A stretch of 64,000 bases of DNA. It comes from a virus. Within the stretch, counting starts at the first letter, position 1; the number at the start of each line of letters is the position of its first letter. The stretch covers positions 1 to 64,000 of IMG/VR virus record IMGVR_UViG_3300005915_000001; one strand, written 5' to 3'. The notes below the pieces were generated by a model, which saw only the letters and a program-made list of their open reading frames with translations, was not told the DNA's origin and ran no database searches. The position numbers and the translations under genes are program-made. Shown here one piece after another: positions 1 to 64,000 of the stretch.

Positions 1-228
1 ATCGTGTTTAGCTTTCATATCTCCTAAGAAAAGCCTTTGTAGTGGACTGCAGCAATTCCATTTATATTTGAATTCAATCCATCCACGGAACTTAGAATGT
101 GCGATATATCTATCACTAATTCCGTTTTCTTGTCGCATTGATCCAACAATAGCAATCGTTTTCGCTCCTCGTGCAGTCACCATCCGGCAAAACCACCGAG
201 TAAACATTGATTCGTTCTTAAAGTTCAT
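1..228 (-). CDS. hypothetical protein, nuclease-like flavour (partial, runs off the left edge)
   Basis: An open frame begins at an ATG at 228 and continues past position 1, giving 76 codons without a stop. The visible product is basic and contains the stretch FRGWIEFKYKW followed by SPLQ. This pattern resembles small VRR-NUC-type phage nucleases, which carry an E-x-K core and a following Gln, but the catalytic region is cut off so the call is weak. The start overlaps the stop of the upstream gene by 11 bases. Such overlaps are normal on this strand, and the Shine-Dalgarno signal is poor. Confidence 0.5.
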   Translation of the reverse strand, partial: MNFKNESMFTRWFCRMVTARGAKTIAIVGSMRQENGISDRYIAHSKFRGWIEFKYKWNCCSPLQRLFLGDMKAKHD

Positions 229-415
229 CTACACACCACGTTACAAGCCATACTACCAGAATGATTGTTGGTAATAAACCAAACAGTATTGACATACCTA
301 TTCTTGCATCTCCAGCTCCAAGCATGGGCCATCGTGCAAAAGCCCACCATCCACTTGTTGTTAGTATCAATAAAATTTGTTTAATCATTTCTTTTAGTTC
401 AATTTTCATTTTCAT
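218..415 (-). CDS. small membrane protein (holin-like size)
   Basis: The protein is 65 residues if started at the ATG at 415. That start has GAAGGAT about 12 bases upstream, while a longer frame to 451 would run through a hairpin. It has a hydrophobic segment near residues 14-22 and a strong one near 41-58 (LFGLLPTIILVVWLV), then a short tail ending in DEL. It could be a holin or another small inner-membrane protein. Transglycosylase and papain-like genes lie about 2 kb upstream in the same operon, which fits a lysis role, but nothing in the sequence proves it. Confidence 0.55.
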   Translation of the reverse strand: MKMKIELKEMIKQILLILTTSGWWAFARWPMLGAGDARIGMSILFGLLPTIILVVWLVTWCVDEL

Positions 416-434
416 GTTGTATCTTAATCCTTCA

Positions 435-472
435 AGCCCCAGAGCACGCACTTGTGTATGTACTCTGAGGCT
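435..472. other. 10-bp inverted repeat between two genes
   Basis: The arms 435-444 and 463-472 pair over ten positions with one G-U pair. The hairpin lies between the stop of the 484-933 gene and the start of the 218-415 gene. On the minus strand no T-run follows the stem, so it looks like an RNA stability or processing hairpin rather than a classical terminator. Confidence 0.45.
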
Positions 473-483
473 TTTAACCTACT

Positions 484-933
484 TTAAAACTCCAACGGTG
501 ATACACGAATCATCAAATAATCATCCTGTGGTATATCATCAGAAGTAATCCACGAAGCACCGATTTTCAAATCTTTCCAAACCCGAATCATTGCACCAGC
601 TTCAAGCATCACTATACCATCATGCACACATACTACACCATTTCTAAATAACCATGATGTAGCGATAAACGGATCAATGGCATAATCATCTGGTAGTAAG
701 TGTAATTTAACATTTGGTCCTGCCAGGTTCCCACCAGTGTCAACATCCATGTGTTCAAGATTATTCCCACCACTAAAATAATCAACTCCGACAAAACCTC
801 CAACCTCGAAGCAACCAAGCCTCTTACCGATTTCCACTCCAGAGAAATCATCCCCAAACACAAATGTCAAATCAGCGGCTACAGGTGTGACTAACACACA
901 AAATACAAACAACATCAACAATGACTTTTTCAT
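484..933 (-). CDS. secreted protein of unknown function with Sec signal peptide
   Basis: This 149-residue protein begins with MKK, a hydrophobic stretch (LLMLFVFCVLVTPV) and an AAD site, a textbook type I signal peptide. The mature part is rich in Gly and alternating hydrophobic residues, such as VGGFVGVDYFSGG and GASWITSDD. That pattern resembles outer-membrane or periplasmic beta-barrel proteins. AAGGAATG precedes the start. I do not recognise the family. A phage-encoded envelope protein could act in exclusion or lysis, but this is inference. Confidence 0.65.
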   Translation of the reverse strand: MKKSLLMLFVFCVLVTPVAADLTFVFGDDFSGVEIGKRLGCFEVGGFVGVDYFSGGNNLEHMDVDTGGNLAGPNVKLHLLPDDYAIDPFIATSWLFRNGVVCVHDGIVMLEAGAMIRVWKDLKIGASWITSDDIPQDDYLMIRVSPLEF

Positions 934-1244
934 ACAACATTCCTTTCAACTAATAATTTACCTTCATACATATCAAGTTCCATCGACACAGTTTCATAAT
1001 TCCACTGTATCACAGCAGCATCCATTCCCTGTTGGCCTGCTACGCGATTCAATTCGATCTTAAATCGATGTTTCAGTTGTTTCACGTCAACATAGGTAAA
1101 TTTCTGTGCGCATGTTTGGAGTATTTCCCACTTTGATCCATCACATAGAATAAATCCATCAAACGTCACGGCATTGTCCGTCAAATACAACGAGCTTCTG
1201 AGATCCACTTTATACGAGTCACTTCTTGCCAGAACTTTTACCAT
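930..1244 (-). CDS. hypothetical protein
   Basis: The ATG at 1244 is preceded by GAGGT at good spacing, so I prefer it to the more distal start at 1286. The product is 104 residues, mixed charge and soluble, with no recognised motif. Its stop overlaps the start of the signal-peptide gene by 4 bases (ATGA type), and its start lies inside the upstream gene by 26 bases. This indicates translational coupling. Confidence 0.6.
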   Translation of the reverse strand: MVKVLARSDSYKVDLRSSLYLTDNAVTFDGFILCDGSKWEILQTCAQKFTYVDVKQLKHRFKIELNRVAGQQGMDAAVIQWNYETVSMELDMYEGKLLVERNVV

Positions 1245-1425
1245 CGTACACCTCAGCGATCTCCATGGTAGTCGCGCTAGTTTCATTTTGATGACTCACA
1301 AAGATTCCAGTGTTGACAACGTCTCTAGCAATCACATTACCACTATTCGAAGATTTCAATACTTCTTGAATCGCGTCTAAAGTTTCTACGATCACAGTAG
1401 TCACCACACAAAGTTTATAACTCAT
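1219..1425 (-). CDS. hypothetical protein
   Basis: This is a 68-residue product from the ATG at 1425, with GGAGC upstream; the possible start at 1443 lies inside the upstream gene's end. It begins with MSYKLCVVTTVIVETLDAI and has a Ser/Asn-rich middle and a basic C-terminus. No family is recognised. It is tightly packed between its neighbours. Confidence 0.55.
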   Translation of the reverse strand: MSYKLCVVTTVIVETLDAIQEVLKSSNSGNVIARDVVNTGIFVSHQNETSATTMEIAEVYDGKSSGKK

Positions 1426-1426
1426 T

Positions 1427-1810
1427 TTAAGCTCCACACACAACGGTTTTTCTCATTGGTTGACTCCGCTCAACAAGTTGGCATTTACCTTGTGATAAGA
1501 CTTCTAATGCATTTTCAGTATCTCGACAGTTGAATTTAAAAGTAACGTCTTTCAGTGATTCAAACTTATACCAGATTTCTAATGTATACCCATCAAAGGT
1601 TGAATAACTTTTTAATTTGTAGGTCCCAAGAGTTTTACGAAGTATATGGAGAACTTTAAATACATCATCCAATGTTTTCATGTATTTAAACGAGACATAA
1701 TATCTCCCTACATATTCAACTTCAACAATATCATCGGGCAACTTAGAAATAGCATTTAAGTCTTCTTTGTAGAGTCTATTTATATGTTCAATCAATTCGG
1801 TTTTGTTCAT
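1427..1810 (-). CDS. hypothetical protein
   Basis: The protein is 127 residues. The N-terminal 30 residues are predicted helical (MNKTELIEHINRLYKEDLNAI), followed by alternating aromatic beta-like segments (YVGRYYVSFKYM, YTLEIWYKFE). The start is preceded by AAAGGAAATAGTACG, a variant of the leader found before many genes in this phage. No known domain is visible. Confidence 0.65.
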   Translation of the reverse strand: MNKTELIEHINRLYKEDLNAISKLPDDIVEVEYVGRYYVSFKYMKTLDDVFKVLHILRKTLGTYKLKSYSTFDGYTLEIWYKFESLKDVTFKFNCRDTENALEVLSQGKCQLVERSQPMRKTVVCGA

Positions 1811-1858
1811 CGTACTATTTCCTTTAAAATAATCGTTGTAAATATTTCAGGTCCAGGC

Positions 1859-2677
1859 TTAAAGCATTTCCAACTTTTCAATCATATCTTTAAGCACCTT
1901 TTTAATATTTCTATTTTGGATCTCAGGCAATTCTTTACCAGAACCAGCAATGATCCGATACCGACACGTAAGATAGTCGTCATGCACTCGCTTAGTCAAA
2001 GCCCACTTGAAAACGACCCCATTTTTAGTCAAGGATCTTTCAACCTTGAACCCATTGTCCAATGCGACACGAACTAGTTCCAGAGTTCCAGGGTGTATGT
2101 ATTCCACAGGCTTAGCAGTCTCAGGAATATTATAAAAATCTGCAAGGCAATATAATCCATTCAATTCCCACACAGCGTCGTCATGTTCAAAACGTCGTGT
2201 ACCATCAAAGAGCCATCGTAGAACATTCTTATGTCCAGCGTTCGTAATGATCTGCCGATCATCTAAACATCGATCACCAAGTTTCTTCCATACATTATAC
2301 AATCTAGCATACTTTTCTCTTTGATTCGTCATCTCACTATTTCCTTTAGTCTCAAAATGCCCACCCCAGCGAGTTTCGTTCCCATTCGATTTGCATTGCT
2401 CAAAACTACCATCACATGAGGCTTCAATTGGGCCTGTGAATCCGCATATCGGTGATCTAAATAAGAAAGGGCAATTCATTTTATTTCCTTTACCCAAAGC
2501 TTTGTTAATAAAATCCTCATCGAATCCACAGTTACATAAAATGTCCTCTCCTGATCCTTCATGCCGCAAAAATCTATTACAGCTAATCCCCACATCCCAT
2601 ATCACAGTGAATCTCCATCCATTCCAACGAAATGTATCACCAACTTTTAAATCGCAGGCATATTTCTTTTTAGTCAT
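1859..2677 (-). CDS. hypothetical protein with possible nested in-frame starts
   Basis: The open frame spans 272 codons. Residues 1-66 look like a small beta-rich domain (VGDTFRWNGWRFTVIWD). Residues 67-115 are Cys-rich (CPFLFRSPICGF, ASCDGSFEQC). The rest is a mostly helical unknown domain. The internal ATGs at 2479 and 2332 are each preceded by AAAGGAAATA, the same Shine-Dalgarno leader that starts neighbouring genes. The frame may therefore be three former genes now lacking stops, or may be translated from three starts. The first start overlaps the transglycosylase stop by 4 bases. Confidence 0.6.
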   Translation of the reverse strand: MTKKKYACDLKVGDTFRWNGWRFTVIWDVGISCNRFLRHEGSGEDILCNCGFDEDFINKALGKGNKMNCPFLFRSPICGFTGPIEASCDGSFEQCKSNGNETRWGGHFETKGNSEMTNQREKYARLYNVWKKLGDRCLDDRQIITNAGHKNVLRWLFDGTRRFEHDDAVWELNGLYCLADFYNIPETAKPVEYIHPGTLELVRVALDNGFKVERSLTKNGVVFKWALTKRVHDDYLTCRYRIIAGSGKELPEIQNRNIKKVLKDMIEKLEML

Positions 2678-3243
2678 AATTCAAACTCCACATATTCTTT
2701 GAATTCAATGTCTCGTTGATTGTCAATTATGTTATTCATTTTATTAGATCTCCAATTGGCAGACCAACGATGAATCTGAATAAGCTCAGGATACCCAATA
2801 TCATACTTCTTTGTAAAATGCTTTCCCCAGTGTTTAGAATGTAATTGAGTCATCTCAATCGCTATGCACACATCCCATCGGTCTTTTAATGTGTACTCAG
2901 TATCTAATTTATAGATCTTTGCAATGCGATTACACTCTTTAACGAAGATAGGGGTTATTTGTAGAACTCCTATAGCATCTCCTCCATCACCTACAGCAGA
3001 ATTATCACCCTTAGATTCAATCGATATTAAACTGTCAATAAACCAATCAGGTAATGGATATTTCACTTCAGGAATAAAACCGTGACTGCGAACAACCTCA
3101 GCTTTGGGACTAAGATTGTCTGGTATCTCAGCAGTCACGGCTTCGAAGGATGAAAGATCATTTTGACTTCCAAAATAATAACCAATATAAAATGCACATA
3201 CAATCATTACAGCGACTAGAACTACATTATAAATTCGTTTCAT
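2674..3243 (-). CDS. membrane-anchored lytic transglycosylase-like endolysin
   Basis: This 189-residue protein probably cleaves peptidoglycan glycan strands at lysis. A hydrophobic N-terminal segment (about residues 7-24) is a signal anchor or signal-arrest-release sequence. Then comes a goose-lysozyme/SLT-type core. The likely catalytic Glu is E76 in SIESKGDNSAVGDGGDAIG, followed by the GVLQITP motif at 92-98, which matches the conserved G-x-x-Q-I of lytic transglycosylases. It overlaps the next gene by 4 bases and follows the papain-like enzyme gene. It could alternatively be a virion-associated murein hydrolase, but its position away from tail genes favours lysis. Confidence 0.75.
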   Translation of the reverse strand: MKRIYNVVLVAVMIVCAFYIGYYFGSQNDLSSFEAVTAEIPDNLSPKAEVVRSHGFIPEVKYPLPDWFIDSLISIESKGDNSAVGDGGDAIGVLQITPIFVKECNRIAKIYKLDTEYTLKDRWDVCIAIEMTQLHSKHWGKHFTKKYDIGYPELIQIHRWSANWRSNKMNNIIDNQRDIEFKEYVEFEL

Positions 3244-3265
3244 AGTACTTTGTCCTTTAAAAATC

Positions 3266-3790
3266 TTACTTCATGTAAATTGGTTTCAATCCAAGGTTCA
3301 TAAGCCATCGACATAATCTACGAGGTGACGGGCATAGTCCCTTGGTAGTAAACACTCCACAATCATACAGAAAACTATATGCAACTTCGGAGCAAATCTC
3401 TTGATTGGATTTACCAAATCTTTTGAACCAGAAAAACGATGCAATAGTCCACTTATCATAGCCATGATTGTTTATAGCAGCGATGTCGGCTACATACCTT
3501 GCACGCTCATAAAGATCATCAGGGACACACAGTTCAAAATACAACCACCTTTTATGATTCTGAATAACTTCATGAGCTGGTCGTATCACTGTGCCGTTGT
3601 TCTTGCCACGCATTGTGCTTGTGTAGCATTCCCCTGAAGCAAAAAGCTTACCTACATCAGTCCACCAAACTTCAGTGTGACTAACCGGAGGTGTGCCCCA
3701 GTTACCTAGACCCGTGAAAAATGCTATCGCATTGTCAAGCAAGTGCCTATCGAAACCAGCGATATAAAACGGTATTCGAATTGTTGTCAT
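3266..3790 (-). CDS. permuted papain-like (NlpC/P60, YiiX-type) hydrolase
   Basis: The protein is 174 residues. The motif SHTEVWW puts a candidate catalytic His at residue 38, and the late motif ICSEVAYSFL puts a candidate Cys at 133. The His-before-Cys order is that of circularly permuted NlpC/P60 enzymes such as YiiX. These hydrolyse amide or ester bonds in peptidoglycan or lipids. The neighbouring transglycosylase suggests a lysis function, which is inference. Its start overlaps the stop of the interrupted frame at 3787-3978 by 4 bases. Confidence 0.65.
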   Translation of the reverse strand: MTTIRIPFYIAGFDRHLLDNAIAFFTGLGNWGTPPVSHTEVWWTDVGKLFASGECYTSTMRGKNNGTVIRPAHEVIQNHKRWLYFELCVPDDLYERARYVADIAAINNHGYDKWTIASFFWFKRFGKSNQEICSEVAYSFLYDCGVFTTKGLCPSPRRLCRWLMNLGLKPIYMK

Positions 3791-3978
3791 GATGGAACCC
3801 TTCCAACTTTGTAAATATATTTCATAGCCGCATCATATTCAATCAAGCCTCGACATTTCATAGCATGCTATAAAGACTTACTGCATATAGGAAACTCTTC
3901 ATCAAATGCTTCTATGGTACATTCACCGACGTCTTCTAAAAACTGAAGAGGCTTTCTAAATATGTTATTTCGTTGCAT
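3787..3978 (-). pseudogene. small protein frame interrupted by an in-frame TAG
   Basis: From the ATG at 3978 a frame of 63 codons runs to a TGA that overlaps the next gene's ATG in the usual ATGA manner. Codon 37 (3870-3868) is TAG. The first part ends PICSKSL and the second continues HAMKCRGLIEYDAAMKYIYK without change of frame, which looks like one helical protein. TAG is used as a genuine stop elsewhere here (for example at 13081 and 62072). So this is either a nonsense mutation, a suppressed codon or a sequence error. Confidence 0.5.
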
Positions 3979-3990
3979 TATTCATTTACC

Positions 3991-4251
3991 TCAATCAATG
4001 TTCTCAGTGATTTTTGGATAAAATACTTCCTTCACTTCAATGATCCCACGAGGAAAGTACTTCATTACATTAGCACCAGGAATCTCTGTGTAATTCTGAT
4101 GCCAATTACCACCAAACAATTCGAATGCAATGTCGCTGCCATTCACTTTCCCATCATGAGTGATACATGCAACACAATTTCTATCGAATGTCATTCCTTC
4201 GACACTGTGTACATGGACTTGACCAAATGTTATATAAGTTTTCTTTAGCAT
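3991..4251 (-). CDS. hypothetical protein
   Basis: This 86-residue product is led by the recurrent AGGAGATAGTACAATG start. It contains CVACITHDGKVNG and a C-terminal beta-like stretch. No family is recognised. It follows the 70-residue zinc-ribbon-like gene by 4 bases. Confidence 0.65.
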   Translation of the reverse strand: MLKKTYITFGQVHVHSVEGMTFDRNCVACITHDGKVNGSDIAFELFGGNWHQNYTEIPGANVMKYFPRGIIEVKEVFYPKITENID

Positions 4252-4255
4252 TGTA

Positions 4256-4468
4256 CTATCTCCTATTTTTCAAAATTAATTTATTGTTCACACCGACTAG
4301 ATACGAAGATTCACCGCACCTTATAAATGCGATTAATTTAGATGGGGTTTTTGTTCCATCACTATTGACTTTGTCTCCATAGCAAACTTCATGCAACTCA
4401 CCACAATTAGGGCACAATTCCTTGTCGAGCAATGTTCGAATCAACTCGTTATTTCCTACTGTATACAT
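4256..4468 (-). CDS. small zinc-ribbon-like protein
   Basis: The start at 4468 is set by the recurrent leader directly upstream. The frame stays open to 4666, but that extension simply translates the leader as IGDST and has no Shine-Dalgarno of its own. The 70-residue product holds CPNCGELHEVC near residues 20-30, a plausible zinc knuckle, and ends in a basic segment. Function unknown. Confidence 0.65.
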   Translation of the reverse strand: MYTVGNNELIRTLLDKELCPNCGELHEVCYGDKVNSDGTKTPSKLIAFIRCGESSYLVGVNNKLILKNRR

Positions 4469-4482
4469 TGTACTATCTCCTA
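4466..4482 (-). promoter_or_regulatory. recurrent translation leader
   Basis: The minus strand reads TAGGAGATAGTACAATG, a strong Shine-Dalgarno with a fixed spacer and the start codon. The identical 17-mer precedes at least three other genes, and it fixes the start of the 4256-4468 gene. Confidence 0.75.
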
Positions 4483-4595
4483 TCAAAACCAGATTAAGTT
4501 CTAGAGTCATACGGGACAATCTAAGGGCTTTTAGTGCCCCAGACATGTATCTATACTGGTTTATTGATAAAACGATCCAGAATATCCCCAGTGGC

Positions 4596-5480
4596 TTATA
4601 AATCAATCCTACTGACAACGCATTCATTAGCAGGTTTATCATCGCGCCATCGAACGAAATGTGCATGAATTAACCGACCACCGTTCCCCACCTCTTGGTA
4701 CTCTACCTCACAGACACGACCAAGATCTTTCTCTTCATCGATCTCAACTCTGGTAGTATCATCCATTCCAGATACGTTGGCAATTTCAACTAGCTCACGA
4801 CTGCTTCCACACTCAGGTGGCCCATCACAAAGCATAGGAATAGGCTTATCTATATATACTGAGACCTTCAACGACCCAACGAGTCCGAAATACTTTCCTT
4901 CTCCGTCAACGAAACCAGTGACAATACAATCAACTTCTTTTTGAGGTTTAACTTTATACCACCTTCGGTAGTTTGCTTGCTTGAGTACCCACCCTTCATA
5001 TTCAAGCTCAACAGCCTGCTTACACAAACTTTCGAAAGTGTCAGTTGGTAGAATTGGTAGTGGCTTTGCAAAATTCACACCGACGTCCAGCACAAGCTTT
5101 CTAGCCGTACTCACGTCGATATGCTGCAAGTCTTCACCGTTGTACCACGGCATAGCGAACGCCATGAATTCAAGATTGTCTGTACAATTTGCAATCGCCG
5201 TTGTTGCATCACCTGCATTGCCGTTCGGCACGTAAAGCTCACCATCTATTGATGAGCACTTTGGTAAATTCACTACAAGACTTCTCCACCATGGATACTT
5301 TACAATGTCTGGTCGAACCAATGTGATTTCACGATCTGGTCGCATATTTCTTTCAAAACCAACGAGTTGACCATCGTCTTGCTTATACATTGTGAAGCGA
5401 TGACCATTATATTTCTGCTGCTTAATAGCAACTGGTTGTCCCTTCCAGCTCTTCGGCTTCAAACGTTCATGAGTCCACAT
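4596..5480 (-). CDS. ATP-dependent DNA ligase
   Basis: The 294-residue product seals nicks during phage replication. Nucleotidyltransferase motifs are visible in order: motif I KYNGHR at 23-28 (Lys is the adenylated residue; Asn replaces the usual Asp), motif III DGELY at 79-83, motif IV EGWVLK at 162-167, and motif V WYKVKP at 174-179. A C-terminal OB-like region follows. AAAGGAC lies upstream of the ATG at 5480; a TTG at 5495 is less likely. It sits just downstream of the flap exonuclease, with which it would finish lagging-strand repair. Confidence 0.88.
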   Translation of the reverse strand: MWTHERLKPKSWKGQPVAIKQQKYNGHRFTMYKQDDGQLVGFERNMRPDREITLVRPDIVKYPWWRSLVVNLPKCSSIDGELYVPNGNAGDATTAIANCTDNLEFMAFAMPWYNGEDLQHIDVSTARKLVLDVGVNFAKPLPILPTDTFESLCKQAVELEYEGWVLKQANYRRWYKVKPQKEVDCIVTGFVDGEGKYFGLVGSLKVSVYIDKPIPMLCDGPPECGSSRELVEIANVSGMDDTTRVEIDEEKDLGRVCEVEYQEVGNGGRLIHAHFVRWRDDKPANECVVSRIDL

Positions 5481-5491
5481 ATTATGTCCTT

Positions 5492-6355
5492 TCAAAATTC
5501 TTCATTTCCAACTACTCCATACTTTGCACTTAATTTCAACGAGAATATCTCCCAGTGTTTGAGACGTTCAACGATAAACGTTTCATCATTCGTTGGTTGA
5601 TTAACTAACATCGCTTCAACGTCACCACCAAGTTTCACTAATTCATAATTCTTATGAAACTCGCCTGTGTCGATAAACGCTGCGACGTTCGCTTTAAGAA
5701 GTACACCCCACTCAGCAGTTTTGAATTCTTCAAGCATCTCACTAATAGTCTTGTTGTTTGCATGACACCATATGATTAATGCCGCAAGGAACTTCTTTTT
5801 GATTCGAGGAACACCGATTACATTGTCACCTTTGTCACCAGTGAAAGACATGTACTCTGCGAGGTATTTTGGAGGCACACCATACTCTTCAAGAACTTTC
5901 GCAGCGTCCCAATGATACAGCTTACTTTGAAATGATTTAAGCATTGTGACATTTACTCCAACAGCTTGTAGTAAATCGTGATCATTGGAATAAATGTAAT
6001 GCTTGCCGGGTTGTAGCGACATTTTGTAAATCACATCATCGGCTTCAAAGCCTTTGGCTTCGACAGTGACATATACGCACTTCAAAAACTTAATGAATAC
6101 TTCAAGACGACTGTAATAGGTGTCTGACGGAACCCTACCACGATTTGCTTTGTACATTGGGTATTTGTCTTTACGCCAACTTTTTTTAGAATCTAAGCAC
6201 AGAACAATTTCTTGATCTGGGAATTTTCGTTGTAGACTTTCAATGATTCTTAACGTTCCAAATTCAATGCCTGTTTTTACTCCGGTTGATGCCATCAGAA
6301 AATCCATTTTAGCATAGCACCGTCGAACTACCATACTGGTATCAATTATCATCAT
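5492..6355 (-). CDS. 5'-3' exonuclease / flap endonuclease
   Basis: This 287-residue FEN-family nuclease probably removes RNA primers and flaps. Visible metal-binding motifs are IIDTS (D5), FEADDVIY (D106, D107), YSNDHDLLQ (D125, D127) and the helix-hairpin-helix GDKGDNVIGVP at 173-183. The protein ends in GNEEF, the same acidic EEF end seen in the SSB-like and primase-helicase proteins. The start overlaps the upstream gene by 14 bases, with GAGGTGAA as the ribosome site. Confidence 0.9.
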   Translation of the reverse strand: MMIIDTSMVVRRCYAKMDFLMASTGVKTGIEFGTLRIIESLQRKFPDQEIVLCLDSKKSWRKDKYPMYKANRGRVPSDTYYSRLEVFIKFLKCVYVTVEAKGFEADDVIYKMSLQPGKHYIYSNDHDLLQAVGVNVTMLKSFQSKLYHWDAAKVLEEYGVPPKYLAEYMSFTGDKGDNVIGVPRIKKKFLAALIIWCHANNKTISEMLEEFKTAEWGVLLKANVAAFIDTGEFHKNYELVKLGGDVEAMLVNQPTNDETFIVERLKHWEIFSLKLSAKYGVVGNEEF

Positions 6356-6797
6356 CGTCGTTCACCTCTTTGTATTCCCTGAAATCTTCTATACTAGCAT
6401 CCATGTTTTTATGATCTTCGGACGTCATTTCAAATTGAGATTGAAACGTTCGCAGGCACGCACCAGCGTTTTTACTTCTACCAAGTAGAATAAATACCGG
6501 CTCATCACTCAGTACTATTTCATTTGTAGCAATGATCCGCAACCCGTCAATTGTAATATCAAACATCGGATTGTTGATCTGCGGAAATATAATAGATTGT
6601 GTAACAATTTCACGAGTATCTACCTTTGGTGCCTTTGCTATTGGAGGTGTGATGTAACTTTGATCTGTCTTTGGTAACGCACTTCCAATGCTCGTAACAG
6701 CTTGCCAATTGTCGCATGGATTAATGATTCCACGCGTCTTACAAGTCTTATATCTTCCACAATTCCCGCATGATTTCGGTGTCTTAAATTCATCCAT
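6342..6797 (-). CDS. hypothetical protein with N-terminal Cys cluster
   Basis: The 151-residue protein starts with a CGNCGRYKTCKTRGIINPC cluster that could bind zinc. A beta-rich domain follows (about 75-105), then a very acidic C-terminus (EVNDDDDN). The leader is AGGAGATAGTACGATG, immediately after a hairpin and T-run. It is the first gene after the 7.0-kb promoter and overlaps the exonuclease gene, so a replication or repair role is plausible but unproven. Confidence 0.65.
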   Translation of the reverse strand: MDEFKTPKSCGNCGRYKTCKTRGIINPCDNWQAVTSIGSALPKTDQSYITPPIAKAPKVDTREIVTQSIIFPQINNPMFDITIDGLRIIATNEIVLSDEPVFILLGRSKNAGACLRTFQSQFEMTSEDHKNMDASIEDFREYKEVNDDDDN

Positions 6798-6811
6798 CGT
6801 ACTATCTCCTA

Positions 6812-6857
6812 TAAAAACGGATGTGCGATTACGAGCCTAATCAATAATCGCACATCC
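6812..6857 (-). terminator. hairpin with U-run placed against the ribosome site
   Basis: A perfect 13-bp stem (arms 6819-6831 and 6845-6857) is followed on the minus strand by a run of five T. It has intrinsic-terminator form. The T-run runs straight into TAGGAG of the next gene, so it may instead be a 5' RNA-stabilising or attenuating hairpin. Confidence 0.6.
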
Positions 6858-6947
6858 TAATTTGAGCCACACTTTAAATTACCGCTTTGGTTACGGCGTC
6901 CCTTTAGTTGCCCATGATATTTCTCCTTCACAAAACAAGGTCTGTCT

Positions 6948-6976
6948 ACTATATGGTGACACCGTAGATTTGTTAA
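6948..6976 (-). promoter_or_regulatory. sigma70-like promoter
   Basis: The -35 box TTAACA (6971-6976) and the -10 box TATAGT (6948-6953) are separated by exactly 17 bases and lie just downstream of a strong terminator. It would start the transcript for exonuclease, ligase and the lysis genes. A ribosome site (AAGGAG) and a three-codon frame ATG GGC AAC TAA at 6915 follow, with no clear purpose. Confidence 0.6.
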
Positions 6977-6979
6977 ACG

Positions 6980-7022
6980 AAAAAAGCCACACACAGACGT
7001 GATTGATACGTCGGTGCGTGGC
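6980..7022 (-). terminator. rho-independent terminator
   Basis: The minus strand carries a GC-rich stem of about 15 bp (outer arms GCCAC and GTGGC at 7018-7022 and 6986-6990) followed by six T at 6985-6980. It ends the small-gene transcript after the 7044-7208 gene. Confidence 0.8.
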
Positions 7023-7043
7023 TCGTCATAAGAGAGTTTCTTA

Positions 7044-7208
7044 TTACATGTTCACATGTTCGATTTTCACATCTTTCGGGGCTTGGATTGAAATTGTCGC
7101 TGTTGATTGATTTGAGGAGTCAGCGATTGCTATATCCGCGATCACAACACCGTCCTTTTTTAGGATGATTTTGGTTTTATTCGCCGTGATTTGTATTTGC
7201 AGTGCCAT
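7044..7208 (-). CDS. small hypothetical protein
   Basis: This is a 54-residue frame with an excellent AAGGAG six bases before the ATG. It overlaps the end of the coiled-coil gene by 32 bases in another frame. The sequence (MALQIQITANKTKIILKKDG) alternates as beta strands would and ends in HVNM. The terminator at 6980-7022 follows directly, which supports it as a real last gene of its unit. Confidence 0.65.
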   Translation of the reverse strand: MALQIQITANKTKIILKKDGVVIADIAIADSSNQSTATISIQAPKDVKIEHVNM

Positions 7209-7533
7209 CAGCTTTCTCCTTTCTAATTTGTTCTACAAGATCTTTTATTTTCTGAATCTTTGCGTAATTTTCCAATAGAACGATTTGACGTTTGTCATAT
7301 CGTTGAGTTCGTTCGATTTTACCAATCTCCATGACAGCATTGTCATATTGAGATTGTATTTTTTCTATTTTATGATTAGCTTCATCTAAAATTACTTGTT
7401 GTTCAGAGATTCTTTCATTACACTGATCAACGTCAAGATATGAGAGATTCGTCTTGACTATCACATCATCGAGTTTCATTGACTCTTTCAATGAAATGAT
7501 TTTCTGTTTTATTTCTGCTGGTTTTAATTTCAT
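7177..7533 (-). CDS. coiled-coil protein
   Basis: I take the second ATG (7533) as start because the first ATG, at 7539, overlaps the Shine-Dalgarno. The 118-residue product is highly charged with heptad-like runs over most of its length (IKQKIISLKESMKL, VILDEANHKIEKIQSQ). It should form a coiled coil. No enzyme motif is seen. A terminator-like hairpin precedes it. Confidence 0.65.
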   Translation of the reverse strand: MKLKPAEIKQKIISLKESMKLDDVIVKTNLSYLDVDQCNERISEQQVILDEANHKIEKIQSQYDNAVMEIGKIERTQRYDKRQIVLLENYAKIQKIKDLVEQIRKEKADGTANTNHGE

Positions 7534-7544
7534 ATTCATCTCCT

Positions 7545-7581
7545 ATAAAAATGTGTCGTGGGCACAAAGTACCCACGACAC
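7545..7581 (-). terminator. hairpin with U-run in front of a gene
   Basis: A perfect 10-bp stem (7553-7562 with 7572-7581) is followed on the minus strand by ATTTTTAT and then AGGAG of the 7177-7533 gene. It has the same arrangement as at 6812-6857. Confidence 0.55.
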
Positions 7582-7612
7582 AACACGCAACACACAACAC
7601 GCAACCCTCGGC

Positions 7613-8098
7613 TTAGTCGTCCTTCTCGGATACTTCAAGCATCTTGTTGACGGCTTCCTCACCCATAACTGCAATCAACTGTTGTTTCAGCTCGCTCAAT
7701 TTGGATGTCATCTTGACAAGCTTCTTGGCCTTGGCACGATCCTTCGTTGATCCCATCTTCTCAGCTTCAACAGCCAATTTACGGAATGCAATCACTGCAA
7801 GTTCTGCACCAACCGCCCGCATTTCAAAGTACAGATGATCACCAACATAATCCTTCTTTTTCAAGTTTACATGAATCTTGAAATCAAACCCTTCAGGAAC
7901 AGCAACCTTAAAAGGATAGACTCCAGGGTTGAGATCACCGACCTTATCGAAGATTTCTTTTGTTACACGCTTTACCTTGTCAGGTGTTGGTTTTGCAAGT
8001 GACTCATCTTCAGCCTTGTCATTAACCTTGTCAGGTGTGGTCTTGTCATCGACCTTCGGTGCTGATACTGGTGCCTTTGCTGCGTTAGGTTTTGCCAT
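7613..8098 (-). CDS. hypothetical protein with disordered N-terminus
   Basis: The 161-residue protein starts with about 45 residues of Lys/Asp/Pro/Ala-rich low-complexity sequence. A folded part follows, containing PGVYPFKVAVPEGFDFKIHV and then long helices rich in Lys and Leu (KLVKMTSKLSELKQQLIAVM). It might be a nucleoid-binding or replication accessory protein, but no family is recognised. The ribosome site is AAGGAG. Confidence 0.65.
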   Translation of the reverse strand: MAKPNAAKAPVSAPKVDDKTTPDKVNDKAEDESLAKPTPDKVKRVTKEIFDKVGDLNPGVYPFKVAVPEGFDFKIHVNLKKKDYVGDHLYFEMRAVGAELAVIAFRKLAVEAEKMGSTKDRAKAKKLVKMTSKLSELKQQLIAVMGEEAVNKMLEVSEKDD

Positions 8099-8160
8099 TT
8101 TAAATCTCCTTGCCCGTTGGGCATTGTAAAATCACCCGTTAGGGCATTAATAAAAATACA

Positions 8161-8200
8161 TTTAACCCGTGACACGCTTCCTCGCATGCCCTAGGCAAAA
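8161..8200 (-). repeat. intergenic stem-loop repeat, copy A
   Basis: This is a diverged copy of an element with conserved flanks CCTAGG and GTGAC around a short stem. Here the stem is 7 bp, with two G-U pairs in the RNA. It lies between the 8206-8376 and 7613-8098 genes. Two closer copies are at 9083 and 9559. Confidence 0.55.
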
Positions 8201-8205
8201 CATAC

Positions 8206-8376
8206 TTAGTAACTACTTCCAATCTGACAACGACCCCTTTTGCCTTGCTTGTGATGTTGGCCATCGACGTGATGCTTGCCGCGAACTTTGAAACCACAAT
8301 CACCACAGTACTTGTCACTATGCCGTTGCGGATTCATTTTTGGACTGGAAGCAAAGATTTTCTTTTCATTCGGCAT
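8206..8376 (-). CDS. small basic zinc-ribbon-like protein
   Basis: The start at 8376 is fixed by the recurrent leader (here with GGAGACAG). The 56-residue product is strongly basic, with YCGDCGFKVRGKHHVDGQHHK. Two Cys followed by several His could bind zinc or RNA. Function unknown. Confidence 0.6.
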   Translation of the reverse strand: MPNEKKIFASSPKMNPQRHSDKYCGDCGFKVRGKHHVDGQHHKQGKRGRCQIGSSY

Positions 8377-8390
8377 TGTACTGTCTCCTA
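8374..8390 (-). promoter_or_regulatory. recurrent translation leader (one-base variant)
   Basis: TAGGAGACAGTACAATG precedes the small zinc-ribbon gene and decides its start. The frame open to 8427 translates this leader and has no own ribosome site. Confidence 0.7.
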
Positions 8391-8453
8391 TAAAAGTATT
8401 AGTTGAATTGCTATTAATATCCACCATTTATCTCGCTGCGTCATGTCGCTACC

Positions 8454-8774
8454 TCAACTATTTTTATGGTAAGACAATTTACCATTTTCTCGCATTATAC
8501 TCCACGCTTGACCATAATCCTCGTTCTTATTAACTGAGAACATAAAGTCTGCAAGCAGTCCGGCAGAAATATATTCTGATGGTTCGTTTCCGTATCTGAT
8601 GCAAACACTTGTGCCAATCGAATCTTCGTACACATCAACATCGATCCAACGTTTCAATGGCTCTTCATGCTTATAATGCACAAGAATGTAATTTCCTGAT
8701 CCGATGAAACAACCATCTCCATGATTACAGTGATTTTCCCAATGTCTCTTGCTTGACATGAATTCTATTCTCAT
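8454..8774 (-). CDS. hypothetical protein
   Basis: The start at 8774 follows the leader TAGGAGATAGTACAATG. The 106-residue product mixes aromatic beta segments (NYILVHYKHEEPLKRWIDVDVY) with one CIRYGNEPSEYISAGLL segment. No known family is recognised. Translating further upstream only reads the leader as protein. Confidence 0.6.
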   Translation of the reverse strand: MRIEFMSSKRHWENHCNHGDGCFIGSGNYILVHYKHEEPLKRWIDVDVYEDSIGTSVCIRYGNEPSEYISAGLLADFMFSVNKNEDYGQAWSIMRENGKLSYHKNS

Positions 8775-8788
8775 TGTACTATCTCCTA
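8772..8788 (-). promoter_or_regulatory. recurrent translation leader
   Basis: An exact copy of TAGGAGATAGTACAATG that fixes the start of the 106-residue gene. A TTTTTA run precedes it. Confidence 0.75.
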
Positions 8789-8814
8789 TAAAAACTGTCA
8801 TTTGATTCTTCGAA

Positions 8815-9054
8815 TTATTCCCCAAAGACTCTCAACTCTTCGAACTGATTAATCGAAACTTCATCGACTTTCAAGCCGTTGTCTTTGATGAACTCGATGA
8901 CACGTTCCATTGCATCATCACCCATCGAAATGGTCACCAACCAAGTTCCGTCAACATCTACAATATGGTAGCCATCATCAGGATCGCTCCACACAGAGAC
9001 CATTGTGTAGATATTTGGATTAACAGAATTTATTGTCGTTACTATCGCTGTCAT
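8815..9054 (-). CDS. hypothetical protein
   Basis: This 79-residue acidic protein has alternating beta strands (NIYTMVSVWSDPDDGYHIVDV) and a helix ending in FEELRVFGE. The start carries another exact copy of the recurrent leader (9052-9068). Function unknown. Confidence 0.65.
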   Translation of the reverse strand: MTAIVTTINSVNPNIYTMVSVWSDPDDGYHIVDVDGTWLVTISMGDDAMERVIEFIKDNGLKVDEVSINQFEELRVFGE

Positions 9055-9082
9055 TGTACTATCTCCTATAAAACAAAATTCA

Positions 9083-9126
9083 GTTAACCAGTGACACCCG
9101 ATCCGTCGAGTGTCCTAGGCAAAGTG
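9083..9126 (-). repeat. intergenic stem-loop repeat, copy B
   Basis: The element consists of GTTAACCAGTGACAC, a 4-base loop, then GTGTCCTAGGC. Its stem has base changes on both arms relative to copy C at 9559 (CGA/TCG instead of CAA/TTG), which keeps pairing and suggests a functional RNA structure. It separates the 9130-9525 and 8815-9054 genes. Confidence 0.65.
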
Positions 9127-9129
9127 AAC

Positions 9130-9525
9130 TTAGTCCATTGCAGCAATCTCAGCTTCCAATGCTTTGATCTTGTCAAGCTTTTTCTGTTTCAGTGCACCCT
9201 TGCGATTTGTCTTCGCGGTTTCGCGAGCATCTTTTGTTGATTCAAGATATAACTCGTTGGCCATAGCTTTGCTGATCTTATCCAGTTGGTAGAAAACCTT
9301 GTGAAGTTGATCTTGATATTTTCGACCGAGATCATCTAGACCAAGTTCAATTTCGTTCACATTAATCATGGTGTTTCTGATTTTAACGCATCGTGCATTA
9401 TTATGGACGATTTCCTTAATCGCATCAGAACGAACTTTCTTTGCTTTCTTTGCAGCATCGACACGCTTTACCTTTGCGATTTCTTTGGTGTCGACGACCT
9501 TGGCTGTTTTCTTTGCAGTTGTCAT
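9130..9525 (-). CDS. basic helical protein, possibly DNA-binding
   Basis: The 131-residue product starts with a Lys/Ala-rich tail (MTTAKKTAKVVDTKEI, DAAKKAKKVRSDA) like histone-like tails. A central helical domain and a C-terminal charged helix follow. It may coat phage or host DNA, which is inference from composition only. The ATG at 9525 follows the leader variant ending in ATACTATG-type spacing (AGGAGATAGTATTATG). Confidence 0.6.
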   Translation of the reverse strand: MTTAKKTAKVVDTKEIAKVKRVDAAKKAKKVRSDAIKEIVHNNARCVKIRNTMINVNEIELGLDDLGRKYQDQLHKVFYQLDKISKAMANELYLESTKDARETAKTNRKGALKQKKLDKIKALEAEIAAMD

Positions 9526-9539
9526 AATACTATCTCCTA
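9523..9539 (-). promoter_or_regulatory. recurrent translation leader (variant)
   Basis: TAGGAGATAGTATTATG differs from the consensus at two spacer positions and decides the start of the basic protein gene. Confidence 0.65.
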
Positions 9540-9558
9540 TTAAAAAGTGAAAAATTTG

Positions 9559-9604
9559 GTTAACCAGTGACACTCAATCCGTTGAGTGTCCTAGGCAAAA
9601 CAAA
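9559..9604 (-). repeat. intergenic stem-loop repeat, copy C
   Basis: A perfect 9-bp stem (GACACTCAA with TTGAGTGTC) and a 4-base loop are framed by GTTAACCAGT and CCTAGGCAAA. It lies between the 9606-9836 and 9130-9525 genes and is the best preserved of the three copies. Confidence 0.65.
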
Positions 9605-9605
9605 C

Positions 9606-9836
9606 TTAGTCAAAACTCAACACTCCATAGTTGTGGTATGCATTCATGATGTTATCAGCTTTACATCTATCAGTCAGATATTTTACGCTTGTTAAAATAT
9701 GCATAACATTCTTGTGCAAAGAAGTTGTTCCCATCAAATCACCAATACTTTGTGTGGTTCGATGAAGGGTTTTTTCATCACGTTGTTGGACTTCAGCTAA
9801 AACTTCACGATACAGTTTGTAGGTTGCATTCTTCAT
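9606..9836 (-). CDS. hypothetical protein
   Basis: The ATG at 9836 has AGGAG (CATAGGAGATTGAAA) directly upstream. The frame stays open to 9956, but this adds leader and hairpin sequence. The 76-residue product is helical and rich in polar residues (LYREVLAEVQQRDEKTLHR). Function unknown. Confidence 0.6.
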   Translation of the reverse strand: MKNATYKLYREVLAEVQQRDEKTLHRTTQSIGDLMGTTSLHKNVMHILTSVKYLTDRCKADNIMNAYHNYGVLSFD

Positions 9837-9867
9837 TTTCAATCTCCTATGAAAAAGTTTGACTTGT

Positions 9868-9924
9868 CTCATCAGACCATGAAGAGTCACTTGCATGGTG
9901 ACACCCTTGCGGGTGTTTCGACTT
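9868..9924 (-). repeat. second stem-loop family, copy 1
   Basis: The sequence around CATCAGACCATGAAGAGTCAC and the following GGTGACACCC/GGGTGT arms can form two small hairpins. A related block with the same AGACCATGAAGAG core lies at 10276-10328. Both are immediately upstream of genes that use the TAGGAGATTGAAA leader. Confidence 0.45.
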
Positions 9925-10024
9925 AAGTAAATAAGTTGAGGATGTTTTGTATCCATAATGATTTGGAATTGTTTTTGATTCGTTTTGCAGCTCTTCGTTC
10001 CATTTCTCTTAAACCTTGTAACAT
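9923..10024 (-). CDS. very small basic protein
   Basis: A 33-residue frame starts at 10024 directly after TAGGAGATTGAAA, the same ribosome leader as its two neighbours. The product (MLQGLREMERRAAKRIKNNS then SLWIQNILNLFT) is an amphipathic basic helix. The good leader supports it, but the short length keeps confidence modest. Confidence 0.5.
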   Translation of the reverse strand: MLQGLREMERRAAKRIKNNSKSLWIQNILNLFT

Positions 10025-10327
10025 TTTCAATCTCCTATGAAAAATGCCAAATTTAATAAACAATAATTGCACCAACGTCCATATCCTTTAAGAATTGCGT
10101 AAATTCCGACTCTTATTGGCAAAGACTGTCTTCCCCACTTGACTGCTCAGTTCCCTGGATCAAGCAAAACGGGCCATCTGTCCCAGGTGAGGGTATTCAG
10201 TGTTTCAGAACCTTTGTCTGACTAAAAGTGTAACTCACTCACCACGCCGATACAATTATTTTAATCTCCAAGCTGTCATCCTCAGACCATGAAGAGCCAC
10301 TAAGACGTGGCTTTCATCGTGTTTCAA
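10025..10327. other. 303-base stretch without a convincing gene
   Basis: It holds the second copy of the AGACCATGAAGAG hairpin block (10276-10328, arms GAGCCAC and GTGGC). Short open frames follow on the minus strand (one reads ESEFTQFLKDMDVGAIIVY) but lack starts and may be remnants. No tRNA fold was found by eye. Confidence 0.4.
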
Positions 10328-10576
10328 CTATTGATAATCCCCTATATCATTCCAGTCTAAACACAAATCATTCCAAAAAGGCAATTCCTCCGAAAATGTT
10401 TGTCCCATATCTCGTAAAAAACCAAACAAGTTACTGTCTGCCGTGTCGGCTGATTTCAGTGCTTTGTCATATCGATCAGGATACAACTGTTCACAGATTT
10501 TATCTTTCTTTACCCAAGCAGAATTAGCTGTTTTGTTCAATTGATCTGCCTTGGTGATATTTTGTTTCTCAGTCAT
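10328..10576 (-). CDS. small acidic protein
   Basis: The 82-residue product begins MTEKQNITKADQLNKTANSA and ends in an acidic Trp-rich tail (PFWNDLCLDWNDIGDYQ). It is the first gene of the transcript from the 10.8-kb promoter and uses an AATAGGAGATTGAAAA leader. Small acidic early proteins often bind and inhibit host enzymes, but nothing specific is recognised here. Confidence 0.65.
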   Translation of the reverse strand: MTEKQNITKADQLNKTANSAWVKKDKICEQLYPDRYDKALKSADTADSNLFGFLRDMGQTFSEELPFWNDLCLDWNDIGDYQ

Positions 10577-11126
10577 TTTTCAATCTCCTATTGAATGTTT
10601 AAGCAATTCTCATCAGGCCGTGTTGCTTAGGCACGACGACCAACAAAGTACCATTCCTTTGCTGGTTTCGATTTTGGAGATAAACTAATCTTGTTATCTA
10701 GCAGACCATTAATCATCACTAGTTTCCGGATTTTTTATTCTAGGCTCGTTTTCAAAACCTCATATTATTCAGTTTTCAATTGTCTTCTACTTCTACTATC
10801 GGTATTTTACACTGATTAGTTTAACCTGTCTAGTTAAAAAATAGATATTTTTGAAAAAATTTTTCAACAGACTCATATCTCACTAAATTTCAATCCCAGG
10901 GAATCCCATCAGATCCAGCCTGTATCTATAGTATACTATACGTTCTACGCCTCACCACAATCTATACGGCATTGACAGGCTATTAAACTCCCATAGAGGG
11001 GATAATCGCATATATAGACCCGACGACACCTCAGAAACGCCTGTATGGACGCTTCTAAGTCCTTATGCACGCTAGACTTATAGTCGCCAGAATGGGTGAT
11101 CCTGTAAGTATAGTGTGCATAAAGAC
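10577..11126. other. 550-base noncoding region with promoter, palindromes and inverted repeats
   Basis: No gene is supported here. The region holds a good minus-strand promoter (10804-10832), an AAAAATTTTTT tract upstream of it (about 10850-10865), a 14-bp perfect palindrome TATAGTATACTATA near 10927, and a 17-bp imperfect inverted repeat at the polymerase end (11057-11128). It separates the polymerase from the small-gene block and is a reasonable place for a replication origin or regulatory RNA. That role is inference. Confidence 0.5.
10804..10832 (-). promoter_or_regulatory. sigma70-like promoter with AT-rich upstream box
   Basis: The -35 TAGACA (10827-10832) and -10 TAAAAT (10804-10809) have a 17-base spacer. 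Upstream lies AAAAATTTTTT then TCTATTTTT, an arrangement repeated upstream of the 24.05-kb promoter. It should drive the small-gene block from 10576 downward. Confidence 0.65.
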
Positions 11127-11128
11127 TT
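11057..11128. repeat. 17-bp imperfect inverted repeat at the polymerase stop
   Basis: Arms 11057-11073 and 11112-11128 pair at 15 of 17 positions with 38 bases between. AGACTTATAG also occurs as a direct repeat within this segment. There is no T-run, so it may be an RNA-processing or factor-binding structure rather than an intrinsic terminator. Confidence 0.5.
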
Positions 11129-13058
11129 ATAGCACTTTATCTGGAACTATAATTTTCCCCTTCTTGCCACCTGCAATGGCCCAATTTTCTTCAGACGTTC
11201 CACATGCGATCCGCATTGGTACCCTGAATTTAATTCCAGTGTCTTCAAATTGTGATTTGATTTCAGTAAGAGCTGTCACGTCTTTGCTCAAACCTTTCGG
11301 GGCATACATTGCGACTTCATCATGCACACTTGCAAAGTTCTTAATTCCTAAATCTCTAATGAATTTATTATATCTCGGAGCCATTGCTACCATTCTCTCT
11401 TTAATGATGTCAGCTGCACAAGATTGAATAATAGAGTTGAACGCCCGAAAGCTTGCTTTCTCAGGTAAGTGACGTTGACGCCCATATGCATTGAAAACAA
11501 ATCCTCTTGAGATAAGATTATCTCTTGCTTGTTTCGTTGTTCGTTTTATTCCTGGTAGTGTGTCATGGTATTCCTGGTAAACCTGCTCACCACGTTGATT
11601 GCATAATAATTGAAAAATCTTTTCACGTGCAGCGACATTTGCTTTTCCACTTGCTATGATTGCGTCGGTTTTATCTGCTAAGTGACCTACCAAATCCATA
11701 TTAAGTGAAAGCATTGACACAACACGAGCTTTGCCTCCACCAAACGCTATTGCAAAGTTTACGTTCTTTGCCGGATCACGAGGAATTTTGCACATATCAG
11801 CAACCCATTGATGAAAGTCTATATCTGGATTTTTTGCGAATGCGGCAATAGCTTTTGCATCTTTGATGTACGAAATAATTAATCGGAACTCGATTTGACT
11901 ATAGTCCCACGAAAGAATCTCTTGATCCTCTGGTGGATGGATTAAGGCCTTTGCTTCCTTAGACAATTGCTGTGAGTTTGGTCGACGACATGACATGCGA
12001 CCAGTTCGAACTATTTGATTGTAAGATGGGTGCATGAGCCCATCGATTTGATGTTCTTGATAAGGTTTAATAAAGATACTATATAAAGTATGCATCTTTC
12101 TGTACTTCTGGATCTTTGTGACAATGTTCATCAACTCAGGTGACTCACGAACTATTGGGTAGGATAAATATGAAAGCATTGCAGCTTTATTAAACGATGG
12201 CTCGTTCTTGTCAGTGTATCCCATAACGGGTAGGCCATACTTATTACACAAAACTTCGAAACAATCTGCATTAGTATGGGGACGAATAGCAAACCCAGTT
12301 AGCTTATGTAATTCTTCTTCGAGATTTATTAATTTATACAGAAGAACCATTTCAGTTTGATCTAATTCTAATGGATCAACATTAAGACCCTCTACTTCCA
12401 TATCAAATAAAACAGGTGTCAATAGGATTTCAGTTTCCCATATTCCTAAAGTCTGTTCATGTCGACGACGCAACATATAATTATACAATTTGCGATTAGT
12501 CAAAACATCTTGACAACCATACTCTCCAATGATGTCACCAGGCACGTCACCATAGTCTTTGCTCTTACATCCAGTCAAATAATTTTGTAAACGATTATCT
12601 AAATACTTAATATCTTCTTCAAGCCAATCTCGTGACAATGAACCAAGATCATGTGCAAACCTGTCACTATTGATTATCTTTGCAAGAGTGTTAGTATCTA
12701 CCAATCGACAATCGAACTCAATGTTGTCTTGCTTTACAAAGTGTGCGTCAAATTTTACATTGTGATTCACCCAATCGTCACAAGAATTAATTGTATCTCT
12801 AGCCCAATTAATCACCCCTTCAAGTGGTAAGTTCCATTTTTCATGATGACAACGGATCGGCATGTACCAAGCACCTTTGATATCGTCAGCAGTGACACCT
12901 ATACCACAGACACGATGCCCATGATATGGCTTAAACGACTTAACCTTTGGATCAAAGGACGTACACTCTGTATCAAGAAATAAAGACTTAGCATTTTTTA
13001 GGTTTGGTAGCTCGTCCAAAGTTTGAACCAACCTACCACCGTTTTCAAAGTTAATCAT
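11127..13058 (-). CDS. family A DNA polymerase with 3'-5' exonuclease domain
   Basis: This is the 643-residue replicative polymerase of the PolA/T7 gp5 type. The exonuclease domain shows LFLDTE (D29, E31) and a later D/Y motif (QDVLTN region near 183). In the polymerase domain, motif A is SWDYSQIEFRL (D385), motif B is RDPAKNVNFAIAFGGG (R427 to G440) and motif C is VHDEV (H579, D580). AGGATACATT precedes the ATG. It lies downstream of the methyltransferase block in the replication operon. Confidence 0.95.
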   Translation of the reverse strand: MINFENGGRLVQTLDELPNLKNAKSLFLDTECTSFDPKVKSFKPYHGHRVCGIGVTADDIKGAWYMPIRCHHEKWNLPLEGVINWARDTINSCDDWVNHNVKFDAHFVKQDNIEFDCRLVDTNTLAKIINSDRFAHDLGSLSRDWLEEDIKYLDNRLQNYLTGCKSKDYGDVPGDIIGEYGCQDVLTNRKLYNYMLRRRHEQTLGIWETEILLTPVLFDMEVEGLNVDPLELDQTEMVLLYKLINLEEELHKLTGFAIRPHTNADCFEVLCNKYGLPVMGYTDKNEPSFNKAAMLSYLSYPIVRESPELMNIVTKIQKYRKMHTLYSIFIKPYQEHQIDGLMHPSYNQIVRTGRMSCRRPNSQQLSKEAKALIHPPEDQEILSWDYSQIEFRLIISYIKDAKAIAAFAKNPDIDFHQWVADMCKIPRDPAKNVNFAIAFGGGKARVVSMLSLNMDLVGHLADKTDAIIASGKANVAAREKIFQLLCNQRGEQVYQEYHDTLPGIKRTTKQARDNLISRGFVFNAYGRQRHLPEKASFRAFNSIIQSCAADIIKERMVAMAPRYNKFIRDLGIKNFASVHDEVAMYAPKGLSKDVTALTEIKSQFEDTGIKFRVPMRIACGTSEENWAIAGGKKGKIIVPDKVL

Positions 13059-13080
13059 AATGTATCCTGTATATCTGGTG

Positions 13081-13800
13081 CTATTTAGTAGGGAAGAATT
13101 TATCTAACATATCATCTATCTTTTTATCTTTCGGATTTCGGTATGTTGGATCGATACGAACAGCGGCGTCATCAAAATAGAATTCATCTAATTCTATTCC
13201 AATAAAGTTTCTATTCAAATTCACACATGCTACACCAGTTGTGCCGCTACCCATGAAAGAATCTAAGACTGTATCACCTTCATTAGTTACAGCTTTAATA
13301 AGCTCTTCAATTAAGTTTACGGGCTTCTGGTTTGGATGTATCAAGTTTGATCCACACACTCTACAAAACCTCATTACAGTGTGAGGTCTATTTACCCTGA
13401 AACAATATCTACCTTTAGTGGCATAGATTATATTCTCATGTTGTGAGGCAAATTCACCTTTTAAATCACCCATACCATGGATTACATTGTCCCATATAAT
13501 CTGAGACTTAACATTGAATCCAACGTTTGCAATCTCTCTACGAAATATATCTTCTACATCCCATCTTTCAAATCAGATAAGTCTCCCCGAATTTACAAGT
13601 ACCCTAAAAGCTTCTGGTAACCACTCTATATATGGTGACTTGTCATTTTCTATTTTATCTTTCCACTGATTTTTATCCGTCCGCCGGCTAGACTGATAAT
13701 CAATTCCATACGGAGGATCTGCCAATACCATATCAACTGATCCATCAGGAATTGATTTCATTTCTTCAAGACAGTCACCATGTATTAACTGAATGCTCAT
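13081..13800 (-). pseudogene. DNA methyltransferase (DPPY type) interrupted by in-frame TGA
   Basis: From the ATG at 13800 the frame encodes the shared family start (MSIQLIHGDCLEEMKSIPDG, then LADPPYG). It reaches TGA at 13575-13573 where the protein reads GRLI, and continues in the same frame with FERWDVEDIF, QIIWDNVIHGMGDLK, HPNQKPV and SFMGSGTTG to a TAG at 13081. The sense of both halves is intact, so a single nonsense change (or recoding, or an error) separates two parts of a 239-residue N6-adenine or N4-cytosine methyltransferase. It overlaps the upstream gene by 4 bases. Confidence 0.75.
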
Positions 13801-14153
13801 AGAATCAAACCTCCATCTAAATACTCCACATGTATTCCAAGTTCTTTGGCGTATTCAATTTCAGCAGTCACACCTACAGAATCTTTCCAACCATCGAGCA
13901 TAAGAACATACATACCACTACACATACGCAACATCTCAAAGTCATATTGCTTCCAATATTGCCACGTATATATCTTATCGTTCATGTCGTTTTTATTCGA
14001 TATACTTTCAACAATGGGATGCGAGTGACTAATAGGCGAAAAGATATTTTGACCCAAGCACATTAAGCGTGCAGCCATTGCATTCGCTGCATTGAATCTA
14101 TCTAATCTTATTTGCGGATCGTCGTGTGTATATGGTACGGCTAAATAAATCAT
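13797..14153 (-). CDS. nucleoside 2-deoxyribosyltransferase-like protein (DUF1937 type)
   Basis: The 118-residue product opens MIYLAVPYTHDDP, contains RFNAANAMAARLMCLGQ, then FSPISHSHPI and MLDGWKDSVGVTAEIEYAKE. This is the arrangement of DUF1937/deoxyribosyltransferase-fold proteins, with the late Glu as likely nucleophile. These act on nucleosides or nucleotides. Its place between two DNA methyltransferases, with 4-base overlaps on both sides, hints at nucleotide or base modification work. The exact reaction cannot be read from the sequence. Confidence 0.7.
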   Translation of the reverse strand: MIYLAVPYTHDDPQIRLDRFNAANAMAARLMCLGQNIFSPISHSHPIVESISNKNDMNDKIYTWQYWKQYDFEMLRMCSGMYVLMLDGWKDSVGVTAEIEYAKELGIHVEYLDGGLIL

Positions 14154-15040
14154 ATCAATTCGCCTTCGCTATCTAATTCAAAATTACACCACAATGATTC
14201 TAATCTTTTATCATGAAAACCACTTGATCCACTTGTTGTATCTTTATCGTGTCGAGTCCATTTTTTCAAAGCATCATCGTATAATGTACTTCTATATCCA
14301 GAAATCATGACAAACGCTTCACAGTCATTTGCCACATCCAATAATTCTTTGTGATCATCAACTGTCATTTCATATTTATAAGCCTTTGTTGAGACTCTAG
14401 TCTCATGTAGATATGGTGGATCTAAATAAAATAATGTCTTCCAGTCATCTTCCTTCTTGATTACTTTAATTGCGCTTTCGTTGAAAATTACTACACGTTT
14501 TAATCTATCATGTACTTCAGGAAGATTCTCAACGACTTTCAACCATGATGATGATGACACTTCCATTCCAGATGATAATGATTTTCTAGTCATTGGTACA
14601 AATGATTTACACGCACCAGCGCGTGATTGCCGACATCGAACAAAGAACGCAACAGCAGCATCGACATCCAGATCCTGCGATCCATTCGGCATCATTAAAG
14701 CTTCAGACTCTTCCCAAATTTGTTTACAAAATGGAGTCGCTTCAATGATTCGTTGGAATTTAGAAAACGCATCGACGTTTTGAAGCACTTTCCAAAAGTT
14801 AGTTAAACCTCCATGAACATCATTAACAATTTCACTTTTGCCAGTCTCACTTCCATCCATTCCCCATCGATGACGTTTGTCCATAGGATCTTTACGCATT
14901 AGAACAGCAAGACCACCTGCGTATGGTTCAATGTACGTTAAGTGTCTTGGCATTAATCCAATGATCCAATCAGCAAGATAGAACTTACCTCCGAACCATT
15001 TCAGTGGTTGCTTTGTTATTTTGAATTCACTATCTGGCAT
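14150..15040 (-). CDS. Dam-like (D12 class) DNA N6-adenine methyltransferase
   Basis: In this 296-residue protein, motif I is WFGGKFYLADWI (about 15-26), ending in the AdoMet pocket IEPYAGG. The catalytic motif IV is LDPPY at 206-210. The order of motifs is that of the alpha/D12 class, and it is unrelated in sequence to the other four methyltransferases here. It probably methylates adenine in a short site and protects phage DNA. AGGAATGGTAAATC precedes the start. Confidence 0.88.
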   Translation of the reverse strand: MPDSEFKITKQPLKWFGGKFYLADWIIGLMPRHLTYIEPYAGGLAVLMRKDPMDKRHRWGMDGSETGKSEIVNDVHGGLTNFWKVLQNVDAFSKFQRIIEATPFCKQIWEESEALMMPNGSQDLDVDAAVAFFVRCRQSRAGACKSFVPMTRKSLSSGMEVSSSSWLKVVENLPEVHDRLKRVVIFNESAIKVIKKEDDWKTLFYLDPPYLHETRVSTKAYKYEMTVDDHKELLDVANDCEAFVMISGYRSTLYDDALKKWTRHDKDTTSGSSGFHDKRLESLWCNFELDSEGELI

Positions 15041-15302
15041 GATTTACCATTCCTATTTCTAAGCGTCTTGTTTTAATCAGATCTTGTATTACTTCTTTTC
15101 GTTCCAATGTAAGAATCTCACCAATACATGCATACCAATACCTAACACGATTCACATTGCTTCTGAGAACCATTCTTTTATTTGTAAATTTTAATTCATA
15201 CCTAGCACGACAGTACGCCCTGTGACATTCTTTACAATGATTCACTTTATCGTATTCACTAGGTCTTGAGTGGCATAGATTACAAATTGGTTTAGGTTTC
15301 AT
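15030..15302 (-). CDS. small HNH-less zinc-ribbon protein
   Basis: The ATG at 15302 is placed by GGAGG nine bases upstream. The 90-residue product has CNLC at about 7-10 and HCKECHRAYCRARYE, a four-Cys zinc site followed by a basic helix. Such proteins often bind nucleic acid. No endonuclease catalytic residues are visible. It overlaps the Dam-like gene by 11 bases. Confidence 0.6.
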   Translation of the reverse strand: MKPKPICNLCHSRPSEYDKVNHCKECHRAYCRARYELKFTNKRMVLRSNVNRVRYWYACIGEILTLERKEVIQDLIKTRRLEIGMVNHAR

Positions 15303-15453
15303 TATGCTGCCTCCAATCATGTTTACATACCTCGCGCAATTCTCTGATTAATTTATCGTGTATTATTTCATATCTCTTAAAATTTTCAGGACTTGAATCT
15401 TTCACTCTAAATACAACTTGATATTCTTCATAGATTTTCTTTAAATTTTTCAT
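15292..15453 (-). CDS. small hypothetical protein
   Basis: The 53-residue frame from the ATG at 15453 has GGAG nine bases upstream, inside the end of the methyltransferase gene. The product (MKNLKKIYEEYQVVFRVKDS then ENFKRYEIIHDKLIREL) is a charged helical protein. Its stop overlaps the start of the zinc-ribbon gene by 11 bases. It fills what would otherwise be a gap. Confidence 0.6.
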   Translation of the reverse strand: MKNLKKIYEEYQVVFRVKDSSPENFKRYEIIHDKLIRELREVCKHDWRQHNET

Positions 15454-15457
15454 TGAA

Positions 15458-16240
15458 TCATTCTCCAAAGAACTTATCTAACATGTCATCTATCTTTTTA
15501 TCTTTCGGATTTCTATAAGTCGGATCAATACGAACAGCAGCGTCATCAAAATAAAATTCGTCTAATTCTATTCCAATAAAGTTTCTATTCAAATTCACAC
15601 ATGCTACACCAGTTGTACCTGATCCCATACAGAAGTCCAAAACAGTCTCGCCTTCGTTTGTGTAGGTCTTGATTAGGTACTCCATCAGGGCGACAGGCTT
15701 TTGAGTGGGGTGAACCCGACACTTCTGCTTATCGGTGGGGAAATGCAATACGGTTCTGGGGTATCTTTCTGTTGAATCATAGCCCACCAACCCATGTTCT
15801 CCATAGCAATCTGTTTTTACACAGCCCCGTTTATGTTCCGCAGTGCTGACTTTGCGTTTGTGTCCGGTTGTTTTCTGGGGGTTGTAGATTGGAGGTGAGG
15901 CATAAAACACTGGAATGTCCTCGTGAGCCTTCATAGGCATCTTTTTAGCATTCAAATGGCCTGTGGCTGCAGACTTATCCCACACCCAGCAATACTTAAA
16001 CCACGGCATGTTAGAGCCTATCAGCGTCGTTGTGAACGGCTGCGAAGCAGTCATGACAATCGCACCATTGGGCTTAATAACCCGCCTCAGATGTGCCCAC
16101 ATTGACTCCAACGGAATTATACTATCCCACTCACATGCCGTTGTACCATATGGAGGATCAGCCAAAACCATGTCCACAGACCCATCAGGAATTGATTTCA
16201 TTTCTTCAAGACAATCGCCATTGATTAGTTGTATAGACAT
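15458..16240 (-). CDS. DNA methyltransferase (DPPY/MGSGTTG, beta class order)
   Basis: A 260-residue N6-adenine or N4-cytosine methyltransferase. Catalytic motif DPPY is at 28-31, and the AdoMet motif [10 protein letters not shown] is near the C-terminus (202-211), with HPTQKPV at 177-183. The first 30 and the last 60 residues nearly match the genes at 13081-13800, 16249-17083 and 61273-62079. The middle differs and is visibly richer in G and C than its flanks, so this gene looks mosaic. Target sequence unknown. Confidence 0.88.
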   Translation of the reverse strand: MSIQLINGDCLEEMKSIPDGSVDMVLADPPYGTTACEWDSIIPLESMWAHLRRVIKPNGAIVMTASQPFTTTLIGSNMPWFKYCWVWDKSAATGHLNAKKMPMKAHEDIPVFYASPPIYNPQKTTGHKRKVSTAEHKRGCVKTDCYGEHGLVGYDSTERYPRTVLHFPTDKQKCRVHPTQKPVALMEYLIKTYTNEGETVLDFCMGSGTTGVACVNLNRNFIGIELDEFYFDDAAVRIDPTYRNPKDKKIDDMLDKFFGE

Positions 16241-16248
16241 CTGATTTC

Positions 16249-17083
16249 CTAAAACTCCTTGAAAAACATATCTAATATGTCATCTATCTTTTTATCTTTA
16301 GGATTTCTATATTTTGGATCTATTCTAATTGCAGCATCATCAAAATAGAATTCATCTAACTCAATGCCTATGAAACTTCTGTTTAAATTCACGCATGCTA
16401 CACCAGTTGTACCACTACCCATACAAAAGTCCAAGAACTGTATCACCTTCATTGCTCCATGAAATGATGTGATCGTTTGCTAATTTTTCTGGGAAAGGTG
16501 CTGGATGTATACTTCTAAGACTTTGTGGATTAATATTCCATATATTATACCGTTGCCCAAATTCAGGTTGAATAGATCCTTCATTACTCATTCGTTTCAT
16601 TGATCCATCAGATTGCCTTATTGTGCCTCTTTTAATTGATCCAAACGAATTGCATACCCTGTCCTTGATTGGATTGAATGTTTTTAGATTACACTCACTG
16701 AAAACAAACATATACTCAAACACTGATGCATACCTAACAATTAATGTACCAACTGCAGAGAATCCAGGCTTTGCATATATCATCGTGTCATGCAAATTGA
16801 ATCCACAATCCATTGCATACAATGCTTGCTTGAAACTCGTTCCTGTTTCGCTCCCATTAACAGTTGCATCTCCAACAACCCATACAACGACTCCACCTAT
16901 TTTAGTAACACGATAGAGATTTTCAATACATGGTTTCCATATATGTGGTCCCCATCCTTTGAAATCTTCACCGTAATCTCTCAGATTATCATATGGTGGA
17001 CTCGTGACAGTTAGATCAACTGACCCATCAGGAATTGATTTCATTTCTTCAAGGCAATTACCATGTATTAGTTGTATAGACAT
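16249..17083 (-). pseudogene. DNA methyltransferase (SPPY type) with a single-base frameshift
   Basis: The frame from 17083 encodes the shared start, then VTSPPYDNLRDYG, a motif IV typical of N4-cytosine enzymes. It ends out of frame at 16415, right after NEGDTVLG. The sister genes read [13 protein letters not shown] here, and exactly that resumes in another frame and runs to 16249. Comparison with the copy at 61.4 kb shows one extra base in the run around 16435. Either the enzyme is inactive, or a sequence error or frameshifting is involved. Confidence 0.75.
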
Positions 17084-17089
17084 TTGATT

Positions 17090-19969
17090 TTAGAACTCCT
17101 CATTCACATAGTCAGGTCGAGCATTTAATTTCATTTCGTCTGACACTAGCAACTCTTTCAAAAACTCAATGAACTTTGGAGTCTTGCGATAACCACGACC
17201 GTCGCGCTGTAGTGCATTCTTTCTAACAAGCAGCGAAAGCAGCTGAGCCGTTGGCCCTTTGTCCCATCCACACCAGTCACAAATATCTCTGAACTCAATT
17301 AGATTTGTATAAAGCAACTGCTGAACAAAGTCTTCAGGAAATGGTGATTGTAATATTCGTTGTGATAATAACTTTGGATTTAATAATTTGTTTGTAGCAC
17401 TAATCGCTTTACTGAAATCTCGATACCCAAAAATACTTTCCGAGTATGTTTTCTCAAGATATTTTGTAATATATTCAACGTGACATCGTCGTACTATTAC
17501 AGTATGCAAGTCACCATCTTCTGTCGAGAATGTCCGGCAAGCCAATGCAATTGCCAATCTACAAAGCTTGAACCTCATTGAACCACGGTCAACTATTGGT
17601 ATGATCTCTGTGAACATTGTGCAAAGTCTTGTTGCTTCATCCAGAATAAAATCAACAGCATCATCTGTGAATGTCACTTGCTCAGCTGTTCGTGTCCATG
17701 CCCAAAGAATTAACGACTTACTTAATTTCGCTGTGTGCTTATGCTCTACGTGTGGTCTATACTTTTGTAGTTTATTCAGCACATCAGATTTTATCTGTGT
17801 AGACGCAGTGATTAAGACAGTATCAAATCGTCGGATGTCTTCAAGACTACCAATAAGTTCTTTGACAGCTTCAATGCCAAAGTTGTATGAACTAATCGGC
17901 ATGTCACTACGTGGATTACTCACCATTATTAGTCTAGTCCTGGCATGGGTTCGTCGCTTTTCAATCTTCGGAATTTCAGCAACTCCTGACGAACGCATGT
18001 CTGTAAGTTTTCCAATAACTTCAACACTTGTTCCTTTGATTTCTTCGAGGATGACAAGACGCTTATCGTGAGTAGGTATGACTCCCCACGTAACAAACCA
18101 CCGATTACCAGAACTGACTTGTTGGAGTCCTCCAAGAAGTCCCGCGACTGTTGCATTCTTACATTCGATTCGTTCGCCGAGTCCATAGTGTTCCATTAAT
18201 CTTAAAATCGCTTCTGATTTTCCCTGTGAACTGTCCCCAGTAATTAAAGTCTCTACCCAACCTTTTGTGAGCTTACCATCGAACTTAAATAACAACGTGC
18301 TATGATACGTCAAGTCAATTACAAAATGAAGAGGTTGTCTTTCAAAAATGTGTGTTATGTTTGCAGACAGATCATCATATATATTTTTGAGTTTCTTATC
18401 TATTGATTCAACAGTCCACTCATCTGGTTGAAAAATTTCTAATTCTTTTAACTCATTGTCATCAGGTTTGAAATTTGACAAAGCATCTTCAGTAGTTTTT
18501 GATTCACTGATTAGAATTATGCTTTGTTGCGTTTTTGGATGCGGATACATCCTACCAATGAACTCATAGTTTTCATTAGTCTCAAGACCATGACCAACAC
18601 ACAATGCAGGTTGTAATATATCATCAACAGATCTTGAACTGATTTCTAACTGCGGTGACAATCGAATATCTTCGATATTAAAATATGTCTCTGGCTTGAA
18701 TTCTACATTCTTGCATGTTGGAATATGTAGACCATCCATTAAAGCTTCTCGTTGTGTGCTTTTCCCTGCTGCTACCATCTCAAGTATAGCTGGTGATTCT
18801 GGATGTAATTCAATTGAAACCATTCCATCTACATCAGGATCTTTTGCAAAAACTGGGCATATACTGCATCCATTTTGATTTCTATCACAATTAGCTTTGA
18901 TCTTTCTCGGTATAACATAAGGGGCAGTGTCCATTGCAGTCACTGTCGCTTTTATTCTGATTCGTTTGCCTGTGTACTTGGCTTGCGATGCTTGATTTAG
19001 ATGCAAGTCAATTATCTCTGTGCTCATCTCCGAACTAACTTCGAACACTGATTCCCACTCAGATGTGGACTCCATGAGTTTTATAAAGCTTGGTGCTGTC
19101 TTTTTCTCCACTCCAAAATAATCATTGATGTCGCCATTAGGATGCTTTTCAACGTCTAACGGTAATAAGATATTAAAAATCTTATTTACATCTTTCTTTA
19201 ATCTTGCACAAATAGAATCAGCAGCATCACGACCTGCCTTGTCTATATCAGTGCAAGCATAGACGTCCTTACCTTTAAAGAATTGGTTGAATGATATGTC
19301 CCAATTACCTTCACCCGCAGTTGCTGTTATTGCTCCGATCCCGTGTTTGTTTAATCTAGCAGCAGCAACAATTGCTTTCACCTCACCTCCACATAAAATT
19401 ATTTTACCATACTTCAATTGTTCAAGAGGAAATAGTCTAATCTTACCATGACCTCTTTTATTTTTCATTTTCTCTGGTCCAGGGGCTCCTGGAAGATATC
19501 GGCGGACATTAACTATTACGCCGTTTACGTTCGGAATTGGAATACTAATTCGACCATCATCACAACCTAATCTATATTTTCTAATTACAGTGTCGGTGAC
19601 TCCTCTATCACGAAGAGCTTTCAACAAAGGCTTTGCAGCCCATATACTTTCATGCCATCGCTCGACAGCACTTGTATCTATCGGCTTGATATTTTCAATT
19701 GCATATCGTGTAGACAACTCCTCCCACATGACTACACGGGTAGTGCTTAGAGCTTTAGCCAAGTAGGAAACTAAATCCCCTTTTGCACCACAGCCTGCGG
19801 TGTGACATTTGAATAAATTATTCTTAACATTTATGGAACAACTTGGAGTTTTATCATCATGAAATACACACTTGACTTTAACCTCATTTTCCGTTGCAAA
19901 CTCATACGGTATACCACACCGTTCGAGTTCGGCTAAACATCCTATACTCTGTAGTTGTTGCTCTGTCAT
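17090..19969 (-). CDS. primase fused to an MCM-like AAA+ helicase
   Basis: This is a 959-residue protein from the ATG at 19969; a GTG at 20002 with AGG upstream is an alternative. The order of domains is: CHC2-type zinc site (C34, H37, C55, C60), TOPRIM (CGGE with E196; TDIDKAG at 241), a region with OB-like strands and a Cys cluster (C361, C368, C371), then an AAA+ ATPase. In the ATPase, Walker A is GDSSQGKS at 578-585, Walker B is LVILEE at 638-643, a sensor Asn is in VSNPRSD (N685), and RRFD at 713-716 matches the MCM arginine-finger motif. It should prime and unwind at the fork. The C-terminus is VNEEF. Confidence 0.85.
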   Translation of the reverse strand: MTEQQLQSIGCLAELERCGIPYEFATENEVKVKCVFHDDKTPSCSINVKNNLFKCHTAGCGAKGDLVSYLAKALSTTRVVMWEELSTRYAIENIKPIDTSAVERWHESIWAAKPLLKALRDRGVTDTVIRKYRLGCDDGRISIPIPNVNGVIVNVRRYLPGAPGPEKMKNKRGHGKIRLFPLEQLKYGKIILCGGEVKAIVAAARLNKHGIGAITATAGEGNWDISFNQFFKGKDVYACTDIDKAGRDAADSICARLKKDVNKIFNILLPLDVEKHPNGDINDYFGVEKKTAPSFIKLMESTSEWESVFEVSSEMSTEIIDLHLNQASQAKYTGKRIRIKATVTAMDTAPYVIPRKIKANCDRNQNGCSICPVFAKDPDVDGMVSIELHPESPAILEMVAAGKSTQREALMDGLHIPTCKNVEFKPETYFNIEDIRLSPQLEISSRSVDDILQPALCVGHGLETNENYEFIGRMYPHPKTQQSIILISESKTTEDALSNFKPDDNELKELEIFQPDEWTVESIDKKLKNIYDDLSANITHIFERQPLHFVIDLTYHSTLLFKFDGKLTKGWVETLITGDSSQGKSEAILRLMEHYGLGERIECKNATVAGLLGGLQQVSSGNRWFVTWGVIPTHDKRLVILEEIKGTSVEVIGKLTDMRSSGVAEIPKIEKRRTHARTRLIMVSNPRSDMPISSYNFGIEAVKELIGSLEDIRRFDTVLITASTQIKSDVLNKLQKYRPHVEHKHTAKLSKSLILWAWTRTAEQVTFTDDAVDFILDEATRLCTMFTEIIPIVDRGSMRFKLCRLAIALACRTFSTEDGDLHTVIVRRCHVEYITKYLEKTYSESIFGYRDFSKAISATNKLLNPKLLSQRILQSPFPEDFVQQLLYTNLIEFRDICDWCGWDKGPTAQLLSLLVRKNALQRDGRGYRKTPKFIEFLKELLVSDEMKLNARPDYVNEEF

Positions 19970-20075
19970 TAAATTCAACCGTATAAGAAACAGCGACGAC
20001 ACCTACAAACCTAGGTGCATGCGGATTACAGTAAGTGCCGTCGCTATGTGGACACGAATTACAATGTGATGTACT
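19902..20075 (-). other. start-less zinc-finger-like open frame after the SSB gene stop
   Basis: Directly in frame after the TAA of the 20076-20933 gene, 57 sense codons follow with the motif CNSCPHSDGTYCNPHAPRF, which looks like a genuine C-x2-C...C...H zinc site. No ATG, GTG or TTG precedes the motif in this frame. It could be a readthrough extension, a gene that lost its start, or chance. The intergenic RNA also has arms CACCTA/TAGGTG and AGCGACG/CGTCGCT. Confidence 0.3.
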
Positions 20076-20933
20076 TTAGAATTCTTCAGAAGGAGGGACA
20101 GCCGATTTGTCTTTCTCACCAGCTTCAGGCTCATATGTCGCTTGGATCTCTGAATCTACCCGAAGCTTATCAAAATCATTGTGCAATTGCTCAAAGATGG
20201 GTTGTTCTTCTTTCGTAACCCAAGGTACTGCATCTGATGGGTTTTCAATATCCAAACCATACCAGTCACCTGACCCGTCTCCAGGACGATATGCCACAAC
20301 AGCTTCGAACACACAATTAAACAATGAAGTTTTACGCATCTTAATCAATGATGCAAACTTCTGACCTGAGAAGTGTTCTCCCTTGGAAAATGACATTACA
20401 CAGGGTTCAGATCCTAGTCCATGATCGTAAAGGCAAACTAAGAAATTCAAATGCTCGACATGTCTTATCTGCATTGTTGGATCTTCAAGGTATTTTGGAT
20501 GTGGTTCAAACCTCAGTTGTTTTGATTTAGCTTTTGCAACGATGGGATCATTTGGATCAGTCGTACGATAAATAATCGCAGGTTCTTGACCTTTCAATTT
20601 ATATGGATTCCATGTGCACCACTCAGCCCAAAATATAATAGGAACAAATTTGAATTTTGAAATAGTTCCTTCAACAACACGTCCTTTATTATCTCTTTCC
20701 ATTTCTGTAATTACAGCATTAGTTGGTGACAAAATCACATCACCAACACCAAAAGCTGCAAGCAATTCAGCTGCCGCAGTTTTCTGAACCATTTTAATAT
20801 ATGGAGGTCTTACGTACTGCTTCAATTCCTCAAGACCTTTTACATCTTTACCTTCAAGAAAATCAGGCAGAGGCATTGAAAGGTCTGGAGTGATCTTTGT
20901 AATCTCTTCACTAACATCTTTAGTTTTAGCCAT
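20076..20933 (-). CDS. single-stranded DNA-binding protein (phage type, putative)
   Basis: This 285-residue protein probably coats ssDNA at the fork. The central part has repeated beta strands with aromatic residues (KFKFVPIIFWAEWCTWNPYKL, HLNFLVCLYDH). The C-terminal 40 residues are disordered and acidic, ending PPSEEF, the form of SSB partner-binding tails. It sits between the SNF2-helicase genes and the primase-helicase. The family call rests on context, tail and composition, since phage SSBs are poorly conserved. AAGGAATG precedes the start. Confidence 0.65.
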   Translation of the reverse strand: MAKTKDVSEEITKITPDLSMPLPDFLEGKDVKGLEELKQYVRPPYIKMVQKTAAAELLAAFGVGDVILSPTNAVITEMERDNKGRVVEGTISKFKFVPIIFWAEWCTWNPYKLKGQEPAIIYRTTDPNDPIVAKAKSKQLRFEPHPKYLEDPTMQIRHVEHLNFLVCLYDHGLGSEPCVMSFSKGEHFSGQKFASLIKMRKTSLFNCVFEAVVAYRPGDGSGDWYGLDIENPSDAVPWVTKEEQPIFEQLHNDFDKLRVDSEIQATYEPEAGEKDKSAVPPSEEF

Positions 20934-20949
20934 TGTTTCATTCCTTAAT

Positions 20950-20977
20950 TGATTTTTGATTTTTGATTTTTGATTTT
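20950..20977. repeat. four tandem copies of a 7-mer
   Basis: TGATTTT is repeated four times without change between the 20981-21601 stop and the SSB-like gene start. It resembles a slippage-prone spacer; no function is evident. Confidence 0.8.
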
Positions 20978-20980
20978 TGG

Positions 20981-21601
20981 TTATTTTCGTTTGGTTAATA
21001 CATTTTCCATCTCTTCATCCTTTCCTGAGATGTTTTCAAACACAGCTAACAATTCATCAAGCCCTTTATAGGGGGTGATACGCATTTTGTATTGAGTGTA
21101 GGTTTTCTCGGCGTCAATTCCTGCTGGTAGTGGTTTGCCTTGCTCTGCAAGACTCGAAATATGCTCCATGATCCCAGGCCAGTAGGGTTTCACGGTGTTG
21201 TCTGCAACTGCCTTGGGATCAACACCTAATGCATTCATCAATGCGTTGAACTTCTCAGGCTCTCGATTTTTATTTGGAATTGCAGCAGCGATTTTGATGT
21301 CTGGAGTACCAGTTGCTAGAGATGCTTTGATATTTATACTTGAACCAAAAGTTACCCATAATGCACATGCAACGTTAATTGCAATCTGCTCTACCCCATT
21401 GCATTCTTTACGTAGGTCGTCAGAGAATTTTGAAATGTCACGTAGGACATACACTACATTTACTAAATCAGGCATAGTATATTTGTTTGCTTTTATCTTG
21501 TCTCGAATCATTGAGATGCACTGGTAGCAATCTAAATATGTTTGCCTCATAAGCTTGTATTTCATTATCAAATCATACAAGTCTGCCGTTGGTTCATTCA
21601 T
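20981..21601 (-). CDS. hypothetical replication-operon protein
   Basis: This 206-residue, mainly helical protein (LYDLIMKYKLMRQTYLDCYQCISMIRDK is one long helix, here quoted in parts) has a C-terminal segment TYTQYKMRITPYKGLDELLAVFE. No catalytic motif is recognised. It lies between the SNF2 helicase pair and the SSB-like gene, and AAAGGACAAAGCA precedes the ATG, so a replication or recombination accessory role is likely. Confidence 0.65.
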   Translation of the reverse strand: MNEPTADLYDLIMKYKLMRQTYLDCYQCISMIRDKIKANKYTMPDLVNVVYVLRDISKFSDDLRKECNGVEQIAINVACALWVTFGSSINIKASLATGTPDIKIAAAIPNKNREPEKFNALMNALGVDPKAVADNTVKPYWPGIMEHISSLAEQGKPLPAGIDAEKTYTQYKMRITPYKGLDELLAVFENISGKDEEMENVLTKRK

Positions 21602-21941
21602 TGCTTTGTCCTTTCCAAACTGATTTATCCATAAACTTTTCTATGTACTCACTATTACTGCTATTGAATAGCAACATTTTAAATTTGTCGAAACTTTGAG
21701 AAATTGGAATAAGAGCGACTGAAACAGTAACTAAAGATCCAACGATGCACAGATAGTCAACCAACGGATCATAATTATGGATTAATAATTGATGTAATAC
21801 CGCTCGACCATATCGTGGATGATCGAATACTCCGACGCGCCTTTGCATTGGTTTGAATAGATAAATTATCTCACCAAACTTTTCAGCTGAACTAACATCA
21901 ATATATCGTCGTGGTTCTTCAATGATGAATACTTTAGACAT
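21594..21941 (-). CDS. hypothetical protein
   Basis: The product is 115 residues from the ATG at 21941, which has GGTGAAGAG upstream. The later part has a hydrophobic stretch (YLCIVGSLVTVSVALIPI) that is either a membrane segment or a buried strand pair. It overlaps the helicase stop and the next gene's start by 8 bases each, so it is translationally coupled. Function unknown. Confidence 0.6.
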   Translation of the reverse strand: MSKVFIIEEPRRYIDVSSAEKFGEIIYLFKPMQRRVGVFDHPRYGRAVLHQLLIHNYDPLVDYLCIVGSLVTVSVALIPISQSFDKFKMLLFNSSNSEYIEKFMDKSVWKGQSNE

Positions 21942-23991
21942 TCTCTTCACCTGTTCTGGGGACATAACTTAAAATCTTTTGCATAATGTTTGTAACGTCT
22001 TGCAGTTTTACTGCATTTATTTTCTTATCAACAACCCTACATGCAATCTCTTCATCGATAGTTCCTGGAAAAATTAAATCAGTAATCATAACCGAGACTC
22101 TTGTTCCTTTTCTCACTGCACGGTCTTCACTTTGCGTTCTATGAATCATTGACCAACTTTGCGAGGTATAGATTTCTTGTGTTGTGTTGCATCCATGATC
22201 TTTTGTAGTTCCTACCCACTCAGGTATATGTCCCCACAAATCGAGGCCGACTCCCCCAGCTGCGGGATTACCGAGAAATACTTTACAACTTGGGTCTTCA
22301 TTGTATTGGCGTTGAGCTTCCTCCCTATCCCTGTCACTTGTTCCACCGAAGTATGTAACATGCTTGATTCCTTCTTCATCCAGTCTTTTGGATAATGTTT
22401 TTATTACATGAACCCAATTAGTCCAGATAATGGTTTTATCAAATTTTGTTTTTGATTTAAGAATTTCAATAACTGCATCAATTTTGGGATTAGGAAATAT
22501 ATCTTCAATACTACCGCCAGTAGAATTACCAGCATCATCGATTACTGCATCCCATTTAATATATCCAGAGGTGATTTGTGAAAGTCGAAGGAGCTTCGTT
22601 AAGATATTTTTTGCAGTAAGCTGTTGATTGGTAGATCGTTCCATATCGGCTTCGATTTCAATAGCAAGTTTCTTTTGCAAATTAATATAGCATTCTCTTT
22701 GAAACTTTGACATCTCTACTTCATAAATATCATAAGTTTTACCAGGTAATTCAGGCATTGCTTCTTTGCGTGTGATCATGAAGCAAAGACGTGCAAATCG
22801 TTCTTGAATAATTGGAAGATTATTATACCCATTTAAGATTTCTCGATGGTTTTCATCAGCTGGAAGAAACTTTCCATAATAACTTCTAAAAGCTTTGTAT
22901 GATGTAAATCCGCTGAGTCCTTCACCGAGCCATTCTAATTGCGTCCATGCATCAAATAAACTATTTGCAATTGGTGTTCCTGTTAATCCTGATCTGCTCT
23001 TACAAATTTCACGAAGTTCTAAAATGCGCTTCCAACGCTTTGTTTTATCACTCTTAATCATGTGGGCTTCATCTAATGAGCAGTGATCCCACTCTACCAT
23101 ACGTATTGCTTCCCATGATTGTTGTATAGTTCCGTACGAACAAATCACAACAGTGTACTCACAGTCATCATCTGGTTTAAATGCTTCGCACATTAATTTA
23201 ACGCGATCAAGTTGACCACCTCGCAGAACAGTCAACTTTCCAGGATGTACTGCGAAATCCATGAACTTATTATGCCAACTCATTCGCACACACTTAGGAA
23301 CAACGATCAATGCACGATACATACGTTTTTCTTTTTTGTAGACTCTATGTGCTTCGTAACAAACTCTTGAGATTATAACAGGAGTCTTTCCAGTTCCTTG
23401 CTCACCCCAATGGTTTGCACCATCTTCGTATAAAGATGAAGCGAGTGCTGCTTTCTGAGAATCCATCAGAGGTCTCTTTGGATGATCAATCCAATCATCA
23501 GGCATTTCAGGGATTATTTTATGTAGTTTGTATTTAGCTTTGATTTCTGAATTAAATGTTTGCTTCATGAATCTAATCAAAAGATAGTCATAAACTATTT
23601 TCGCATCATCTTCAAAGCTTAACCTATCTTTATCCCAAAGTGCGTTCGTTAAAATTGCAGTAAAATCTGTGCATGCTACAAGAAATTGAACTAGACCAAA
23701 ACCAACAACGAGTTTTCTTTCAGGGATACGTTGTATGAATCTTTTATACAACCAAGAGGAAGTGACTTCTCTGCCATCAGAAGTTAAAGCATAGAACTTA
23801 AAAAGAAAACGCTTACCTTCTTTGTCGAGAGAGATATGAAGTTTATCGTTGCTTGCAAATGGGATTGGTAAGAACAATCTTTTAGTGGAATCACTAAGAG
23901 GTTCAATAAACTTTTGAGAAATGAGATCTGGCGTGGGGATAATAGGGGATGGTAGAAACAATTGTAGTTTTGGTGAGGAGAGTAAATTCAT
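21934..23991 (-). CDS. SNF2/DEAD-box superfamily 2 helicase
   Basis: This 685-residue SF2 ATPase has Walker A GEQGTGKT at 196-203, motif II DEAH at 307-310, motif III-like LTGTPIANS near 336, and C-terminal helicase motifs including TIIWTNWV and the Q-x-x-x-R region HRTQSEDRAVRKG. Phage SNF2 enzymes act in recombination and replication restart. The ATG at 23991 with AAAGGAC is preferred; the frame is open to 24174, but that part overlaps the promoter at 24044-24072. It is the first gene of the replication operon. Confidence 0.88.
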   Translation of the reverse strand: MNLLSSPKLQLFLPSPIIPTPDLISQKFIEPLSDSTKRLFLPIPFASNDKLHISLDKEGKRFLFKFYALTSDGREVTSSWLYKRFIQRIPERKLVVGFGLVQFLVACTDFTAILTNALWDKDRLSFEDDAKIVYDYLLIRFMKQTFNSEIKAKYKLHKIIPEMPDDWIDHPKRPLMDSQKAALASSLYEDGANHWGEQGTGKTPVIISRVCYEAHRVYKKEKRMYRALIVVPKCVRMSWHNKFMDFAVHPGKLTVLRGGQLDRVKLMCEAFKPDDDCEYTVVICSYGTIQQSWEAIRMVEWDHCSLDEAHMIKSDKTKRWKRILELREICKSRSGLTGTPIANSLFDAWTQLEWLGEGLSGFTSYKAFRSYYGKFLPADENHREILNGYNNLPIIQERFARLCFMITRKEAMPELPGKTYDIYEVEMSKFQRECYINLQKKLAIEIEADMERSTNQQLTAKNILTKLLRLSQITSGYIKWDAVIDDAGNSTGGSIEDIFPNPKIDAVIEILKSKTKFDKTIIWTNWVHVIKTLSKRLDEEGIKHVTYFGGTSDRDREEAQRQYNEDPSCKVFLGNPAAGGVGLDLWGHIPEWVGTTKDHGCNTTQEIYTSQSWSMIHRTQSEDRAVRKGTRVSVMITDLIFPGTIDEEIACRVVDKKINAVKLQDVTNIMQKILSYVPRTGEENV

Positions 23992-24043
23992 AATTTTGTC
24001 CTTTGTACTATGTACTATGTACTGCACTTTTTCCAATATGCGT

Positions 24044-24072
24044 ATTATACCATAATACACCTTGTTTGTAAA
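24044..24072 (-). promoter_or_regulatory. strong sigma70-like promoter of the replication operon
   Basis: The -10 TATAAT is perfect (24044-24049), the spacer is 17 bases and the -35 is TTTACA (24067-24072). Upstream lies AAAAATTTTTTAATTTTGTCTATTTT in two parts, matching the box before the 10.8-kb promoter. The leader contains three direct copies of TAGTACA-like units before the ribosome site. Confidence 0.75.
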
Positions 24073-24170
24073 CAATAAAATAGACAAAATTAAAAAATTT
24101 TTTATAAATAAACAGAGCATGAAACTCAAAACTTGAGAAGACTTGAAGAGACCTGGAAAGGATTTTAAGA

Positions 24171-24764
24171 TCATGCCCTGTTTAAAAGCGATTTGTTTTT
24201 TCTAACTTTTCTTGAAGCTTGGTAGTGTACAATAACAGGATTTTTAATTTCAGTCATACGACGATGTATGCAGCAGTATTCTCCCGGAAGTTTATGGTAG
24301 GAACTACCAACAACTTTTTGTAATGACTTTTGATCCCAAACTTTCGGATGAGTTCTGCATTCTTCAATCCACTTTTCAACTAAACTAATAGTGCTTTCAT
24401 TATTTTGCAGAAACAATGTACCACTTAGTAATTCCATTAGATTGCTTTTATTATGTGGGTAGTATTTTGCTTGACTGAATTCAAATGCCGCAATATCGCA
24501 AGTCAAAGAATCAAACAAAACTGGATATCTTTTAAACTCCGCATCGCAATCAACCCATATAATATTTTCATTAGGATGTGCTTTAAGCATTTGCAATAAA
24601 AATGTTGGTTTATGATTCGTGTTTTTGAACCAACACTTTTGATTTATAATTGATCGTACATCATGTGGAATTTTAAATTTATCCATTGACTTAATCAAAA
24701 CCAACGATAAATCTTTATAGAAAGTGTTCTCGGTAAAGTAACTTGCAACTACCCATGATTTCAT
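24171..24764 (-). CDS. glycosyltransferase-like protein (nucleotide-sugar transferase fold)
   Basis: The product is 197 residues from the ATG at 24764; a TTG at 24782 is less likely. WVVASYFTENTFYKDL opens a GT-A-like fold. IIWVDCDAEFKRYP near 75-88 carries the D-x-D motif that binds metal and nucleotide sugar, and later FQ-rich and WDQKSLQK segments fit PF03407-type transferases. It is the last gene of the glycan cassette, on the replication side of the 40-bp inverted repeat. Acceptor unknown. Confidence 0.7.
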   Translation of the reverse strand: MKSWVVASYFTENTFYKDLSLVLIKSMDKFKIPHDVRSIINQKCWFKNTNHKPTFLLQMLKAHPNENIIWVDCDAEFKRYPVLFDSLTCDIAAFEFSQAKYYPHNKSNLMELLSGTLFLQNNESTISLVEKWIEECRTHPKVWDQKSLQKVVGSSYHKLPGEYCCIHRRMTEIKNPVIVHYQASRKVRKNKSLLNRA

Positions 24765-25004
24765 ATTGTTCAACCTAACCAAATAATGCTTGGTAACTGA
24801 TAATTGAAAGTCGTCCTGGGTTAGGTCATACCCCCCTACCCCGAGTATCTATTTAATTATAGATATAAAAGACCAACAATACATATTCTATATATTATAC
24901 TATACTATACTAATAAGACAGTTTTTAAGTCTATACAAACAAAGGACTTAGAGATAGCTATTCAAATAGGGGTCTATGACCTACCCCGGGACAACTTTGC
25001 ATTA
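24765..25004. other. 240-base noncoding segment at the cassette boundary
   Basis: It holds most of an imperfect 40-bp inverted repeat and an AT-rich centre with TATACTATACTATACT repeats and several small palindromes. No gene or clear terminator T-run is seen. Confidence 0.5.
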
Positions 25005-25014
25005 TCAGTTACCA
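24791..25014. repeat. imperfect 40-bp inverted repeat (224-bp element)
   Basis: Arms 24791-24830 and 24975-25014 both begin TGGTAACTGATAAT when read outward-in and end in TAGGTCATA, with about 33 of 40 positions matching. Similarity continues a little inward (CCCCTA). The right arm includes the last codons of the NeuB-like gene. It may be a long RNA hairpin, a recombination scar or the remnant of a small mobile element. Confidence 0.75.
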
Positions 25015-25832
25015 GCTACTTTTCTGAGTTTTTGCTTTATGTTTTCTTCAGACTCAAACACAGTCCACGTGCCGTCACCCATCGCTTCTTTGATAATTTT
25101 AGCATTACGACAAATCAATTCCGCTCCTTTTGGTTCAATGCTTGATGCTTGATCGGACCCATACATAGATCGATCTAACGTTAGGTGGAACTCAATCATT
25201 TCTACACCTAATACAGCAGCAGCAGTGCAAAATACAGTGCTTGGACTATGATTAGAAAATCCAATTTTAAGTGAAGGAAACTGAGCTTCTAATGTTTGTA
25301 TGAAATTTAAATTCATCTCTTCAGGTTTCGTTGGATAAGTGGATGTGCATGCAAGAATATATTCTAAGTTTTCACCTAAAGTATCTATCGCAATTTCAAT
25401 TTCATATTTGGTAGACATCCCAGTACTGAGAATTATTTTCTTACCAGTTTTCTTTATAGCGTGTAGCAATCCCAGATCAGTCAATGAAGCTGATGCAACT
25501 TTAATATACTCGTTGTTGAATTGATTTAGAAAATCTACAGATTCAATGTCCCATGGAGACGCAAACCAAATCATTCCCTTATCTTCAACATACATATCAA
25601 TTTCTTTATAATCTATCTCACTGAGTTCAAGACCAAACTTCTGATCACGATTTGTATTGCCCCATGGAGAGTTCCTAAACCGATCAAGATCTTCTTTCGT
25701 GTAAATAACTTCAACAGTTCGTTTTTGAAACTTCACTGCGTCACATCCTGCTCTGGCTGCAACATCAATAAGTTTCTTTACAATATCCATATCGCCATTA
25801 TGATTGATTCCAATTTCCGCTACTATCATCAT
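25005..25832 (-). CDS. neuB: NeuB-family nonulosonate (sialic acid-type) synthase, short form
   Basis: The 275-residue enzyme should condense phosphoenolpyruvate with an N-acylated hexosamine to a nine-carbon acid. Family motifs are clear: AEIGINHNGDM at the start, DAVKFQKR, ILSTGMST, TYPTKPEEMNL, IGFSNHS, EMIEFHLTLDR and GSDQASS, covering the TIM-barrel and its active site. The usual C-terminal SAF (antifreeze-like) domain of about 60 residues is missing, and the gene ends inside the 40-bp repeat arm. The start at 25832 has AAGGAAAA upstream. Confidence 0.85.
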   Translation of the reverse strand: MMIVAEIGINHNGDMDIVKKLIDVAARAGCDAVKFQKRTVEVIYTKEDLDRFRNSPWGNTNRDQKFGLELSEIDYKEIDMYVEDKGMIWFASPWDIESVDFLNQFNNEYIKVASASLTDLGLLHAIKKTGKKIILSTGMSTKYEIEIAIDTLGENLEYILACTSTYPTKPEEMNLNFIQTLEAQFPSLKIGFSNHSPSTVFCTAAAVLGVEMIEFHLTLDRSMYGSDQASSIEPKGAELICRNAKIIKEAMGDGTWTVFESEENIKQKLRKVAGN

Positions 25833-25833
25833 A

Positions 25834-27204
25834 CTATTTTTTCCTTGCATAAAATGTTATTACGTTGCCTAATGCTGGTGGTGATATCTTTGATGTATCA
25901 TGTAATCGTCTAAAATTTTTGATTGTGAAATGTTCAGTATTGTAAAAGGGTTGAGTGACATTTTCAACTTCAAACATCAAATCAGTTAATAATCTAAACA
26001 AATCAAATGCGCCGAATAAACTAATATGAGTTTTGTCTTTTAAAAGTCTGAAGTTATCACCAAATCGCTTTGCTGTTTCACATTGAAAGTCTGGTGTACC
26101 CAATATGAGTCTACCATTAGGTTTCAATACTCTTCGAATCTCAAGTAATAGATCAATCGGATCTTTCACATGCTCAATAACGTGATAAAGTACAACTACA
26201 TCAAACGAATCACTTTCATACTTAGCACCTTGTAGAGTTCCCGCTAAAACTTTACCATATTGTTTAGCGTGCTCCTGTGCATATTCACTGATATCAACTC
26301 CATATTTATTCCACCGCTCATCTATAGCTGATAAGAAAAACCCTAAGCCACATCCAACATCGAGGATCTTTCCAGGCTGTAAACTATTTATATAATTAAT
26401 CTCTTCAGTACATTCATCAATTCTTTTTTCCTTCTCATTAGACTTATCCCTCACCTTCCCATCAGGATCAACTACATCTTCCCAATAATTTGTGTATGAT
26501 CCATTATTTGGAATGTCACGACTCTGATAATAGACCGCTTTTTTCATTAATCGTTGTTTCATCAAAGCCTCAACGACTACCCAATCATCTTCAGTATCAA
26601 TATGATAAGCATCTCGCTCAGGGATAACTACCTTTAGAAAATTCTCACCGAGCCTATTACCTGTGAACCTCAATGCATCAACGAAAGTCACCCAACAGTT
26701 ACCAACTTCTTTGATATGTGGACTGATATCCTCATACATTGGTCTTGCTATAACATGGAGGTAGTCTTCGATACTATTTAGTTGAAAGCTATAATCCTGA
26801 ACAGCACAACACACTGCATCGAGGTTTGTACTTTGCAGCTTCATAATACATTTATCTATGTGCTTAGGTGTATTTAGAGGGTTGGTAGGCTCCAGCGTCA
26901 CTACCATCTCATATTTAGTAGAAAGACATTCTAAAACATGCAAAAGAGTTTCTTCAGTTTTTGAATATGCTGTCGCTATATCATCAGGTCTCTTTATATA
27001 TTTGATCTTATCCCCAAATAAGTCTTTACCTACTTTAAGTATGTCGTCACTATCTGAAGCAAGCACTACATCACTCACAAGATTTGATTCTAAAGCATTT
27101 TTGATCTGGTAGTAAATCAAAGGCTTACCACAAATATCTCGTATGTTTTTTAATTTGATTCTTTTCGAACCGCCTCTTGCTGGTATGACTGCAAGTATTT
27201 TCAT
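25834..27204 (-). CDS. CMP-nonulosonate cytidylyltransferase fused to SAM methyltransferase
   Basis: This is a 456-residue two-domain protein. Residues 1 to about 225 are NeuA-like: VIPARGGSKRIKLKNI (CTP loop), LASDSDDIL and TLEPTNPL are visible. It would activate the nine-carbon sugar with CMP. Residues about 240-456 are a class I methyltransferase with ILDVGCGLGFFLSA (AdoMet loop), VVLYHVIEHV and LKPNGRLILGTP. The fusion suggests the sugar or glycan is methylated. The stop nearly abuts the NeuB start and its own start overlaps the upstream gene by 4 bases. Confidence 0.85.
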   Translation of the reverse strand: MKILAVIPARGGSKRIKLKNIRDICGKPLIYYQIKNALESNLVSDVVLASDSDDILKVGKDLFGDKIKYIKRPDDIATAYSKTEETLLHVLECLSTKYEMVVTLEPTNPLNTPKHIDKCIMKLQSTNLDAVCCAVQDYSFQLNSIEDYLHVIARPMYEDISPHIKEVGNCWVTFVDALRFTGNRLGENFLKVVIPERDAYHIDTEDDWVVVEALMKQRLMKKAVYYQSRDIPNNGSYTNYWEDVVDPDGKVRDKSNEKEKRIDECTEEINYINSLQPGKILDVGCGLGFFLSAIDERWNKYGVDISEYAQEHAKQYGKVLAGTLQGAKYESDSFDVVVLYHVIEHVKDPIDLLLEIRRVLKPNGRLILGTPDFQCETAKRFGDNFRLLKDKTHISLFGAFDLFRLLTDLMFEVENVTQPFYNTEHFTIKNFRRLHDTSKISPPALGNVITFYARKK

Positions 27205-28280
27205 TTATCTACAAAGAGAACCTTTGCTCCACGCACACGCACAATATCGAATGTTCCTTCTTTACGAATATAAAATCCGTTCCTGAGATTATCAGGACCG
27301 TCCAATTTTCCAGTACAGTGTAATGCAACCATTCTACATCCTGCATCACACCGATCAAACAAGTGACACCTTCTGCATTCTTTTGGTACAACAATCGATG
27401 ATCTCCATGATTGCATATTGTCCCACACACCTGCAATACCTACCTCATGGATGTTTCCATAGACTGTGTCGTCTGAAACACAAGCATGAGCATCACCATT
27501 CACATTTAATAGTATATGCTTCTTACCTGCTGCACATCCACGGTCTGTAAAATCTTTGTATTTTTCTAAATCTGGAAATAGACACATAGGAACAGTTCTG
27601 CATGTTCCAATTTTCATGCCATACATTTTCTTTAGTCTTATCAAATCATCGAACGCATTTAATACATCATCTTTGTCAACACATTCAAAGCTGCCAGGAT
27701 TTGAAGGGCTTGGTATAACTCGATTTACTAGAAACTGTTTAACTCCAATCTTTCTAACAATCTCTCCAATCTCATAGATGTCACCGACGTTGCGCTTTGT
27801 CAATACAGTATTCACTGTCACACGTATACCGGTCTGTTGGGCTTCTTGTATACATTGTATAGTCTTTTTCCAATCACCTTCAGCACCAGTAATTGCATCA
27901 TGCTTTTTTGAATCTGATGCATGTATTGACGTAAGTATGTGATCAATGCCTACTGATTTTAAAATTTCAAGCTTGTCCCCATGAACATCTTTCATATTTG
28001 AATTGAGACTGATTGTTATATTATTCTCAAGACAACGTTTTGCTAAGTATGCTACACTTGACATCGCTAGAGTTGGTTCTCCACCTGTGATGATAACATG
28101 CATCACTTTGTTTTTGATAATTTCATCAACAGTAGCTTTTAAATTCTCATCTGTGATTGTGTGACGTGGTGCACTTTCTTCTCTTGAGAAGTTATAACAG
28201 TGTTTACACTTCTCGTTGCATGCATCTGTGATCTCTACGTGTACTGTTATTGGGGCTGAGATATTCCAATACTTACTCAT
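27201..28280 (-). CDS. radical SAM enzyme with SPASM-type C-terminus
   Basis: The 359-residue protein binds a [4Fe-4S] cluster through C21-x3-C25-x2-C28 (CNEKCKHC). ITGGEPTLA is the GGE motif contacting SAM. The C-terminal third carries further Cys (GCAAGKKH, CVSD, CRRCHLFDRCDAGC) that fit auxiliary clusters of SPASM proteins. Such enzymes modify peptides, proteins or sugars. In this cassette it may act on a sugar or a protein acceptor. It overlaps both neighbours by 4 bases. Confidence 0.85.
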   Translation of the reverse strand: MSKYWNISAPITVHVEITDACNEKCKHCYNFSREESAPRHTITDENLKATVDEIIKNKVMHVIITGGEPTLAMSSVAYLAKRCLENNITISLNSNMKDVHGDKLEILKSVGIDHILTSIHASDSKKHDAITGAEGDWKKTIQCIQEAQQTGIRVTVNTVLTKRNVGDIYEIGEIVRKIGVKQFLVNRVIPSPSNPGSFECVDKDDVLNAFDDLIRLKKMYGMKIGTCRTVPMCLFPDLEKYKDFTDRGCAAGKKHILLNVNGDAHACVSDDTVYGNIHEVGIAGVWDNMQSWRSSIVVPKECRRCHLFDRCDAGCRMVALHCTGKLDGPDNLRNGFYIRKEGTFDIVRVRGAKVLFVDK

Positions 28281-28987
28281 AATTCCATCGCCTTTTCTAT
28301 CGTCATTTTTCTAAACTTAGTTAAACTGCCGTTGGACGCATCAATGATATCAATATGTTTTAAATCTAACTTGTTCCAAAATTTCAAATGATAAGACAGC
28401 TCACCATCTGTTTTGCCTCCAGGATTGTCCGGTCCTAATGGTCTACGATATTTTGCATACTCAGGTTTTAGCAGATATTCGTTTGGTTGATCAGAAAAGT
28501 TGTGATACCTCTTAAGACCATTGGCATATTTTAAATCACAACCAATTAAAACTATTGGTGAGCAACCCATGACATATGCAAGATGAAGTGCTGGATGAAT
28601 AGATGATGAACCATGGACTAAAAGGTTTCCTTTGTCATATATATTATCAATCTTTCTACCGATGTAATGAATACGTTTTTGGTCTATACCGTCAAAAACT
28701 TTTCCGTCTATTCGATCTTCGAATGCACTAAATCCGCAGTTTGATCCAAGGATCAATTGACATTTTAAATTTCTTAATGTTGTCCATGACTTCCAGAGTA
28801 CCAAGCCTGTATCACAACTGAAATAGTAATCAGCTTTTGGGGCTTTTAATATTGAGCTATTCACTGCAATAACAATGTGTTTTTCAATGCACTCTGGTTT
28901 TAAATTTCGTAGAGATGGGCCTGTACCTAAAAGGAAACATGTTCTACCCTTGTGTCTGTCTTGATATGTTTTAAGATCTTCAAGCAT
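28277..28987 (-). CDS. DUF115 / Maf-like glycosyltransferase-fold protein
   Basis: The product is 236 residues from the ATG at 28987 with AAGGAAATACA upstream. The start CFLLGTGPSLRNL is the nucleotide-binding loop, AVNSSILKAPKADYYFSCDT and SPIVLIGCDLKYANG are further DUF115 (PF01973) signatures, and YHN follows. DUF115 proteins include flagellin glycosyltransferases of the Maf family that transfer nonulosonic acids, and MptE pterin kinases. The NeuB/NeuA neighbours favour the former. Confidence 0.72.
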   Translation of the reverse strand: MLEDLKTYQDRHKGRTCFLLGTGPSLRNLKPECIEKHIVIAVNSSILKAPKADYYFSCDTGLVLWKSWTTLRNLKCQLILGSNCGFSAFEDRIDGKVFDGIDQKRIHYIGRKIDNIYDKGNLLVHGSSSIHPALHLAYVMGCSPIVLIGCDLKYANGLKRYHNFSDQPNEYLLKPEYAKYRRPLGPDNPGGKTDGELSYHLKFWNKLDLKHIDIIDASNGSLTKFRKMTIEKAMEL

Positions 28988-30374
28988 TGTATTTCCTTGA
29001 TCCTCTGAAAGTGTAATCTGCTTCAAAATACAAATCATGGAATTGACTTATCATCGTAGCAGGATTTTCCCCCACATTCTTACAATGATCTGTGATCAAA
29101 TCACTATTGATTTCAAACAATAAGTCATACATTTTACTGACAGACAACTTCGTAAAATTCACTGTTATTAAATCAGAATTTTTAAATCTCTTGTAAAAAT
29201 CTTCAGGTCCATCAAGCAACCGTTTTTCAATTGCATAGTTATATAACTCACTACCAGGATACGGTGTCACTGGTCTGATAGTTCTAAGTTCATTGTAATC
29301 ATTGTACTTTTTCAATGTCTCAGCATTTAGTCTCAACGATTGTTCTGTGTCACCGGGCATTCCCCAAATGAAATTCAAACCTACATGAATACCAACGTCT
29401 CTTAGAATATGTAAACAACGAACATTTTCTTCCGGTGTTACATTCTTTTTCATGCTTTTAAGAACAGAGGGTGACATTGATTCAAAACCAATATTGAGAT
29501 AGCAACAACCAGAGTCTTTAAACATCTTTGCAATTTCATATGTGATACAGTTTGCTCTGACGCCGCCAGAATTATATCGAATCTTACCATACAATTCATA
29601 GATCTTCAATGCTTCAACGAATTTTTCAAGTCTACTGATTGAAGTTATTAATAGCTCATCAAAAAATGTAAAGTACGTTACTTGAAACTTGTCATACAAA
29701 TAACGCATTTCAAAAACAACATCCTTCATATCTCTGAAACGTTCACCAACTTCAAGTCTATGGCAAAACGTGCAGCGATTTATACATCCACGACTTGATA
29801 TAAGCTGCATACCTTTTTCATCTTTATGTTGTCCTGTTACTTTAGTACGGTCAACGTATTCATGCATTGGGAATAGATCCCATGCAGGCATTGATACGGT
29901 GTTTAAATCAGCTGGTTTTCTTCTATCATTTATATGTACTTTATTGTTAACTCTGTATGCAATTCCTTTGAGGTTATTAAGATGAATGCCTTTGATTAAA
30001 TTTCTTATAGTTTTTTCTGCTTCACCAATTACTATTATATCTGCATTGGTTTCTCTTAACGTGTACTCTGGCAGAGCTGATGCACCATGACCACCTAATA
30101 CTAACTTCGCGTTTCGCTTATGCTTGTTGATGATTTCACACAATCCAAGAATGGTTTCTGTAAACCTTGCGGATAAGAACCCAAGCATTATGTAGTCATA
30201 TTTATAACACAGAAACTTTTCTATCATATCTGCATGAGTGTAGTGGTAGATGTCACTCGAACAGATTGTAATATCAACACCAAGTTCTTGTAGAACTGCA
30301 GCAATGTATCCAGCTCCAAGTGGAAAGAAAACATCTTCTTGGTATAAGTCATGTACAATCAATAGTACTTTCAT
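28980..30374 (-). CDS. B12-binding-domain radical SAM enzyme
   Basis: The 464-residue protein has an N-terminal Rossmann-like cobalamin-binding domain (KVLLIVHDL, then LGAGYIAAVL, LVLGGHGAS). The radical SAM core has C197-x3-C201-x2-C204 (CINRCTFC), NIGFES and FIWGMPGDT. Members methylate unreactive carbons or rearrange substrates. A role in sugar or protein modification is inferred from the neighbours. Its start shares the TGATGA junction with the upstream gene. Confidence 0.85.
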   Translation of the reverse strand: MKVLLIVHDLYQEDVFFPLGAGYIAAVLQELGVDITICSSDIYHYTHADMIEKFLCYKYDYIMLGFLSARFTETILGLCEIINKHKRNAKLVLGGHGASALPEYTLRETNADIIVIGEAEKTIRNLIKGIHLNNLKGIAYRVNNKVHINDRRKPADLNTVSMPAWDLFPMHEYVDRTKVTGQHKDEKGMQLISSRGCINRCTFCHRLEVGERFRDMKDVVFEMRYLYDKFQVTYFTFFDELLITSISRLEKFVEALKIYELYGKIRYNSGGVRANCITYEIAKMFKDSGCCYLNIGFESMSPSVLKSMKKNVTPEENVRCLHILRDVGIHVGLNFIWGMPGDTEQSLRLNAETLKKYNDYNELRTIRPVTPYPGSELYNYAIEKRLLDGPEDFYKRFKNSDLITVNFTKLSVSKMYDLLFEINSDLITDHCKNVGENPATMISQFHDLYFEADYTFRGSRKYNA

Positions 30375-31051
30375 CACATACCTTCACCGAGTAAACAAAC
30401 ATCTTTGAATCTATCATGCGCAAATTTTGGGCACCAGTACTTGCCTTGAGGCACTGTTTTCAATTCCATCGTATGTGCAAGCATTGTTCCAACAGACATA
30501 TCATGCCTGTGACCTTTGACTCTTAGATCTTTTGAAACTTGTTGTTTCTCATTTGTCCAAGCGCCTTGAAACGACAAACCATCTTTTGAAAGTTCTACCA
30601 TCTTATCCAGAAACACTGTGGATTTTGAGTCTGTCAATTTCAATCCAAGAAATCCACCATCATACATGCTAATCTTCATTGCGTCTTCACGATCAACTTG
30701 CATAGTTCTTAAAGCATTATCAGAACACCACTCACCAAGAAGAAAATCAGATTCCTGTAGTACATACCCAACAGAATTAATTTCCTCAAACAATGCATCA
30801 AGGCTTTTGATTGCCCAGAACGACGAATCCAACCAGAGTGCACAATCGAATCCAAATTCCCTCGCTTGTACTAAAGCCCAATACTTAAAAGCATACGGTG
30901 ACACTTCATGCATTAAGCATCCCTCGGAATTGAAATTATTAAACCAAAGGCATGCACCTTTGAATCCAACTTTCTGAAGACTTTGATTTAGTCTCTCAGC
31001 ACCCCGAGAATACCAATGTCCCACTGAGTAATTGACAATACATATTTTCAT
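30374..31051 (-). CDS. glycosyltransferase-like protein, paralog 1
   Basis: This 225-residue protein is clearly related to the one at 31722-32423. Both share a W-x-D-x-S loop (ALWLDSSFWAIK), EWC-x-D-x-AL, FQGAWTNEKQQVS and KGHRHDMS. The acidic loop and conserved His suggest a metal-dependent GT-A type transferase, but I cannot name the family. The protein sits between radical SAM and O-methyltransferase genes with short overlaps. Confidence 0.65.
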   Translation of the reverse strand: MKICIVNYSVGHWYSRGAERLNQSLQKVGFKGACLWFNNFNSEGCLMHEVSPYAFKYWALVQAREFGFDCALWLDSSFWAIKSLDALFEEINSVGYVLQESDFLLGEWCSDNALRTMQVDREDAMKISMYDGGFLGLKLTDSKSTVFLDKMVELSKDGLSFQGAWTNEKQQVSKDLRVKGHRHDMSVGTMLAHTMELKTVPQGKYWCPKFAHDRFKDVCLLGEGM

Positions 31052-31053
31052 CA

Positions 31054-31722
31054 CTATACCTTATAAAAAATGAGTCCACCACCACCTTCGATTACTTGAA
31101 TATCTGGTACAAATCTTATACTATCCCAGTATTCATCACATGCTTTCCTACACCCTGTCAAAGCATAGTCATCAATTATAATATAACCACCTCTTGAAAC
31201 ATATGGATGTAAATGTTCCAAGCAAACCTTTGTTGATTCATACAAGTCACCATCTAATCGCAACAACGAGATTTGCATAATCTTTGCTTTTGGCACTGTA
31301 TCTTGAAACCAGCCTTGATGATATACTAACTGCTCAGGGTTAATTCCCCACCCCTTCATATGGGCTTGCACAGCCTTCACAGAGGATACAGAAACCCCTG
31401 TGGTTATTAACTCACCTCTACCAGTACCTTTGCCAATACAGGAGGTTATAGACTCATCATCATTAGGGCCAGCTTGTGGGATACCTTCAAACGAATCGAA
31501 CAGATGCACTTTTCTTGGACTCTTCCAACATTGATTTGCTAGAGACATAGCAGCAATCTGTGTACCGTCAAATACACCACATTCAACGAAATCGCCTGGA
31601 ATTTTATTACGAATGCACTTATCCGCCATCAGATAACTATTGTGCACTGTAGCACTGGTGCTCAAAGCACGCTGTCCGTATGTTGCCAATTCTTTTTTAA
31701 TATACTTATCTGTGACCAACAT
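31054..31722 (-). CDS. TylF/MycF-type O-methyltransferase
   Basis: The 222-residue enzyme has FVECGVFDG (AdoMet loop), HLFDSFEGIPQ, LLRLDGDLYESTKVCLEHL and GGYIIIDDYALTGCRKA. These are the hallmarks of macrocin O-methyltransferases, whose Asp residues bind a metal and methylate sugar hydroxyls. This supports a methylated glycan product. The ATG at 31722 is preceded by GGAGGAGC. Confidence 0.85.
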   Translation of the reverse strand: MLVTDKYIKKELATYGQRALSTSATVHNSYLMADKCIRNKIPGDFVECGVFDGTQIAAMSLANQCWKSPRKVHLFDSFEGIPQAGPNDDESITSCIGKGTGRGELITTGVSVSSVKAVQAHMKGWGINPEQLVYHQGWFQDTVPKAKIMQISLLRLDGDLYESTKVCLEHLHPYVSRGGYIIIDDYALTGCRKACDEYWDSIRFVPDIQVIEGGGGLIFYKV

Positions 31723-32423
31723 CAAAATGCTCCTCCTTTATTTTTAAACAATGCAGTCTCAGGAATTTTGTACGCACCACGATCAATTGCATCTTGGTAG
31801 TACAATAAGTACTCTTGAAAGTTTCGCATACCTAATCGCCATGCAATTACAGAAGCAGCTGTCTGATCATGTCGATGTCCTAAGACTTTTGGATGGTTTG
31901 AAACTTGCTGCTTATCATTAGTCCATGCACCTGGAAATGTAATACCGTCTGACGCTCTATCATAATACTCTTGAATGAATTCAAGGTTTGTGGAATCTCT
32001 TAAATCAAAACCCATTACACACGCCATTATATGTGGGTAGGTAAATGATTCTTCTCTCGTTATTCCCAAAGGTTTCAATGCTGTATCAGCGCACCACTCT
32101 CCTGAAGTCCAGCCATTAAGCATTAGTAGATACTTGTTCTTTAAGATATTATCAAGAACTTCTTGATATGGCTTCATCAAATGGATCGAACAATCTACCC
32201 AAATAACTACCTCATAGCCTTGCTCGTATGCTTTTTTAAATCCATACGCTTTGAATGCATACGGGTTCTGTTTATGAGGTTTACAACCAAGCTGGCTTTC
32301 ATTGTTGTACAACATAAAGTCACCAGTGTAGCCTTGCTCAATGAAAAGTTTCTTAACTCTTTGTTGACCCTTTGGATACCATGAGCCTTTGCCAAAGTTT
32401 AAAATGCACTGTTTTAATTTCAT
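31722..32423 (-). CDS. glycosyltransferase-like protein, paralog 2
   Basis: The 233-residue protein shares WVDCSIHLMKPYQE, SGEWCADTALK, GAWTNDKQQVS and GHRHDQTA with the gene at 30374-31051. The pair probably arose by duplication and may add related sugars. The start has AGGG upstream and the stop overlaps the methyltransferase start by one base. Confidence 0.65.
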   Translation of the reverse strand: MKLKQCILNFGKGSWYPKGQQRVKKLFIEQGYTGDFMLYNNESQLGCKPHKQNPYAFKAYGFKKAYEQGYEVVIWVDCSIHLMKPYQEVLDNILKNKYLLMLNGWTSGEWCADTALKPLGITREESFTYPHIMACVMGFDLRDSTNLEFIQEYYDRASDGITFPGAWTNDKQQVSNHPKVLGHRHDQTAASVIAWRLGMRNFQEYLLYYQDAIDRGAYKIPETALFKNKGGAF

Positions 32424-33082
32424 TTTGGAAACCCTAAATGTTTTCTCTTGTTATAGGTTTTACCGTCGTCTTTGCCGAGCTTAGTATTCATTCTATATAA
32501 TGCATCTTTAGAACTGCCTCCACCTGTCCACTTATGTTTAACAATAACCCGTGGATCATAGTGTACAGCTTTCATTGATCTCACTACATCAGTAAACTCA
32601 TTATCACAATAGAATGAGTTATAACTTGGATGGTATATGTAACCAATTTTTTCATATAGCTTCCTTCCAAGAATTGAAAATGTAATTGTATTTTTTCCAC
32701 CACAATATCCATCGTTAAAATGAAGAGCACCATCAAGATTTGGAAAATGCTTCTGCATGTTTTCAATGATGATCTTATCAAAGTTGACACTAGGAATCAT
32801 ATCATCAGATACAAGAACTAGAATGTCCCATTCTTTTTTCAGATCAACATCAGCATTACATGCGGCGATTTTATTTTTATGATCTCCATATAAATAAGAC
32901 AAGTACTTTATAGAGTCCAGAGTCTTACGCATTGGTTTGTTGTTCATAGTTTCATCATCTTTATTCAATGAGACTACAAACTCAAACCGTGTTTCAGAGT
33001 TCATCAAAGTGTAATACAACCCTAACGTTTTCTTGAACCAATCTGGTCGGCTCCTCGTTGGGTACTTAAAAAGTATTTTCAT
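32420..33082 (-). CDS. glycosyltransferase-like protein
   Basis: The product is 220 residues from the ATG at 33082. MKILFKYPTRSRPDWFKKTL opens a GT-A-like fold, ILVLVSDDMIPS gives a D-D motif, and the later EFTDVVRSM, HKWTGGG and the basic C-terminus fit a small family 2-type transferase. The acceptor is unknown. It overlaps the upstream transferase by 4-base style coupling (TAATATG). Confidence 0.65.
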   Translation of the reverse strand: MKILFKYPTRSRPDWFKKTLGLYYTLMNSETRFEFVVSLNKDDETMNNKPMRKTLDSIKYLSYLYGDHKNKIAACNADVDLKKEWDILVLVSDDMIPSVNFDKIIIENMQKHFPNLDGALHFNDGYCGGKNTITFSILGRKLYEKIGYIYHPSYNSFYCDNEFTDVVRSMKAVHYDPRVIVKHKWTGGGSSKDALYRMNTKLGKDDGKTYNKRKHLGFPK

Positions 33083-33083
33083 A

Positions 33084-33644
33084 TTAGCTCGCATTGTAAA
33101 AATAGATTGTGCCGTCAATGTGTTCTTCAATTTTCAAAAGCGGAAATATCATTGTAGAAAAATCTCGATCTTCACCCCTATCTTTATCGGGAAACTTAAC
33201 TTGCAAAGCTAATTCTCTTTTTATAGTATTTAAATGATTTGGACATCGATAATAAATTTTATCTTTCTCAAACCAATGATCATATTGAATTGAATGTATG
33301 AAAGGTTTAGTGATGCGAATACGATTATTGGTCATTCGACCGATTCTTTGAGTCATAGAAATCTCACCTTGTAGACTACAACAGTCTGGATTTGATTCAA
33401 CGGCTTTTAGAATCTTTGAAACATAGTCTTCACTCACTAAATCATCATCATCGACGAACGCAATGTAATCACCAATTGCACGTTTCAATAATTTGTTACG
33501 CTTCGCACCTGTTGACAACTGACCATTATCAGATTCAACAAGAATTTCTACTTCATCTGTCAGCTGAGGTTTCAAAACAGATAGTAATTTTTCTATACTT
33601 TTGGATCGACTATGCAAGTGGCATATTAGAATTGATAATTTCAT
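33084..33644 (-). CDS. family 2 glycosyltransferase
   Basis: This 186-residue minimal GT2 enzyme begins LSILICHLHSRSK. GAKRNKLLKRAIGDYIAFVDDDD provides the nucleotide-sugar site and the metal-binding acidic run, and RGEDRDFS near the end is the E-D acceptor motif. It would transfer one sugar in the cassette pathway. GGAATCAAT precedes the ATG. Confidence 0.8.
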   Translation of the reverse strand: MKLSILICHLHSRSKSIEKLLSVLKPQLTDEVEILVESDNGQLSTGAKRNKLLKRAIGDYIAFVDDDDLVSEDYVSKILKAVESNPDCCSLQGEISMTQRIGRMTNNRIRITKPFIHSIQYDHWFEKDKIYYRCPNHLNTIKRELALQVKFPDKDRGEDRDFSTMIFPLLKIEEHIDGTIYFYNAS

Positions 33645-34282
33645 ATTGATTCCAATGCTACATATGGAATGAATTCGTTAAGTTTACTAATGGCAGAGTG
33701 AGAAATTACTTTTATGTCTGTTTCATCTTTAATAATCTTGAGAGCCTTGATGAAATTAGTCAAGTAGTTATTAAAAGAATTGCCACTTATTTTATGATTA
33801 CGATATTTATTATGATAGTGACATTTCTTTCCAATTGTCATATCAAAACCAAGTAAATGAATCTCTGTGTATCCTAAGAGAACTGCAAGTTGGAATCCAC
33901 AAAATCCACTGTTGTATCCAGTCTTGAAATCGTTAAATGAAAAACCAATGCCTTCAACTCCAGCGTTACGTATAATCATATCCATGCAGAATAAATTATA
34001 CACGAAACCTGTGTGTACACCTTTGAACAGTCCATCTTTAAATTTCATAGCACAGTGATCTGGATTTGTTACTAAGACCCAAGTGGTTTTTACATTCTTA
34101 AAATATCCTTCTTGAACCTTCTTAAAAATACTAGAGTCTGCTGTGATACAATATGTTGGATTCGGTACGTCGAGTGCAGCAACATTCACCGCTATCGTTT
34201 CTTTGTCTTTCAACTTCGCAAAGTCGAAACCTAATAGACTTCCTCCACCTCCAACAATGTATACTGATCTATGCTGTGACAT
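33641..34282 (-). CDS. DUF115 / Maf-like protein, second copy
   Basis: The product is 213 residues from the ATG at 34282 with GGAGGT upstream. VYIVGGGGSLLGFDFAKL is the phosphate-binding loop, TIAVNVAALDVPNPTYCITAD follows, then YNSGFCGFQLAVLLGY and IHLLGFDM, all matching the DUF115 fold. It is the first cassette gene after the tail-tip gene, which it overlaps by 14 bases, so it is co-expressed with late genes. Confidence 0.7.
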   Translation of the reverse strand: MSQHRSVYIVGGGGSLLGFDFAKLKDKETIAVNVAALDVPNPTYCITADSSIFKKVQEGYFKNVKTTWVLVTNPDHCAMKFKDGLFKGVHTGFVYNLFCMDMIIRNAGVEGIGFSFNDFKTGYNSGFCGFQLAVLLGYTEIHLLGFDMTIGKKCHYHNKYRNHKISGNSFNNYLTNFIKALKIIKDETDIKVISHSAISKLNEFIPYVALESI

Positions 34283-37200
34283 CAACTTTAACCTCCACAG
34301 ATGCAACGATACGACATCTCTTATCAACTGTGAATCTAACAGCTTTCCATCCAGTTCCAGATATCACAGAAACAATTTCAATGTCTGTTTGGTCACCTGT
34401 AAAGTCCCCAGATGAAGCACCAAATCCACTACCATTATCGACATTATAGTGCAAAGTGACAGGTGAATTATCCTCTTCATAAATCCCAAGTATTAAGTCA
34501 TGAGAATGATTGGCTTGATAAACAGTATGCGCATGTGACCAATTTACTGGAAGGGATCCTTCATTAAACCCTTGATTGTCTGACGAAAGAGTATCGGCAG
34601 ATTGAGGTGTCACCCCTGTACCTGTTAAGTACGTGCGGAAAACTTTGATCTTAAATGAAAGTTTTACTGAAATTATATCATCAGTTTCACTTGGAATTTT
34701 AAAATCGATTATAAAAGTATGAGATGCATCACATGAATCTGCATAAGTCCATGGCATTGTTTGTCGTAATTGTGCGTATTGCTCTGCACGGATGGTTCCA
34801 GCAAGCAAAACTCCTGCATGAATCAATTGCATACCATGCGCTGCATGTACTTCACTACCTGTATTAACAGCCATTAACCAATTGCCTGATGCTATGGCTA
34901 CATTAATATCATCAGTGACACGAAAAAGTGTAACGAAATTTGGGTCCCAGTAAATAAATTCTTTGTCTGTATTGTCTTCATCTATCTCTGATGTTGCATC
35001 CTCTAACCTAAACAAAATTGGATTAGTTCCATCGGTTGCTTCCCAAGAAGCTACTCCCCCACTACCTGAATGTGCCCATGTAAGATTACTTGTCCAAGGT
35101 ATATCAACAGCTAATTGTGGAGGTAATAAATTTTGAATCAAATTAGTTACATCAAACTCAGACACAGGCTCTGCTAATCTATTTTCAGTGAACGCTGGAG
35201 TGTAATCTGGGTAATCAACAGTAGGAGTAATATCAAAGATGTCAAAAAGATCTGGATCATACTGTTCAAACGTGATTGTAAATGTATGATCAGGATTCCA
35301 CTGTTTACTTATAATTCTACGTTTCTTTAATTCAAGAGTTGTACCAATCGCAACTATGTCTTTTCGCGCAACTGCATCTGCCAATCCTGTGGTTAATGTA
35401 ACAACATCATCTACTACTGAATCAACTGTATAGCTTTTTGTAGTGACAGCTCCAGTACTTGGAACATAAGACCTTATATATATCGTGTCGCCATTAGATG
35501 CATCAACGTCCCGATCTAAAGTTATCTCATTGCCTGTTGAGCTATCAGAATCTTCTATTCGATAAGACTGACCCCAGTTAGGTTGATTGACTTGTACAAG
35601 ATATACCTCACCAATTTTGTACATCAATGCATCTTTGTACATTACACAACTATTTAATTCAAGCAATAGTTGACTTCGCTCTAAAGTATAAGCAGCGACG
35701 TAAGTTGCTAATGCTCTATTTTTTATCCCTACTCCTCGAATGTCTATTGTGTTTGTATAACTACCAGATGATTCATTAGAGTATGGCCATTTAATACGTT
35801 TATATCCGCGATCTTCATCTTGGTAGTCAACATGTATTGTTCCAACTTTGTTAGGGGATGTTGTCCACTCTTGCGTCCATGTTTCCCCTATGATTATATC
35901 ACTAGTAATTATTTCTAAGTCACCAGTAACAGCACTGTCAATCCATCCAGATAAAGTAGTTCCTTCCCAAATTAAACGTGCTCGACCTATCGTTGCTAAT
36001 TGATAAACCATATTCCATAGCTCAACAGCACTATCAATAATATGATGACAAGGTGAAAGCGCTATGGTGTTTCCATTACCGTCATCAACTTGAGTGTCAC
36101 ATAGAAGTGCCCACTCATAAAAGAATGCCGTGTCTAATCTGCTTGGTTGAAAACCTTCATAGAATTCAATATCAAATGGCGTACCATCCCCATCTCCTGT
36201 TATACTTGGTTGCGTTAACATATTATAAGCAACCCATGCTCTGTTTGACTTATACCCTAATGCCCAGGATGAACCATTATACCATCTTAAAATTCTATCT
36301 TCACGAACTACTTTAACATCGATTGCACCATTAAGTAAATCAGATGCAGCGATTTGTAGACCCATTAATGCTTTACCTGGATGGGTGAAAGCAGTATTAA
36401 CTACTCCTCTAAAAGATCTTAGTCGTAACTCATCGCCATATTTAGCTTTGTCCTGGTCAGCGGATAATTTTGCAACTCGCAATTGATATTGTTTAGTCCT
36501 ATCTGGCGTAAATGCTATTGAAGAATCTTCAGTAGAATACTCTATGTAATAAGCTCCAGTTTGATTTCTAGTAATAGGTGTAGAAATCAATGTCGTCCAT
36601 GAGTTCAATCCTACAACTGAAATTTCAACCTTAACAGTAAGTGCATGAGAATTTTGATCTCCCATTTTAGTGTAATGATAAAGCCCACGATCAAACCCTA
36701 ATGTAAATTCTATTTGATCAAAACCTTTACGTGGTAAGTTATAAGTTTTAGAACCTGCATCATAAGTTATTTCATCACTGTTTCTAATCTCAATTTTTTC
36801 TTGTTCAAAACCCGGCATCACTGTCTGGTTGTCAGTACCTACACGCTGATGCACAACATCATTCTCAAAAAATCCTATAGGTTGATTGTTGATGTATATT
36901 GCATTTGTGTCAATACCTTCAGTCGGTCCTTCTCCATAGCAAATTTTTAGAAACAAGACTTCGTTATCTTCATCGTTAATATTAGTCCAACGCGAAACAA
37001 TATTACCATGATGCATATTTTTACCATACGCTAATGGTATAGTGATACCTTCTCTTTGAGTTGACTTAGGATTAAATCCAAATGATTGATCTCCTGTACC
37101 TTCATTTGCATCCCCTGACTCAGGGGGGTTTTGCCCAAACATCAACCCACCAAGATAACTTATGGCTACTGCTAAAGCAATTTGTGTACCAACAGTCCAA

Positions 37201-37454
37201 ATAAATGCCCCTAGTTGAATCCAAAATCCAGGATAAGGCTTGATTATAATTTCAGCATTTTCTGGAACTTGGGTATTTCCTAGATCATCATTATTATATA
37301 TTACACCGTTTAAAGTTAATTCAGCTAATGGCATTGATGCAGCGTACTTATTACGTATATCCAATAGCGTACATGGTTCATACACAGGTGCATAAATTAC
37401 CGGAAGTAAATCAGTACTTGGATCAAAGAAAATTGTGATTTTAATTTGTAACAT
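34269..37454 (-). CDS. tail tip / host-specificity protein (lambda J-like)
   Basis: This 1061-residue central tail-tip protein is likely to contact the host receptor. The N-terminal 100 residues contain a ubiquitin-like part and a hydrophobic stretch (TQIALAVAISYLGGLMFG). The region from 120 has the J-like REGITIPLAYGK and YINNQPIGF, and the middle has the RAWVAYNMLTQP and fibronectin-type strands. The C-terminal 250 residues are beta-rich and probably receptor-specific. It follows the K-like assembly gene, as in lambda-type tails. Confidence 0.85.
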   Translation of the reverse strand: MLQIKITIFFDPSTDLLPVIYAPVYEPCTLLDIRNKYAASMPLAELTLNGVIYNNDDLGNTQVPENAEIIIKPYPGFWIQLGAFIWTVGTQIALAVAISYLGGLMFGQNPPESGDANEGTGDQSFGFNPKSTQREGITIPLAYGKNMHHGNIVSRWTNINDEDNEVLFLKICYGEGPTEGIDTNAIYINNQPIGFFENDVVHQRVGTDNQTVMPGFEQEKIEIRNSDEITYDAGSKTYNLPRKGFDQIEFTLGFDRGLYHYTKMGDQNSHALTVKVEISVVGLNSWTTLISTPITRNQTGAYYIEYSTEDSSIAFTPDRTKQYQLRVAKLSADQDKAKYGDELRLRSFRGVVNTAFTHPGKALMGLQIAASDLLNGAIDVKVVREDRILRWYNGSSWALGYKSNRAWVAYNMLTQPSITGDGDGTPFDIEFYEGFQPSRLDTAFFYEWALLCDTQVDDGNGNTIALSPCHHIIDSAVELWNMVYQLATIGRARLIWEGTTLSGWIDSAVTGDLEIITSDIIIGETWTQEWTTSPNKVGTIHVDYQDEDRGYKRIKWPYSNESSGSYTNTIDIRGVGIKNRALATYVAAYTLERSQLLLELNSCVMYKDALMYKIGEVYLVQVNQPNWGQSYRIEDSDSSTGNEITLDRDVDASNGDTIYIRSYVPSTGAVTTKSYTVDSVVDDVVTLTTGLADAVARKDIVAIGTTLELKKRRIISKQWNPDHTFTITFEQYDPDLFDIFDITPTVDYPDYTPAFTENRLAEPVSEFDVTNLIQNLLPPQLAVDIPWTSNLTWAHSGSGGVASWEATDGTNPILFRLEDATSEIDEDNTDKEFIYWDPNFVTLFRVTDDINVAIASGNWLMAVNTGSEVHAAHGMQLIHAGVLLAGTIRAEQYAQLRQTMPWTYADSCDASHTFIIDFKIPSETDDIISVKLSFKIKVFRTYLTGTGVTPQSADTLSSDNQGFNEGSLPVNWSHAHTVYQANHSHDLILGIYEEDNSPVTLHYNVDNGSGFGASSGDFTGDQTDIEIVSVISGTGWKAVRFTVDKRCRIVASVEVKVDVTA

Positions 37455-37761
37455 AGTAACCTTTTACAAAAGGTAATACTTCTTGATTCAATCTGTCTTG
37501 CTTAATTCTATCTACGCCTAAACGATTTACTGCATGAATATAATGCATACAATCAGGATACACTACACCAGTATGCCATGAATTATCTGGAAAATGAAAT
37601 AGAACTATTGAAAATAAAATGGGAGACACACCGGCGTTGTGCATCTCCCACACACTGCAAGGCAACGACAGCCCTAATATCTTTCCAGCATAATGACAGA
37701 ACGACCAACATAGTGACATGTTGTCATTATGATTATATACTTCGCAAAGAATTTCCACCAT
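37441..37761 (-). CDS. tail assembly NlpC/P60-like protein (lambda K-like, short)
   Basis: This 106-residue protein has CWSFCHYAGKILGL, giving a catalytic Cys candidate, and DNSWHTGVVYPDC, giving a His. This is the normal NlpC/P60 order. Tail-tip peptidases of this type help cross the cell wall. It overlaps the J-like and L-like genes by a few bases. Confidence 0.75.
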   Translation of the reverse strand: MVEILCEVYNHNDNMSLCWSFCHYAGKILGLSLPCSVWEMHNAGVSPILFSIVLFHFPDNSWHTGVVYPDCMHYIHAVNRLGVDRIKQDRLNQEVLPFVKGYYVTN

Positions 37762-38384
37762 CAGACTTCCATTGAAGAATTGTCTAAACCTAAGAATGCA
37801 CCAAAGAAAGTAGCATTGCCTTTCCCTAAGCAGTCTTCAAATGTTCCAGTGCACGATGGATCAGCCCCTGCATATCGGCATCTTGATTTCTTGAAAAGAG
37901 TAGGTGTTGCGTACGGGCATATACTACTTGAATAGTCCCTTAAAGGAATTCGTTTGAGCATTGGGTTAGGGACACCAAGTGTGAAATAAATCCACTCTGA
38001 ATCTACTTTGCATTTAATATTTTCAAAGTCAGCTTCTAATGCGGGGATTGCAATTGAAAGGAAATCATTGTTCACCTTAATCAACTTAATATCCGCACCT
38101 GCACCACCTGAGGTTTCTTGAATCAAATCGTATATTGTAGAGTTCAAAGTCGATGTGCGCAGAACTACTGTTGGAATATTCCCTGAACTACCAATGTCTC
38201 TTGCAGACACTTCGAGATTATCTGCTGTGTATTCCTGGCCGTCATATTCCACATCTTCATTGTTCCCTGCGGCGTAGATAGTTGACTCGGATGGAACAGC
38301 TATCTGAACCATCCACAGCCAAGTATTTTGGTCCATTGGATCAAGGAGTGATTTTTCAAAATCATTTGGTAGTGTCGTTGGCAT
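37761..38384 (-). CDS. minor tail protein (lambda L-like)
   Basis: The protein is 207 residues, and the Cys-containing end (SSICPYATPTLFKKSRCRYAG, then SCTGTFEDCLGKGN) matches lambda gpL-type proteins, where four Cys hold an iron-sulfur cluster. The N-terminus (EYTADNLEVSARDIG) is the DUF1833-like domain. It joins the tail tip to the tube end. The gene order L, K, J is the usual one. Confidence 0.8.
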   Translation of the reverse strand: MPTTLPNDFEKSLLDPMDQNTWLWMVQIAVPSESTIYAAGNNEDVEYDGQEYTADNLEVSARDIGSSGNIPTVVLRTSTLNSTIYDLIQETSGGAGADIKLIKVNNDFLSIAIPALEADFENIKCKVDSEWIYFTLGVPNPMLKRIPLRDYSSSICPYATPTLFKKSRCRYAGADPSCTGTFEDCLGKGNATFFGAFLGLDNSSMEV

Positions 38385-38387
38385 GAT

Positions 38388-38513
38388 TTATTTCCTTGGT
38401 TGTCTTGGTGTCCCTTTATTACCATGGCCTCCGCCACTACCATCTCGTCGTGGTGCTCCACCACATGATCCTTGTTTTGGAGATCTTCTTGTGCTGCTTG
38501 GTTTCGTTGCCAT
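38388..38513 (-). CDS. small Gly/Arg-rich protein
   Basis: The 41-residue frame from the ATG at 38513 has AAAAGGAAAATACA upstream. The product (MATKPSSTRRSPKQGSCGG then PRRDGSGGGHGNKG) is basic and probably disordered. It fills the gap between the fibre and L-like genes, and a good ribosome site supports it. Function unknown. Confidence 0.6.
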   Translation of the reverse strand: MATKPSSTRRSPKQGSCGGAPRRDGSGGGHGNKGTPRQPRK

Positions 38514-38525
38514 TGTATTTTCCTT

Positions 38526-41500
38526 TTAGGTCATCTCAGTCTTCTTTATGGTTCCACCTTGGTTGTAGCACATGTACAATCTTGAAGAATTATTAGTATC
38601 AATCCAAAAGCAAAATTTAGTATCTGGTAAATCTGTAGCATCTGGTTCTGCATCTTGGCTATATGTTTTTATTGCCAGTCTACCAACACTATCCCACTCA
38701 TGAAATGTTCCTGATGTAGTAATCTTAATAGTATCTTCTGTCGGTGGGGTGCCTACAAAGTACCTTGTCCTAATTACTTTGATCCAATAATATGGAGTTG
38801 CACCAGCGGCGCCTGTGACTTGATTAACGGTTCTCAAACCCCAGTCAGTTAAAGAGTCAATATCCCATCGAATAGAACCATTTTGTTGGAAACCGTTTGT
38901 ATCATCCCCACTTGTAAAAGCTGTCCAAGTCCCTCCAGTATCCTCAATAAAATGAAACGTTGGTTTGATAGTCACGCTGGAAGCTATTGCAAGTAAAACG
39001 TTGATTTGATCAAACTTAGTCAATGACGCAACGAGTATTGCGTCATTGTCATCAACGAACATTTGAACATCAGAAGCAGCACTGCCAAATTCACTTGTCA
39101 CATCTGCGTAAGTTCCAGCACTGTCATCATAAGTAAAAGCAGCTGCAACAGAAGCTTGTGTTCCTAAATGCTGGTGTATTACATCTACACCTGTATGTGT
39201 TGATAAAGCCGCGTTCTCTAGATCTGTATTTGTTGGATCAGCTAATGCGACATCTATGGCATGAAATTCTCCACCTGCTGTTGCAGTATTATCTATAACA
39301 AAGTCAAGACCAACCCCAGAGACTCCATCGACAAAAGCGGTTGCATCATAGTTTATTCTTTCTGCAACACCTCCACCATATGTGTCTGGATCAAAATCTA
39401 TTCCTAAGCCATGATTACCATCAATGCCTGCTTGAACATCAAGATGAACTGAATGTGTATTACAATTGGAGCTAGATTTTATTTTAAACGAAGCATCACA
39501 ACTTCCTCCAACAGTGGCATGTATATCACCGTTGTCACTTACATAAAAATTTGGTCGAGGATATATAACAAAAGTCATTCCAGTTGCATCAGATATTTCA
39601 GCTCCACCAGTAGATCCAAAGCTTACCACAATGTGTGTACTATCTGTGACAGCTGTGATTTCCCCAGTCGCTCCGATAAAATCAGGGGTTGATCCAACAA
39701 CCTTTAAAAATTGTCCTATGTAGTCAACACTAGATTCATCAAAGTCTGCTGCTGGATCATAGATAGTATGTGTAGCAGCTGTCAACGTAGCATTGTGTGT
39801 CAGAACGTTTGTATATGTGGTTATTAAACCATTGTCTGAAATTTCCAAACCTGCGCCATATGGTGCAGCCTCAGCAAAAAATCCTTCCATTGCTTTAACG
39901 TTCGCTGATGCAAAGATGTCACCAGAATCAGCAAATCCATATACAGGTGTCGTTGTACCTACTGCTATATTTTTTGTGAACGTCGGACTAAGAACTGGAG
40001 CCAATGCACCACCTTCAACACCTACAACACCAGCGGAAATTCTGCTCAGTGTCGTGTCTGTGTCGTGGCCGAGTTCGATAGTCTTTATTATTCCATCGCC
40101 TACGACAGTCAAATCGCCAGTCACTACAAAATTGCTAGCTGTTGTTAATTTGTTGGTAGCTTGATCAATATAAATCCCGTCCACGATGTTATCAGCCGAT
40201 GCAATTGGACCGCTATAATGGTGGTTCATGGCAGAATTATTGCTTCCAGCAAGATACAGTCCCTTAGAATATCCAGATCCGCCACGATAGTCAGAAACTT
40301 TTGTATTGGATACTCCAAGTTTATTACCCGACAGAAAGATACCGTAAGAATCGCTTGTGCTAGTCCCAACGAAAGCACAGTCATGTACATTAATATTTGA
40401 AACTACACCACTCTCTAAATTTTCTCCGTGAATTGTGTTTTTTGTCAAGTGTAAGGCTGTAATATTAGTAACAGCTAAATCGCTAACATAATTCAAGTAG
40501 ATTCCATAACCTTCCGTTGTGTTGACGCCATTAGATCCAACGAAAATAAGATCGCTTAGAATAACACCACGACAGTTTTCTATATGAACAAGGTTGCCAG
40601 CTAAATTATCTGAATTATGGATTACGGCAATATAGTTATTCGTGATTCTTATACTCGTCACAGATTGATTACCAGCGGCATCTCCCTTTATAAATATCTG
40701 ATTAGCTGTATTGGGCTCTGCGCCGAAACCATTGTTTTCTATATAACAGCCAGTTATTTCGATATTCCCAGAGCTTAGTCCCGTTCCACTTCTATCAAGA
40801 ATATAGCCCCCGCCGTCGTTGAATTCAATATTGCATCCACTTAGTTTTGTACCCCCCAGACCAGTACCGGCAGACCTGATACCCGCACCGTCGTTTGCAG
40901 ACAAAACAGTATGAGAAACAACACCGTCAGATGCCATACGAAGACCGTCACCTAGATTACCAACAAATTTCGAGTCAATAACTTCGTTAAGCCCTTGGAG
41001 CAATGACATTCCAGCCGTCACGAAACCACCGACAAAACAATTCTCTACTCGTGTCCTAGCCCCGTAGATGCCGTTAATCGCAGATAACCCTATTGAGTTA
41101 CCGTCAAATATAAGATTATTGTATTCTACTCCTCCAATTCCGTTTGAGTGGGTAAACATATCAACAGCCGTTCGAGATTGCAATATCGCAGCACTCCCGT
41201 ATGTTGTGGTTCCGCTCCACGCCCAACTACCTCCACCTACAAATGCGATACCGCTAAGCGGGACAGTCAACGCGTCAACTAAGTAGGTTTTGCCAGGCGG
41301 GAATAAGACTGTTCCACCACCCGCAGCACCGCACGCGGTAATCGCTGCCTGCACAAATGCTGTATCATTCGTGGTCCCATTCCCGGTTGCATCGTAGTCC
41401 CGCACGTCAAACACCGGCTTCGCCTGCACCTGCCAGTCGGTCCCGTCACCAGTGATCTGGGAGCCTATATCGGGAGTACCTGAAGCTACTTGCTCACCTT

Positions 41501-41693
41501 CAATTGATAACTTACCACCTGAAGCACTGAGAGTGTTTTCAGTGGCGTGGCCTAGTTCAATAGATGTATCAACGGTCAACGGTCCAGCAAAACTTTGATG
41601 GAATCCTCCCGCTGTGTGTTCAACATTCAGGTATGCATTGAGTTCTGTGCCCCACACATTGGTAGAGCCGCCGACAGTTGGTAATGAAGCCAT
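38526..41693 (-). CDS. tailspike / tail fibre with right-handed beta-helix
   Basis: The protein is 1055 residues. Residues about 85-140 carry FDVRDYDATGNGTTNDTAFVQ and GGGTVLFPPGKTYLVDA, the start of a pectate-lyase-3 type beta-helix common in tailspikes that cut surface polysaccharide. A long run of beta-helix coils to about residue 520 follows, including repeated IEITGCYIENN-type turns. Later parts are beta-rich receptor-type domains. The 5' third of the gene is visibly richer in G and C than the 3' half, suggesting a mosaic origin. It lies in the tail module upstream of L, K and J. Confidence 0.82.
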   Translation of the reverse strand: MASLPTVGGSTNVWGTELNAYLNVEHTAGGFHQSFAGPLTVDTSIELGHATENTLSASGGKLSIEGEQVASGTPDIGSQITGDGTDWQVQAKPVFDVRDYDATGNGTTNDTAFVQAAITACGAAGGGTVLFPPGKTYLVDALTVPLSGIAFVGGGSWAWSGTTTYGSAAILQSRTAVDMFTHSNGIGGVEYNNLIFDGNSIGLSAINGIYGARTRVENCFVGGFVTAGMSLLQGLNEVIDSKFVGNLGDGLRMASDGVVSHTVLSANDGAGIRSAGTGLGGTKLSGCNIEFNDGGGYILDRSGTGLSSGNIEITGCYIENNGFGAEPNTANQIFIKGDAAGNQSVTSIRITNNYIAVIHNSDNLAGNLVHIENCRGVILSDLIFVGSNGVNTTEGYGIYLNYVSDLAVTNITALHLTKNTIHGENLESGVVSNINVHDCAFVGTSTSDSYGIFLSGNKLGVSNTKVSDYRGGSGYSKGLYLAGSNNSAMNHHYSGPIASADNIVDGIYIDQATNKLTTASNFVVTGDLTVVGDGIIKTIELGHDTDTTLSRISAGVVGVEGGALAPVLSPTFTKNIAVGTTTPVYGFADSGDIFASANVKAMEGFFAEAAPYGAGLEISDNGLITTYTNVLTHNATLTAATHTIYDPAADFDESSVDYIGQFLKVVGSTPDFIGATGEITAVTDSTHIVVSFGSTGGAEISDATGMTFVIYPRPNFYVSDNGDIHATVGGSCDASFKIKSSSNCNTHSVHLDVQAGIDGNHGLGIDFDPDTYGGGVAERINYDATAFVDGVSGVGLDFVIDNTATAGGEFHAIDVALADPTNTDLENAALSTHTGVDVIHQHLGTQASVAAAFTYDDSAGTYADVTSEFGSAASDVQMFVDDNDAILVASLTKFDQINVLLAIASSVTIKPTFHFIEDTGGTWTAFTSGDDTNGFQQNGSIRWDIDSLTDWGLRTVNQVTGAAGATPYYWIKVIRTRYFVGTPPTEDTIKITTSGTFHEWDSVGRLAIKTYSQDAEPDATDLPDTKFCFWIDTNNSSRLYMCYNQGGTIKKTEMT

Positions 41694-41696
41694 GTT

Positions 41697-42035
41697 TTAT
41701 TTCTTTCCAGTGACAAGAACTTCGTGAATTCTAAAGAATGCAGGACTAAAATCATCCAATAACTCACTATAGATTAGAGTTGCAGTCAGGACTTCTTCTT
41801 GCCACTTAGTTAAAGTGAATTCAACTTTCAACGCACTTGCGATTTTCTGATTAAGATTAACTCGACCTTCGTTTTCTACCCACTCGATTACTTTCTTCTC
41901 ATCATCTGTCAGCTCAAGTCTGTCTAGTATGTCTTTTTGATCTTTGATCTTTGCTACTGTTCGTACTTGGAATTTAGTAAAAATTTCTTTTACTGATAGT
42001 CGTTCCATTACATTTAGTTCTAGTGTCGTTGCCAT
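41697..42035 (-). CDS. hypothetical protein (tail region)
   Basis: This 112-residue, helical and acidic protein includes LTDDEKKVIEWVENEGRVNL. It has no known motif. It is encoded between the minor tail genes and the fibre, and AAAGGAACAAACA precedes the start. It may be a fibre chaperone or a small regulator; this is a guess from position. Confidence 0.6.
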   Translation of the reverse strand: MATTLELNVMERLSVKEIFTKFQVRTVAKIKDQKDILDRLELTDDEKKVIEWVENEGRVNLNQKIASALKVEFTLTKWQEEVLTATLIYSELLDDFSPAFFRIHEVLVTGKK

Positions 42036-42051
42036 TGTTTGTTCCTTTTAA

Positions 42052-42471
42052 TTAGCTACCTGTACCGCCATATTTACCTGCACCATAGATTCCATATCCA
42101 TAGTCACCAGGGTTTATTGTAAATGAGGTATACTGTGTTAGACTCCGTGAAACATTCCAACTGTTTATATCGTTATTTGCTTCGAAAACCTGGACATCAT
42201 CGAATTGGACATCGTAATAAACTAAATCCCCAGGGTTTAACCAAAACCAATTTGTAGCTTTATTCTCATTATAAAAATCTTCTAATAGAATCTTTGAAGC
42301 ATCATTCAGATTTTTAATAGCATGATCAAAAGTAATTGCATCAAACGTTTTATATGTTATCGTGAATGGCCTACCAGAGTTAAATAAACCTTTAGACGTA
42401 GTATCGTCTTGAGGTCTCTCCGACCAATCTTCTGAAAGCTCTTCTTGATTTAATACTGGATGTGTTGACAT
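42052..42471 (-). CDS. minor tail protein, paralog A
   Basis: This 139-residue protein is related to the next gene. Both begin with a short N-terminus ending in W-SE-RPQ/RQ-KDT, have a Phe-D-x-I/P-F core, and share helix then FYxxNK and FxWxxPGxLV. It resembles lambda M-type distal tail proteins that attach the tip. The C-terminus is Gly/Tyr-rich (DYGYGIYGAGKYGG). Confidence 0.65.
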   Translation of the reverse strand: MSTHPVLNQEELSEDWSERPQDDTTSKGLFNSGRPFTITYKTFDAITFDHAIKNLNDASKILLEDFYNENKATNWFWLNPGDLVYYDVQFDDVQVFEANNDINSWNVSRSLTQYTSFTINPGDYGYGIYGAGKYGGTGS

Positions 42472-42831
42472 TTAAGCCACCGCCGTAGTAGTTAGAAACT
42501 GTACTGATGACCACATATTTGGTTCACCCAATGATTCAAATTTCGGAGGGTTATCATAAGAAACTGTATGCACTACCAAAGTTCCTGGATGCGTCCAGTA
42601 AAATTCCTTTTCCTTATTAGCTTTGTAGAATGCTAACAATGTCACTTTGTCTGCATCATGTAATAAAGGCAATATAAACTCAAATGATATTGGGTCGAAA
42701 ACTCTATTAGTTCCTTTAAATAATTTACCAGCTCCAGACTTCGCAGTTAAGACAGTATCTTTCTGCCTGTTCTCAGACCATCCTTGTACAGAGCCTTCAG
42801 TATTTAAAGTTGGGAAAGTTTCAATACTCAT
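42472..42831 (-). CDS. minor tail protein, paralog B
   Basis: This 119-residue protein is recognisably a duplicate of the 42052-42471 product (WSENRQKDTVLTAKSGAGKLF, LLAFYKANKEKEFYWTHPGTLV). It is likely part of the distal tail. It directly follows the tape measure gene (1-base overlap), where lambda M lies. Confidence 0.68.
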   Translation of the reverse strand: MSIETFPTLNTEGSVQGWSENRQKDTVLTAKSGAGKLFKGTNRVFDPISFEFILPLLHDADKVTLLAFYKANKEKEFYWTHPGTLVVHTVSYDNPPKFESLGEPNMWSSVQFLTTTAVA

Positions 42832-45467
42832 TACTTAAGACCCTTTACCTTAGATCTTACAGCTTGATTCGTATCAGCTAAAGCTAACCAAACCTCTGCG
42901 AATTGTTGTTCATTTTGAATAAATGATTGTTGCTTTGACACTACAAGTGGCTGTCCCTCATAATGAAGTTTGAAATTAAGATTTCCGTTTCCACCTAAAG
43001 TTTTGCCTACACCACTAAACTCTTCACCTTTATGGACCATGGCCCAACCAGTTCTTTCAACAGTGCCACCACTAGCAAGTCCTGGTGCTTCAGCTGGTCC
43101 AATCTGCCCACCAGTCACACCAAAGTCACTAGAAGTGCCAGTCGATGTAAGCCCAATATTAAACGCTTTAAAAATGTACTTTCCTGCATCAGTGAGTCCT
43201 TGTGCGGATGCTTTTGCAGCTGGAGTAATGAATGCAATTCGAACAGCTTCAAAATAAACTTCACGAAGCATACTAATGACGGTATCTTTCCAACTCTTCC
43301 AGTCTTCAACCATGTTCATCAAGCCTTGTTCCATGATGCTGGTTAGGCTTTGTTGAAACTCTGCAAACCTTGCAATGGCTTTATCAGTAAACTGTTTACC
43401 AGCTTCATCAGTTTTTTTTGCTGTCTTTACAGCAGCATTGCCTACTGATTCTAGCATTTTAATAGTATCTTCAGCTTGTTTTTTCAAGGAATTCAATAAT
43501 CTATTGGACGCATCATCATCTGTACTATTAAAATCCAAAGACTCCATGAGATTTTCAATAATTGGAAGCTTTGATCTAAGAGTTTTTATCATTGAATCAA
43601 TATCTTTGGTAAACTGAGTCTTAAAAGCTTCTCCTACTTCCTCTGCTTGCTTGTCTACTGCTATGATAAATCCTTTACTCGTATTCTCAACTTTTTTAAA
43701 AGCTTCTTTTGTAAATTTAACCATTTTTTCAATCTCTTTATCATTTTTTCTAACTGCATCTGCAAAAGATTCGGCCCAGTCTTTATTGGCATTTTCATAC
43801 CCCCGTTTGAATTCTTTGAACATACCATCAAAGGTAATAGATTTCCATCCATTTTCTATACCTTCTTTTATTGCTTTAAGCCATGTAAAAGCTCCTGTAA
43901 AACTTGCAAACAAATTAGACAAGAATTCATTAGAATTTTGTTTTATAAGCTTAAAAGTTAAAGCAAAAGTATCTACAAAACTTTTACCCATCTCACCAAG
44001 CACTGTGTCACTAAACCATGCAAAGCTGTCTTGTATAGCATCTAACCAAGAATCTATGTCTTCACCAAATAATGTTAAATTGTTTGCCCATGCAACCCTG
44101 AGAGAATATCCAACTGCAATCAATGCAGCTATTGGCAGTAGTGCTAGGCCAAAATGCCCAATTGTTGTAAGCAATGCTAAATTCATCGCTGGAAGGCCAA
44201 AGGTAATAGCGCGAATTGATCCAACAAATAATCCTAATCCTACTGTAGCTGGACCAACAACAGATGCTATCAGACCCATATTCACAATTGTTATCTTTGT
44301 TTCATCGTTTAACAAATCAAAGAAAGTAACTGCTTTGATTATCAGATTATTCATTCTTAAAACTTTTGGAGCTAGAATTTTTCCTATCTTTGCAGAAGCA
44401 AGAGTTATTTGATTTTTGAAAATTATAATCTGAGAATTAAATGACCTGAACTTTTTTTCAGCTTCTTCAATTAATGCGACATTTTCATCCCAAAACCTGC
44501 TACCTTTCTCAAGTGCTCCAGACAAAGCGCCTGTACGACCAGATAGCCTACCCATGATATCTATGACCCTAATACCACCTAACCCTATACCATCAAAAAT
44601 TGGCATTAAGTCTTGTCCACTATCTCTCAAGCTTACCAATCCTTCGACAAAGGATGTAAGAGCTTCTGAAGAGTCTCTATTAAATAGATTGGAAAACTCT
44701 TTTCCTGACATTCTAGAAACATCAGCGAATATTCCCAGACTTTCCGTACTACTTTTAACAGCAGTATTCATTTCAAGCATAACCTTACTGAATGAAGATC
44801 CACCTGCTTCAGCTTGTATACCCACAGAAGATAGAGCAGCAGCTAAAGATAATATTTCAGATTCTGTTAGTCCTATTTGTGATCCAGCACTTCCCAGTCG
44901 TAATGCCATTGATACAATTTCAGCTTCAGTTGTTTCAAGGCTATTACCAAGACCGACTATTGTAGCACCTAGTCTATCAAAGTTATCTTGTGACATGTTG
45001 ACAATATTTGCAAACCGAGCTAACGCTGTAGCAGCTTCCTCAGATGATAAGTTGGTAGTGGCACCCAACATAGCCATAACTTTTGTAAAGTCTAGTATCT
45101 TATCTGTCTCAATCCCTAGCTGTCCAGCAGCCTCACCGATTTTGAATAAATCAGTTATAGTCACTGGTATTACTCGCGACATATCTTCAAACCCAGATTT
45201 CAAAGCACTAAGCTGCTCAGTACTAGCATTAACAGTTTTCTCAACACCAATGAATCCTTCTTCCAAAGATGCAAATGTCTTGACAGAAGATCTACCCATT
45301 AGAGCTAATGGTAGAGTAACAGCCAGTGACATCTTCGTTCCGATAGATGTCAACTTTGTAGCTGTAGCTTCCATCCTCTTCTCGATAGTTCGTGCAGTGC
45401 GTAAATACTGACTAGCATCAAGATTCAAATGAACTAATAGATTTCCTAAATCTAATCCGAAGGCCAT
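42831..45467 (-). CDS. tail tape measure protein
   Basis: The 878-residue protein sets tail length. The N-terminal 350 residues match TP901-type tape measures (LEEGFIGVEKTVNASTEQL, FKIGEAAGQLGI, LGATTNLSSEEAATALARF). Hydrophobic segments at about 385-450 (MGLIASVVGPATVGLGLFVG and following) are the expected membrane-interacting part. A helical coiled region is found to about 740 and a glycine-containing C-terminus follows. It lies directly downstream of the chaperone pair. Confidence 0.9.
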   Translation of the reverse strand: MAFGLDLGNLLVHLNLDASQYLRTARTIEKRMEATATKLTSIGTKMSLAVTLPLALMGRSSVKTFASLEEGFIGVEKTVNASTEQLSALKSGFEDMSRVIPVTITDLFKIGEAAGQLGIETDKILDFTKVMAMLGATTNLSSEEAATALARFANIVNMSQDNFDRLGATIVGLGNSLETTEAEIVSMALRLGSAGSQIGLTESEILSLAAALSSVGIQAEAGGSSFSKVMLEMNTAVKSSTESLGIFADVSRMSGKEFSNLFNRDSSEALTSFVEGLVSLRDSGQDLMPIFDGIGLGGIRVIDIMGRLSGRTGALSGALEKGSRFWDENVALIEEAEKKFRSFNSQIIIFKNQITLASAKIGKILAPKVLRMNNLIIKAVTFFDLLNDETKITIVNMGLIASVVGPATVGLGLFVGSIRAITFGLPAMNLALLTTIGHFGLALLPIAALIAVGYSLRVAWANNLTLFGEDIDSWLDAIQDSFAWFSDTVLGEMGKSFVDTFALTFKLIKQNSNEFLSNLFASFTGAFTWLKAIKEGIENGWKSITFDGMFKEFKRGYENANKDWAESFADAVRKNDKEIEKMVKFTKEAFKKVENTSKGFIIAVDKQAEEVGEAFKTQFTKDIDSMIKTLRSKLPIIENLMESLDFNSTDDDASNRLLNSLKKQAEDTIKMLESVGNAAVKTAKKTDEAGKQFTDKAIARFAEFQQSLTSIMEQGLMNMVEDWKSWKDTVISMLREVYFEAVRIAFITPAAKASAQGLTDAGKYIFKAFNIGLTSTGTSSDFGVTGGQIGPAEAPGLASGGTVERTGWAMVHKGEEFSGVGKTLGGNGNLNFKLHYEGQPLVVSKQQSFIQNEQQFAEVWLALADTNQAVRSKVKGLK

Positions 45468-45476
45468 ATTTTTACT

Positions 45477-46150
45477 CTATTTCTTAACACCAAGCCAAGT
45501 CTTTAAACTTTCTTTCATTCTGTTTAAATTAGCTTGTCGATTCTTTGGTATTACCGTTTTGGGTTTGAACTTAATTAAGTAATTTTCTAGCTTTACACTT
45601 TTAGGATTTTTTGAATTACATTGAACTAAGGTCTTAATAAGATTCGCAAAATTAAAATCCTCTCGATGGAACGCATTAACTTCCATATCGAGGAATACCA
45701 TCCAGTCGAGAAACTCTGTGGAAGAAGTCTCAACTTGGCATCGTTGCTTCGACATATGTAAATGCGAAGCAAGACGATGCCAATTAAGAGTTTCTCCCTT
45801 TAGTCGTTTCCCTCTTCGGCTTTCGCACCTTTGTCCAACCGACTCATCTTGTTTGCGATTTCAAACAAGTCACCTTGCAACCCAGCGGGCCATGTTTGTA
45901 TACTCTTCAAAGGCACAAGTTTGCCATCATCATCGTATACACACAAAGCCAACAGACTGGCCTGAAGATCTTTGTAGCTTTTCAACCCCGCTGTTTTCCC
46001 TGCTGCATTGAATTTCATTTGTGAACCAATACCATCAAGATATGTATCACGCTCTAAACCATTCAGCTCACGTAATACATAATTCTTAACAACACCATCA
46101 AGACCTTCAATTCCAATTGGTTCTTCTTTAAGCCTCAGTGAATACTTCAT
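45477..46150 (-). CDS. tail assembly chaperone G-T fusion via -1 frameshift
   Basis: The G frame (46150 to 45800) is followed by a T frame (45806 to 45477) in the -1 frame. At the end of G, GAG GGA AAC GAC TAA contains the slippery heptamer GGGAAAC in the right phase. A -1 slip gives a 224-residue product that continues RLKGETLNWHRLASHL and STEFLDWMVFL, a DUF4035-like T domain. T alone lacks a strong ribosome site. The fusion acts with G as a tape-measure chaperone. Confidence 0.8.
45735..45812 (-). promoter_or_regulatory. programmed -1 frameshift signal
   Basis: The heptamer GGGAAAC lies at 45812-45806. A 17-bp stem with a 2-base bulge (arms 45775-45783 plus 45765-45772 with 45735-45751) begins 22 bases downstream on the mRNA. 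Both are typical of lambda-type tail genes. Confidence 0.75.
45800..46150 (-). CDS. tail assembly chaperone G
   Basis: The 116-residue product has KYVLRELNGLERDTYLDG-like content (its actual segment reads VLRELNGLERDTYLDG) and ends AEEGND. It sits between the major tail protein and the tape measure, the standard place. AAAGGAAATAGA precedes the ATG. The frame ends within the frameshift site described for the fusion. Confidence 0.8.
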   Translation of the reverse strand: MKYSLRLKEEPIGIEGLDGVVKNYVLRELNGLERDTYLDGIGSQMKFNAAGKTAGLKSYKDLQASLLALCVYDDDGKLVPLKSIQTWPAGLQGDLFEIANKMSRLDKGAKAEEGND

Positions 46151-46188
46151 TCTATTTCCTTTCCAAAGAATAGAACTGTGTTTATAAT

Positions 46189-46635
46189 TTATGCTTCAGA
46201 CATTACTGGAGCAGTTTCAGTGCCGGAGTCATTAAGATTTCCTGGTATGATCTCAATATCTGCCATAGGTTGCGTACCTTCAACATGAGGTGCTGGAGTG
46301 AAACTTTTGATGTGACCCCAAAATTCGAAAGTTGCTGTATCGGGCAGCGTAATAGTGATCTCCTGATTATCGTTGATCATTGCTACCATCTCATCATACA
46401 GAGCTGGGTCCCAAGCAACAGATAGCCCACCGGCTAAAAGAGTCTTCAATGATCGCGCAGCAAACGTTCTCCACGTACTGTTACGCATCGTAGTGACGTC
46501 GATTGCTTCGCCTCCGTCGACTCCTGGGATTGTAACTTCTTTTTCCTCCATCACTAAAGTCAATACTGATGAACTTGATAACTGTGAAGAAGAAAAAGAT
46601 ATAGTGGTTTGATAACCATCAGTCATTATAGACAT
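46189..46635 (-). CDS. major tail (tube) protein
   Basis: The 148-residue beta-rich protein contains EEKEVTIPGVDGGEAIDVTT, ending PMADIEIIPGNLNDS. This pattern matches HK97/lambda gpV-type tube proteins that polymerise into the tail. It lies upstream of the chaperone pair with AAAGGAAACTACA before the ATG. Confidence 0.8.
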   Translation of the reverse strand: MSIMTDGYQTTISFSSSQLSSSSVLTLVMEEKEVTIPGVDGGEAIDVTTMRNSTWRTFAARSLKTLLAGGLSVAWDPALYDEMVAMINDNQEITITLPDTATFEFWGHIKSFTPAPHVEGTQPMADIEIIPGNLNDSGTETAPVMSEA

Positions 46636-46688
46636 TGTAGTTTCCTTTCAATTTTATGTTAGTAAGTAAATCTTGTGAATTACTTATA

Positions 46689-47345
46689 TTATGCATCTGC
46701 ACCGTGCTCGGTTTGGATCACGATTTCACTATTGGCAGGCGTAGCATTCTCGACGAAAATTTTCTTTCCATCCCGGTCAAATCCAGATGCCACTGGATTA
46801 GCAATCTCCAGAACAGTTGCAGCCGCATCGGCGGTTGCCGTTAGAGCGGCTTCGACAGCCGTGCCTACACAGCAAGTGTATCTGCGAAGGTCGGTCCAAG
46901 ATCCATTGACGCCAGTCTCGGCACTCGTCTGCACTATCACCTCGGTGCCTGTGTGGGCCGTGGTGGAATTCAAGCAAACGTAAATATGCAGGGTCGCGTT
47001 AAATGCCCCATCCAGATCAATGGCTCCTGTCTCGATAATGTGGCCTTCAGAAGCTCCACCTGGAATCTCAGTCCATGGAAGGACTTCGACTTCGGCACTT
47101 GTGTTTTCGGTTGCCGATTTCCCAGTGACCTTTGCCAGAGCAACACGAACAAAGACCGAGCTGCCATCGAGATCGTAGTCGTTGTTAAATACGACGTTCG
47201 CCTGTTTGTCGTTATCAGGTATCGAAATTTCCTGAGCCGAAACAGCTGAGCCTCTTGCACTGTCGATTGAATACACCTTTGAAGTGTTGAGCTGTTCGTG
47301 GTCCAGGCCAGCCAGGATCTTTAGAGTGTCAATTGTAATGGCCAT
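46689..47345 (-). CDS. hypothetical structural protein
   Basis: This 218-residue protein is Ala/Thr/Val-rich with beta strands (VVFNNDYDLDGSSVFVRVAL). The ATG at 47345 has GGAGG upstream. The gene is richer in G and C than both neighbours, suggesting recent exchange. Its position next to the tube gene suggests a virion protein. I cannot place it in a family. Confidence 0.6.
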   Translation of the reverse strand: MAITIDTLKILAGLDHEQLNTSKVYSIDSARGSAVSAQEISIPDNDKQANVVFNNDYDLDGSSVFVRVALAKVTGKSATENTSAEVEVLPWTEIPGGASEGHIIETGAIDLDGAFNATLHIYVCLNSTTAHTGTEVIVQTSAETGVNGSWTDLRRYTCCVGTAVEAALTATADAAATVLEIANPVASGFDRDGKKIFVENATPANSEIVIQTEHGADA

Positions 47346-47349
47346 CGAA

Positions 47350-47679
47350 TTAGCCTCCAATGCTTTCTGCTAAGGTTGTCATTGCAGTAGCGACTTTATT
47401 GCTTGTTTTTAATGTTTCTTCGTTCACATACGCTTTAACTAGAGGTTCGAGCTGTTGCTCTAATTTTGCTACCCATGCAGCAATTTGCTCATTAACAGTT
47501 TTGTCGTCACCTATCTTGTAATTGGCTGTCTTCGTTGCTGTGAACACGGGTGTATCAACTTTAATGTCATCACCAACATTCCAGCAGTCAAGCCTCACGG
47601 TTCCATGTAAGAGTTTCCCCCCGAAGTCTGGTCCACCATCTTTGATGGATACAATTGTGCATTTCTTTTGTAGTGCCAT
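47350..47679 (-). CDS. hypothetical protein (tail region)
   Basis: This 109-residue protein has an N-terminal beta part (TIVSIKDGGPDFGGKLLHGTV) and a C-terminal helix (EQLEPLVKAYVNEETLKTS). AAGGAATAAGACAA precedes the start. It lies between the tail terminator and tube-side genes, and may be a small virion or assembly protein. Confidence 0.6.
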   Translation of the reverse strand: MALQKKCTIVSIKDGGPDFGGKLLHGTVRLDCWNVGDDIKVDTPVFTATKTANYKIGDDKTVNEQIAAWVAKLEQQLEPLVKAYVNEETLKTSNKVATAMTTLAESIGG

Positions 47680-47691
47680 TTGTCTTATTCC

Positions 47692-49254
47692 TTAGATGAA
47701 TGGGTTTTGTTCTTTAATGTATAGTTGCATTACTTCTTGTTCTGTTAGGGCTCGGTTGTAGATTCTGATTGGACCGATTTGGCCGGTAAACATTTGTACA
47801 CTTGCACCTGCATAGTCCCCAATTAGAACATTTGTCGATGTTGGAAATAAATCATCCGTAAAATCACCGTCTAAAGCTTTTTCGATGCCGTTTACATAAC
47901 ACTTAGTTGTGCGTCCTTTCGTGAAGGCCACATGATACCACTGTCCGACAGACACTATCTCGTCAACTGTATCCATTGATGTATTACTTGCTCCATCTGC
48001 ACTAAGCCTTATCTGTAGCTTCTTCCCACTTAACCTAAATAGCCAACTCCTGCTCTCAGCGACTGTTATATACTTCGAGACGATCACTCTCAGATGGTCT
48101 ATGGCCGAAGTGTTTATCCACGCCGAAACAGTAACGTCAGTGCTGTTTAAGCTTTCATTATTTCCACAATTAACATAGTCGCCAGTACCATTAAAGTCCA
48201 GAGCCGGACCCATCTCGGAAAGCACAAAATGAGCATCACCCTCAAGAGATCCATCATTTCCGTCATAGCTCTGATCATAGATCTTATTACCGCCAGCCTC
48301 AAGCATGTCGTACTTCAGCACCAAGCCTTGCTCCAGCGTGTCTGCACTGTCGGGAAGGCTACCAAGCATGTTACGGACACTTGGAAATACTAAAGCAGGT
48401 CCTTTGACCAAAGATTTATCAATTATATCTTCTATACCAACGGACTCACTAATATTTCTATTAAAGGAATTACTTGAAACAATTATATCTTCTATACCAA
48501 TGGACTCATTTAGTACTTTAATGTATTCAGTTATAGACTCTGAAGAAACTACATCAGACATACCAATGGAATCATTTAGTACTTTAATGTATTCAGTTAT
48601 AGACTCTGAAGAAACTACATCAGACATACCAATGGACTCATTTAGTACTTTAATGTATTCAATTATAGACTCTGAAGAAACTACATCAGACATACCAATG
48701 GAATCATTTAGTACTTTAATATATTCAATTATAGACTCTGAAGAAACTACATCAGACATACCAATGGAATCATTTAGTACTTTAATATAGTTTTGTATCT
48801 CTCTTAAAGTAAGTGTGAGTAAAAAGTTTGAAGTAAAATTACTGCGTCGTTTTGTAGAACTATTATCATCCACACCAATATAAATAATAGGAGTAGTACG
48901 ACTTGCGTTTATGATCTTATATTCATAAGACCCTATTATGATTAAATTATTTTGAATTGCATCAAGCGCTAAGGATATTTCTTCAATCTTATTGTATGCT
49001 GTATCGTAATCTCTAGACCTTATACGGATTTGCACTCCAGGATGAATAACAACTTCTCCTGTCATATATCTACCGTCTTTAATTCCAGATGTGTCATATA
49101 CCACAGCACAATTAGTATTTACTTGAGGACCATCTGGCAAACTACTGATATACATTGGCCAATCATCACTGTCGCTTGGATCAGAAGCAAGAGCAATACC
49201 GTCAATGATATATCTTGAAAGTATATGTGCTGGTGATATTCTTAATCGTTTCAT
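47692..49254 (-). CDS. tail terminator-like protein with tandem repeats and LamG-like domain
   Basis: The protein is 520 residues from the ATG at 49254. Residues 1 to about 155 resemble minor capsid/tail terminator proteins (DWPMYISSLPDGPQVN, GVQIRIRSRDYDTAYNKIEE). About 100 residues of a 22-residue repeat follow (YIKVLNDSIGMSDVVSSES). The last 200 residues are a LamG/concanavalin-like domain (ALDFNGTGDYVNCGN, SVSAWIN-like start, GQIGPIRIYNRALTEQEV). The fusion puts a carbohydrate-binding-type module on the neck. The repeats probably extend it from the tail. Confidence 0.75.
   Translation of the reverse strand: MKRLRISPAHILSRYIIDGIALASDPSDSDDWPMYISSLPDGPQVNTNCAVVYDTSGIKDGRYMTGEVVIHPGVQIRIRSRDYDTAYNKIEEISLALDAIQNNLIIIGSYEYKIINASRTTPIIYIGVDDNSSTKRRSNFTSNFLLTLTLREIQNYIKVLNDSIGMSDVVSSESIIEYIKVLNDSIGMSDVVSSESIIEYIKVLNESIGMSDVVSSESITEYIKVLNDSIGMSDVVSSESITEYIKVLNESIGIEDIIVSSNSFNRNISESVGIEDIIDKSLVKGPALVFPSVRNMLGSLPDSADTLEQGLVLKYDMLEAGGNKIYDQSYDGNDGSLEGDAHFVLSEMGPALDFNGTGDYVNCGNNESLNSTDVTVSAWINTSAIDHLRVIVSKYITVAESRSWLFRLSGKKLQIRLSADGASNTSMDTVDEIVSVGQWYHVAFTKGRTTKCYVNGIEKALDGDFTDDLFPTSTNVLIGDYAGASVQMFTGQIGPIRIYNRALTEQEVMQLYIKEQNPFI
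48494..48789 (-). repeat. 66-bp tandem repeat, about 4.5 copies
   Basis: Units start at 48494, 48560, 48626, 48692 and 48758. They differ at a few positions and keep the reading frame (22 residues each). The repeat is inside the tail terminator-like gene. Confidence 0.9.
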
Positions 49255-49256
49255 GC

Positions 49257-49751
49257 TTACGATCCAGTTAAAGTAATATTCCAAGTTACCGTAAGAGTGT
49301 CACTTGCACCTTTTACAATTTGTGGACTGAACACTGAAGTCGATATAGTGTGTGACGCATCCGCTTCACCTGCATCGGTTGTATTATCTACCAAACCTAC
49401 TCTATTGATTGTAGCATTTGTTCCTTCACCCGCAGCCCATAGTCGTCTAAACTGTATGATATTAGATGATGCACCTTCTTTAGGTGTGCTATCGTCTAAC
49501 GCTTGAGCAGATCCTGAAACATAATCACCTGTAGCGATAAAACTTCCAGCACCACTTTTTGAAGCAGTGGTCGACGCTGTTCCAAGTTTCATGCCCCACG
49601 TTGAATAAGCTGCTGTATAAATTGCAGACTTAAAAAAATCATCCCCTTGATCTGTAACAAGATTATGGGTAACAGATCTATGCTTCAAATTGCCTTCTTT
49701 GTCACATAACTCTACAATGACTTCACCTTTTAGACCAATTTGATTATTCAT
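49257..49751 (-). CDS. hypothetical structural protein
   Basis: This 164-residue protein has an N-terminus (IGLKGEVIVELCDKEGNLKHR then LVTDQGDDFF) typical of phage surface or baseplate-like proteins of unknown role. A Ser/Thr/Gly-rich middle and beta strands to the end (TVTWNITLTGS) follow. It lies between neck genes. Confidence 0.6.
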   Translation of the reverse strand: MNNQIGLKGEVIVELCDKEGNLKHRSVTHNLVTDQGDDFFKSAIYTAAYSTWGMKLGTASTTASKSGAGSFIATGDYVSGSAQALDDSTPKEGASSNIIQFRRLWAAGEGTNATINRVGLVDNTTDAGEADASHTISTSVFSPQIVKGASDTLTVTWNITLTGS

Positions 49752-50203
49752 TACAATTTTACCTTACTATAAATTATATTTAAAATTGCTGTTCGCTCTT
49801 CTCTAGCTGGTTTTTCTAAGAACTTCGCTTGTTGGTTTTCGCCCCTAAGAAACATGCCGCCCTTTGCAGTTTTTTGCTTTTTACTTGCACCCGCAATTGC
49901 AGAGCTATGCTTGATATTAAATGCTTGACCATGGGCTTTCTCTAAATCTTCATGAACATACACAGCGTAATTTGCTGTGTACCCTACAATGACATCTGGC
50001 CTTTTTACTGTTCCAATATCACGGGTGAATGCAGAAGCTTTTAATGGACCTAATTGTACTGGAACTATTTGTTGGCTTTTTCTTTGTAAATATATTCCAC
50101 CAAGTTTGAGACCATAACGAATTTTTCTTTGATAACTTGATGTTGCTCTTTCAAAATTCTTAAGAACATTTTTCATCCCAGTCATTTTTGTTAGTTTAGC
50201 CAT
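49751..50203 (-). CDS. HK97 gp10-like head-tail/tail completion protein
   Basis: This 150-residue basic protein contains VPVQLGPLKASAFTRDIG, VGYTANYAVYVHED and a late FLEKPAREE. These match the HK97 gp10 family that joins head and tail. The gene lies between the connector and the tail terminator genes, as expected. Confidence 0.78.
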   Translation of the reverse strand: MAKLTKMTGMKNVLKNFERATSSYQRKIRYGLKLGGIYLQRKSQQIVPVQLGPLKASAFTRDIGTVKRPDVIVGYTANYAVYVHEDLEKAHGQAFNIKHSSAIAGASKKQKTAKGGMFLRGENQQAKFLEKPAREERTAILNIIYSKVKL

Positions 50204-50206
50204 AAT

Positions 50207-50572
50207 CTATAGAAACGCAGTCCGTAGAGACTCTGTTGCTTTGAAATTTGGAACGCTGTTAAATCCTCTGATTTCCCATGCTCCGTCGTTCTCTTTAATA
50301 TTTACTGAATCAGTAATATCATCTAATACACCAAGCATCAATACTTCACTCGCTACCATGTCACGATCAACGAAAACTTTTGATTTAGACACTTGTTCAG
50401 ACCCATTGAAATCTATAAACTGCACTATTTTATCAGACCATCGACAAGATATTTCAACAGGATCAGTATACTGGGGTTGCCCATAATCATCATATGCAAC
50501 TCCACCACTTTCATTATGCTCTAAAGCCCAATATACAGCAGTTTGTTTTCGCATTCTAGTGATAATAGACAT
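50207..50572 (-). CDS. head closure-like protein
   Basis: This 121-residue product starts with RMRKQTAVYWALEHNESGG, has CRWSDKIVQFID and an acidic stretch, and ends NFKATESLRTAFL. The size, position and pattern fit phage head-tail joining (stopper) proteins. AAGGGATTTAAA precedes the ATG. Confidence 0.6.
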   Translation of the reverse strand: MSIITRMRKQTAVYWALEHNESGGVAYDDYGQPQYTDPVEISCRWSDKIVQFIDFNGSEQVSKSKVFVDRDMVASEVLMLGVLDDITDSVNIKENDGAWEIRGFNSVPNFKATESLRTAFL

Positions 50573-50573
50573 T

Positions 50574-50789
50574 TTAAATCCCTTGAATCATTCTAGCAAA
50601 GGCCATTACAATTCCTGCACCACCAACTCCACCTACTAAACTGATTCCAACTGTGAGACCTACCAAAAACATTTTGTTTTTAACAATTGCTTTTCCGTGT
50701 GGGCATGATGCAATGTGCTCTAGTAAAACTTCTTTATTTATTTCCCTAGCGATTTCCATGCATATAGCTTTGTCCCCGTCATCTAACAT
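50574..50789 (-). CDS. small membrane protein
   Basis: The 71-residue protein has a hydrophilic N-terminus with CPHGKAIVK and one strong membrane segment (LVGLTVGISLVGGVGGAGIVMAFA). It resembles small proteins found next to neck genes in related phages, of unknown role. GAGGATAAATCATA precedes the start. Confidence 0.6.
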   Translation of the reverse strand: MLDDGDKAICMEIAREINKEVLLEHIASCPHGKAIVKNKMFLVGLTVGISLVGGVGGAGIVMAFARMIQGI

Positions 50790-51196
50790 TATGATTTATC
50801 CTCCATGTTAGCATCGTCTGTATGAAGTGAAATTATGTCAAGAACGTTACTTCCTCCACGTTTTGTGCTTTCGTTTAATCTGGCAAGTCCTCCTGCTGTA
50901 TCAAGTCGCATAGCCATTTGACCATAGTGTGATGTATCAAATCCTAGATCAACTTTCGACTGTTTCTTTTCAGAAACTTCATCAGCTTTTTCATCAAACG
51001 AACGCATATCTCTGTTTGTGTACATATGTGCAGAGAGCCAACGTTCAATTAATTCTAATCTTGTAGCGTCATAAGTTGAAACAGATGAACAACATTCAGT
51101 GACAAGTGCATTAGCTGCTTCGATAAACGGAGTCAAACTAATAGACGCATCGACTTCAATGATTCCTTCTACACTTGATGATGATGTTCTAGCCAT
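50789..51196 (-). CDS. head-tail adaptor-like protein
   Basis: The product is 135 residues from the ATG at 51196 with GGAAAGATCGAA upstream. The helical body (TPFIEAANALVTECC, LELIERWLSAHMYT) and GQMAMRLDTAGGLARL resemble phage gp6-type adaptor proteins that sit under the portal. It overlaps the DUF115 gene by 8 bases. Confidence 0.6.
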   Translation of the reverse strand: MARTSSSSVEGIIEVDASISLTPFIEAANALVTECCSSVSTYDATRLELIERWLSAHMYTNRDMRSFDEKADEVSEKKQSKVDLGFDTSHYGQMAMRLDTAGGLARLNESTKRGGSNVLDIISLHTDDANMEDKS

Positions 51197-51812
51197 TTCG
51201 ATCTTTCCAAAATTTATCACAACTTACTTTAGGAAATACATCAAGACCACTATCATCAGTGATATTTATGATCTCTCTATCTGGAAATCTTCTCGGCATC
51301 CATGAAGCTAAATTCTTAAATGCCTGGTTGAATCTCTTATATACTTTTGCGTTAGGTGGACTCAACAAATGATCATGCCAATTTGGTTTACCTTGTTCTG
51401 ATAATTTACAATCAAATCCTAATAAATAAACTTTCTTAGCCCCTAAGATCAATGCTAAATTAATCGCATTAGCACCAGTGTTCTTGTTCCAACCAAGCTT
51501 GGTTTTAGATAAACCCTTGGCTTGACGTTCTAATGTCCAAATCCAATCAGCTTGGGTCCGAAGTAATTCATGATGGCTTGTAAAAACTGTCCCTTTGTAA
51601 TTCATGAGTTGATTCTTATGTTCTTTGAACCATTTCATGTCACCAAAGATATGAAGTTTACAAATCTCTTCACCTAAAGTATATGCATCATTGCAACCAA
51701 TAGTACATTCACTTTTGAGTAAAGACCAATCAAACTCACGAAGAGAATCCCCTCCACCGATTATAAAAACGTCTTTATCTTTCCATGTTTCCACTGGCTT
51801 CCATCGTGGCAT
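51189..51812 (-). CDS. DUF115 / Maf-like protein in the capsid module
   Basis: The 207-residue protein has FIIGGGDSLREFDWSLL (phosphate loop), TIGCNDAYTLGEE, GANAINLALILGAKKVYLLG and FDCKL, all matching DUF115. It is a third relative of the cassette proteins at 28277 and 33641 but lies between capsid and adaptor genes, where a virion-modifying enzyme could reach nascent capsids. That role is inference. It overlaps both neighbours. Confidence 0.7.
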   Translation of the reverse strand: MPRWKPVETWKDKDVFIIGGGDSLREFDWSLLKSECTIGCNDAYTLGEEICKLHIFGDMKWFKEHKNQLMNYKGTVFTSHHELLRTQADWIWTLERQAKGLSKTKLGWNKNTGANAINLALILGAKKVYLLGFDCKLSEQGKPNWHDHLLSPPNAKVYKRFNQAFKNLASWMPRRFPDREIINITDDSGLDVFPKVSCDKFWKDRNG

Positions 51813-52120
51813 TACTCATCCTCAGTGTCATCAGCATCAGACTGTTCTACGATCTTCGTAATCTCTGATCCAAGTGAGATTGGTTCGCCTGTAGCAACTT
51901 TGGCAACATTGATAAAACGTTCTGGAATGGGGATAGTCGGTTGATTATCCCCACCCAGATCATCCATCGCTGTATCGAGTCGCACAAACTTATTCGGAAA
52001 GGCTGCTACTAAATCAGTATCAGTCTCAATTCTTTGGCCCGGATTAACTACTACAGGTCCTTTTTTAGCGTCGATGCCGTGATGCTCACCGGCTTTCGCA
52101 ATCATTCTATAAACGACCAT
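51812..52120 (-). CDS. hypothetical head protein
   Basis: The product is 102 residues from the ATG at 52120. It has MIAKAGEHHGIDAKKGPVVV and the P-rich, acidic C-terminus (QSDADDTEDE). It probably belongs to the capsid module, as it directly follows the major capsid gene. Function unknown. Confidence 0.55.
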   Translation of the reverse strand: MVVYRMIAKAGEHHGIDAKKGPVVVNPGQRIETDTDLVAAFPNKFVRLDTAMDDLGGDNQPTIPIPERFINVAKVATGEPISLGSEITKIVEQSDADDTEDE

Positions 52121-52158
52121 TCTCAAACCCTTTCCATGAGTTTTTATGAATTTCTAAA

Positions 52159-53250
52159 TTAGACAGATCCGTGAACGATACCTGTACGCGAATTAATATC
52201 AGACCTCAACTGTGGAACTACAATAGTCATAACCTTGAAGTTCTTTTGCATGCCACCCAAGGTGTCCCACTGCAACGTAGTAATGTCCATACCAATAACG
52301 AGACGAATCACAGACTTAGATTCTTGAACAAGCAAGATGTCATAGTCTTCCATATAGTCAAGAGTGACAATGTCAGAGATACCATTAACTGCCTTGACTC
52401 TTTCTCTCAAGGTGCGATCACTAGCAGTCTTGAAATCACCATCAAGATACAGATCCCAATTCGGAGCGACAAACAAAGTCCAAGGGCCGAAGTGAAGACC
52501 AGTGTCGGTACTTTGCAATCTCATTTGCATGACTTCGGTCAAAAATGTTGTACCAGTCCAACCAGCAGCAGTAGGTGATGTAATAGTTCTGGTCATACGT
52601 TGAGGATAATTCAACAAACCATAGACACTTCCACCACCATAAGTGTAAGTGTCAATACGACCAAGTGCTAGTCTCTCAACAGACTCCGCAACTTTTTCAC
52701 CTGACAATTCCATTGTGGTAGTATCAAGAGGTGAACCACCATTACGTGATACAATGATTTGACGAGCACTGAACTGAAAATCCTTATGCGTGATTGGCAT
52801 AGGGAGTGAACTTGGTTCGAACTCTGGACGATCATTGTCACCTTCACGAATACCGTCCATACTGATGATTGCGTCGTTAACTTCGCTTTGAGTTTCTGTC
52901 TCAAGAATAGTCTTACCCATTCCTTGAGGAATCGTAAAAGTGAGCCCTGCTCCACGAAGCATTGAAACCAATTTAAGACGTTTCGTTGCAGCTTTCGTAA
53001 CTGCATCGTCCATGATTTTCCAATCATCTTTACGCATAGTCGCAGTTGTGTTTGTCAACATCTGCGTTTCAATCCTACCCTGTGGAGATGTATGCGTGAT
53101 GTAGGAATTTCCGTCTGTATGTTTAAACGGACGAAGTACGCCAACATCCCCATTTGCATCGATCAAACGATCAGCAGGATCGCCACCCATCGCTCCACCC
53201 TTAATCCGCTGGATTGATCCATTGGACATATATTTTTGCAACAGTTTCAT
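52159..53250 (-). CDS. major capsid protein (HK97 fold, encapsulin-like lineage)
   Basis: This 363-residue protein contains PITHKDFQFSARQIIVSRN, SVERLALGRIDTYTYGGG and GLLNYPQRMT. These are hallmarks of the encapsulin-like HK97 major capsid lineage, where GLLN marks the E-loop/P-domain junction. The C-terminal part (TLDYMEDYDILLVQESKS) matches the A-domain. It lies after the decoration gene. AAAGGCTAGAC precedes the ATG. Confidence 0.85.
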   Translation of the reverse strand: MKLLQKYMSNGSIQRIKGGAMGGDPADRLIDANGDVGVLRPFKHTDGNSYITHTSPQGRIETQMLTNTTATMRKDDWKIMDDAVTKAATKRLKLVSMLRGAGLTFTIPQGMGKTILETETQSEVNDAIISMDGIREGDNDRPEFEPSSLPMPITHKDFQFSARQIIVSRNGGSPLDTTTMELSGEKVAESVERLALGRIDTYTYGGGSVYGLLNYPQRMTRTITSPTAAGWTGTTFLTEVMQMRLQSTDTGLHFGPWTLFVAPNWDLYLDGDFKTASDRTLRERVKAVNGISDIVTLDYMEDYDILLVQESKSVIRLVIGMDITTLQWDTLGGMQKNFKVMTIVVPQLRSDINSRTGIVHGSV

Positions 53251-53298
53251 GTCTAGCCTTTCAAAGTTTGTAAACGATTAATCTTAGTTACGCAAATT

Positions 53299-53748
53299 CT
53301 AATTGCGATGAGCGCGAACCAAGATAAGTTGAGCCGTTGACAGTGAATCAGCAGCAAGGTCTTTATCTTCCATTGCTTCAGCAACACAAAAGTCATCAGT
53401 CCCAGCACTATCTTCGTCGAATTTCTGCAAATTACCTTCACCGTCACTACCCAGTAAATCACCAACGACAACTGTTTCCCCATCTGCGAGCAGTGCATAT
53501 ACTTTTGATCCAACGTTCGGCAAAATCACAGGTGTTACTTCACCAGAAGTAATCGCGGTATCAACACCACTACCTACCAGAGCGTTCTCTTGAACGAACA
53601 TCAGTTCAGCACGCCCCCACGCAGTAGAGTGCTTTTGAATTTTACCATCTGAGTCCAATTCTACGAGATTACCAGGTAGCAATGCTACCGTGTTGACATA
53701 TTCCTCGTACTGAAATGGTCCTTTAGCATGGATTCTTTTAGCAGCCAT
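53299..53748 (-). CDS. capsid decoration protein (putative)
   Basis: The 149-residue product has a beta-rich part (VALLPGNLVELDSDGKIQKHS, ALLADGETVVVGDLLGSDGEG), like head-decoration or stabilisation proteins encoded just before major capsid genes. It is acidic and ends in a helix. AAAGGAATATAC precedes the start. Confidence 0.65.
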   Translation of the reverse strand: MAAKRIHAKGPFQYEEYVNTVALLPGNLVELDSDGKIQKHSTAWGRAELMFVQENALVGSGVDTAITSGEVTPVILPNVGSKVYALLADGETVVVGDLLGSDGEGNLQKFDEDSAGTDDFCVAEAMEDKDLAADSLSTAQLILVRAHRN

Positions 53749-53786
53749 GTATATTCCTTTCGATCTTTATTCTTTGTGTTTACGTG

Positions 53787-54368
53787 TTATTCTTTAGCTT
53801 CACTCATAACTGTAGGAGGAAGCATTGGTTCAGGCATGTCACTTTGTTCAGCATTTTCATGAAGCCCAAGAGCTGCAAAATCAACTTCAAGATCAGACTC
53901 TTCATCTTCAATAGTATTGACAGCCAGTGACGCGATGCCTCTGAGGGTATCAATTTCCATCGTCTTCAATTGATCTTCTGAGAAGACATTACTGTCATTG
54001 GAAGTAATGCGTTTAATCAAAGCCAGTTTCACATTGGCTGTCTGCTTCATCGCACCATTCACAATAGTCGCAATCTCAGGAGGAGCATCTTTCAGCCATT
54101 GCTTCGCTGTCTTTGGTTTGTCATTTGTCTTATCAGCATTAGCGATTGTTTCGGCATCAGCATCTGCTTTCTTCTTATCATCCAGTTCGATCTTGTCTGC
54201 CGCCAGCTTTACAGCGTTCTCAACAGCAGTGTCACCTGCAAGAGTTTCACTCTCTTGCATTTTAGTAATGACTTCCTCATCCAATGCCATCAACGTCTCT
54301 TTGTCTTTTTCAGTCCAGCTATTGCTGTTCGAAGCAATGATAGACTGTACAACTTTCTTCTTATCCAT
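53787..54368 (-). CDS. nested capsid scaffold protein
   Basis: Within the protease gene, an in-frame ATG at 54368 has AAAGGAATCCATT upstream, a strong ribosome site. It would yield a 193-residue acidic helical scaffold (MDKKKVVQSIIASNSNSWTE start), as lambda Nu3 is made inside gene C. The arrangement is well known; translation here is inferred. Confidence 0.65.
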   Translation of the reverse strand: MDKKKVVQSIIASNSNSWTEKDKETLMALDEEVITKMQESETLAGDTAVENAVKLAADKIELDDKKKADADAETIANADKTNDKPKTAKQWLKDAPPEIATIVNGAMKQTANVKLALIKRITSNDSNVFSEDQLKTMEIDTLRGIASLAVNTIEDEESDLEVDFAALGLHENAEQSDMPEPMLPPTVMSEAKE

Positions 54369-55265
54369 AATGGATTCCTTTCGGTTATTACCAACAAACT
54401 CACCAGACTTAGTCCGGAATTCAGTTACACGAACAACTTCAGTCTCACCTTGAATACCGTCAATAGTCACAACGTTATCTTCGAGTGTATAATTCAATGA
54501 ATAAAACTTGCCAGATAATTCATAGATAAAGAAATCATCGTACACAGCTTCAATCCATGCATCATCATGTTTTTCCCACAACCATGAGTTAAGTAATGAA
54601 CGGACATTTCCGTGGCTCATTGCATTGTTAACTAATTGGATCACTTCGGGATTTATTTTCAACACAGTCTGATTTCTTAGAAGGCCAGCACCGTCCTCAA
54701 TTGAACAGGCTCCTTTCAAATCAGGTAACAAAGCTAAATGATCGGGACGATAGTTCCGAGCGATACCAACATACTTTTCACCTTCCCATTCGCCTTCTTC
54801 ATTATCAGTCTTTGTAAATAGTCCCGTCGATAACTCCATCATTGTGTTTGTTTCAATGGCATTGGATATCCGTTCATCAACTGCATCACATCGATCTTGC
54901 TCAAGCCAAGCCTCAGCTTTTAGGGCATCAACAGATTTCTTGTTGACAGTGATTTTTTCAACCTTCGCGTTCATTATGATACCAACCATTCTGTTGCTAA
55001 GAATAATCGGATCACATGCAGAAACACCTTGTCCATTAGCTTCAGGATGATACACAACAACTGGCTTGTGGTTCCATGCCTGTGGGCAGTCGTTCAGTTC
55101 TTCTTGAGGATAGTACAATGCACCACCACTACCCTCATGCACACCTTCAGTTAACATCACCATTGGTGCAACTAAATATTGTTTATCACCTATCGAGTCA
55201 AAGCGCGTAGTGCCAGTGAAGTTTGCAGTTATTCGTTGGACGTTATTTTTTAGTTTCTTTTTCAT
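53787..55265 (-). CDS. prohead protease (DUF2213-like) with C-terminal scaffold
   Basis: The product is 492 residues. The N-terminal 250 residues include TEGVHEGSGGALYYPQEEL, WNHKPVVVYHPEANG and TMMELSTGLFT, matching DUF2213 phage proteases. The rest is helical and acidic, typical of a scaffold (KKADADAETIANADKTND). The ATG at 55265 is preceded by AAAGAGATAAC; a start at 55313 is less likely. An internal start at 54368 would give scaffold alone. Confidence 0.75.
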   Translation of the reverse strand: MKKKLKNNVQRITANFTGTTRFDSIGDKQYLVAPMVMLTEGVHEGSGGALYYPQEELNDCPQAWNHKPVVVYHPEANGQGVSACDPIILSNRMVGIIMNAKVEKITVNKKSVDALKAEAWLEQDRCDAVDERISNAIETNTMMELSTGLFTKTDNEEGEWEGEKYVGIARNYRPDHLALLPDLKGACSIEDGAGLLRNQTVLKINPEVIQLVNNAMSHGNVRSLLNSWLWEKHDDAWIEAVYDDFFIYELSGKFYSLNYTLEDNVVTIDGIQGETEVVRVTEFRTKSGEFVGNNRKESIMDKKKVVQSIIASNSNSWTEKDKETLMALDEEVITKMQESETLAGDTAVENAVKLAADKIELDDKKKADADAETIANADKTNDKPKTAKQWLKDAPPEIATIVNGAMKQTANVKLALIKRITSNDSNVFSEDQLKTMEIDTLRGIASLAVNTIEDEESDLEVDFAALGLHENAEQSDMPEPMLPPTVMSEAKE

Positions 55266-55275
55266 GTTATCTCTT

Positions 55276-55542
55276 TCAAACGTAGACTCCAGGTTCTTCG
55301 ATTGGTAAATCATCGGGTATGTATTCGATTATCTTAGGTTTCAAATTCGTTATTGCATCCATCGCCACTGCATCAACACCCTGTATGCCGTCGAAATATT
55401 CACTCATCTTATATGTGTCGCTCACTAACAACTTAGTTTCATCAAAAGATGATCCAAGAATCTGCTCAGTGTTTCTATCTTTACAAATCCAAATACCTTT
55501 GTTGAATGTGGCAGATATATTATTGAGTGTAATAATAATCAT
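55276..55542 (-). CDS. hypothetical protein downstream of MuF-like gene (immunity candidate)
   Basis: This 88-residue acidic protein (LNNISATFNKGIWICKDR, then TNLKPKIIEYIPDDLP) has no known family. It overlaps the MuF-like gene by 4 bases, has AAAAGGAATACC as ribosome site and lies before the protease gene. In MuF toxin loci the next gene often neutralises the toxin, so an immunity role is possible. No direct evidence supports this. Confidence 0.5.
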   Translation of the reverse strand: MIIITLNNISATFNKGIWICKDRNTEQILGSSFDETKLLVSDTYKMSEYFDGIQGVDAVAMDAITNLKPKIIEYIPDDLPIEEPGVYV

Positions 55543-57200
55543 TTGATTGGTATTCCTTTTAATTGAGATACAACCATATTAAACCAATCGGGGTCTTTTA
55601 ATGCAAAATTTACAGGATCTGTCCACAAGTTTTCAAAACCTACAGATGTAATTTCTTTAAATTCTCCATCAATAGTCGCTCTTCCCGCATAAGAATTTAT
55701 CTCACCGAATTTATCAATGAAACCTTCAACCTGATATTCTGGGATTATACCGATTTTTTCACCTATGGTTCTCGATTTACCAAATGCGTTTTGCGATTCC
55801 AAAAATCCATCTGTTTGATGTGTAATATGATGACCAAGCTCATGCACAAAAGTTGATTTTGAATCAGTCCGTAAAGTTATATATTGTAAATCAGGTTCAT
55901 ACATTCCAAGTGACGATAAATTTTTATCCTTTCTCATTCCAATATTTTCAAATCCTAATTTTGTTTTTCTATTTTTTGGTATCCAACTCAATATTTCATC
56001 TGTTTCATCTTGAAAAGATTTCATACTTGATTCTATTATTGTAATGCTTCCTTTTTTATTAACAGATTCTCTAAGTATGTTACGTTTATTTAACAAAAGA
56101 GTATTGAGATCATTTTCCTTTGATCTTAATTCTTTATGTAGTTTAATATATGAATCCCGATTTTTAATAATATCATCAGCACTAGATGATTTATGCCAAA
56201 TCAACCTTGCATTACTCTCGTCAAACTCTAACTGTGCAACTAAATTTTTAGTTGATAGAATATCAAAATCTGATGATACAATCTTTTGCCTATATTCTTC
56301 AGCCGTCTTAAATTTTGTATCTTCAACCTCTGGTTTTATTCTCTTCGCCATTGCCTTCGGTGAAACTGGTATCCATGCACAACGACAATTTGGATGAATT
56401 GGTATTATTCCATGAGCTTCTTTGATTGTGTATGTAGTACCATTTAATCCAGCACACTCAGCACACACTCGATCATCACCAGCCGTCGACCATTCTACCA
56501 TAGCATCTACTTCTTCAATACCAAGCCTGCCGAACGAATCTAATTGGCCTTCTGCGTGTGCTCGAATCACTTCAGTACGAGCTAAAACCCAAGCCCGTGT
56601 CTTTGTGATTTTAGAAATATTCTTTTGCAATTTCCTTGCAAGAACTGCTGGGCCTTCACCAGTTGATAAGCCATCAGCAAGAATACGACTCATCTGCTGA
56701 TCCATTGTCGCAGAGACACCTTTAAGCTCTGAGAACGTTCTAGTATAAATAGATTGAACTTTACTAATAGTTTCCGGCTGGTTGAAGGCATCATTAAGGA
56801 ACTGATCTTTAGTTCCGGTATAATCTATCATTCTGTTAGCTTCAGTGAATCCACGGTCATATCCTTTCCTGTATGAGGGTCCCACGTAGTCGTTAGTCCA
56901 TGAATCACCAAGACCATCAGTAGTTAAGATTCCTAAATCGACTTCTTTACTAAGCCACTTCTGAAACTCTTGGATCTTCTCCCCATCGTTCCGAAATCGC
57001 CATTCTTGTCGGTTAGCTAACATCCCGTCGTCTTGTCTATTAAGTTTTAAAGGAACCGCTATTTCTAATCCAAACACATCATCAGTTACTACCAAAGCCC
57101 AGACTTCTTTACTAAGCTTTTTGAACCGACGCGTCATATCCGCAACGAATCTTCGCCGTAAGATCGTTGTCCTACTTGGATCACGTTTTAGGCTGGGCAT
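55539..57200 (-). CDS. MuF-like head protein with C-terminal HELGH metallopeptidase domain
   Basis: The protein is 553 residues from the ATG at 57200. Residues 1-285 are the MuF/SPP1 gp7 head-morphogenesis domain, with ARTEVIRAHAEG and the Cys/His end VCAECAGLNGTTY, IHPNCRCAW. Residues about 300-553 are unrelated and contain STFVHELGHHITH, an HExxH zinc protease site at 453-457. The C-terminal half is clearly more AT-rich. MuF proteins with toxin domains are known and may be injected with DNA. A cargo enzyme is the main reading. Confidence 0.82.
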   Translation of the reverse strand: MPSLKRDPSRTTILRRRFVADMTRRFKKLSKEVWALVVTDDVFGLEIAVPLKLNRQDDGMLANRQEWRFRNDGEKIQEFQKWLSKEVDLGILTTDGLGDSWTNDYVGPSYRKGYDRGFTEANRMIDYTGTKDQFLNDAFNQPETISKVQSIYTRTFSELKGVSATMDQQMSRILADGLSTGEGPAVLARKLQKNISKITKTRAWVLARTEVIRAHAEGQLDSFGRLGIEEVDAMVEWSTAGDDRVCAECAGLNGTTYTIKEAHGIIPIHPNCRCAWIPVSPKAMAKRIKPEVEDTKFKTAEEYRQKIVSSDFDILSTKNLVAQLEFDESNARLIWHKSSSADDIIKNRDSYIKLHKELRSKENDLNTLLLNKRNILRESVNKKGSITIIESSMKSFQDETDEILSWIPKNRKTKLGFENIGMRKDKNLSSLGMYEPDLQYITLRTDSKSTFVHELGHHITHQTDGFLESQNAFGKSRTIGEKIGIIPEYQVEGFIDKFGEINSYAGRATIDGEFKEITSVGFENLWTDPVNFALKDPDWFNMVVSQLKGIPIK

Positions 57201-58641
57201 CGTCGTCACTCAGTTTGTCGTCGTCTAAAACCTTTTGCAATTTGCCTTCATCGATTTGGTCATCAACAAAGGAATCAGTTTCTTTCATTATGGCTTCAGC
57301 TTCTTCATCAGTGAAGTTAAGCACCTTAGTGAGAAAGGACATTGGTTCAATGAGTGTATCAGCACCTGAAGTCATATACTTAGCAATCGCTTCAGTGATT
57401 GACTTAGCAATCTCAGCTTGAATCTTTGGATCAAGTTCTTCAAGTGATGGCCAAGTGACTTCATAAGTCTTACTCTTAGGCTCTGGTAGAATCCCCAGTC
57501 CAATGAATCGATCAATCGTAGTTCTAACTATGCTTGAAGTGATATGTCCATTTTGTCGTCTTGTGATTCGTCGATTCAGATCTTTACTGTCATCAGCACC
57601 AGCGAGCTTTGATTCTTCAGTACCAAGAAACTTTCGGTATGGAACATTGAGTGCAATTCCAATAGCCTTGAGCTGAACCAAAAAGAACTCTGCAGGGGAT
57701 TCAATATTCACTTCCAGAGTTTTAGCAGTAACACCAACCAGTGCCATGAATCTTTGCAGATGATTAGAGTAATCAGTGAACTCAGATCTTAATGCAGTCT
57801 TCTCATCAGTCGTTAATTTAGTTGTTCGTTCCTTATCAACTTCAAATGCAATACCAGGAAATCCACCTTTCCAAAACATCTCTGCACTTGATCCTAAAAG
57901 CTTTTTACAGTCGATAACATAATTATATACAGGCTGAAGTCTAGGGACACCATAGGTGTCACTCACTCCTTTGTTGTCAGCGATATGAATAACACGAGTC
58001 CAATGTACACCAACCTCAGTAGATGTTAATCCATCCCCAATCTCAATGTCACTTAGAGCATACATCTCAGGTTGTCCAAACCTGGAACTAGTTTGATCTA
58101 CTACACTTTTCTTTACAGTAAGAACACCTTCACTCAACGGCTTGAGGTATGCTAATTTAAGCTTCAATGGACTTTTAATCTTGCCTGTTTTTAAATCAAA
58201 TCCATCAATAGGTTCATTGAGTTTCTTACCATCAGTGACACCGATCAACAATGCTCCAAATCTACCAATTCCACTTAACACATCGAGACGATACCAGACG
58301 TTGTTCAGTTGAAATTTTTTCTCAATCTCATCAAGAACCTTTTCAAACTCAGTGTCTTCAGCTTCATCATCTTCAGTGATCTTTGGTAGCACGCTCCAAC
58401 ATTCTTCAGGCCACAAATTAACAACTCGTGTCCCTATGCCGTTGCGATTATAAACTTTCTGGTAATCATTAATTCCTAAAACAGTAGGATATCCACACTC
58501 TTCATCAATACTACGTGTATTGTCACTACCGATTTCTGAAAGAATACTTTGACGCAAAATAAAAGCATTTTGTAGCATCTTATTAGTGAGCATATACTCA
58601 GCTTTTTTATTCGCTGCTCTTGTTTCCGAGGATTTACTCAT
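57181..58641 (-). CDS. portal protein (DUF1073 type)
   Basis: This 486-residue ring-forming DNA gate is recognised by NRNGIGTRVVNLWPEECW, DVLSGIGRFGALLIGV, VHWTRVIHIAD, YGVPRLQPVYNYV and the late PYRKFLGTEESKLAGADD, the usual DUF1073 signatures. The acidic C-terminus is long. It overlaps the terminase stop by 4 bases and the MuF-like start by 20 bases, matching normal gene order. Confidence 0.88.
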   Translation of the reverse strand: MSKSSETRAANKKAEYMLTNKMLQNAFILRQSILSEIGSDNTRSIDEECGYPTVLGINDYQKVYNRNGIGTRVVNLWPEECWSVLPKITEDDEAEDTEFEKVLDEIEKKFQLNNVWYRLDVLSGIGRFGALLIGVTDGKKLNEPIDGFDLKTGKIKSPLKLKLAYLKPLSEGVLTVKKSVVDQTSSRFGQPEMYALSDIEIGDGLTSTEVGVHWTRVIHIADNKGVSDTYGVPRLQPVYNYVIDCKKLLGSSAEMFWKGGFPGIAFEVDKERTTKLTTDEKTALRSEFTDYSNHLQRFMALVGVTAKTLEVNIESPAEFFLVQLKAIGIALNVPYRKFLGTEESKLAGADDSKDLNRRITRRQNGHITSSIVRTTIDRFIGLGILPEPKSKTYEVTWPSLEELDPKIQAEIAKSITEAIAKYMTSGADTLIEPMSFLTKVLNFTDEEAEAIMKETDSFVDDQIDEGKLQKVLDDDKLSDDDAQPKT

Positions 58642-60485
58642 AGCGTGCCCACTTCAATTTCACCTATACTTAATTTATTGAATGCTCCTGATGACGCATC
58701 AACTTGGTCTTTATATTTAGATGCAGGAAAGTATGCTAATTCATCAATATAATCTTTGTTCCAATTCGCTTTGACCATAAACACATTGCAAGTATTCACT
58801 TGATCTGCGAATGGTCCAGCTCTGACTATTTTGTTTCCATCACCACTACCAACCTTGTCTACTTTGATCGAGTGACCAATGAGATTTTTAACAGTGTATG
58901 ATGCTTGATCCTTACCGCCGCTACCTGGCTCTTGCTCAATCCAAATATCTGTTGAACGATCATCGTTCTTAGCAGTTTGTTTTATTGTTTTTTCACGTTC
59001 GTCCATTGACCATTGACCACGAACAACATCAAGAACCCATATACTTCCATTCTTATGCAGTCCCATTTCAACGCCAGCAGTATAACATCCACCACCTTGT
59101 GTTCCTGCTTTGTCCCAATATCTAGTAATTTTCTGAAAGTAGTTTGCAGCCGGTCTAACATCGGTGATCATTCTGCCTGGTTTGAACATTGCTCCACCAC
59201 GTGGCACAGGTCTTTGCTCAAACTGCCCTGCGTAAGCAAATGTACCAAGTGTTTTCCTATTAGATTTCAAAACCTCTTCTGATAATCGAATGGGATCTAA
59301 GTATCCGTCAATATAGCGCTCTTTTAAGCACTCAGGCTTGACATCATTTTCAACTTTATCAGGCAAACAAATCTGCCTGACCGATTCATAATTGTCAAGC
59401 ATGTGTTGTGTGCAATCATTCTGATGAAGCCGTTGCATAATAAGCCAAGTCGGAGTTAATAGCTTATCAACCTTTCGTGTAAACAATGTTTCCGACATTA
59501 CACTGTTCGCTTTATCTAGTTTGATCTTGCTAACAGCTTCTCTTGGATTCAACGGGTCATCAACCCCAATAAAGTGTGCATGGAATCCCATGACTGTTCC
59601 ATCCATGCCGAAGCTGTATCGTGATCCACCTTTTGTATTTTCAAAGTGCGTTTTTGCTTGCTGATCCTTGGCAAGTCTTAATTCTGGAAAGACTCTTTTA
59701 TATTTGTCACTACGTACAAGCTTACGATTCAATCTTGCAAGGTTCCCAGCCAACGTACCTGAGTAACTACCACCTAACGTTCTTGCTGACGGCATCCTGG
59801 TCCACGTCCAAGGACTATGCATTACTGAACAGACTGTTGACTTAGATTGTCCAGGTGGTAGATTAAAGATTAGATCATAAAGCTTTGGTAGATTTTTAAA
59901 GACTCTTTCTGAAATGATTTGCAGTTCATCACACATCAATTCAATGTGCCAATTCCATACTGGAGTCTCTTGGATTATCTCACCCCAAAACTCCTGAACG
60001 AAATCAAAGTAATTTTCCCTACAAATCGAAGCAATTAGTTCATCTTCTTCATAATGTGTATTTGAACCAAGCCTTGTCTCAATGAGCAGCTGTCGTCGAT
60101 CAACCAATGATATCCCAAGACTGTCAAGTGATGCAGCAAGTTTACAAGGCTCTAAGACTCTTATTTGCGAAGTATTAAGTTTCGATGTATCAAACTCTTC
60201 ACATTCAATGACACATTTCTGAAAAGCTGTTCGTGTTAGTTCACTCGGTTTTGTAAAAAGTATATGATCGAAATTCAAACGAGGAAACATTGCAAAGCGT
60301 TCTTTTAAAGCTAACTCTGCGTCCACTGGGTTGTCAGACAACCAAAGACCACTATTCGAAGAAAGAATCCAAAGAAGTAAAACGTCACGTGCGGTATTAT
60401 TAACATCGTTTAGAACTTTTAAATGCTTCACATCGTCGAACGACGATTTTAAATGATCTGGACATTGAACGTCTAGGGTTATCAT
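58638..60485 (-). CDS. terL: terminase large subunit
   Basis: This 615-residue packaging motor and nuclease has Walker A LPPGQSKST at 209-217, Walker B FIGVDD at 305-310, a coupling motif in WLIMQRLH, and the nuclease start ITRYWDKAGTQGGGCYT near D458. A 150-residue N-terminal extension precedes the ATPase. It follows the small terminase gene by six bases. Confidence 0.92.
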   Translation of the reverse strand: MITLDVQCPDHLKSSFDDVKHLKVLNDVNNTARDVLLLWILSSNSGLWLSDNPVDAELALKERFAMFPRLNFDHILFTKPSELTRTAFQKCVIECEEFDTSKLNTSQIRVLEPCKLAASLDSLGISLVDRRQLLIETRLGSNTHYEEDELIASICRENYFDFVQEFWGEIIQETPVWNWHIELMCDELQIISERVFKNLPKLYDLIFNLPPGQSKSTVCSVMHSPWTWTRMPSARTLGGSYSGTLAGNLARLNRKLVRSDKYKRVFPELRLAKDQQAKTHFENTKGGSRYSFGMDGTVMGFHAHFIGVDDPLNPREAVSKIKLDKANSVMSETLFTRKVDKLLTPTWLIMQRLHQNDCTQHMLDNYESVRQICLPDKVENDVKPECLKERYIDGYLDPIRLSEEVLKSNRKTLGTFAYAGQFEQRPVPRGGAMFKPGRMITDVRPAANYFQKITRYWDKAGTQGGGCYTAGVEMGLHKNGSIWVLDVVRGQWSMDEREKTIKQTAKNDDRSTDIWIEQEPGSGGKDQASYTVKNLIGHSIKVDKVGSGDGNKIVRAGPFADQVNTCNVFMVKANWNKDYIDELAYFPASKYKDQVDASSGAFNKLSIGEIEVGTL

Positions 60486-60491
60486 AATACT

Positions 60492-61166
60492 TTATTCAAC
60501 GACTGAATCAATCGTAGGAAGCACATTAATATGAATCTTTGGATTAAGTTTATCGTTCAGTGGTAGTCTGACTCTTTCATCAATAGCTGCTGCTATTGCC
60601 TCGGCGATGGCCATATTTTCTACACCACAAACATCATTAATTGCCATGATGATTTGCTGAACGATTAAGTTAATCACCTTGATACTTACTTTGTCACTCG
60701 ATTCCTTCTCAAGCTTCGATGCGGCAAGTACAAGTTCTTTTACATTTTTTAACGACTCACTTAACGTCTGAAGAATCAATGCTTTAACCTCAGGTGTTAA
60801 TTTCTTTGATACTTCTGGATCAAACAAAGGTTGAGAAAGTGATAAAGCCTCACCAGCACTGACTCTTGCTAATGCAAGTTCTTCGTACAAACTAATCTGT
60901 TCATCATGAGGTGCATCCATTAATTCAAGGACACGTTGTGAAAGTTTTGGACCTAAGTACTTTGTATAAAACATTGGAAGTCTTCTTTTATTTAGTTTAC
61001 GTTCCAGTGCTCTTAAAGTATTTCGACCACCATGAAACTGACAATTATTTGCACCTCTCAATGCCCATCGTTTACAACGAACTCTTGTGACAGTTGAGTT
61101 AGCTCTGCACTGCCTTGGATGATCATCTGGTGGAGCCCCTCCAGGTGGATTACCTTTGCCTGCCAT
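60492..61166 (-). CDS. terS: terminase small subunit (putative)
   Basis: The 224-residue product begins with a Cys/His segment, RQCRANSTVTRVRCKRWALR then NNCQFHGG, common in phage small terminase-like or DNA-binding proteins. A helical oligomerising part follows. It lies between the late promoter and the large terminase. GAGGACTCT precedes the ATG. Confidence 0.75.
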   Translation of the reverse strand: MAGKGNPPGGAPPDDHPRQCRANSTVTRVRCKRWALRGANNCQFHGGRNTLRALERKLNKRRLPMFYTKYLGPKLSQRVLELMDAPHDEQISLYEELALARVSAGEALSLSQPLFDPEVSKKLTPEVKALILQTLSESLKNVKELVLAASKLEKESSDKVSIKVINLIVQQIIMAINDVCGVENMAIAEAIAAAIDERVRLPLNDKLNPKIHINVLPTIDSVVE

Positions 61167-61191
61167 AGAGTCCTCTTCTCTAACTAATAGT

Positions 61192-61220
61192 ATTGTATAC
61201 TATTATATCTACAATGTAAA
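61192..61220 (-). promoter_or_regulatory. sigma70-like promoter of the structural operon
   Basis: The -35 TTTACA (61215-61220), a 17-base spacer and the -10 TACAAT (61192-61197) lie between the methyltransferase stop and the small terminase. The transcript start would be a short way before its ribosome site. Confidence 0.65.
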
Positions 61221-61272
61221 TAGTAATATCGATTAGTTTTAAACTGAAATGTTTATTCAGACTTGTTATGTC

Positions 61273-62079
61273 TTAAAAGAATTTATCTAACATATCGTCG
61301 ATCTTTTTATCTTTAGGATTTTTGTACGTTGGATCGATACGAATTGCAGCATCATCAAAATAGAATTCGCCTAACTCAATGCCTATGAAACTTCTGTTTA
61401 AATTTACGCATGCAACACCTGTTGTACCACTACCCATACAAAAGTCCAAGACTGTATCGTTTTCGTTTGTATATGTCTTGATTAAGTATTCCATTAATGC
61501 CACAGGCTTTTGGGTGGGATGGATCTGATTAGCATTATGCTTACTAGGTACTTTTAGAATTGATTTTGGGTAATTTTCGTGTGGTGATATCAATGTCTGC
61601 CTATGCGATTTTCTAGGACCATATCCTATAGTGCCAGTAGTTCCTCTTGATGGTCTGTAACTTTTTCTATTTACTTCAACTAATCCTTGGGGATTGTATA
61701 CCATTCGCAAATCTGATTGCCCAACATGCACAGTTGTTCCACTAGAAAATACTACGATATTCTCATGGTATTTCAATGGTTTGTTTTTTGCATGAATATG
61801 TCCTGATGGTCTACTCTTCTGCCAAATCCATTCATACTTAAACATCTTACGATTAGAACTAATCAACGTAGTCGTGAATGGTTGTGATGCTGTCATCACG
61901 ATTGCACCATTAGATTTAATCACACGTTTCAACTGTTTCCACATTGGCTCCAACGGTATTATCGAATCCCACCCGCAAGCCGTTGTACCATACGGAGGAT
62001 CGGCCAATACCATATCAACTGATCCATCAGGAATCGATTTCATTTCTTCAAGACATTCACCATTGATTAGTCTAAGCAT
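61273..62079 (-). CDS. DNA methyltransferase (DPPY/MGSGTTG type)
   Basis: A 268-residue enzyme of the same family as those at 13.0-17.1 kb. DPPY lies at about 28-31 and [10 protein letters not shown] near the end, with IHPTQKPV before it. Its ends nearly match the others and its centre is most like the 15458-16240 enzyme (PFTTTLISSN, HAKNKPLKYHENIVVF). I use the ATG at 62079, which overlaps the upstream HTH gene. It protects DNA against restriction, or regulates. Confidence 0.85.
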   Translation of the reverse strand: MLRLINGECLEEMKSIPDGSVDMVLADPPYGTTACGWDSIIPLEPMWKQLKRVIKSNGAIVMTASQPFTTTLISSNRKMFKYEWIWQKSRPSGHIHAKNKPLKYHENIVVFSSGTTVHVGQSDLRMVYNPQGLVEVNRKSYRPSRGTTGTIGYGPRKSHRQTLISPHENYPKSILKVPSKHNANQIHPTQKPVALMEYLIKTYTNENDTVLDFCMGSGTTGVACVNLNRSFIGIELGEFYFDDAAIRIDPTYKNPKDKKIDDMLDKFF

Positions 62080-62272
62080 GCAGCACGTTCTCAATTACTT
62101 TCTTTGTTGACTCAGGAATAGATTCATAGATGTCATTCTCTAAGTTCCATTGGTACTGGGGTGTCCATCCGCACTTATAAGCGAACTCACTAATATTCAA
62201 ATTCAATTCAGACCTAGCTCGTGCCAAGTCTTTTCCAACGAACATAAATCGTTGGTCTACCAGTTTAAACAA
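62072..62272 (-). CDS. small helix-turn-helix-like protein
   Basis: The 66-residue frame starts at TTG (62272), chosen because AAGGAGGT lies five bases upstream. The sequence LARARSELNLNISEFAYKCGW-Q resembles a Cro/CI-type HTH with the usual A-x-x-x-G turn loosely kept. It overlaps the methyltransferase start by 8 bases and may regulate it, which is inference. Confidence 0.6.
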   Translation of the reverse strand: MFKLVDQRFMFVGKDLARARSELNLNISEFAYKCGWTPQYQWNLENDIYESIPESTKKVIENVLHA

Positions 62273-62289
62273 GTTACACCTCCTTGTTC

Positions 62290-62655
62290 TTAAACTAAAT
62301 CATCTGAATGTATTTCGAAAGCTTCGACAACTGCAATTTTCAATCCACGCTTTATTTCAACGATTTGATTTCGTAATGCTTGTATTCTTGCTTCATTCTC
62401 ACTAATAACTTTATTGTTTGCAATTTCATTACAAGAATAAAATGTTTCATAATCTACGTATGACAACTCACTAAAACCACTTAATGAATATCCAATAAGC
62501 TGAGCAAACTGCATTCGTTCTTGCTGTGTAAAATCCATCGTTGATATTTCATTCATATCAATCAATGCATTCTCCAACAACTTTTCAACAATACGATTAG
62601 GAATAAACCTATTATCTTTGATCGGTTGTATCGGCATGGTGGTTTCTTCGCTCAT
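62290..62655 (-). CDS. hypothetical protein
   Basis: The 121-residue product is mostly helical and acidic (PNRIVEKLLENALIDMNEI, EARIQALRNQIVEIKRGL). AAGGACTGTG lies upstream of its ATG, and the spacing to the preceding gene is two bases. No family is recognised. Confidence 0.6.
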   Translation of the reverse strand: MSEETTMPIQPIKDNRFIPNRIVEKLLENALIDMNEISTMDFTQQERMQFAQLIGYSLSGFSELSYVDYETFYSCNEIANNKVISENEARIQALRNQIVEIKRGLKIAVVEAFEIHSDDLV

Positions 62656-62657
62656 AA

Positions 62658-62858
62658 TTACACAGTCCTTCCATTAATGCGTAATGATCCTGGAGCGATT
62701 CCTTTTATTGGCCCGTTTATTCTTAGTGGATGATCAATTAGAAATTCAAAATCATCAGGATGAGTGTTTTCTTTGAAGTTCTTACATTGCCACAGAAAAA
62801 TCTTTCGTCCATTCAGTTGGTGTTGCTGTTGGTGCTGGAAGTCTATTAACCATAGCAC
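62658..62858 (-). CDS. hypothetical protein overlapping the membrane-anchor gene
   Basis: The frame has 66 codons and overlaps the 62782-62931 frame by 77 bases. Its second half (HPDDFEFLIDHPLRINGP) reads like a folded protein, whereas the first 20 residues are low-complexity Gln/His made by the overlap. It could be a separate gene or the C-terminal part of the upstream frame, reached by a +1 shift. Confidence 0.4.
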   Translation of the reverse strand: MLWLIDFQHQQQHQLNGRKIFLWQCKNFKENTHPDDFEFLIDHPLRINGPIKGIAPGSLRINGRTV

Positions 62859-62931
62859 CCACTGACACTATGAGCAACGCTGGTGCGATCAATGTCACTA
62901 AGGTACTTTGTAGAAATTGTCTTCGGTTCAT
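62782..62931 (-). CDS. small signal-anchored protein with twin Arg
   Basis: The 49-residue frame from the ATG at 62931 shares the TTATGA junction with the previous gene, so it is translationally coupled. It begins MNRRQFLQSTLVTLIAPALL, an RR followed by a hydrophobic core as in Tat-type signal peptides or simple anchors, then a Pro/Thr-rich stretch. Function unknown. Confidence 0.5.
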   Translation of the reverse strand: MNRRQFLQSTLVTLIAPALLIVSVGAMVNRLPAPTATPTEWTKDFSVAM

Positions 62932-63116
62932 AATCTGACGCTCCATATTAAATACATTAAGTACATTGGTGTAATAATTACTAATACAGCGATCATCTTA
63001 CAGATAGTGTTGTAGACACTTTGATCACGCTTAGTATACTTTACAGTCCAGTAATCTAAGAGTGCAGAACACATACACAATAACGCATATGTTAAATAGA
63101 TTCTATGAATCATCAT
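62928..63116 (-). CDS. small two-span membrane protein
   Basis: This 62-residue protein has hydrophobic segments at about 8-20 (TYALLCMCSALL) and 40-58 (MIAVLVIITPMYLMYLIW), separated by a basic loop. The ribosome site is AAAGGAAGCA. It could be a holin-type or membrane-modifying protein; no proof is visible. Confidence 0.6.
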   Translation of the reverse strand: MMIHRIYLTYALLCMCSALLDYWTVKYTKRDQSVYNTICKMIAVLVIITPMYLMYLIWSVRL

Positions 63117-63301
63117 TGCTTCCTTTCCACTGGGGCTTTGTTCGAACCCTCACACGATATCAACCAGTTTTTCATTCCTTTATAGAGTGTGAATCTGGTA
63201 TGCTTCTGTAGTGTATTATATTTGTTCAGTGCTCGCATGAGTCCACATTTAGGACACATCCCTTCACCATATTTATGACTTTTTGCTAATTTACATCCCA
63301 T
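63113..63301 (-). CDS. small zinc-ribbon-like protein
   Basis: The 62-residue basic protein has MCPKCGLMRAL and two further Cys (C3, and C50 in SCEGSN), so one zinc site is possible. AAGGTAAGAACA precedes the start. Related Cys-rich proteins flank it. Confidence 0.6.
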   Translation of the reverse strand: MGCKLAKSHKYGEGMCPKCGLMRALNKYNTLQKHTRFTLYKGMKNWLISCEGSNKAPVERKQ

Positions 63302-63455
63302 TGTTCTTACCTTCCTTTTGATTCACTGTCACTACCAACTGAATGCCTTTCAATGTACTGATCGATTTATAACCTCCGGACACAGGAATCGTCTTCTTTG
63401 TTTTGTGTCCGTTGGCACACATCATGTCTTTCTTTATTCTTCTTTGATATCCCAT
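63291..63455 (-). CDS. small basic protein
   Basis: The product is 54 residues from the ATG at 63455 with AAAGGCAAATC upstream. The longer frame to 63509 lacks a site. It reads MGYQRRIKKDMMCANGHKTKK, a basic start with one Cys and His, then SGGYKSISTLKGIQLVVTVN. It overlaps the next gene by 11 bases. Confidence 0.55.
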   Translation of the reverse strand: MGYQRRIKKDMMCANGHKTKKTIPVSGGYKSISTLKGIQLVVTVNQKEGKNNGM

Positions 63456-63469
63456 TATGATTTGCCTTT

Positions 63470-63814
63470 CTATGTACTTAGACTCAGTGGACAATTCTCT
63501 TTGTAGCAATTACCTTCGCATGCTGAACAGTTGTCTTTGTGATTGCAGAACGTTATTGCACGATCTCCATTAACATCGAATTGATTGATCTGATGCTCGC
63601 AGTTCATGCCAAACCAATCAGTGGTTGTAAGTGTGTTAGTTACAAGCTTCGTTGGTCCGTGTTCATTGATCAGAACTTTCATTGCAACAACTTTCTTCTC
63701 AGCGTCCTCAATGGCTTTCAACGTACCATGCTCACCTTGATAGTGGCCACCGTCACCGTGGATCACTGCAAGTAGATTACCCATGGCATAGTCTTCTTTT
63801 GTTCCGTAACTCAT
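63470..63814 (-). CDS. hypothetical protein with Cys-rich C-terminus
   Basis: The 114-residue protein has HGDGGHYQGEHGTLKAIED in the first half and FCNHKDNCSACEGNCYKENC at the end, with five Cys and a His that could bind zinc or iron. GTAGGAGCAACG precedes the start. Function unknown. Confidence 0.6.
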   Translation of the reverse strand: MSYGTKEDYAMGNLLAVIHGDGGHYQGEHGTLKAIEDAEKKVVAMKVLINEHGPTKLVTNTLTTTDWFGMNCEHQINQFDVNGDRAITFCNHKDNCSACEGNCYKENCPLSLST

Positions 63815-63833
63815 AATTCGTTGCTCCTACGAA

Positions 63834-64000
63834 TTAGTTTAAGAAGGTTTCTTCGATCCATCGTACTAATGCTTCCATATTCGGTGATGGATTAAAATGT
63901 TCAGAATAGCTGTTAAGGTAGAATTCTCTAAAAGTTAGTTTCTTCTTAGATACTAATCCCAAACCACTGATATCAACCATACTGAATGCATTGCACACTT
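63834..64000 (-). CDS. hypothetical protein (partial, runs off the right edge)
   Basis: The minus-strand frame is open from position 64000 to the TAA at 63836-63834. The visible 54 residues (VSKKKLTFREFYLNSYSEHF and MEALVRWIEETFLN at the end) are helical and soluble. The start lies outside the window. Confidence 0.55.
   Translation of the reverse strand, partial: VCNAFSMVDISGLGLVSKKKLTFREFYLNSYSEHFNPSPNMEALVRWIEETFLN

Follow-up and report, generated by a model that had tools for sequence, protein, structure and literature searches.

An uncultured tailed phage encodes a TOPRIM primase and an MCM-type helicase in one chain

An uncultured tailed phage carries, in one polypeptide chain, a bacterial-style primase and an archaeal/eukaryotic-style MCM helicase. 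The phage is represented by a 66,531-base virus record (IMGVR_UViG_3300005915_000001) whose structural genes include terminase, portal, tape measure and a lambda J-like tail protein, and the window that we analysed is the stretch of 64,000 nucleotides from position 1 to position 64,000 of this record. An earlier note, made from the letters of the window, had proposed a primase fused to an MCM-like helicase, and the open reading frame with all the motifs that it named is indeed present: it comprises 959 codons (17090-19969) and, as read from the sequence, lies on the minus strand, which is the orientation of all identified genes in the record, while the plus strand at this place is packed with stops. 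An in-frame GTG at 20002 offers an alternative start that would extend the protein by 11 residues, and no second match to the fusion protein was found in the 66,531-base record.

Primase and helicase halves of the fusion protein

The gene and its primase part are organised as follows:

17090-19969, minus strand: TOPRIM primase-MCM fusion gene, 959 aa (ATG at 19969; relatives near in sequence align from residue 1)
19700-19879, minus strand: DnaG-type CHC2 zinc ribbon, residues 31-90 (Pfam PF01807, E 4.4e-8, above cut-off)
19415-19672, minus strand: N-terminal part of the DnaG RNA-polymerase core, residues ~100-185 (family profile against solved DnaG cores, from residue 130 on)
19121-19414, minus strand: TOPRIM catalytic domain with E196, D241 and D243, residues ~186-283 (Toprim_2, E 8e-4)

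The primase parts recognised in the earlier note are borne out by these matches, as both hallmarks of a DnaG-type primase are found, namely the CHC2 zinc ribbon (C34, H37, C55 and C60) and a TOPRIM domain with its Glu and DxD residues (E196 and D241xD243), the latter kept in 66/66 aligned sequences. A family profile matched solved DnaG cores with an E value of 5e-15 from residue 130 onward, and DNAG_N gave a weak match in one relative of the fusion protein. No Pfam match to an AEP primase domain was obtained in the fusion protein, the N-terminus of which is CHC2/TOPRIM.

The remainder of the chain comprises a linker and the MCM part:

19010-19072, minus strand: primase-MCM linker, residues ~300-320 (internal low-confidence segment in the models)
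18470-19009, minus strand: MCM N-tier, OB fold with zinc-type cysteines C361, C368, C371 and C419, residues ~321-500 (structure alignment to SsoMCM from model residue 19; cysteines kept in 66/66)
17615-18337, minus strand: MCM AAA+ domain, residues ~545-785 (Pfam MCM; profile and structure matches)
18215-18238, minus strand: Walker A GDSSQGKS, residues 578-585 (G578, D579, G583 and K584 invariant)
18041-18058, minus strand: Walker B region LVILEE, residues 638-643 (E643 in 66/66; E/D642 in 66/66)
17915-17917, minus strand: sensor-1 Asn, N685 (66/66)
17822-17833, minus strand: arginine-finger motif RRFD (SRFD in MCMs), residues 713-716 (R714 in 66/66)
17147-17377, minus strand: predicted C-terminal winged helix, residues ~865-941 (helix-helix-helix-strand-strand pattern in the models)

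The single sequence matches Pfam MCM with an E value of 1.8e-3 and a score of 17.9 (curated cut-off 23.3), and relatives scoring 27.3, 27.7 and 51.0 pass this cut-off. Among PDB chains, a diverse six-member family profile matched DnaG over the N-terminal third (E 1.6e-30) and MCM6 over the AAA+ domain (E 9.8e-10), and a 54-member profile of residues 300-959 matched MCM proteins only. In AlphaFold2 models built from family alignments, residues 300-959 reached a pLDDT of 88.9; a Foldseek search with the predicted structure retrieved MCM6 (E 4.5e-23), and the best 50 PDB matches were all MCMs (archaeal or MCM2-7). Alignment with Sulfolobus SsoMCM (Z 30.4, 448 residues, rmsd 4.9) places model residues 19-557 on SsoMCM 103-607, and residues ~317-856 are modelled as a full MCM fold, with an N-tier (OB fold and putative zinc site) and an AAA+ domain. 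Since the alignment starts only at SsoMCM residue 103, the primase may have taken the place of the helical A subdomain. The last ~80 residues are suggested by the models to form a winged helix, as in MCMs. The pTM of 0.68 leaves the arrangement of the primase relative to the ring unfixed.

The earlier note had set its MCM reading against helicases of the DnaB/gp4 and D5 types, and the MCM reading stood, the profile matches and the top 50 structure matches being MCMs throughout. That a DnaB/gp4-type or D5/SF3 helicase has been misread as MCM has a negligible chance of being correct: the N-terminal half does match PHROGs primase/helicase families, and most phage TOPRIM primase-helicases are, as general knowledge has it, of the T7 gp4 or DnaB-linked kinds, but the profile of the helicase half matches nothing but MCMs, and the predicted structure aligns with MCM over both the N-tier and the AAA+ domain. 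A RecA-fold DnaB/gp4 helicase is excluded by these two results together with the lack of any DnaB_C (PF03796) match in the phage record at E up to 1, and a D5/SF3 helicase by the lack of D5_N/SF3 Pfam matches at E up to 1 and by best matches that are MCMs. Profile, structure and conservation likewise exclude a chance motif match.

Walker A, Walker B, the sensor-1 Asn and the SRFD-type arginine finger follow one another in MCM-type order, as the earlier note had read them, and are invariant or nearly so across 66 sequences; K668, at the position of the pre-sensor-1 hairpin, is kept in 63/66, and the MCM hairpin regions of the fusion protein align with archaeal MCM. The OB/Cys region that had been placed between primase and AAA+ domain was also located there, with four invariant cysteines that may bind zinc and whose spacing departs from the usual MCM pattern. 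Taken over the zinc ribbon, the TOPRIM centre, the N-tier cysteines and the ATPase centre, all 18 checked catalytic or metal residues are kept in 64/66 aligned sequences, the two exceptions having lost one zinc-ribbon cysteine each, and because these residues are intact the primase and MCM halves are probably both active. A decayed or repair-related protein in place of a replication enzyme might be considered in view of the diversity of the relatives and of the fact that we know of no biochemically characterised TOPRIM-MCM protein, but it is highly improbable given this conservation of the catalytic residues and the open frame, and given that the gene sits with PolA and SNF2 genes and encodes the sole primase and replicative helicase recognised.

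Relatives and exchange of the primase type

Relatives of the fusion protein occur in at least 246 IMG/VR stretches, and most of the 80 that were kept align from their first ~30 residues through to the end. Named records include about 50 phages of Microbacterium, Arthrobacter, Bacillus, Weizmannia and Paenibacillus, in which the protein is usually annotated as primase or primase/helicase, and one P. larvae plasmid record that also encodes a TOPRIM-MCM relative. The joined form is therefore uncommon relative to DnaB systems, as the earlier note had stated, but it is not rare. A scan of genome contigs gave a match on one bacterial MAG contig only, and single-sequence searches of viral contigs with P0002 and P0007 yielded no confirmed relatives. 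A description of a TOPRIM-MCM fusion was not found in the literature searched; an earlier mention is possible, so "undescribed" is provisional, and the fusion is apparently under-described.

The closest public named record is the uncultured siphovirus ctIqW946 (MW202657, Manatee Spring), whose fusion protein is 44.5% identical over 98% and which shares with the phage studied here the SNF2-like gene, small ORFs and the fusion order, whereas its accessory genes differ and its fusion is annotated 'DNA directed DNA polymerase'. The same full-length domain order is found at about 25-31% identity in the Krampusvirus group (Microbacterium), Wollypog (Arthrobacter), the BSP7/BSTP group (Bacillus), Youna2 (Weizmannia) and Paenibacillus larvae phages, where the proteins are labelled DNA primase or primase/helicase only, or in some cases 'DNA primase small subunit', and some of these cultured phages have DnaE in place of PolA. 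The names given to MW202657 8001-10847 ('DNA directed DNA polymerase') and to Youna2 5944-8961 ('DNA primase small subunit') are wrong for their domain content, and annotations of these kinds (primase, 'primase small subunit', 'DNA polymerase') can now be corrected in about 50 phage records. In Youna2 and BSP7 the PolA domain is divided between two ORFs several hundred bases apart, which may reflect an intron or an inserted element.

AEP-MCM proteins of bacterial mobile elements are already in the literature (PMC5862659). In a B. velezensis record and in Bacillus prophages and phages, an AEP primase with PriS and PriL Pfam matches precedes a homologous MCM module (phrog_18685), which matches residues 317-938 of the fusion protein with an E value of 1.9e-86. 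These Bacillus proteins are likewise single chains of primase and MCM, share the C-terminal module from the OB/zinc region through the AAA+ domain to the C-terminus and also have PolA and a DEAD-type helicase as neighbours, but their primase is of the archaeo-eukaryotic PriS/PriL type (PF01896/PF04104) instead of the bacterial DnaG/TOPRIM type, and the helicase halves are about 28% identical. They probably belong with the B. cereus prophage protein described by McGeoch and Bell 2005 and by Samuels 2009 (cited in PMC5862659).

With an AEP primase located before a homologous MCM in the Bacillus lineage, sequence comparison indicates that the primase type has been exchanged next to a shared MCM module, and TOPRIM-MCM is the known phage primase-MCM fusion type with TOPRIM instead of AEP. 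Trees built on the MCM module set the AEP forms apart from the rest by a fully supported branch, such that a single change of primase type suffices. Trees rooted on haloarchaeal virus MCMs place the AEP clade within TOPRIM lineages, with weak support and very long branches; on removal of two long-branch rows monophyly of the TOPRIM forms is compatible with the data (p-AU 0.795), and the trees thus give no direction for the swap. To our knowledge, bacterial chromosomes are not replicated by MCM, and in the literature that we found phage MCMs come with archaeo-eukaryotic primases. The conserved fusion of a bacterial primase with MCM shows that systems for priming and for unwinding can be combined across the two cellular replication lineages, and that one primase half can be exchanged for another.

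Genomic setting and proposed role at the fork

Three further genes of the surrounding region are:

11127-13058, minus strand: family A DNA polymerase with 3'-5' exonuclease, likely partner (Pfam DNA_pol_A, E 1e-40)
21934-24174, minus strand: SNF2-type helicase, conserved neighbour in the replication region (Pfam SNF2-rel_dom, E 4e-28; phrog_62)
20076-20933, minus strand: Pam3 gp34-like protein, upstream neighbour (PF23977, E 4e-7)

A further upstream neighbour at 21594-21965 matches the Pam3 gp32-like family PF23992, and together with the gp34-like protein (PF23977) it may tie this stretch to the region where phage Pam3 has its replication genes. The early region also encodes DNA ligase, exonuclease and several DNA methyltransferases. 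Three related methyltransferase genes, at 13081-13473, 15458-16240 and 16415-17083, share blocks of 80-93% identical DNA; the one at 13081 is a C-terminal half only and the one at 16415 has a divergent tail end, a pattern that suggests duplication and recombination of methylases. A sugar/modification cassette of roughly 10 kb (24171-34327) separates the early genes from the tail module. It encodes a glycosyltransferase-like protein, a NeuB sialic/nonulosonic acid synthase, a cytidylyltransferase-methyltransferase fusion, two radical SAM proteins (one B12-binding), an MptE-like protein and a TylF methyltransferase, and it looks, from its gene content, like phage-borne synthesis of a nonulosonic-acid surface sugar.

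The record contains one CHC2 gene. DnaB_C was found in none of 24 records of fusion-bearing relatives (environmental, and possibly incomplete), whereas PolA was present in 22/24. As DnaB_C is absent from the phage record and from these 24, the fusion protein probably serves the phage as its own primase and replicative helicase in one. Given that environmental records may be incomplete, a separate helicase or the host DnaB may nevertheless be used.

Alternatively, the MCM part could be a Rep-like initiator helicase that recognises and melts the origin, leaving the fork to host DnaB and only the first primer to the fused primase. The MCM-like helicases Cch and Cch2 of SCCmec mobile elements have been proposed as initiator helicases, Cch2 being an active 3'-5' helicase with need for an iteron sequence (PMC7581432), the predicted winged helix could bind DNA, and the search of the early region recognised no gene for another initiator. 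We nonetheless consider an initiator role unlikely, as the phage's own PolA, ligase, exonuclease and SNF2 helicase point to an autonomous replisome, and since primase and helicase stay joined in nearly every relative, priming is presumably repeated as the fork advances. Searches near the gene for origin marks (iterons, skew switch) found nothing convincing, including no clear iteron array.

MCM rings travel 3'-5' on the leading strand with the N-tier ahead, and in the eukaryotic replisome (CMG) the N face, which leads, is where the primase is positioned, beside the excluded lagging strand (PMC12593628). For the combined primase-helicase favoured here, six subunits would encircle the leading-strand template and move 3'-5', N-tier ahead, with the flexible linker (residues ~300-320) tethering the primases to the N-tier. 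Tethered in this way, the primases would come to lie at the leading face, adjoining the excluded lagging strand, and would there make RNA primers for the phage PolA. Sequence and predicted structure establish the two domains, their order in the chain, the intact catalytic residues and the conservation of the fusion; the ring, its polarity and geometry and a self-sufficient replisome we infer by analogy with MCM biology. On balance we lean towards a widespread class of phage replisomes in which a 3'-5', N-first MCM ring would bear bacterial-type RNA primases on its leading face, a hybrid in one polypeptide of bacterial priming with archaeal/eukaryotic unwinding, two unrelated primase types (TOPRIM and AEP) having been exchanged before the same MCM. 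As some relatives belong to phages of Bacillus subtilis and Microbacterium that can be cultured, the covalent primase-helicase is a compact model for primase placement on an N-first 3'-5' ring.

Comparison with known replication systems

In the CMG, the position of Pol alpha-primase is the one that we propose for the fused primases. Archaeal MCM and MCM2-7 share with the phage protein an N-tier with OB fold and zinc-type cysteines, the AAA+ fold and the MCM motifs, but they are without a fused primase and are 12-15% identical to it in the structure alignment. T7 gp4 and Twinkle, as is generally known, likewise combine a zinc and TOPRIM primase with a ring helicase in a single chain, but their helicase is a RecA-fold enzyme that moves 5'-3' on the lagging strand, whereas here it is an MCM AAA+ domain. 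In T7 gp4 the primase lies at the trailing face of a 5'-3' ring around the lagging strand, while in the phage fusion it would lead a ring of the opposite polarity.
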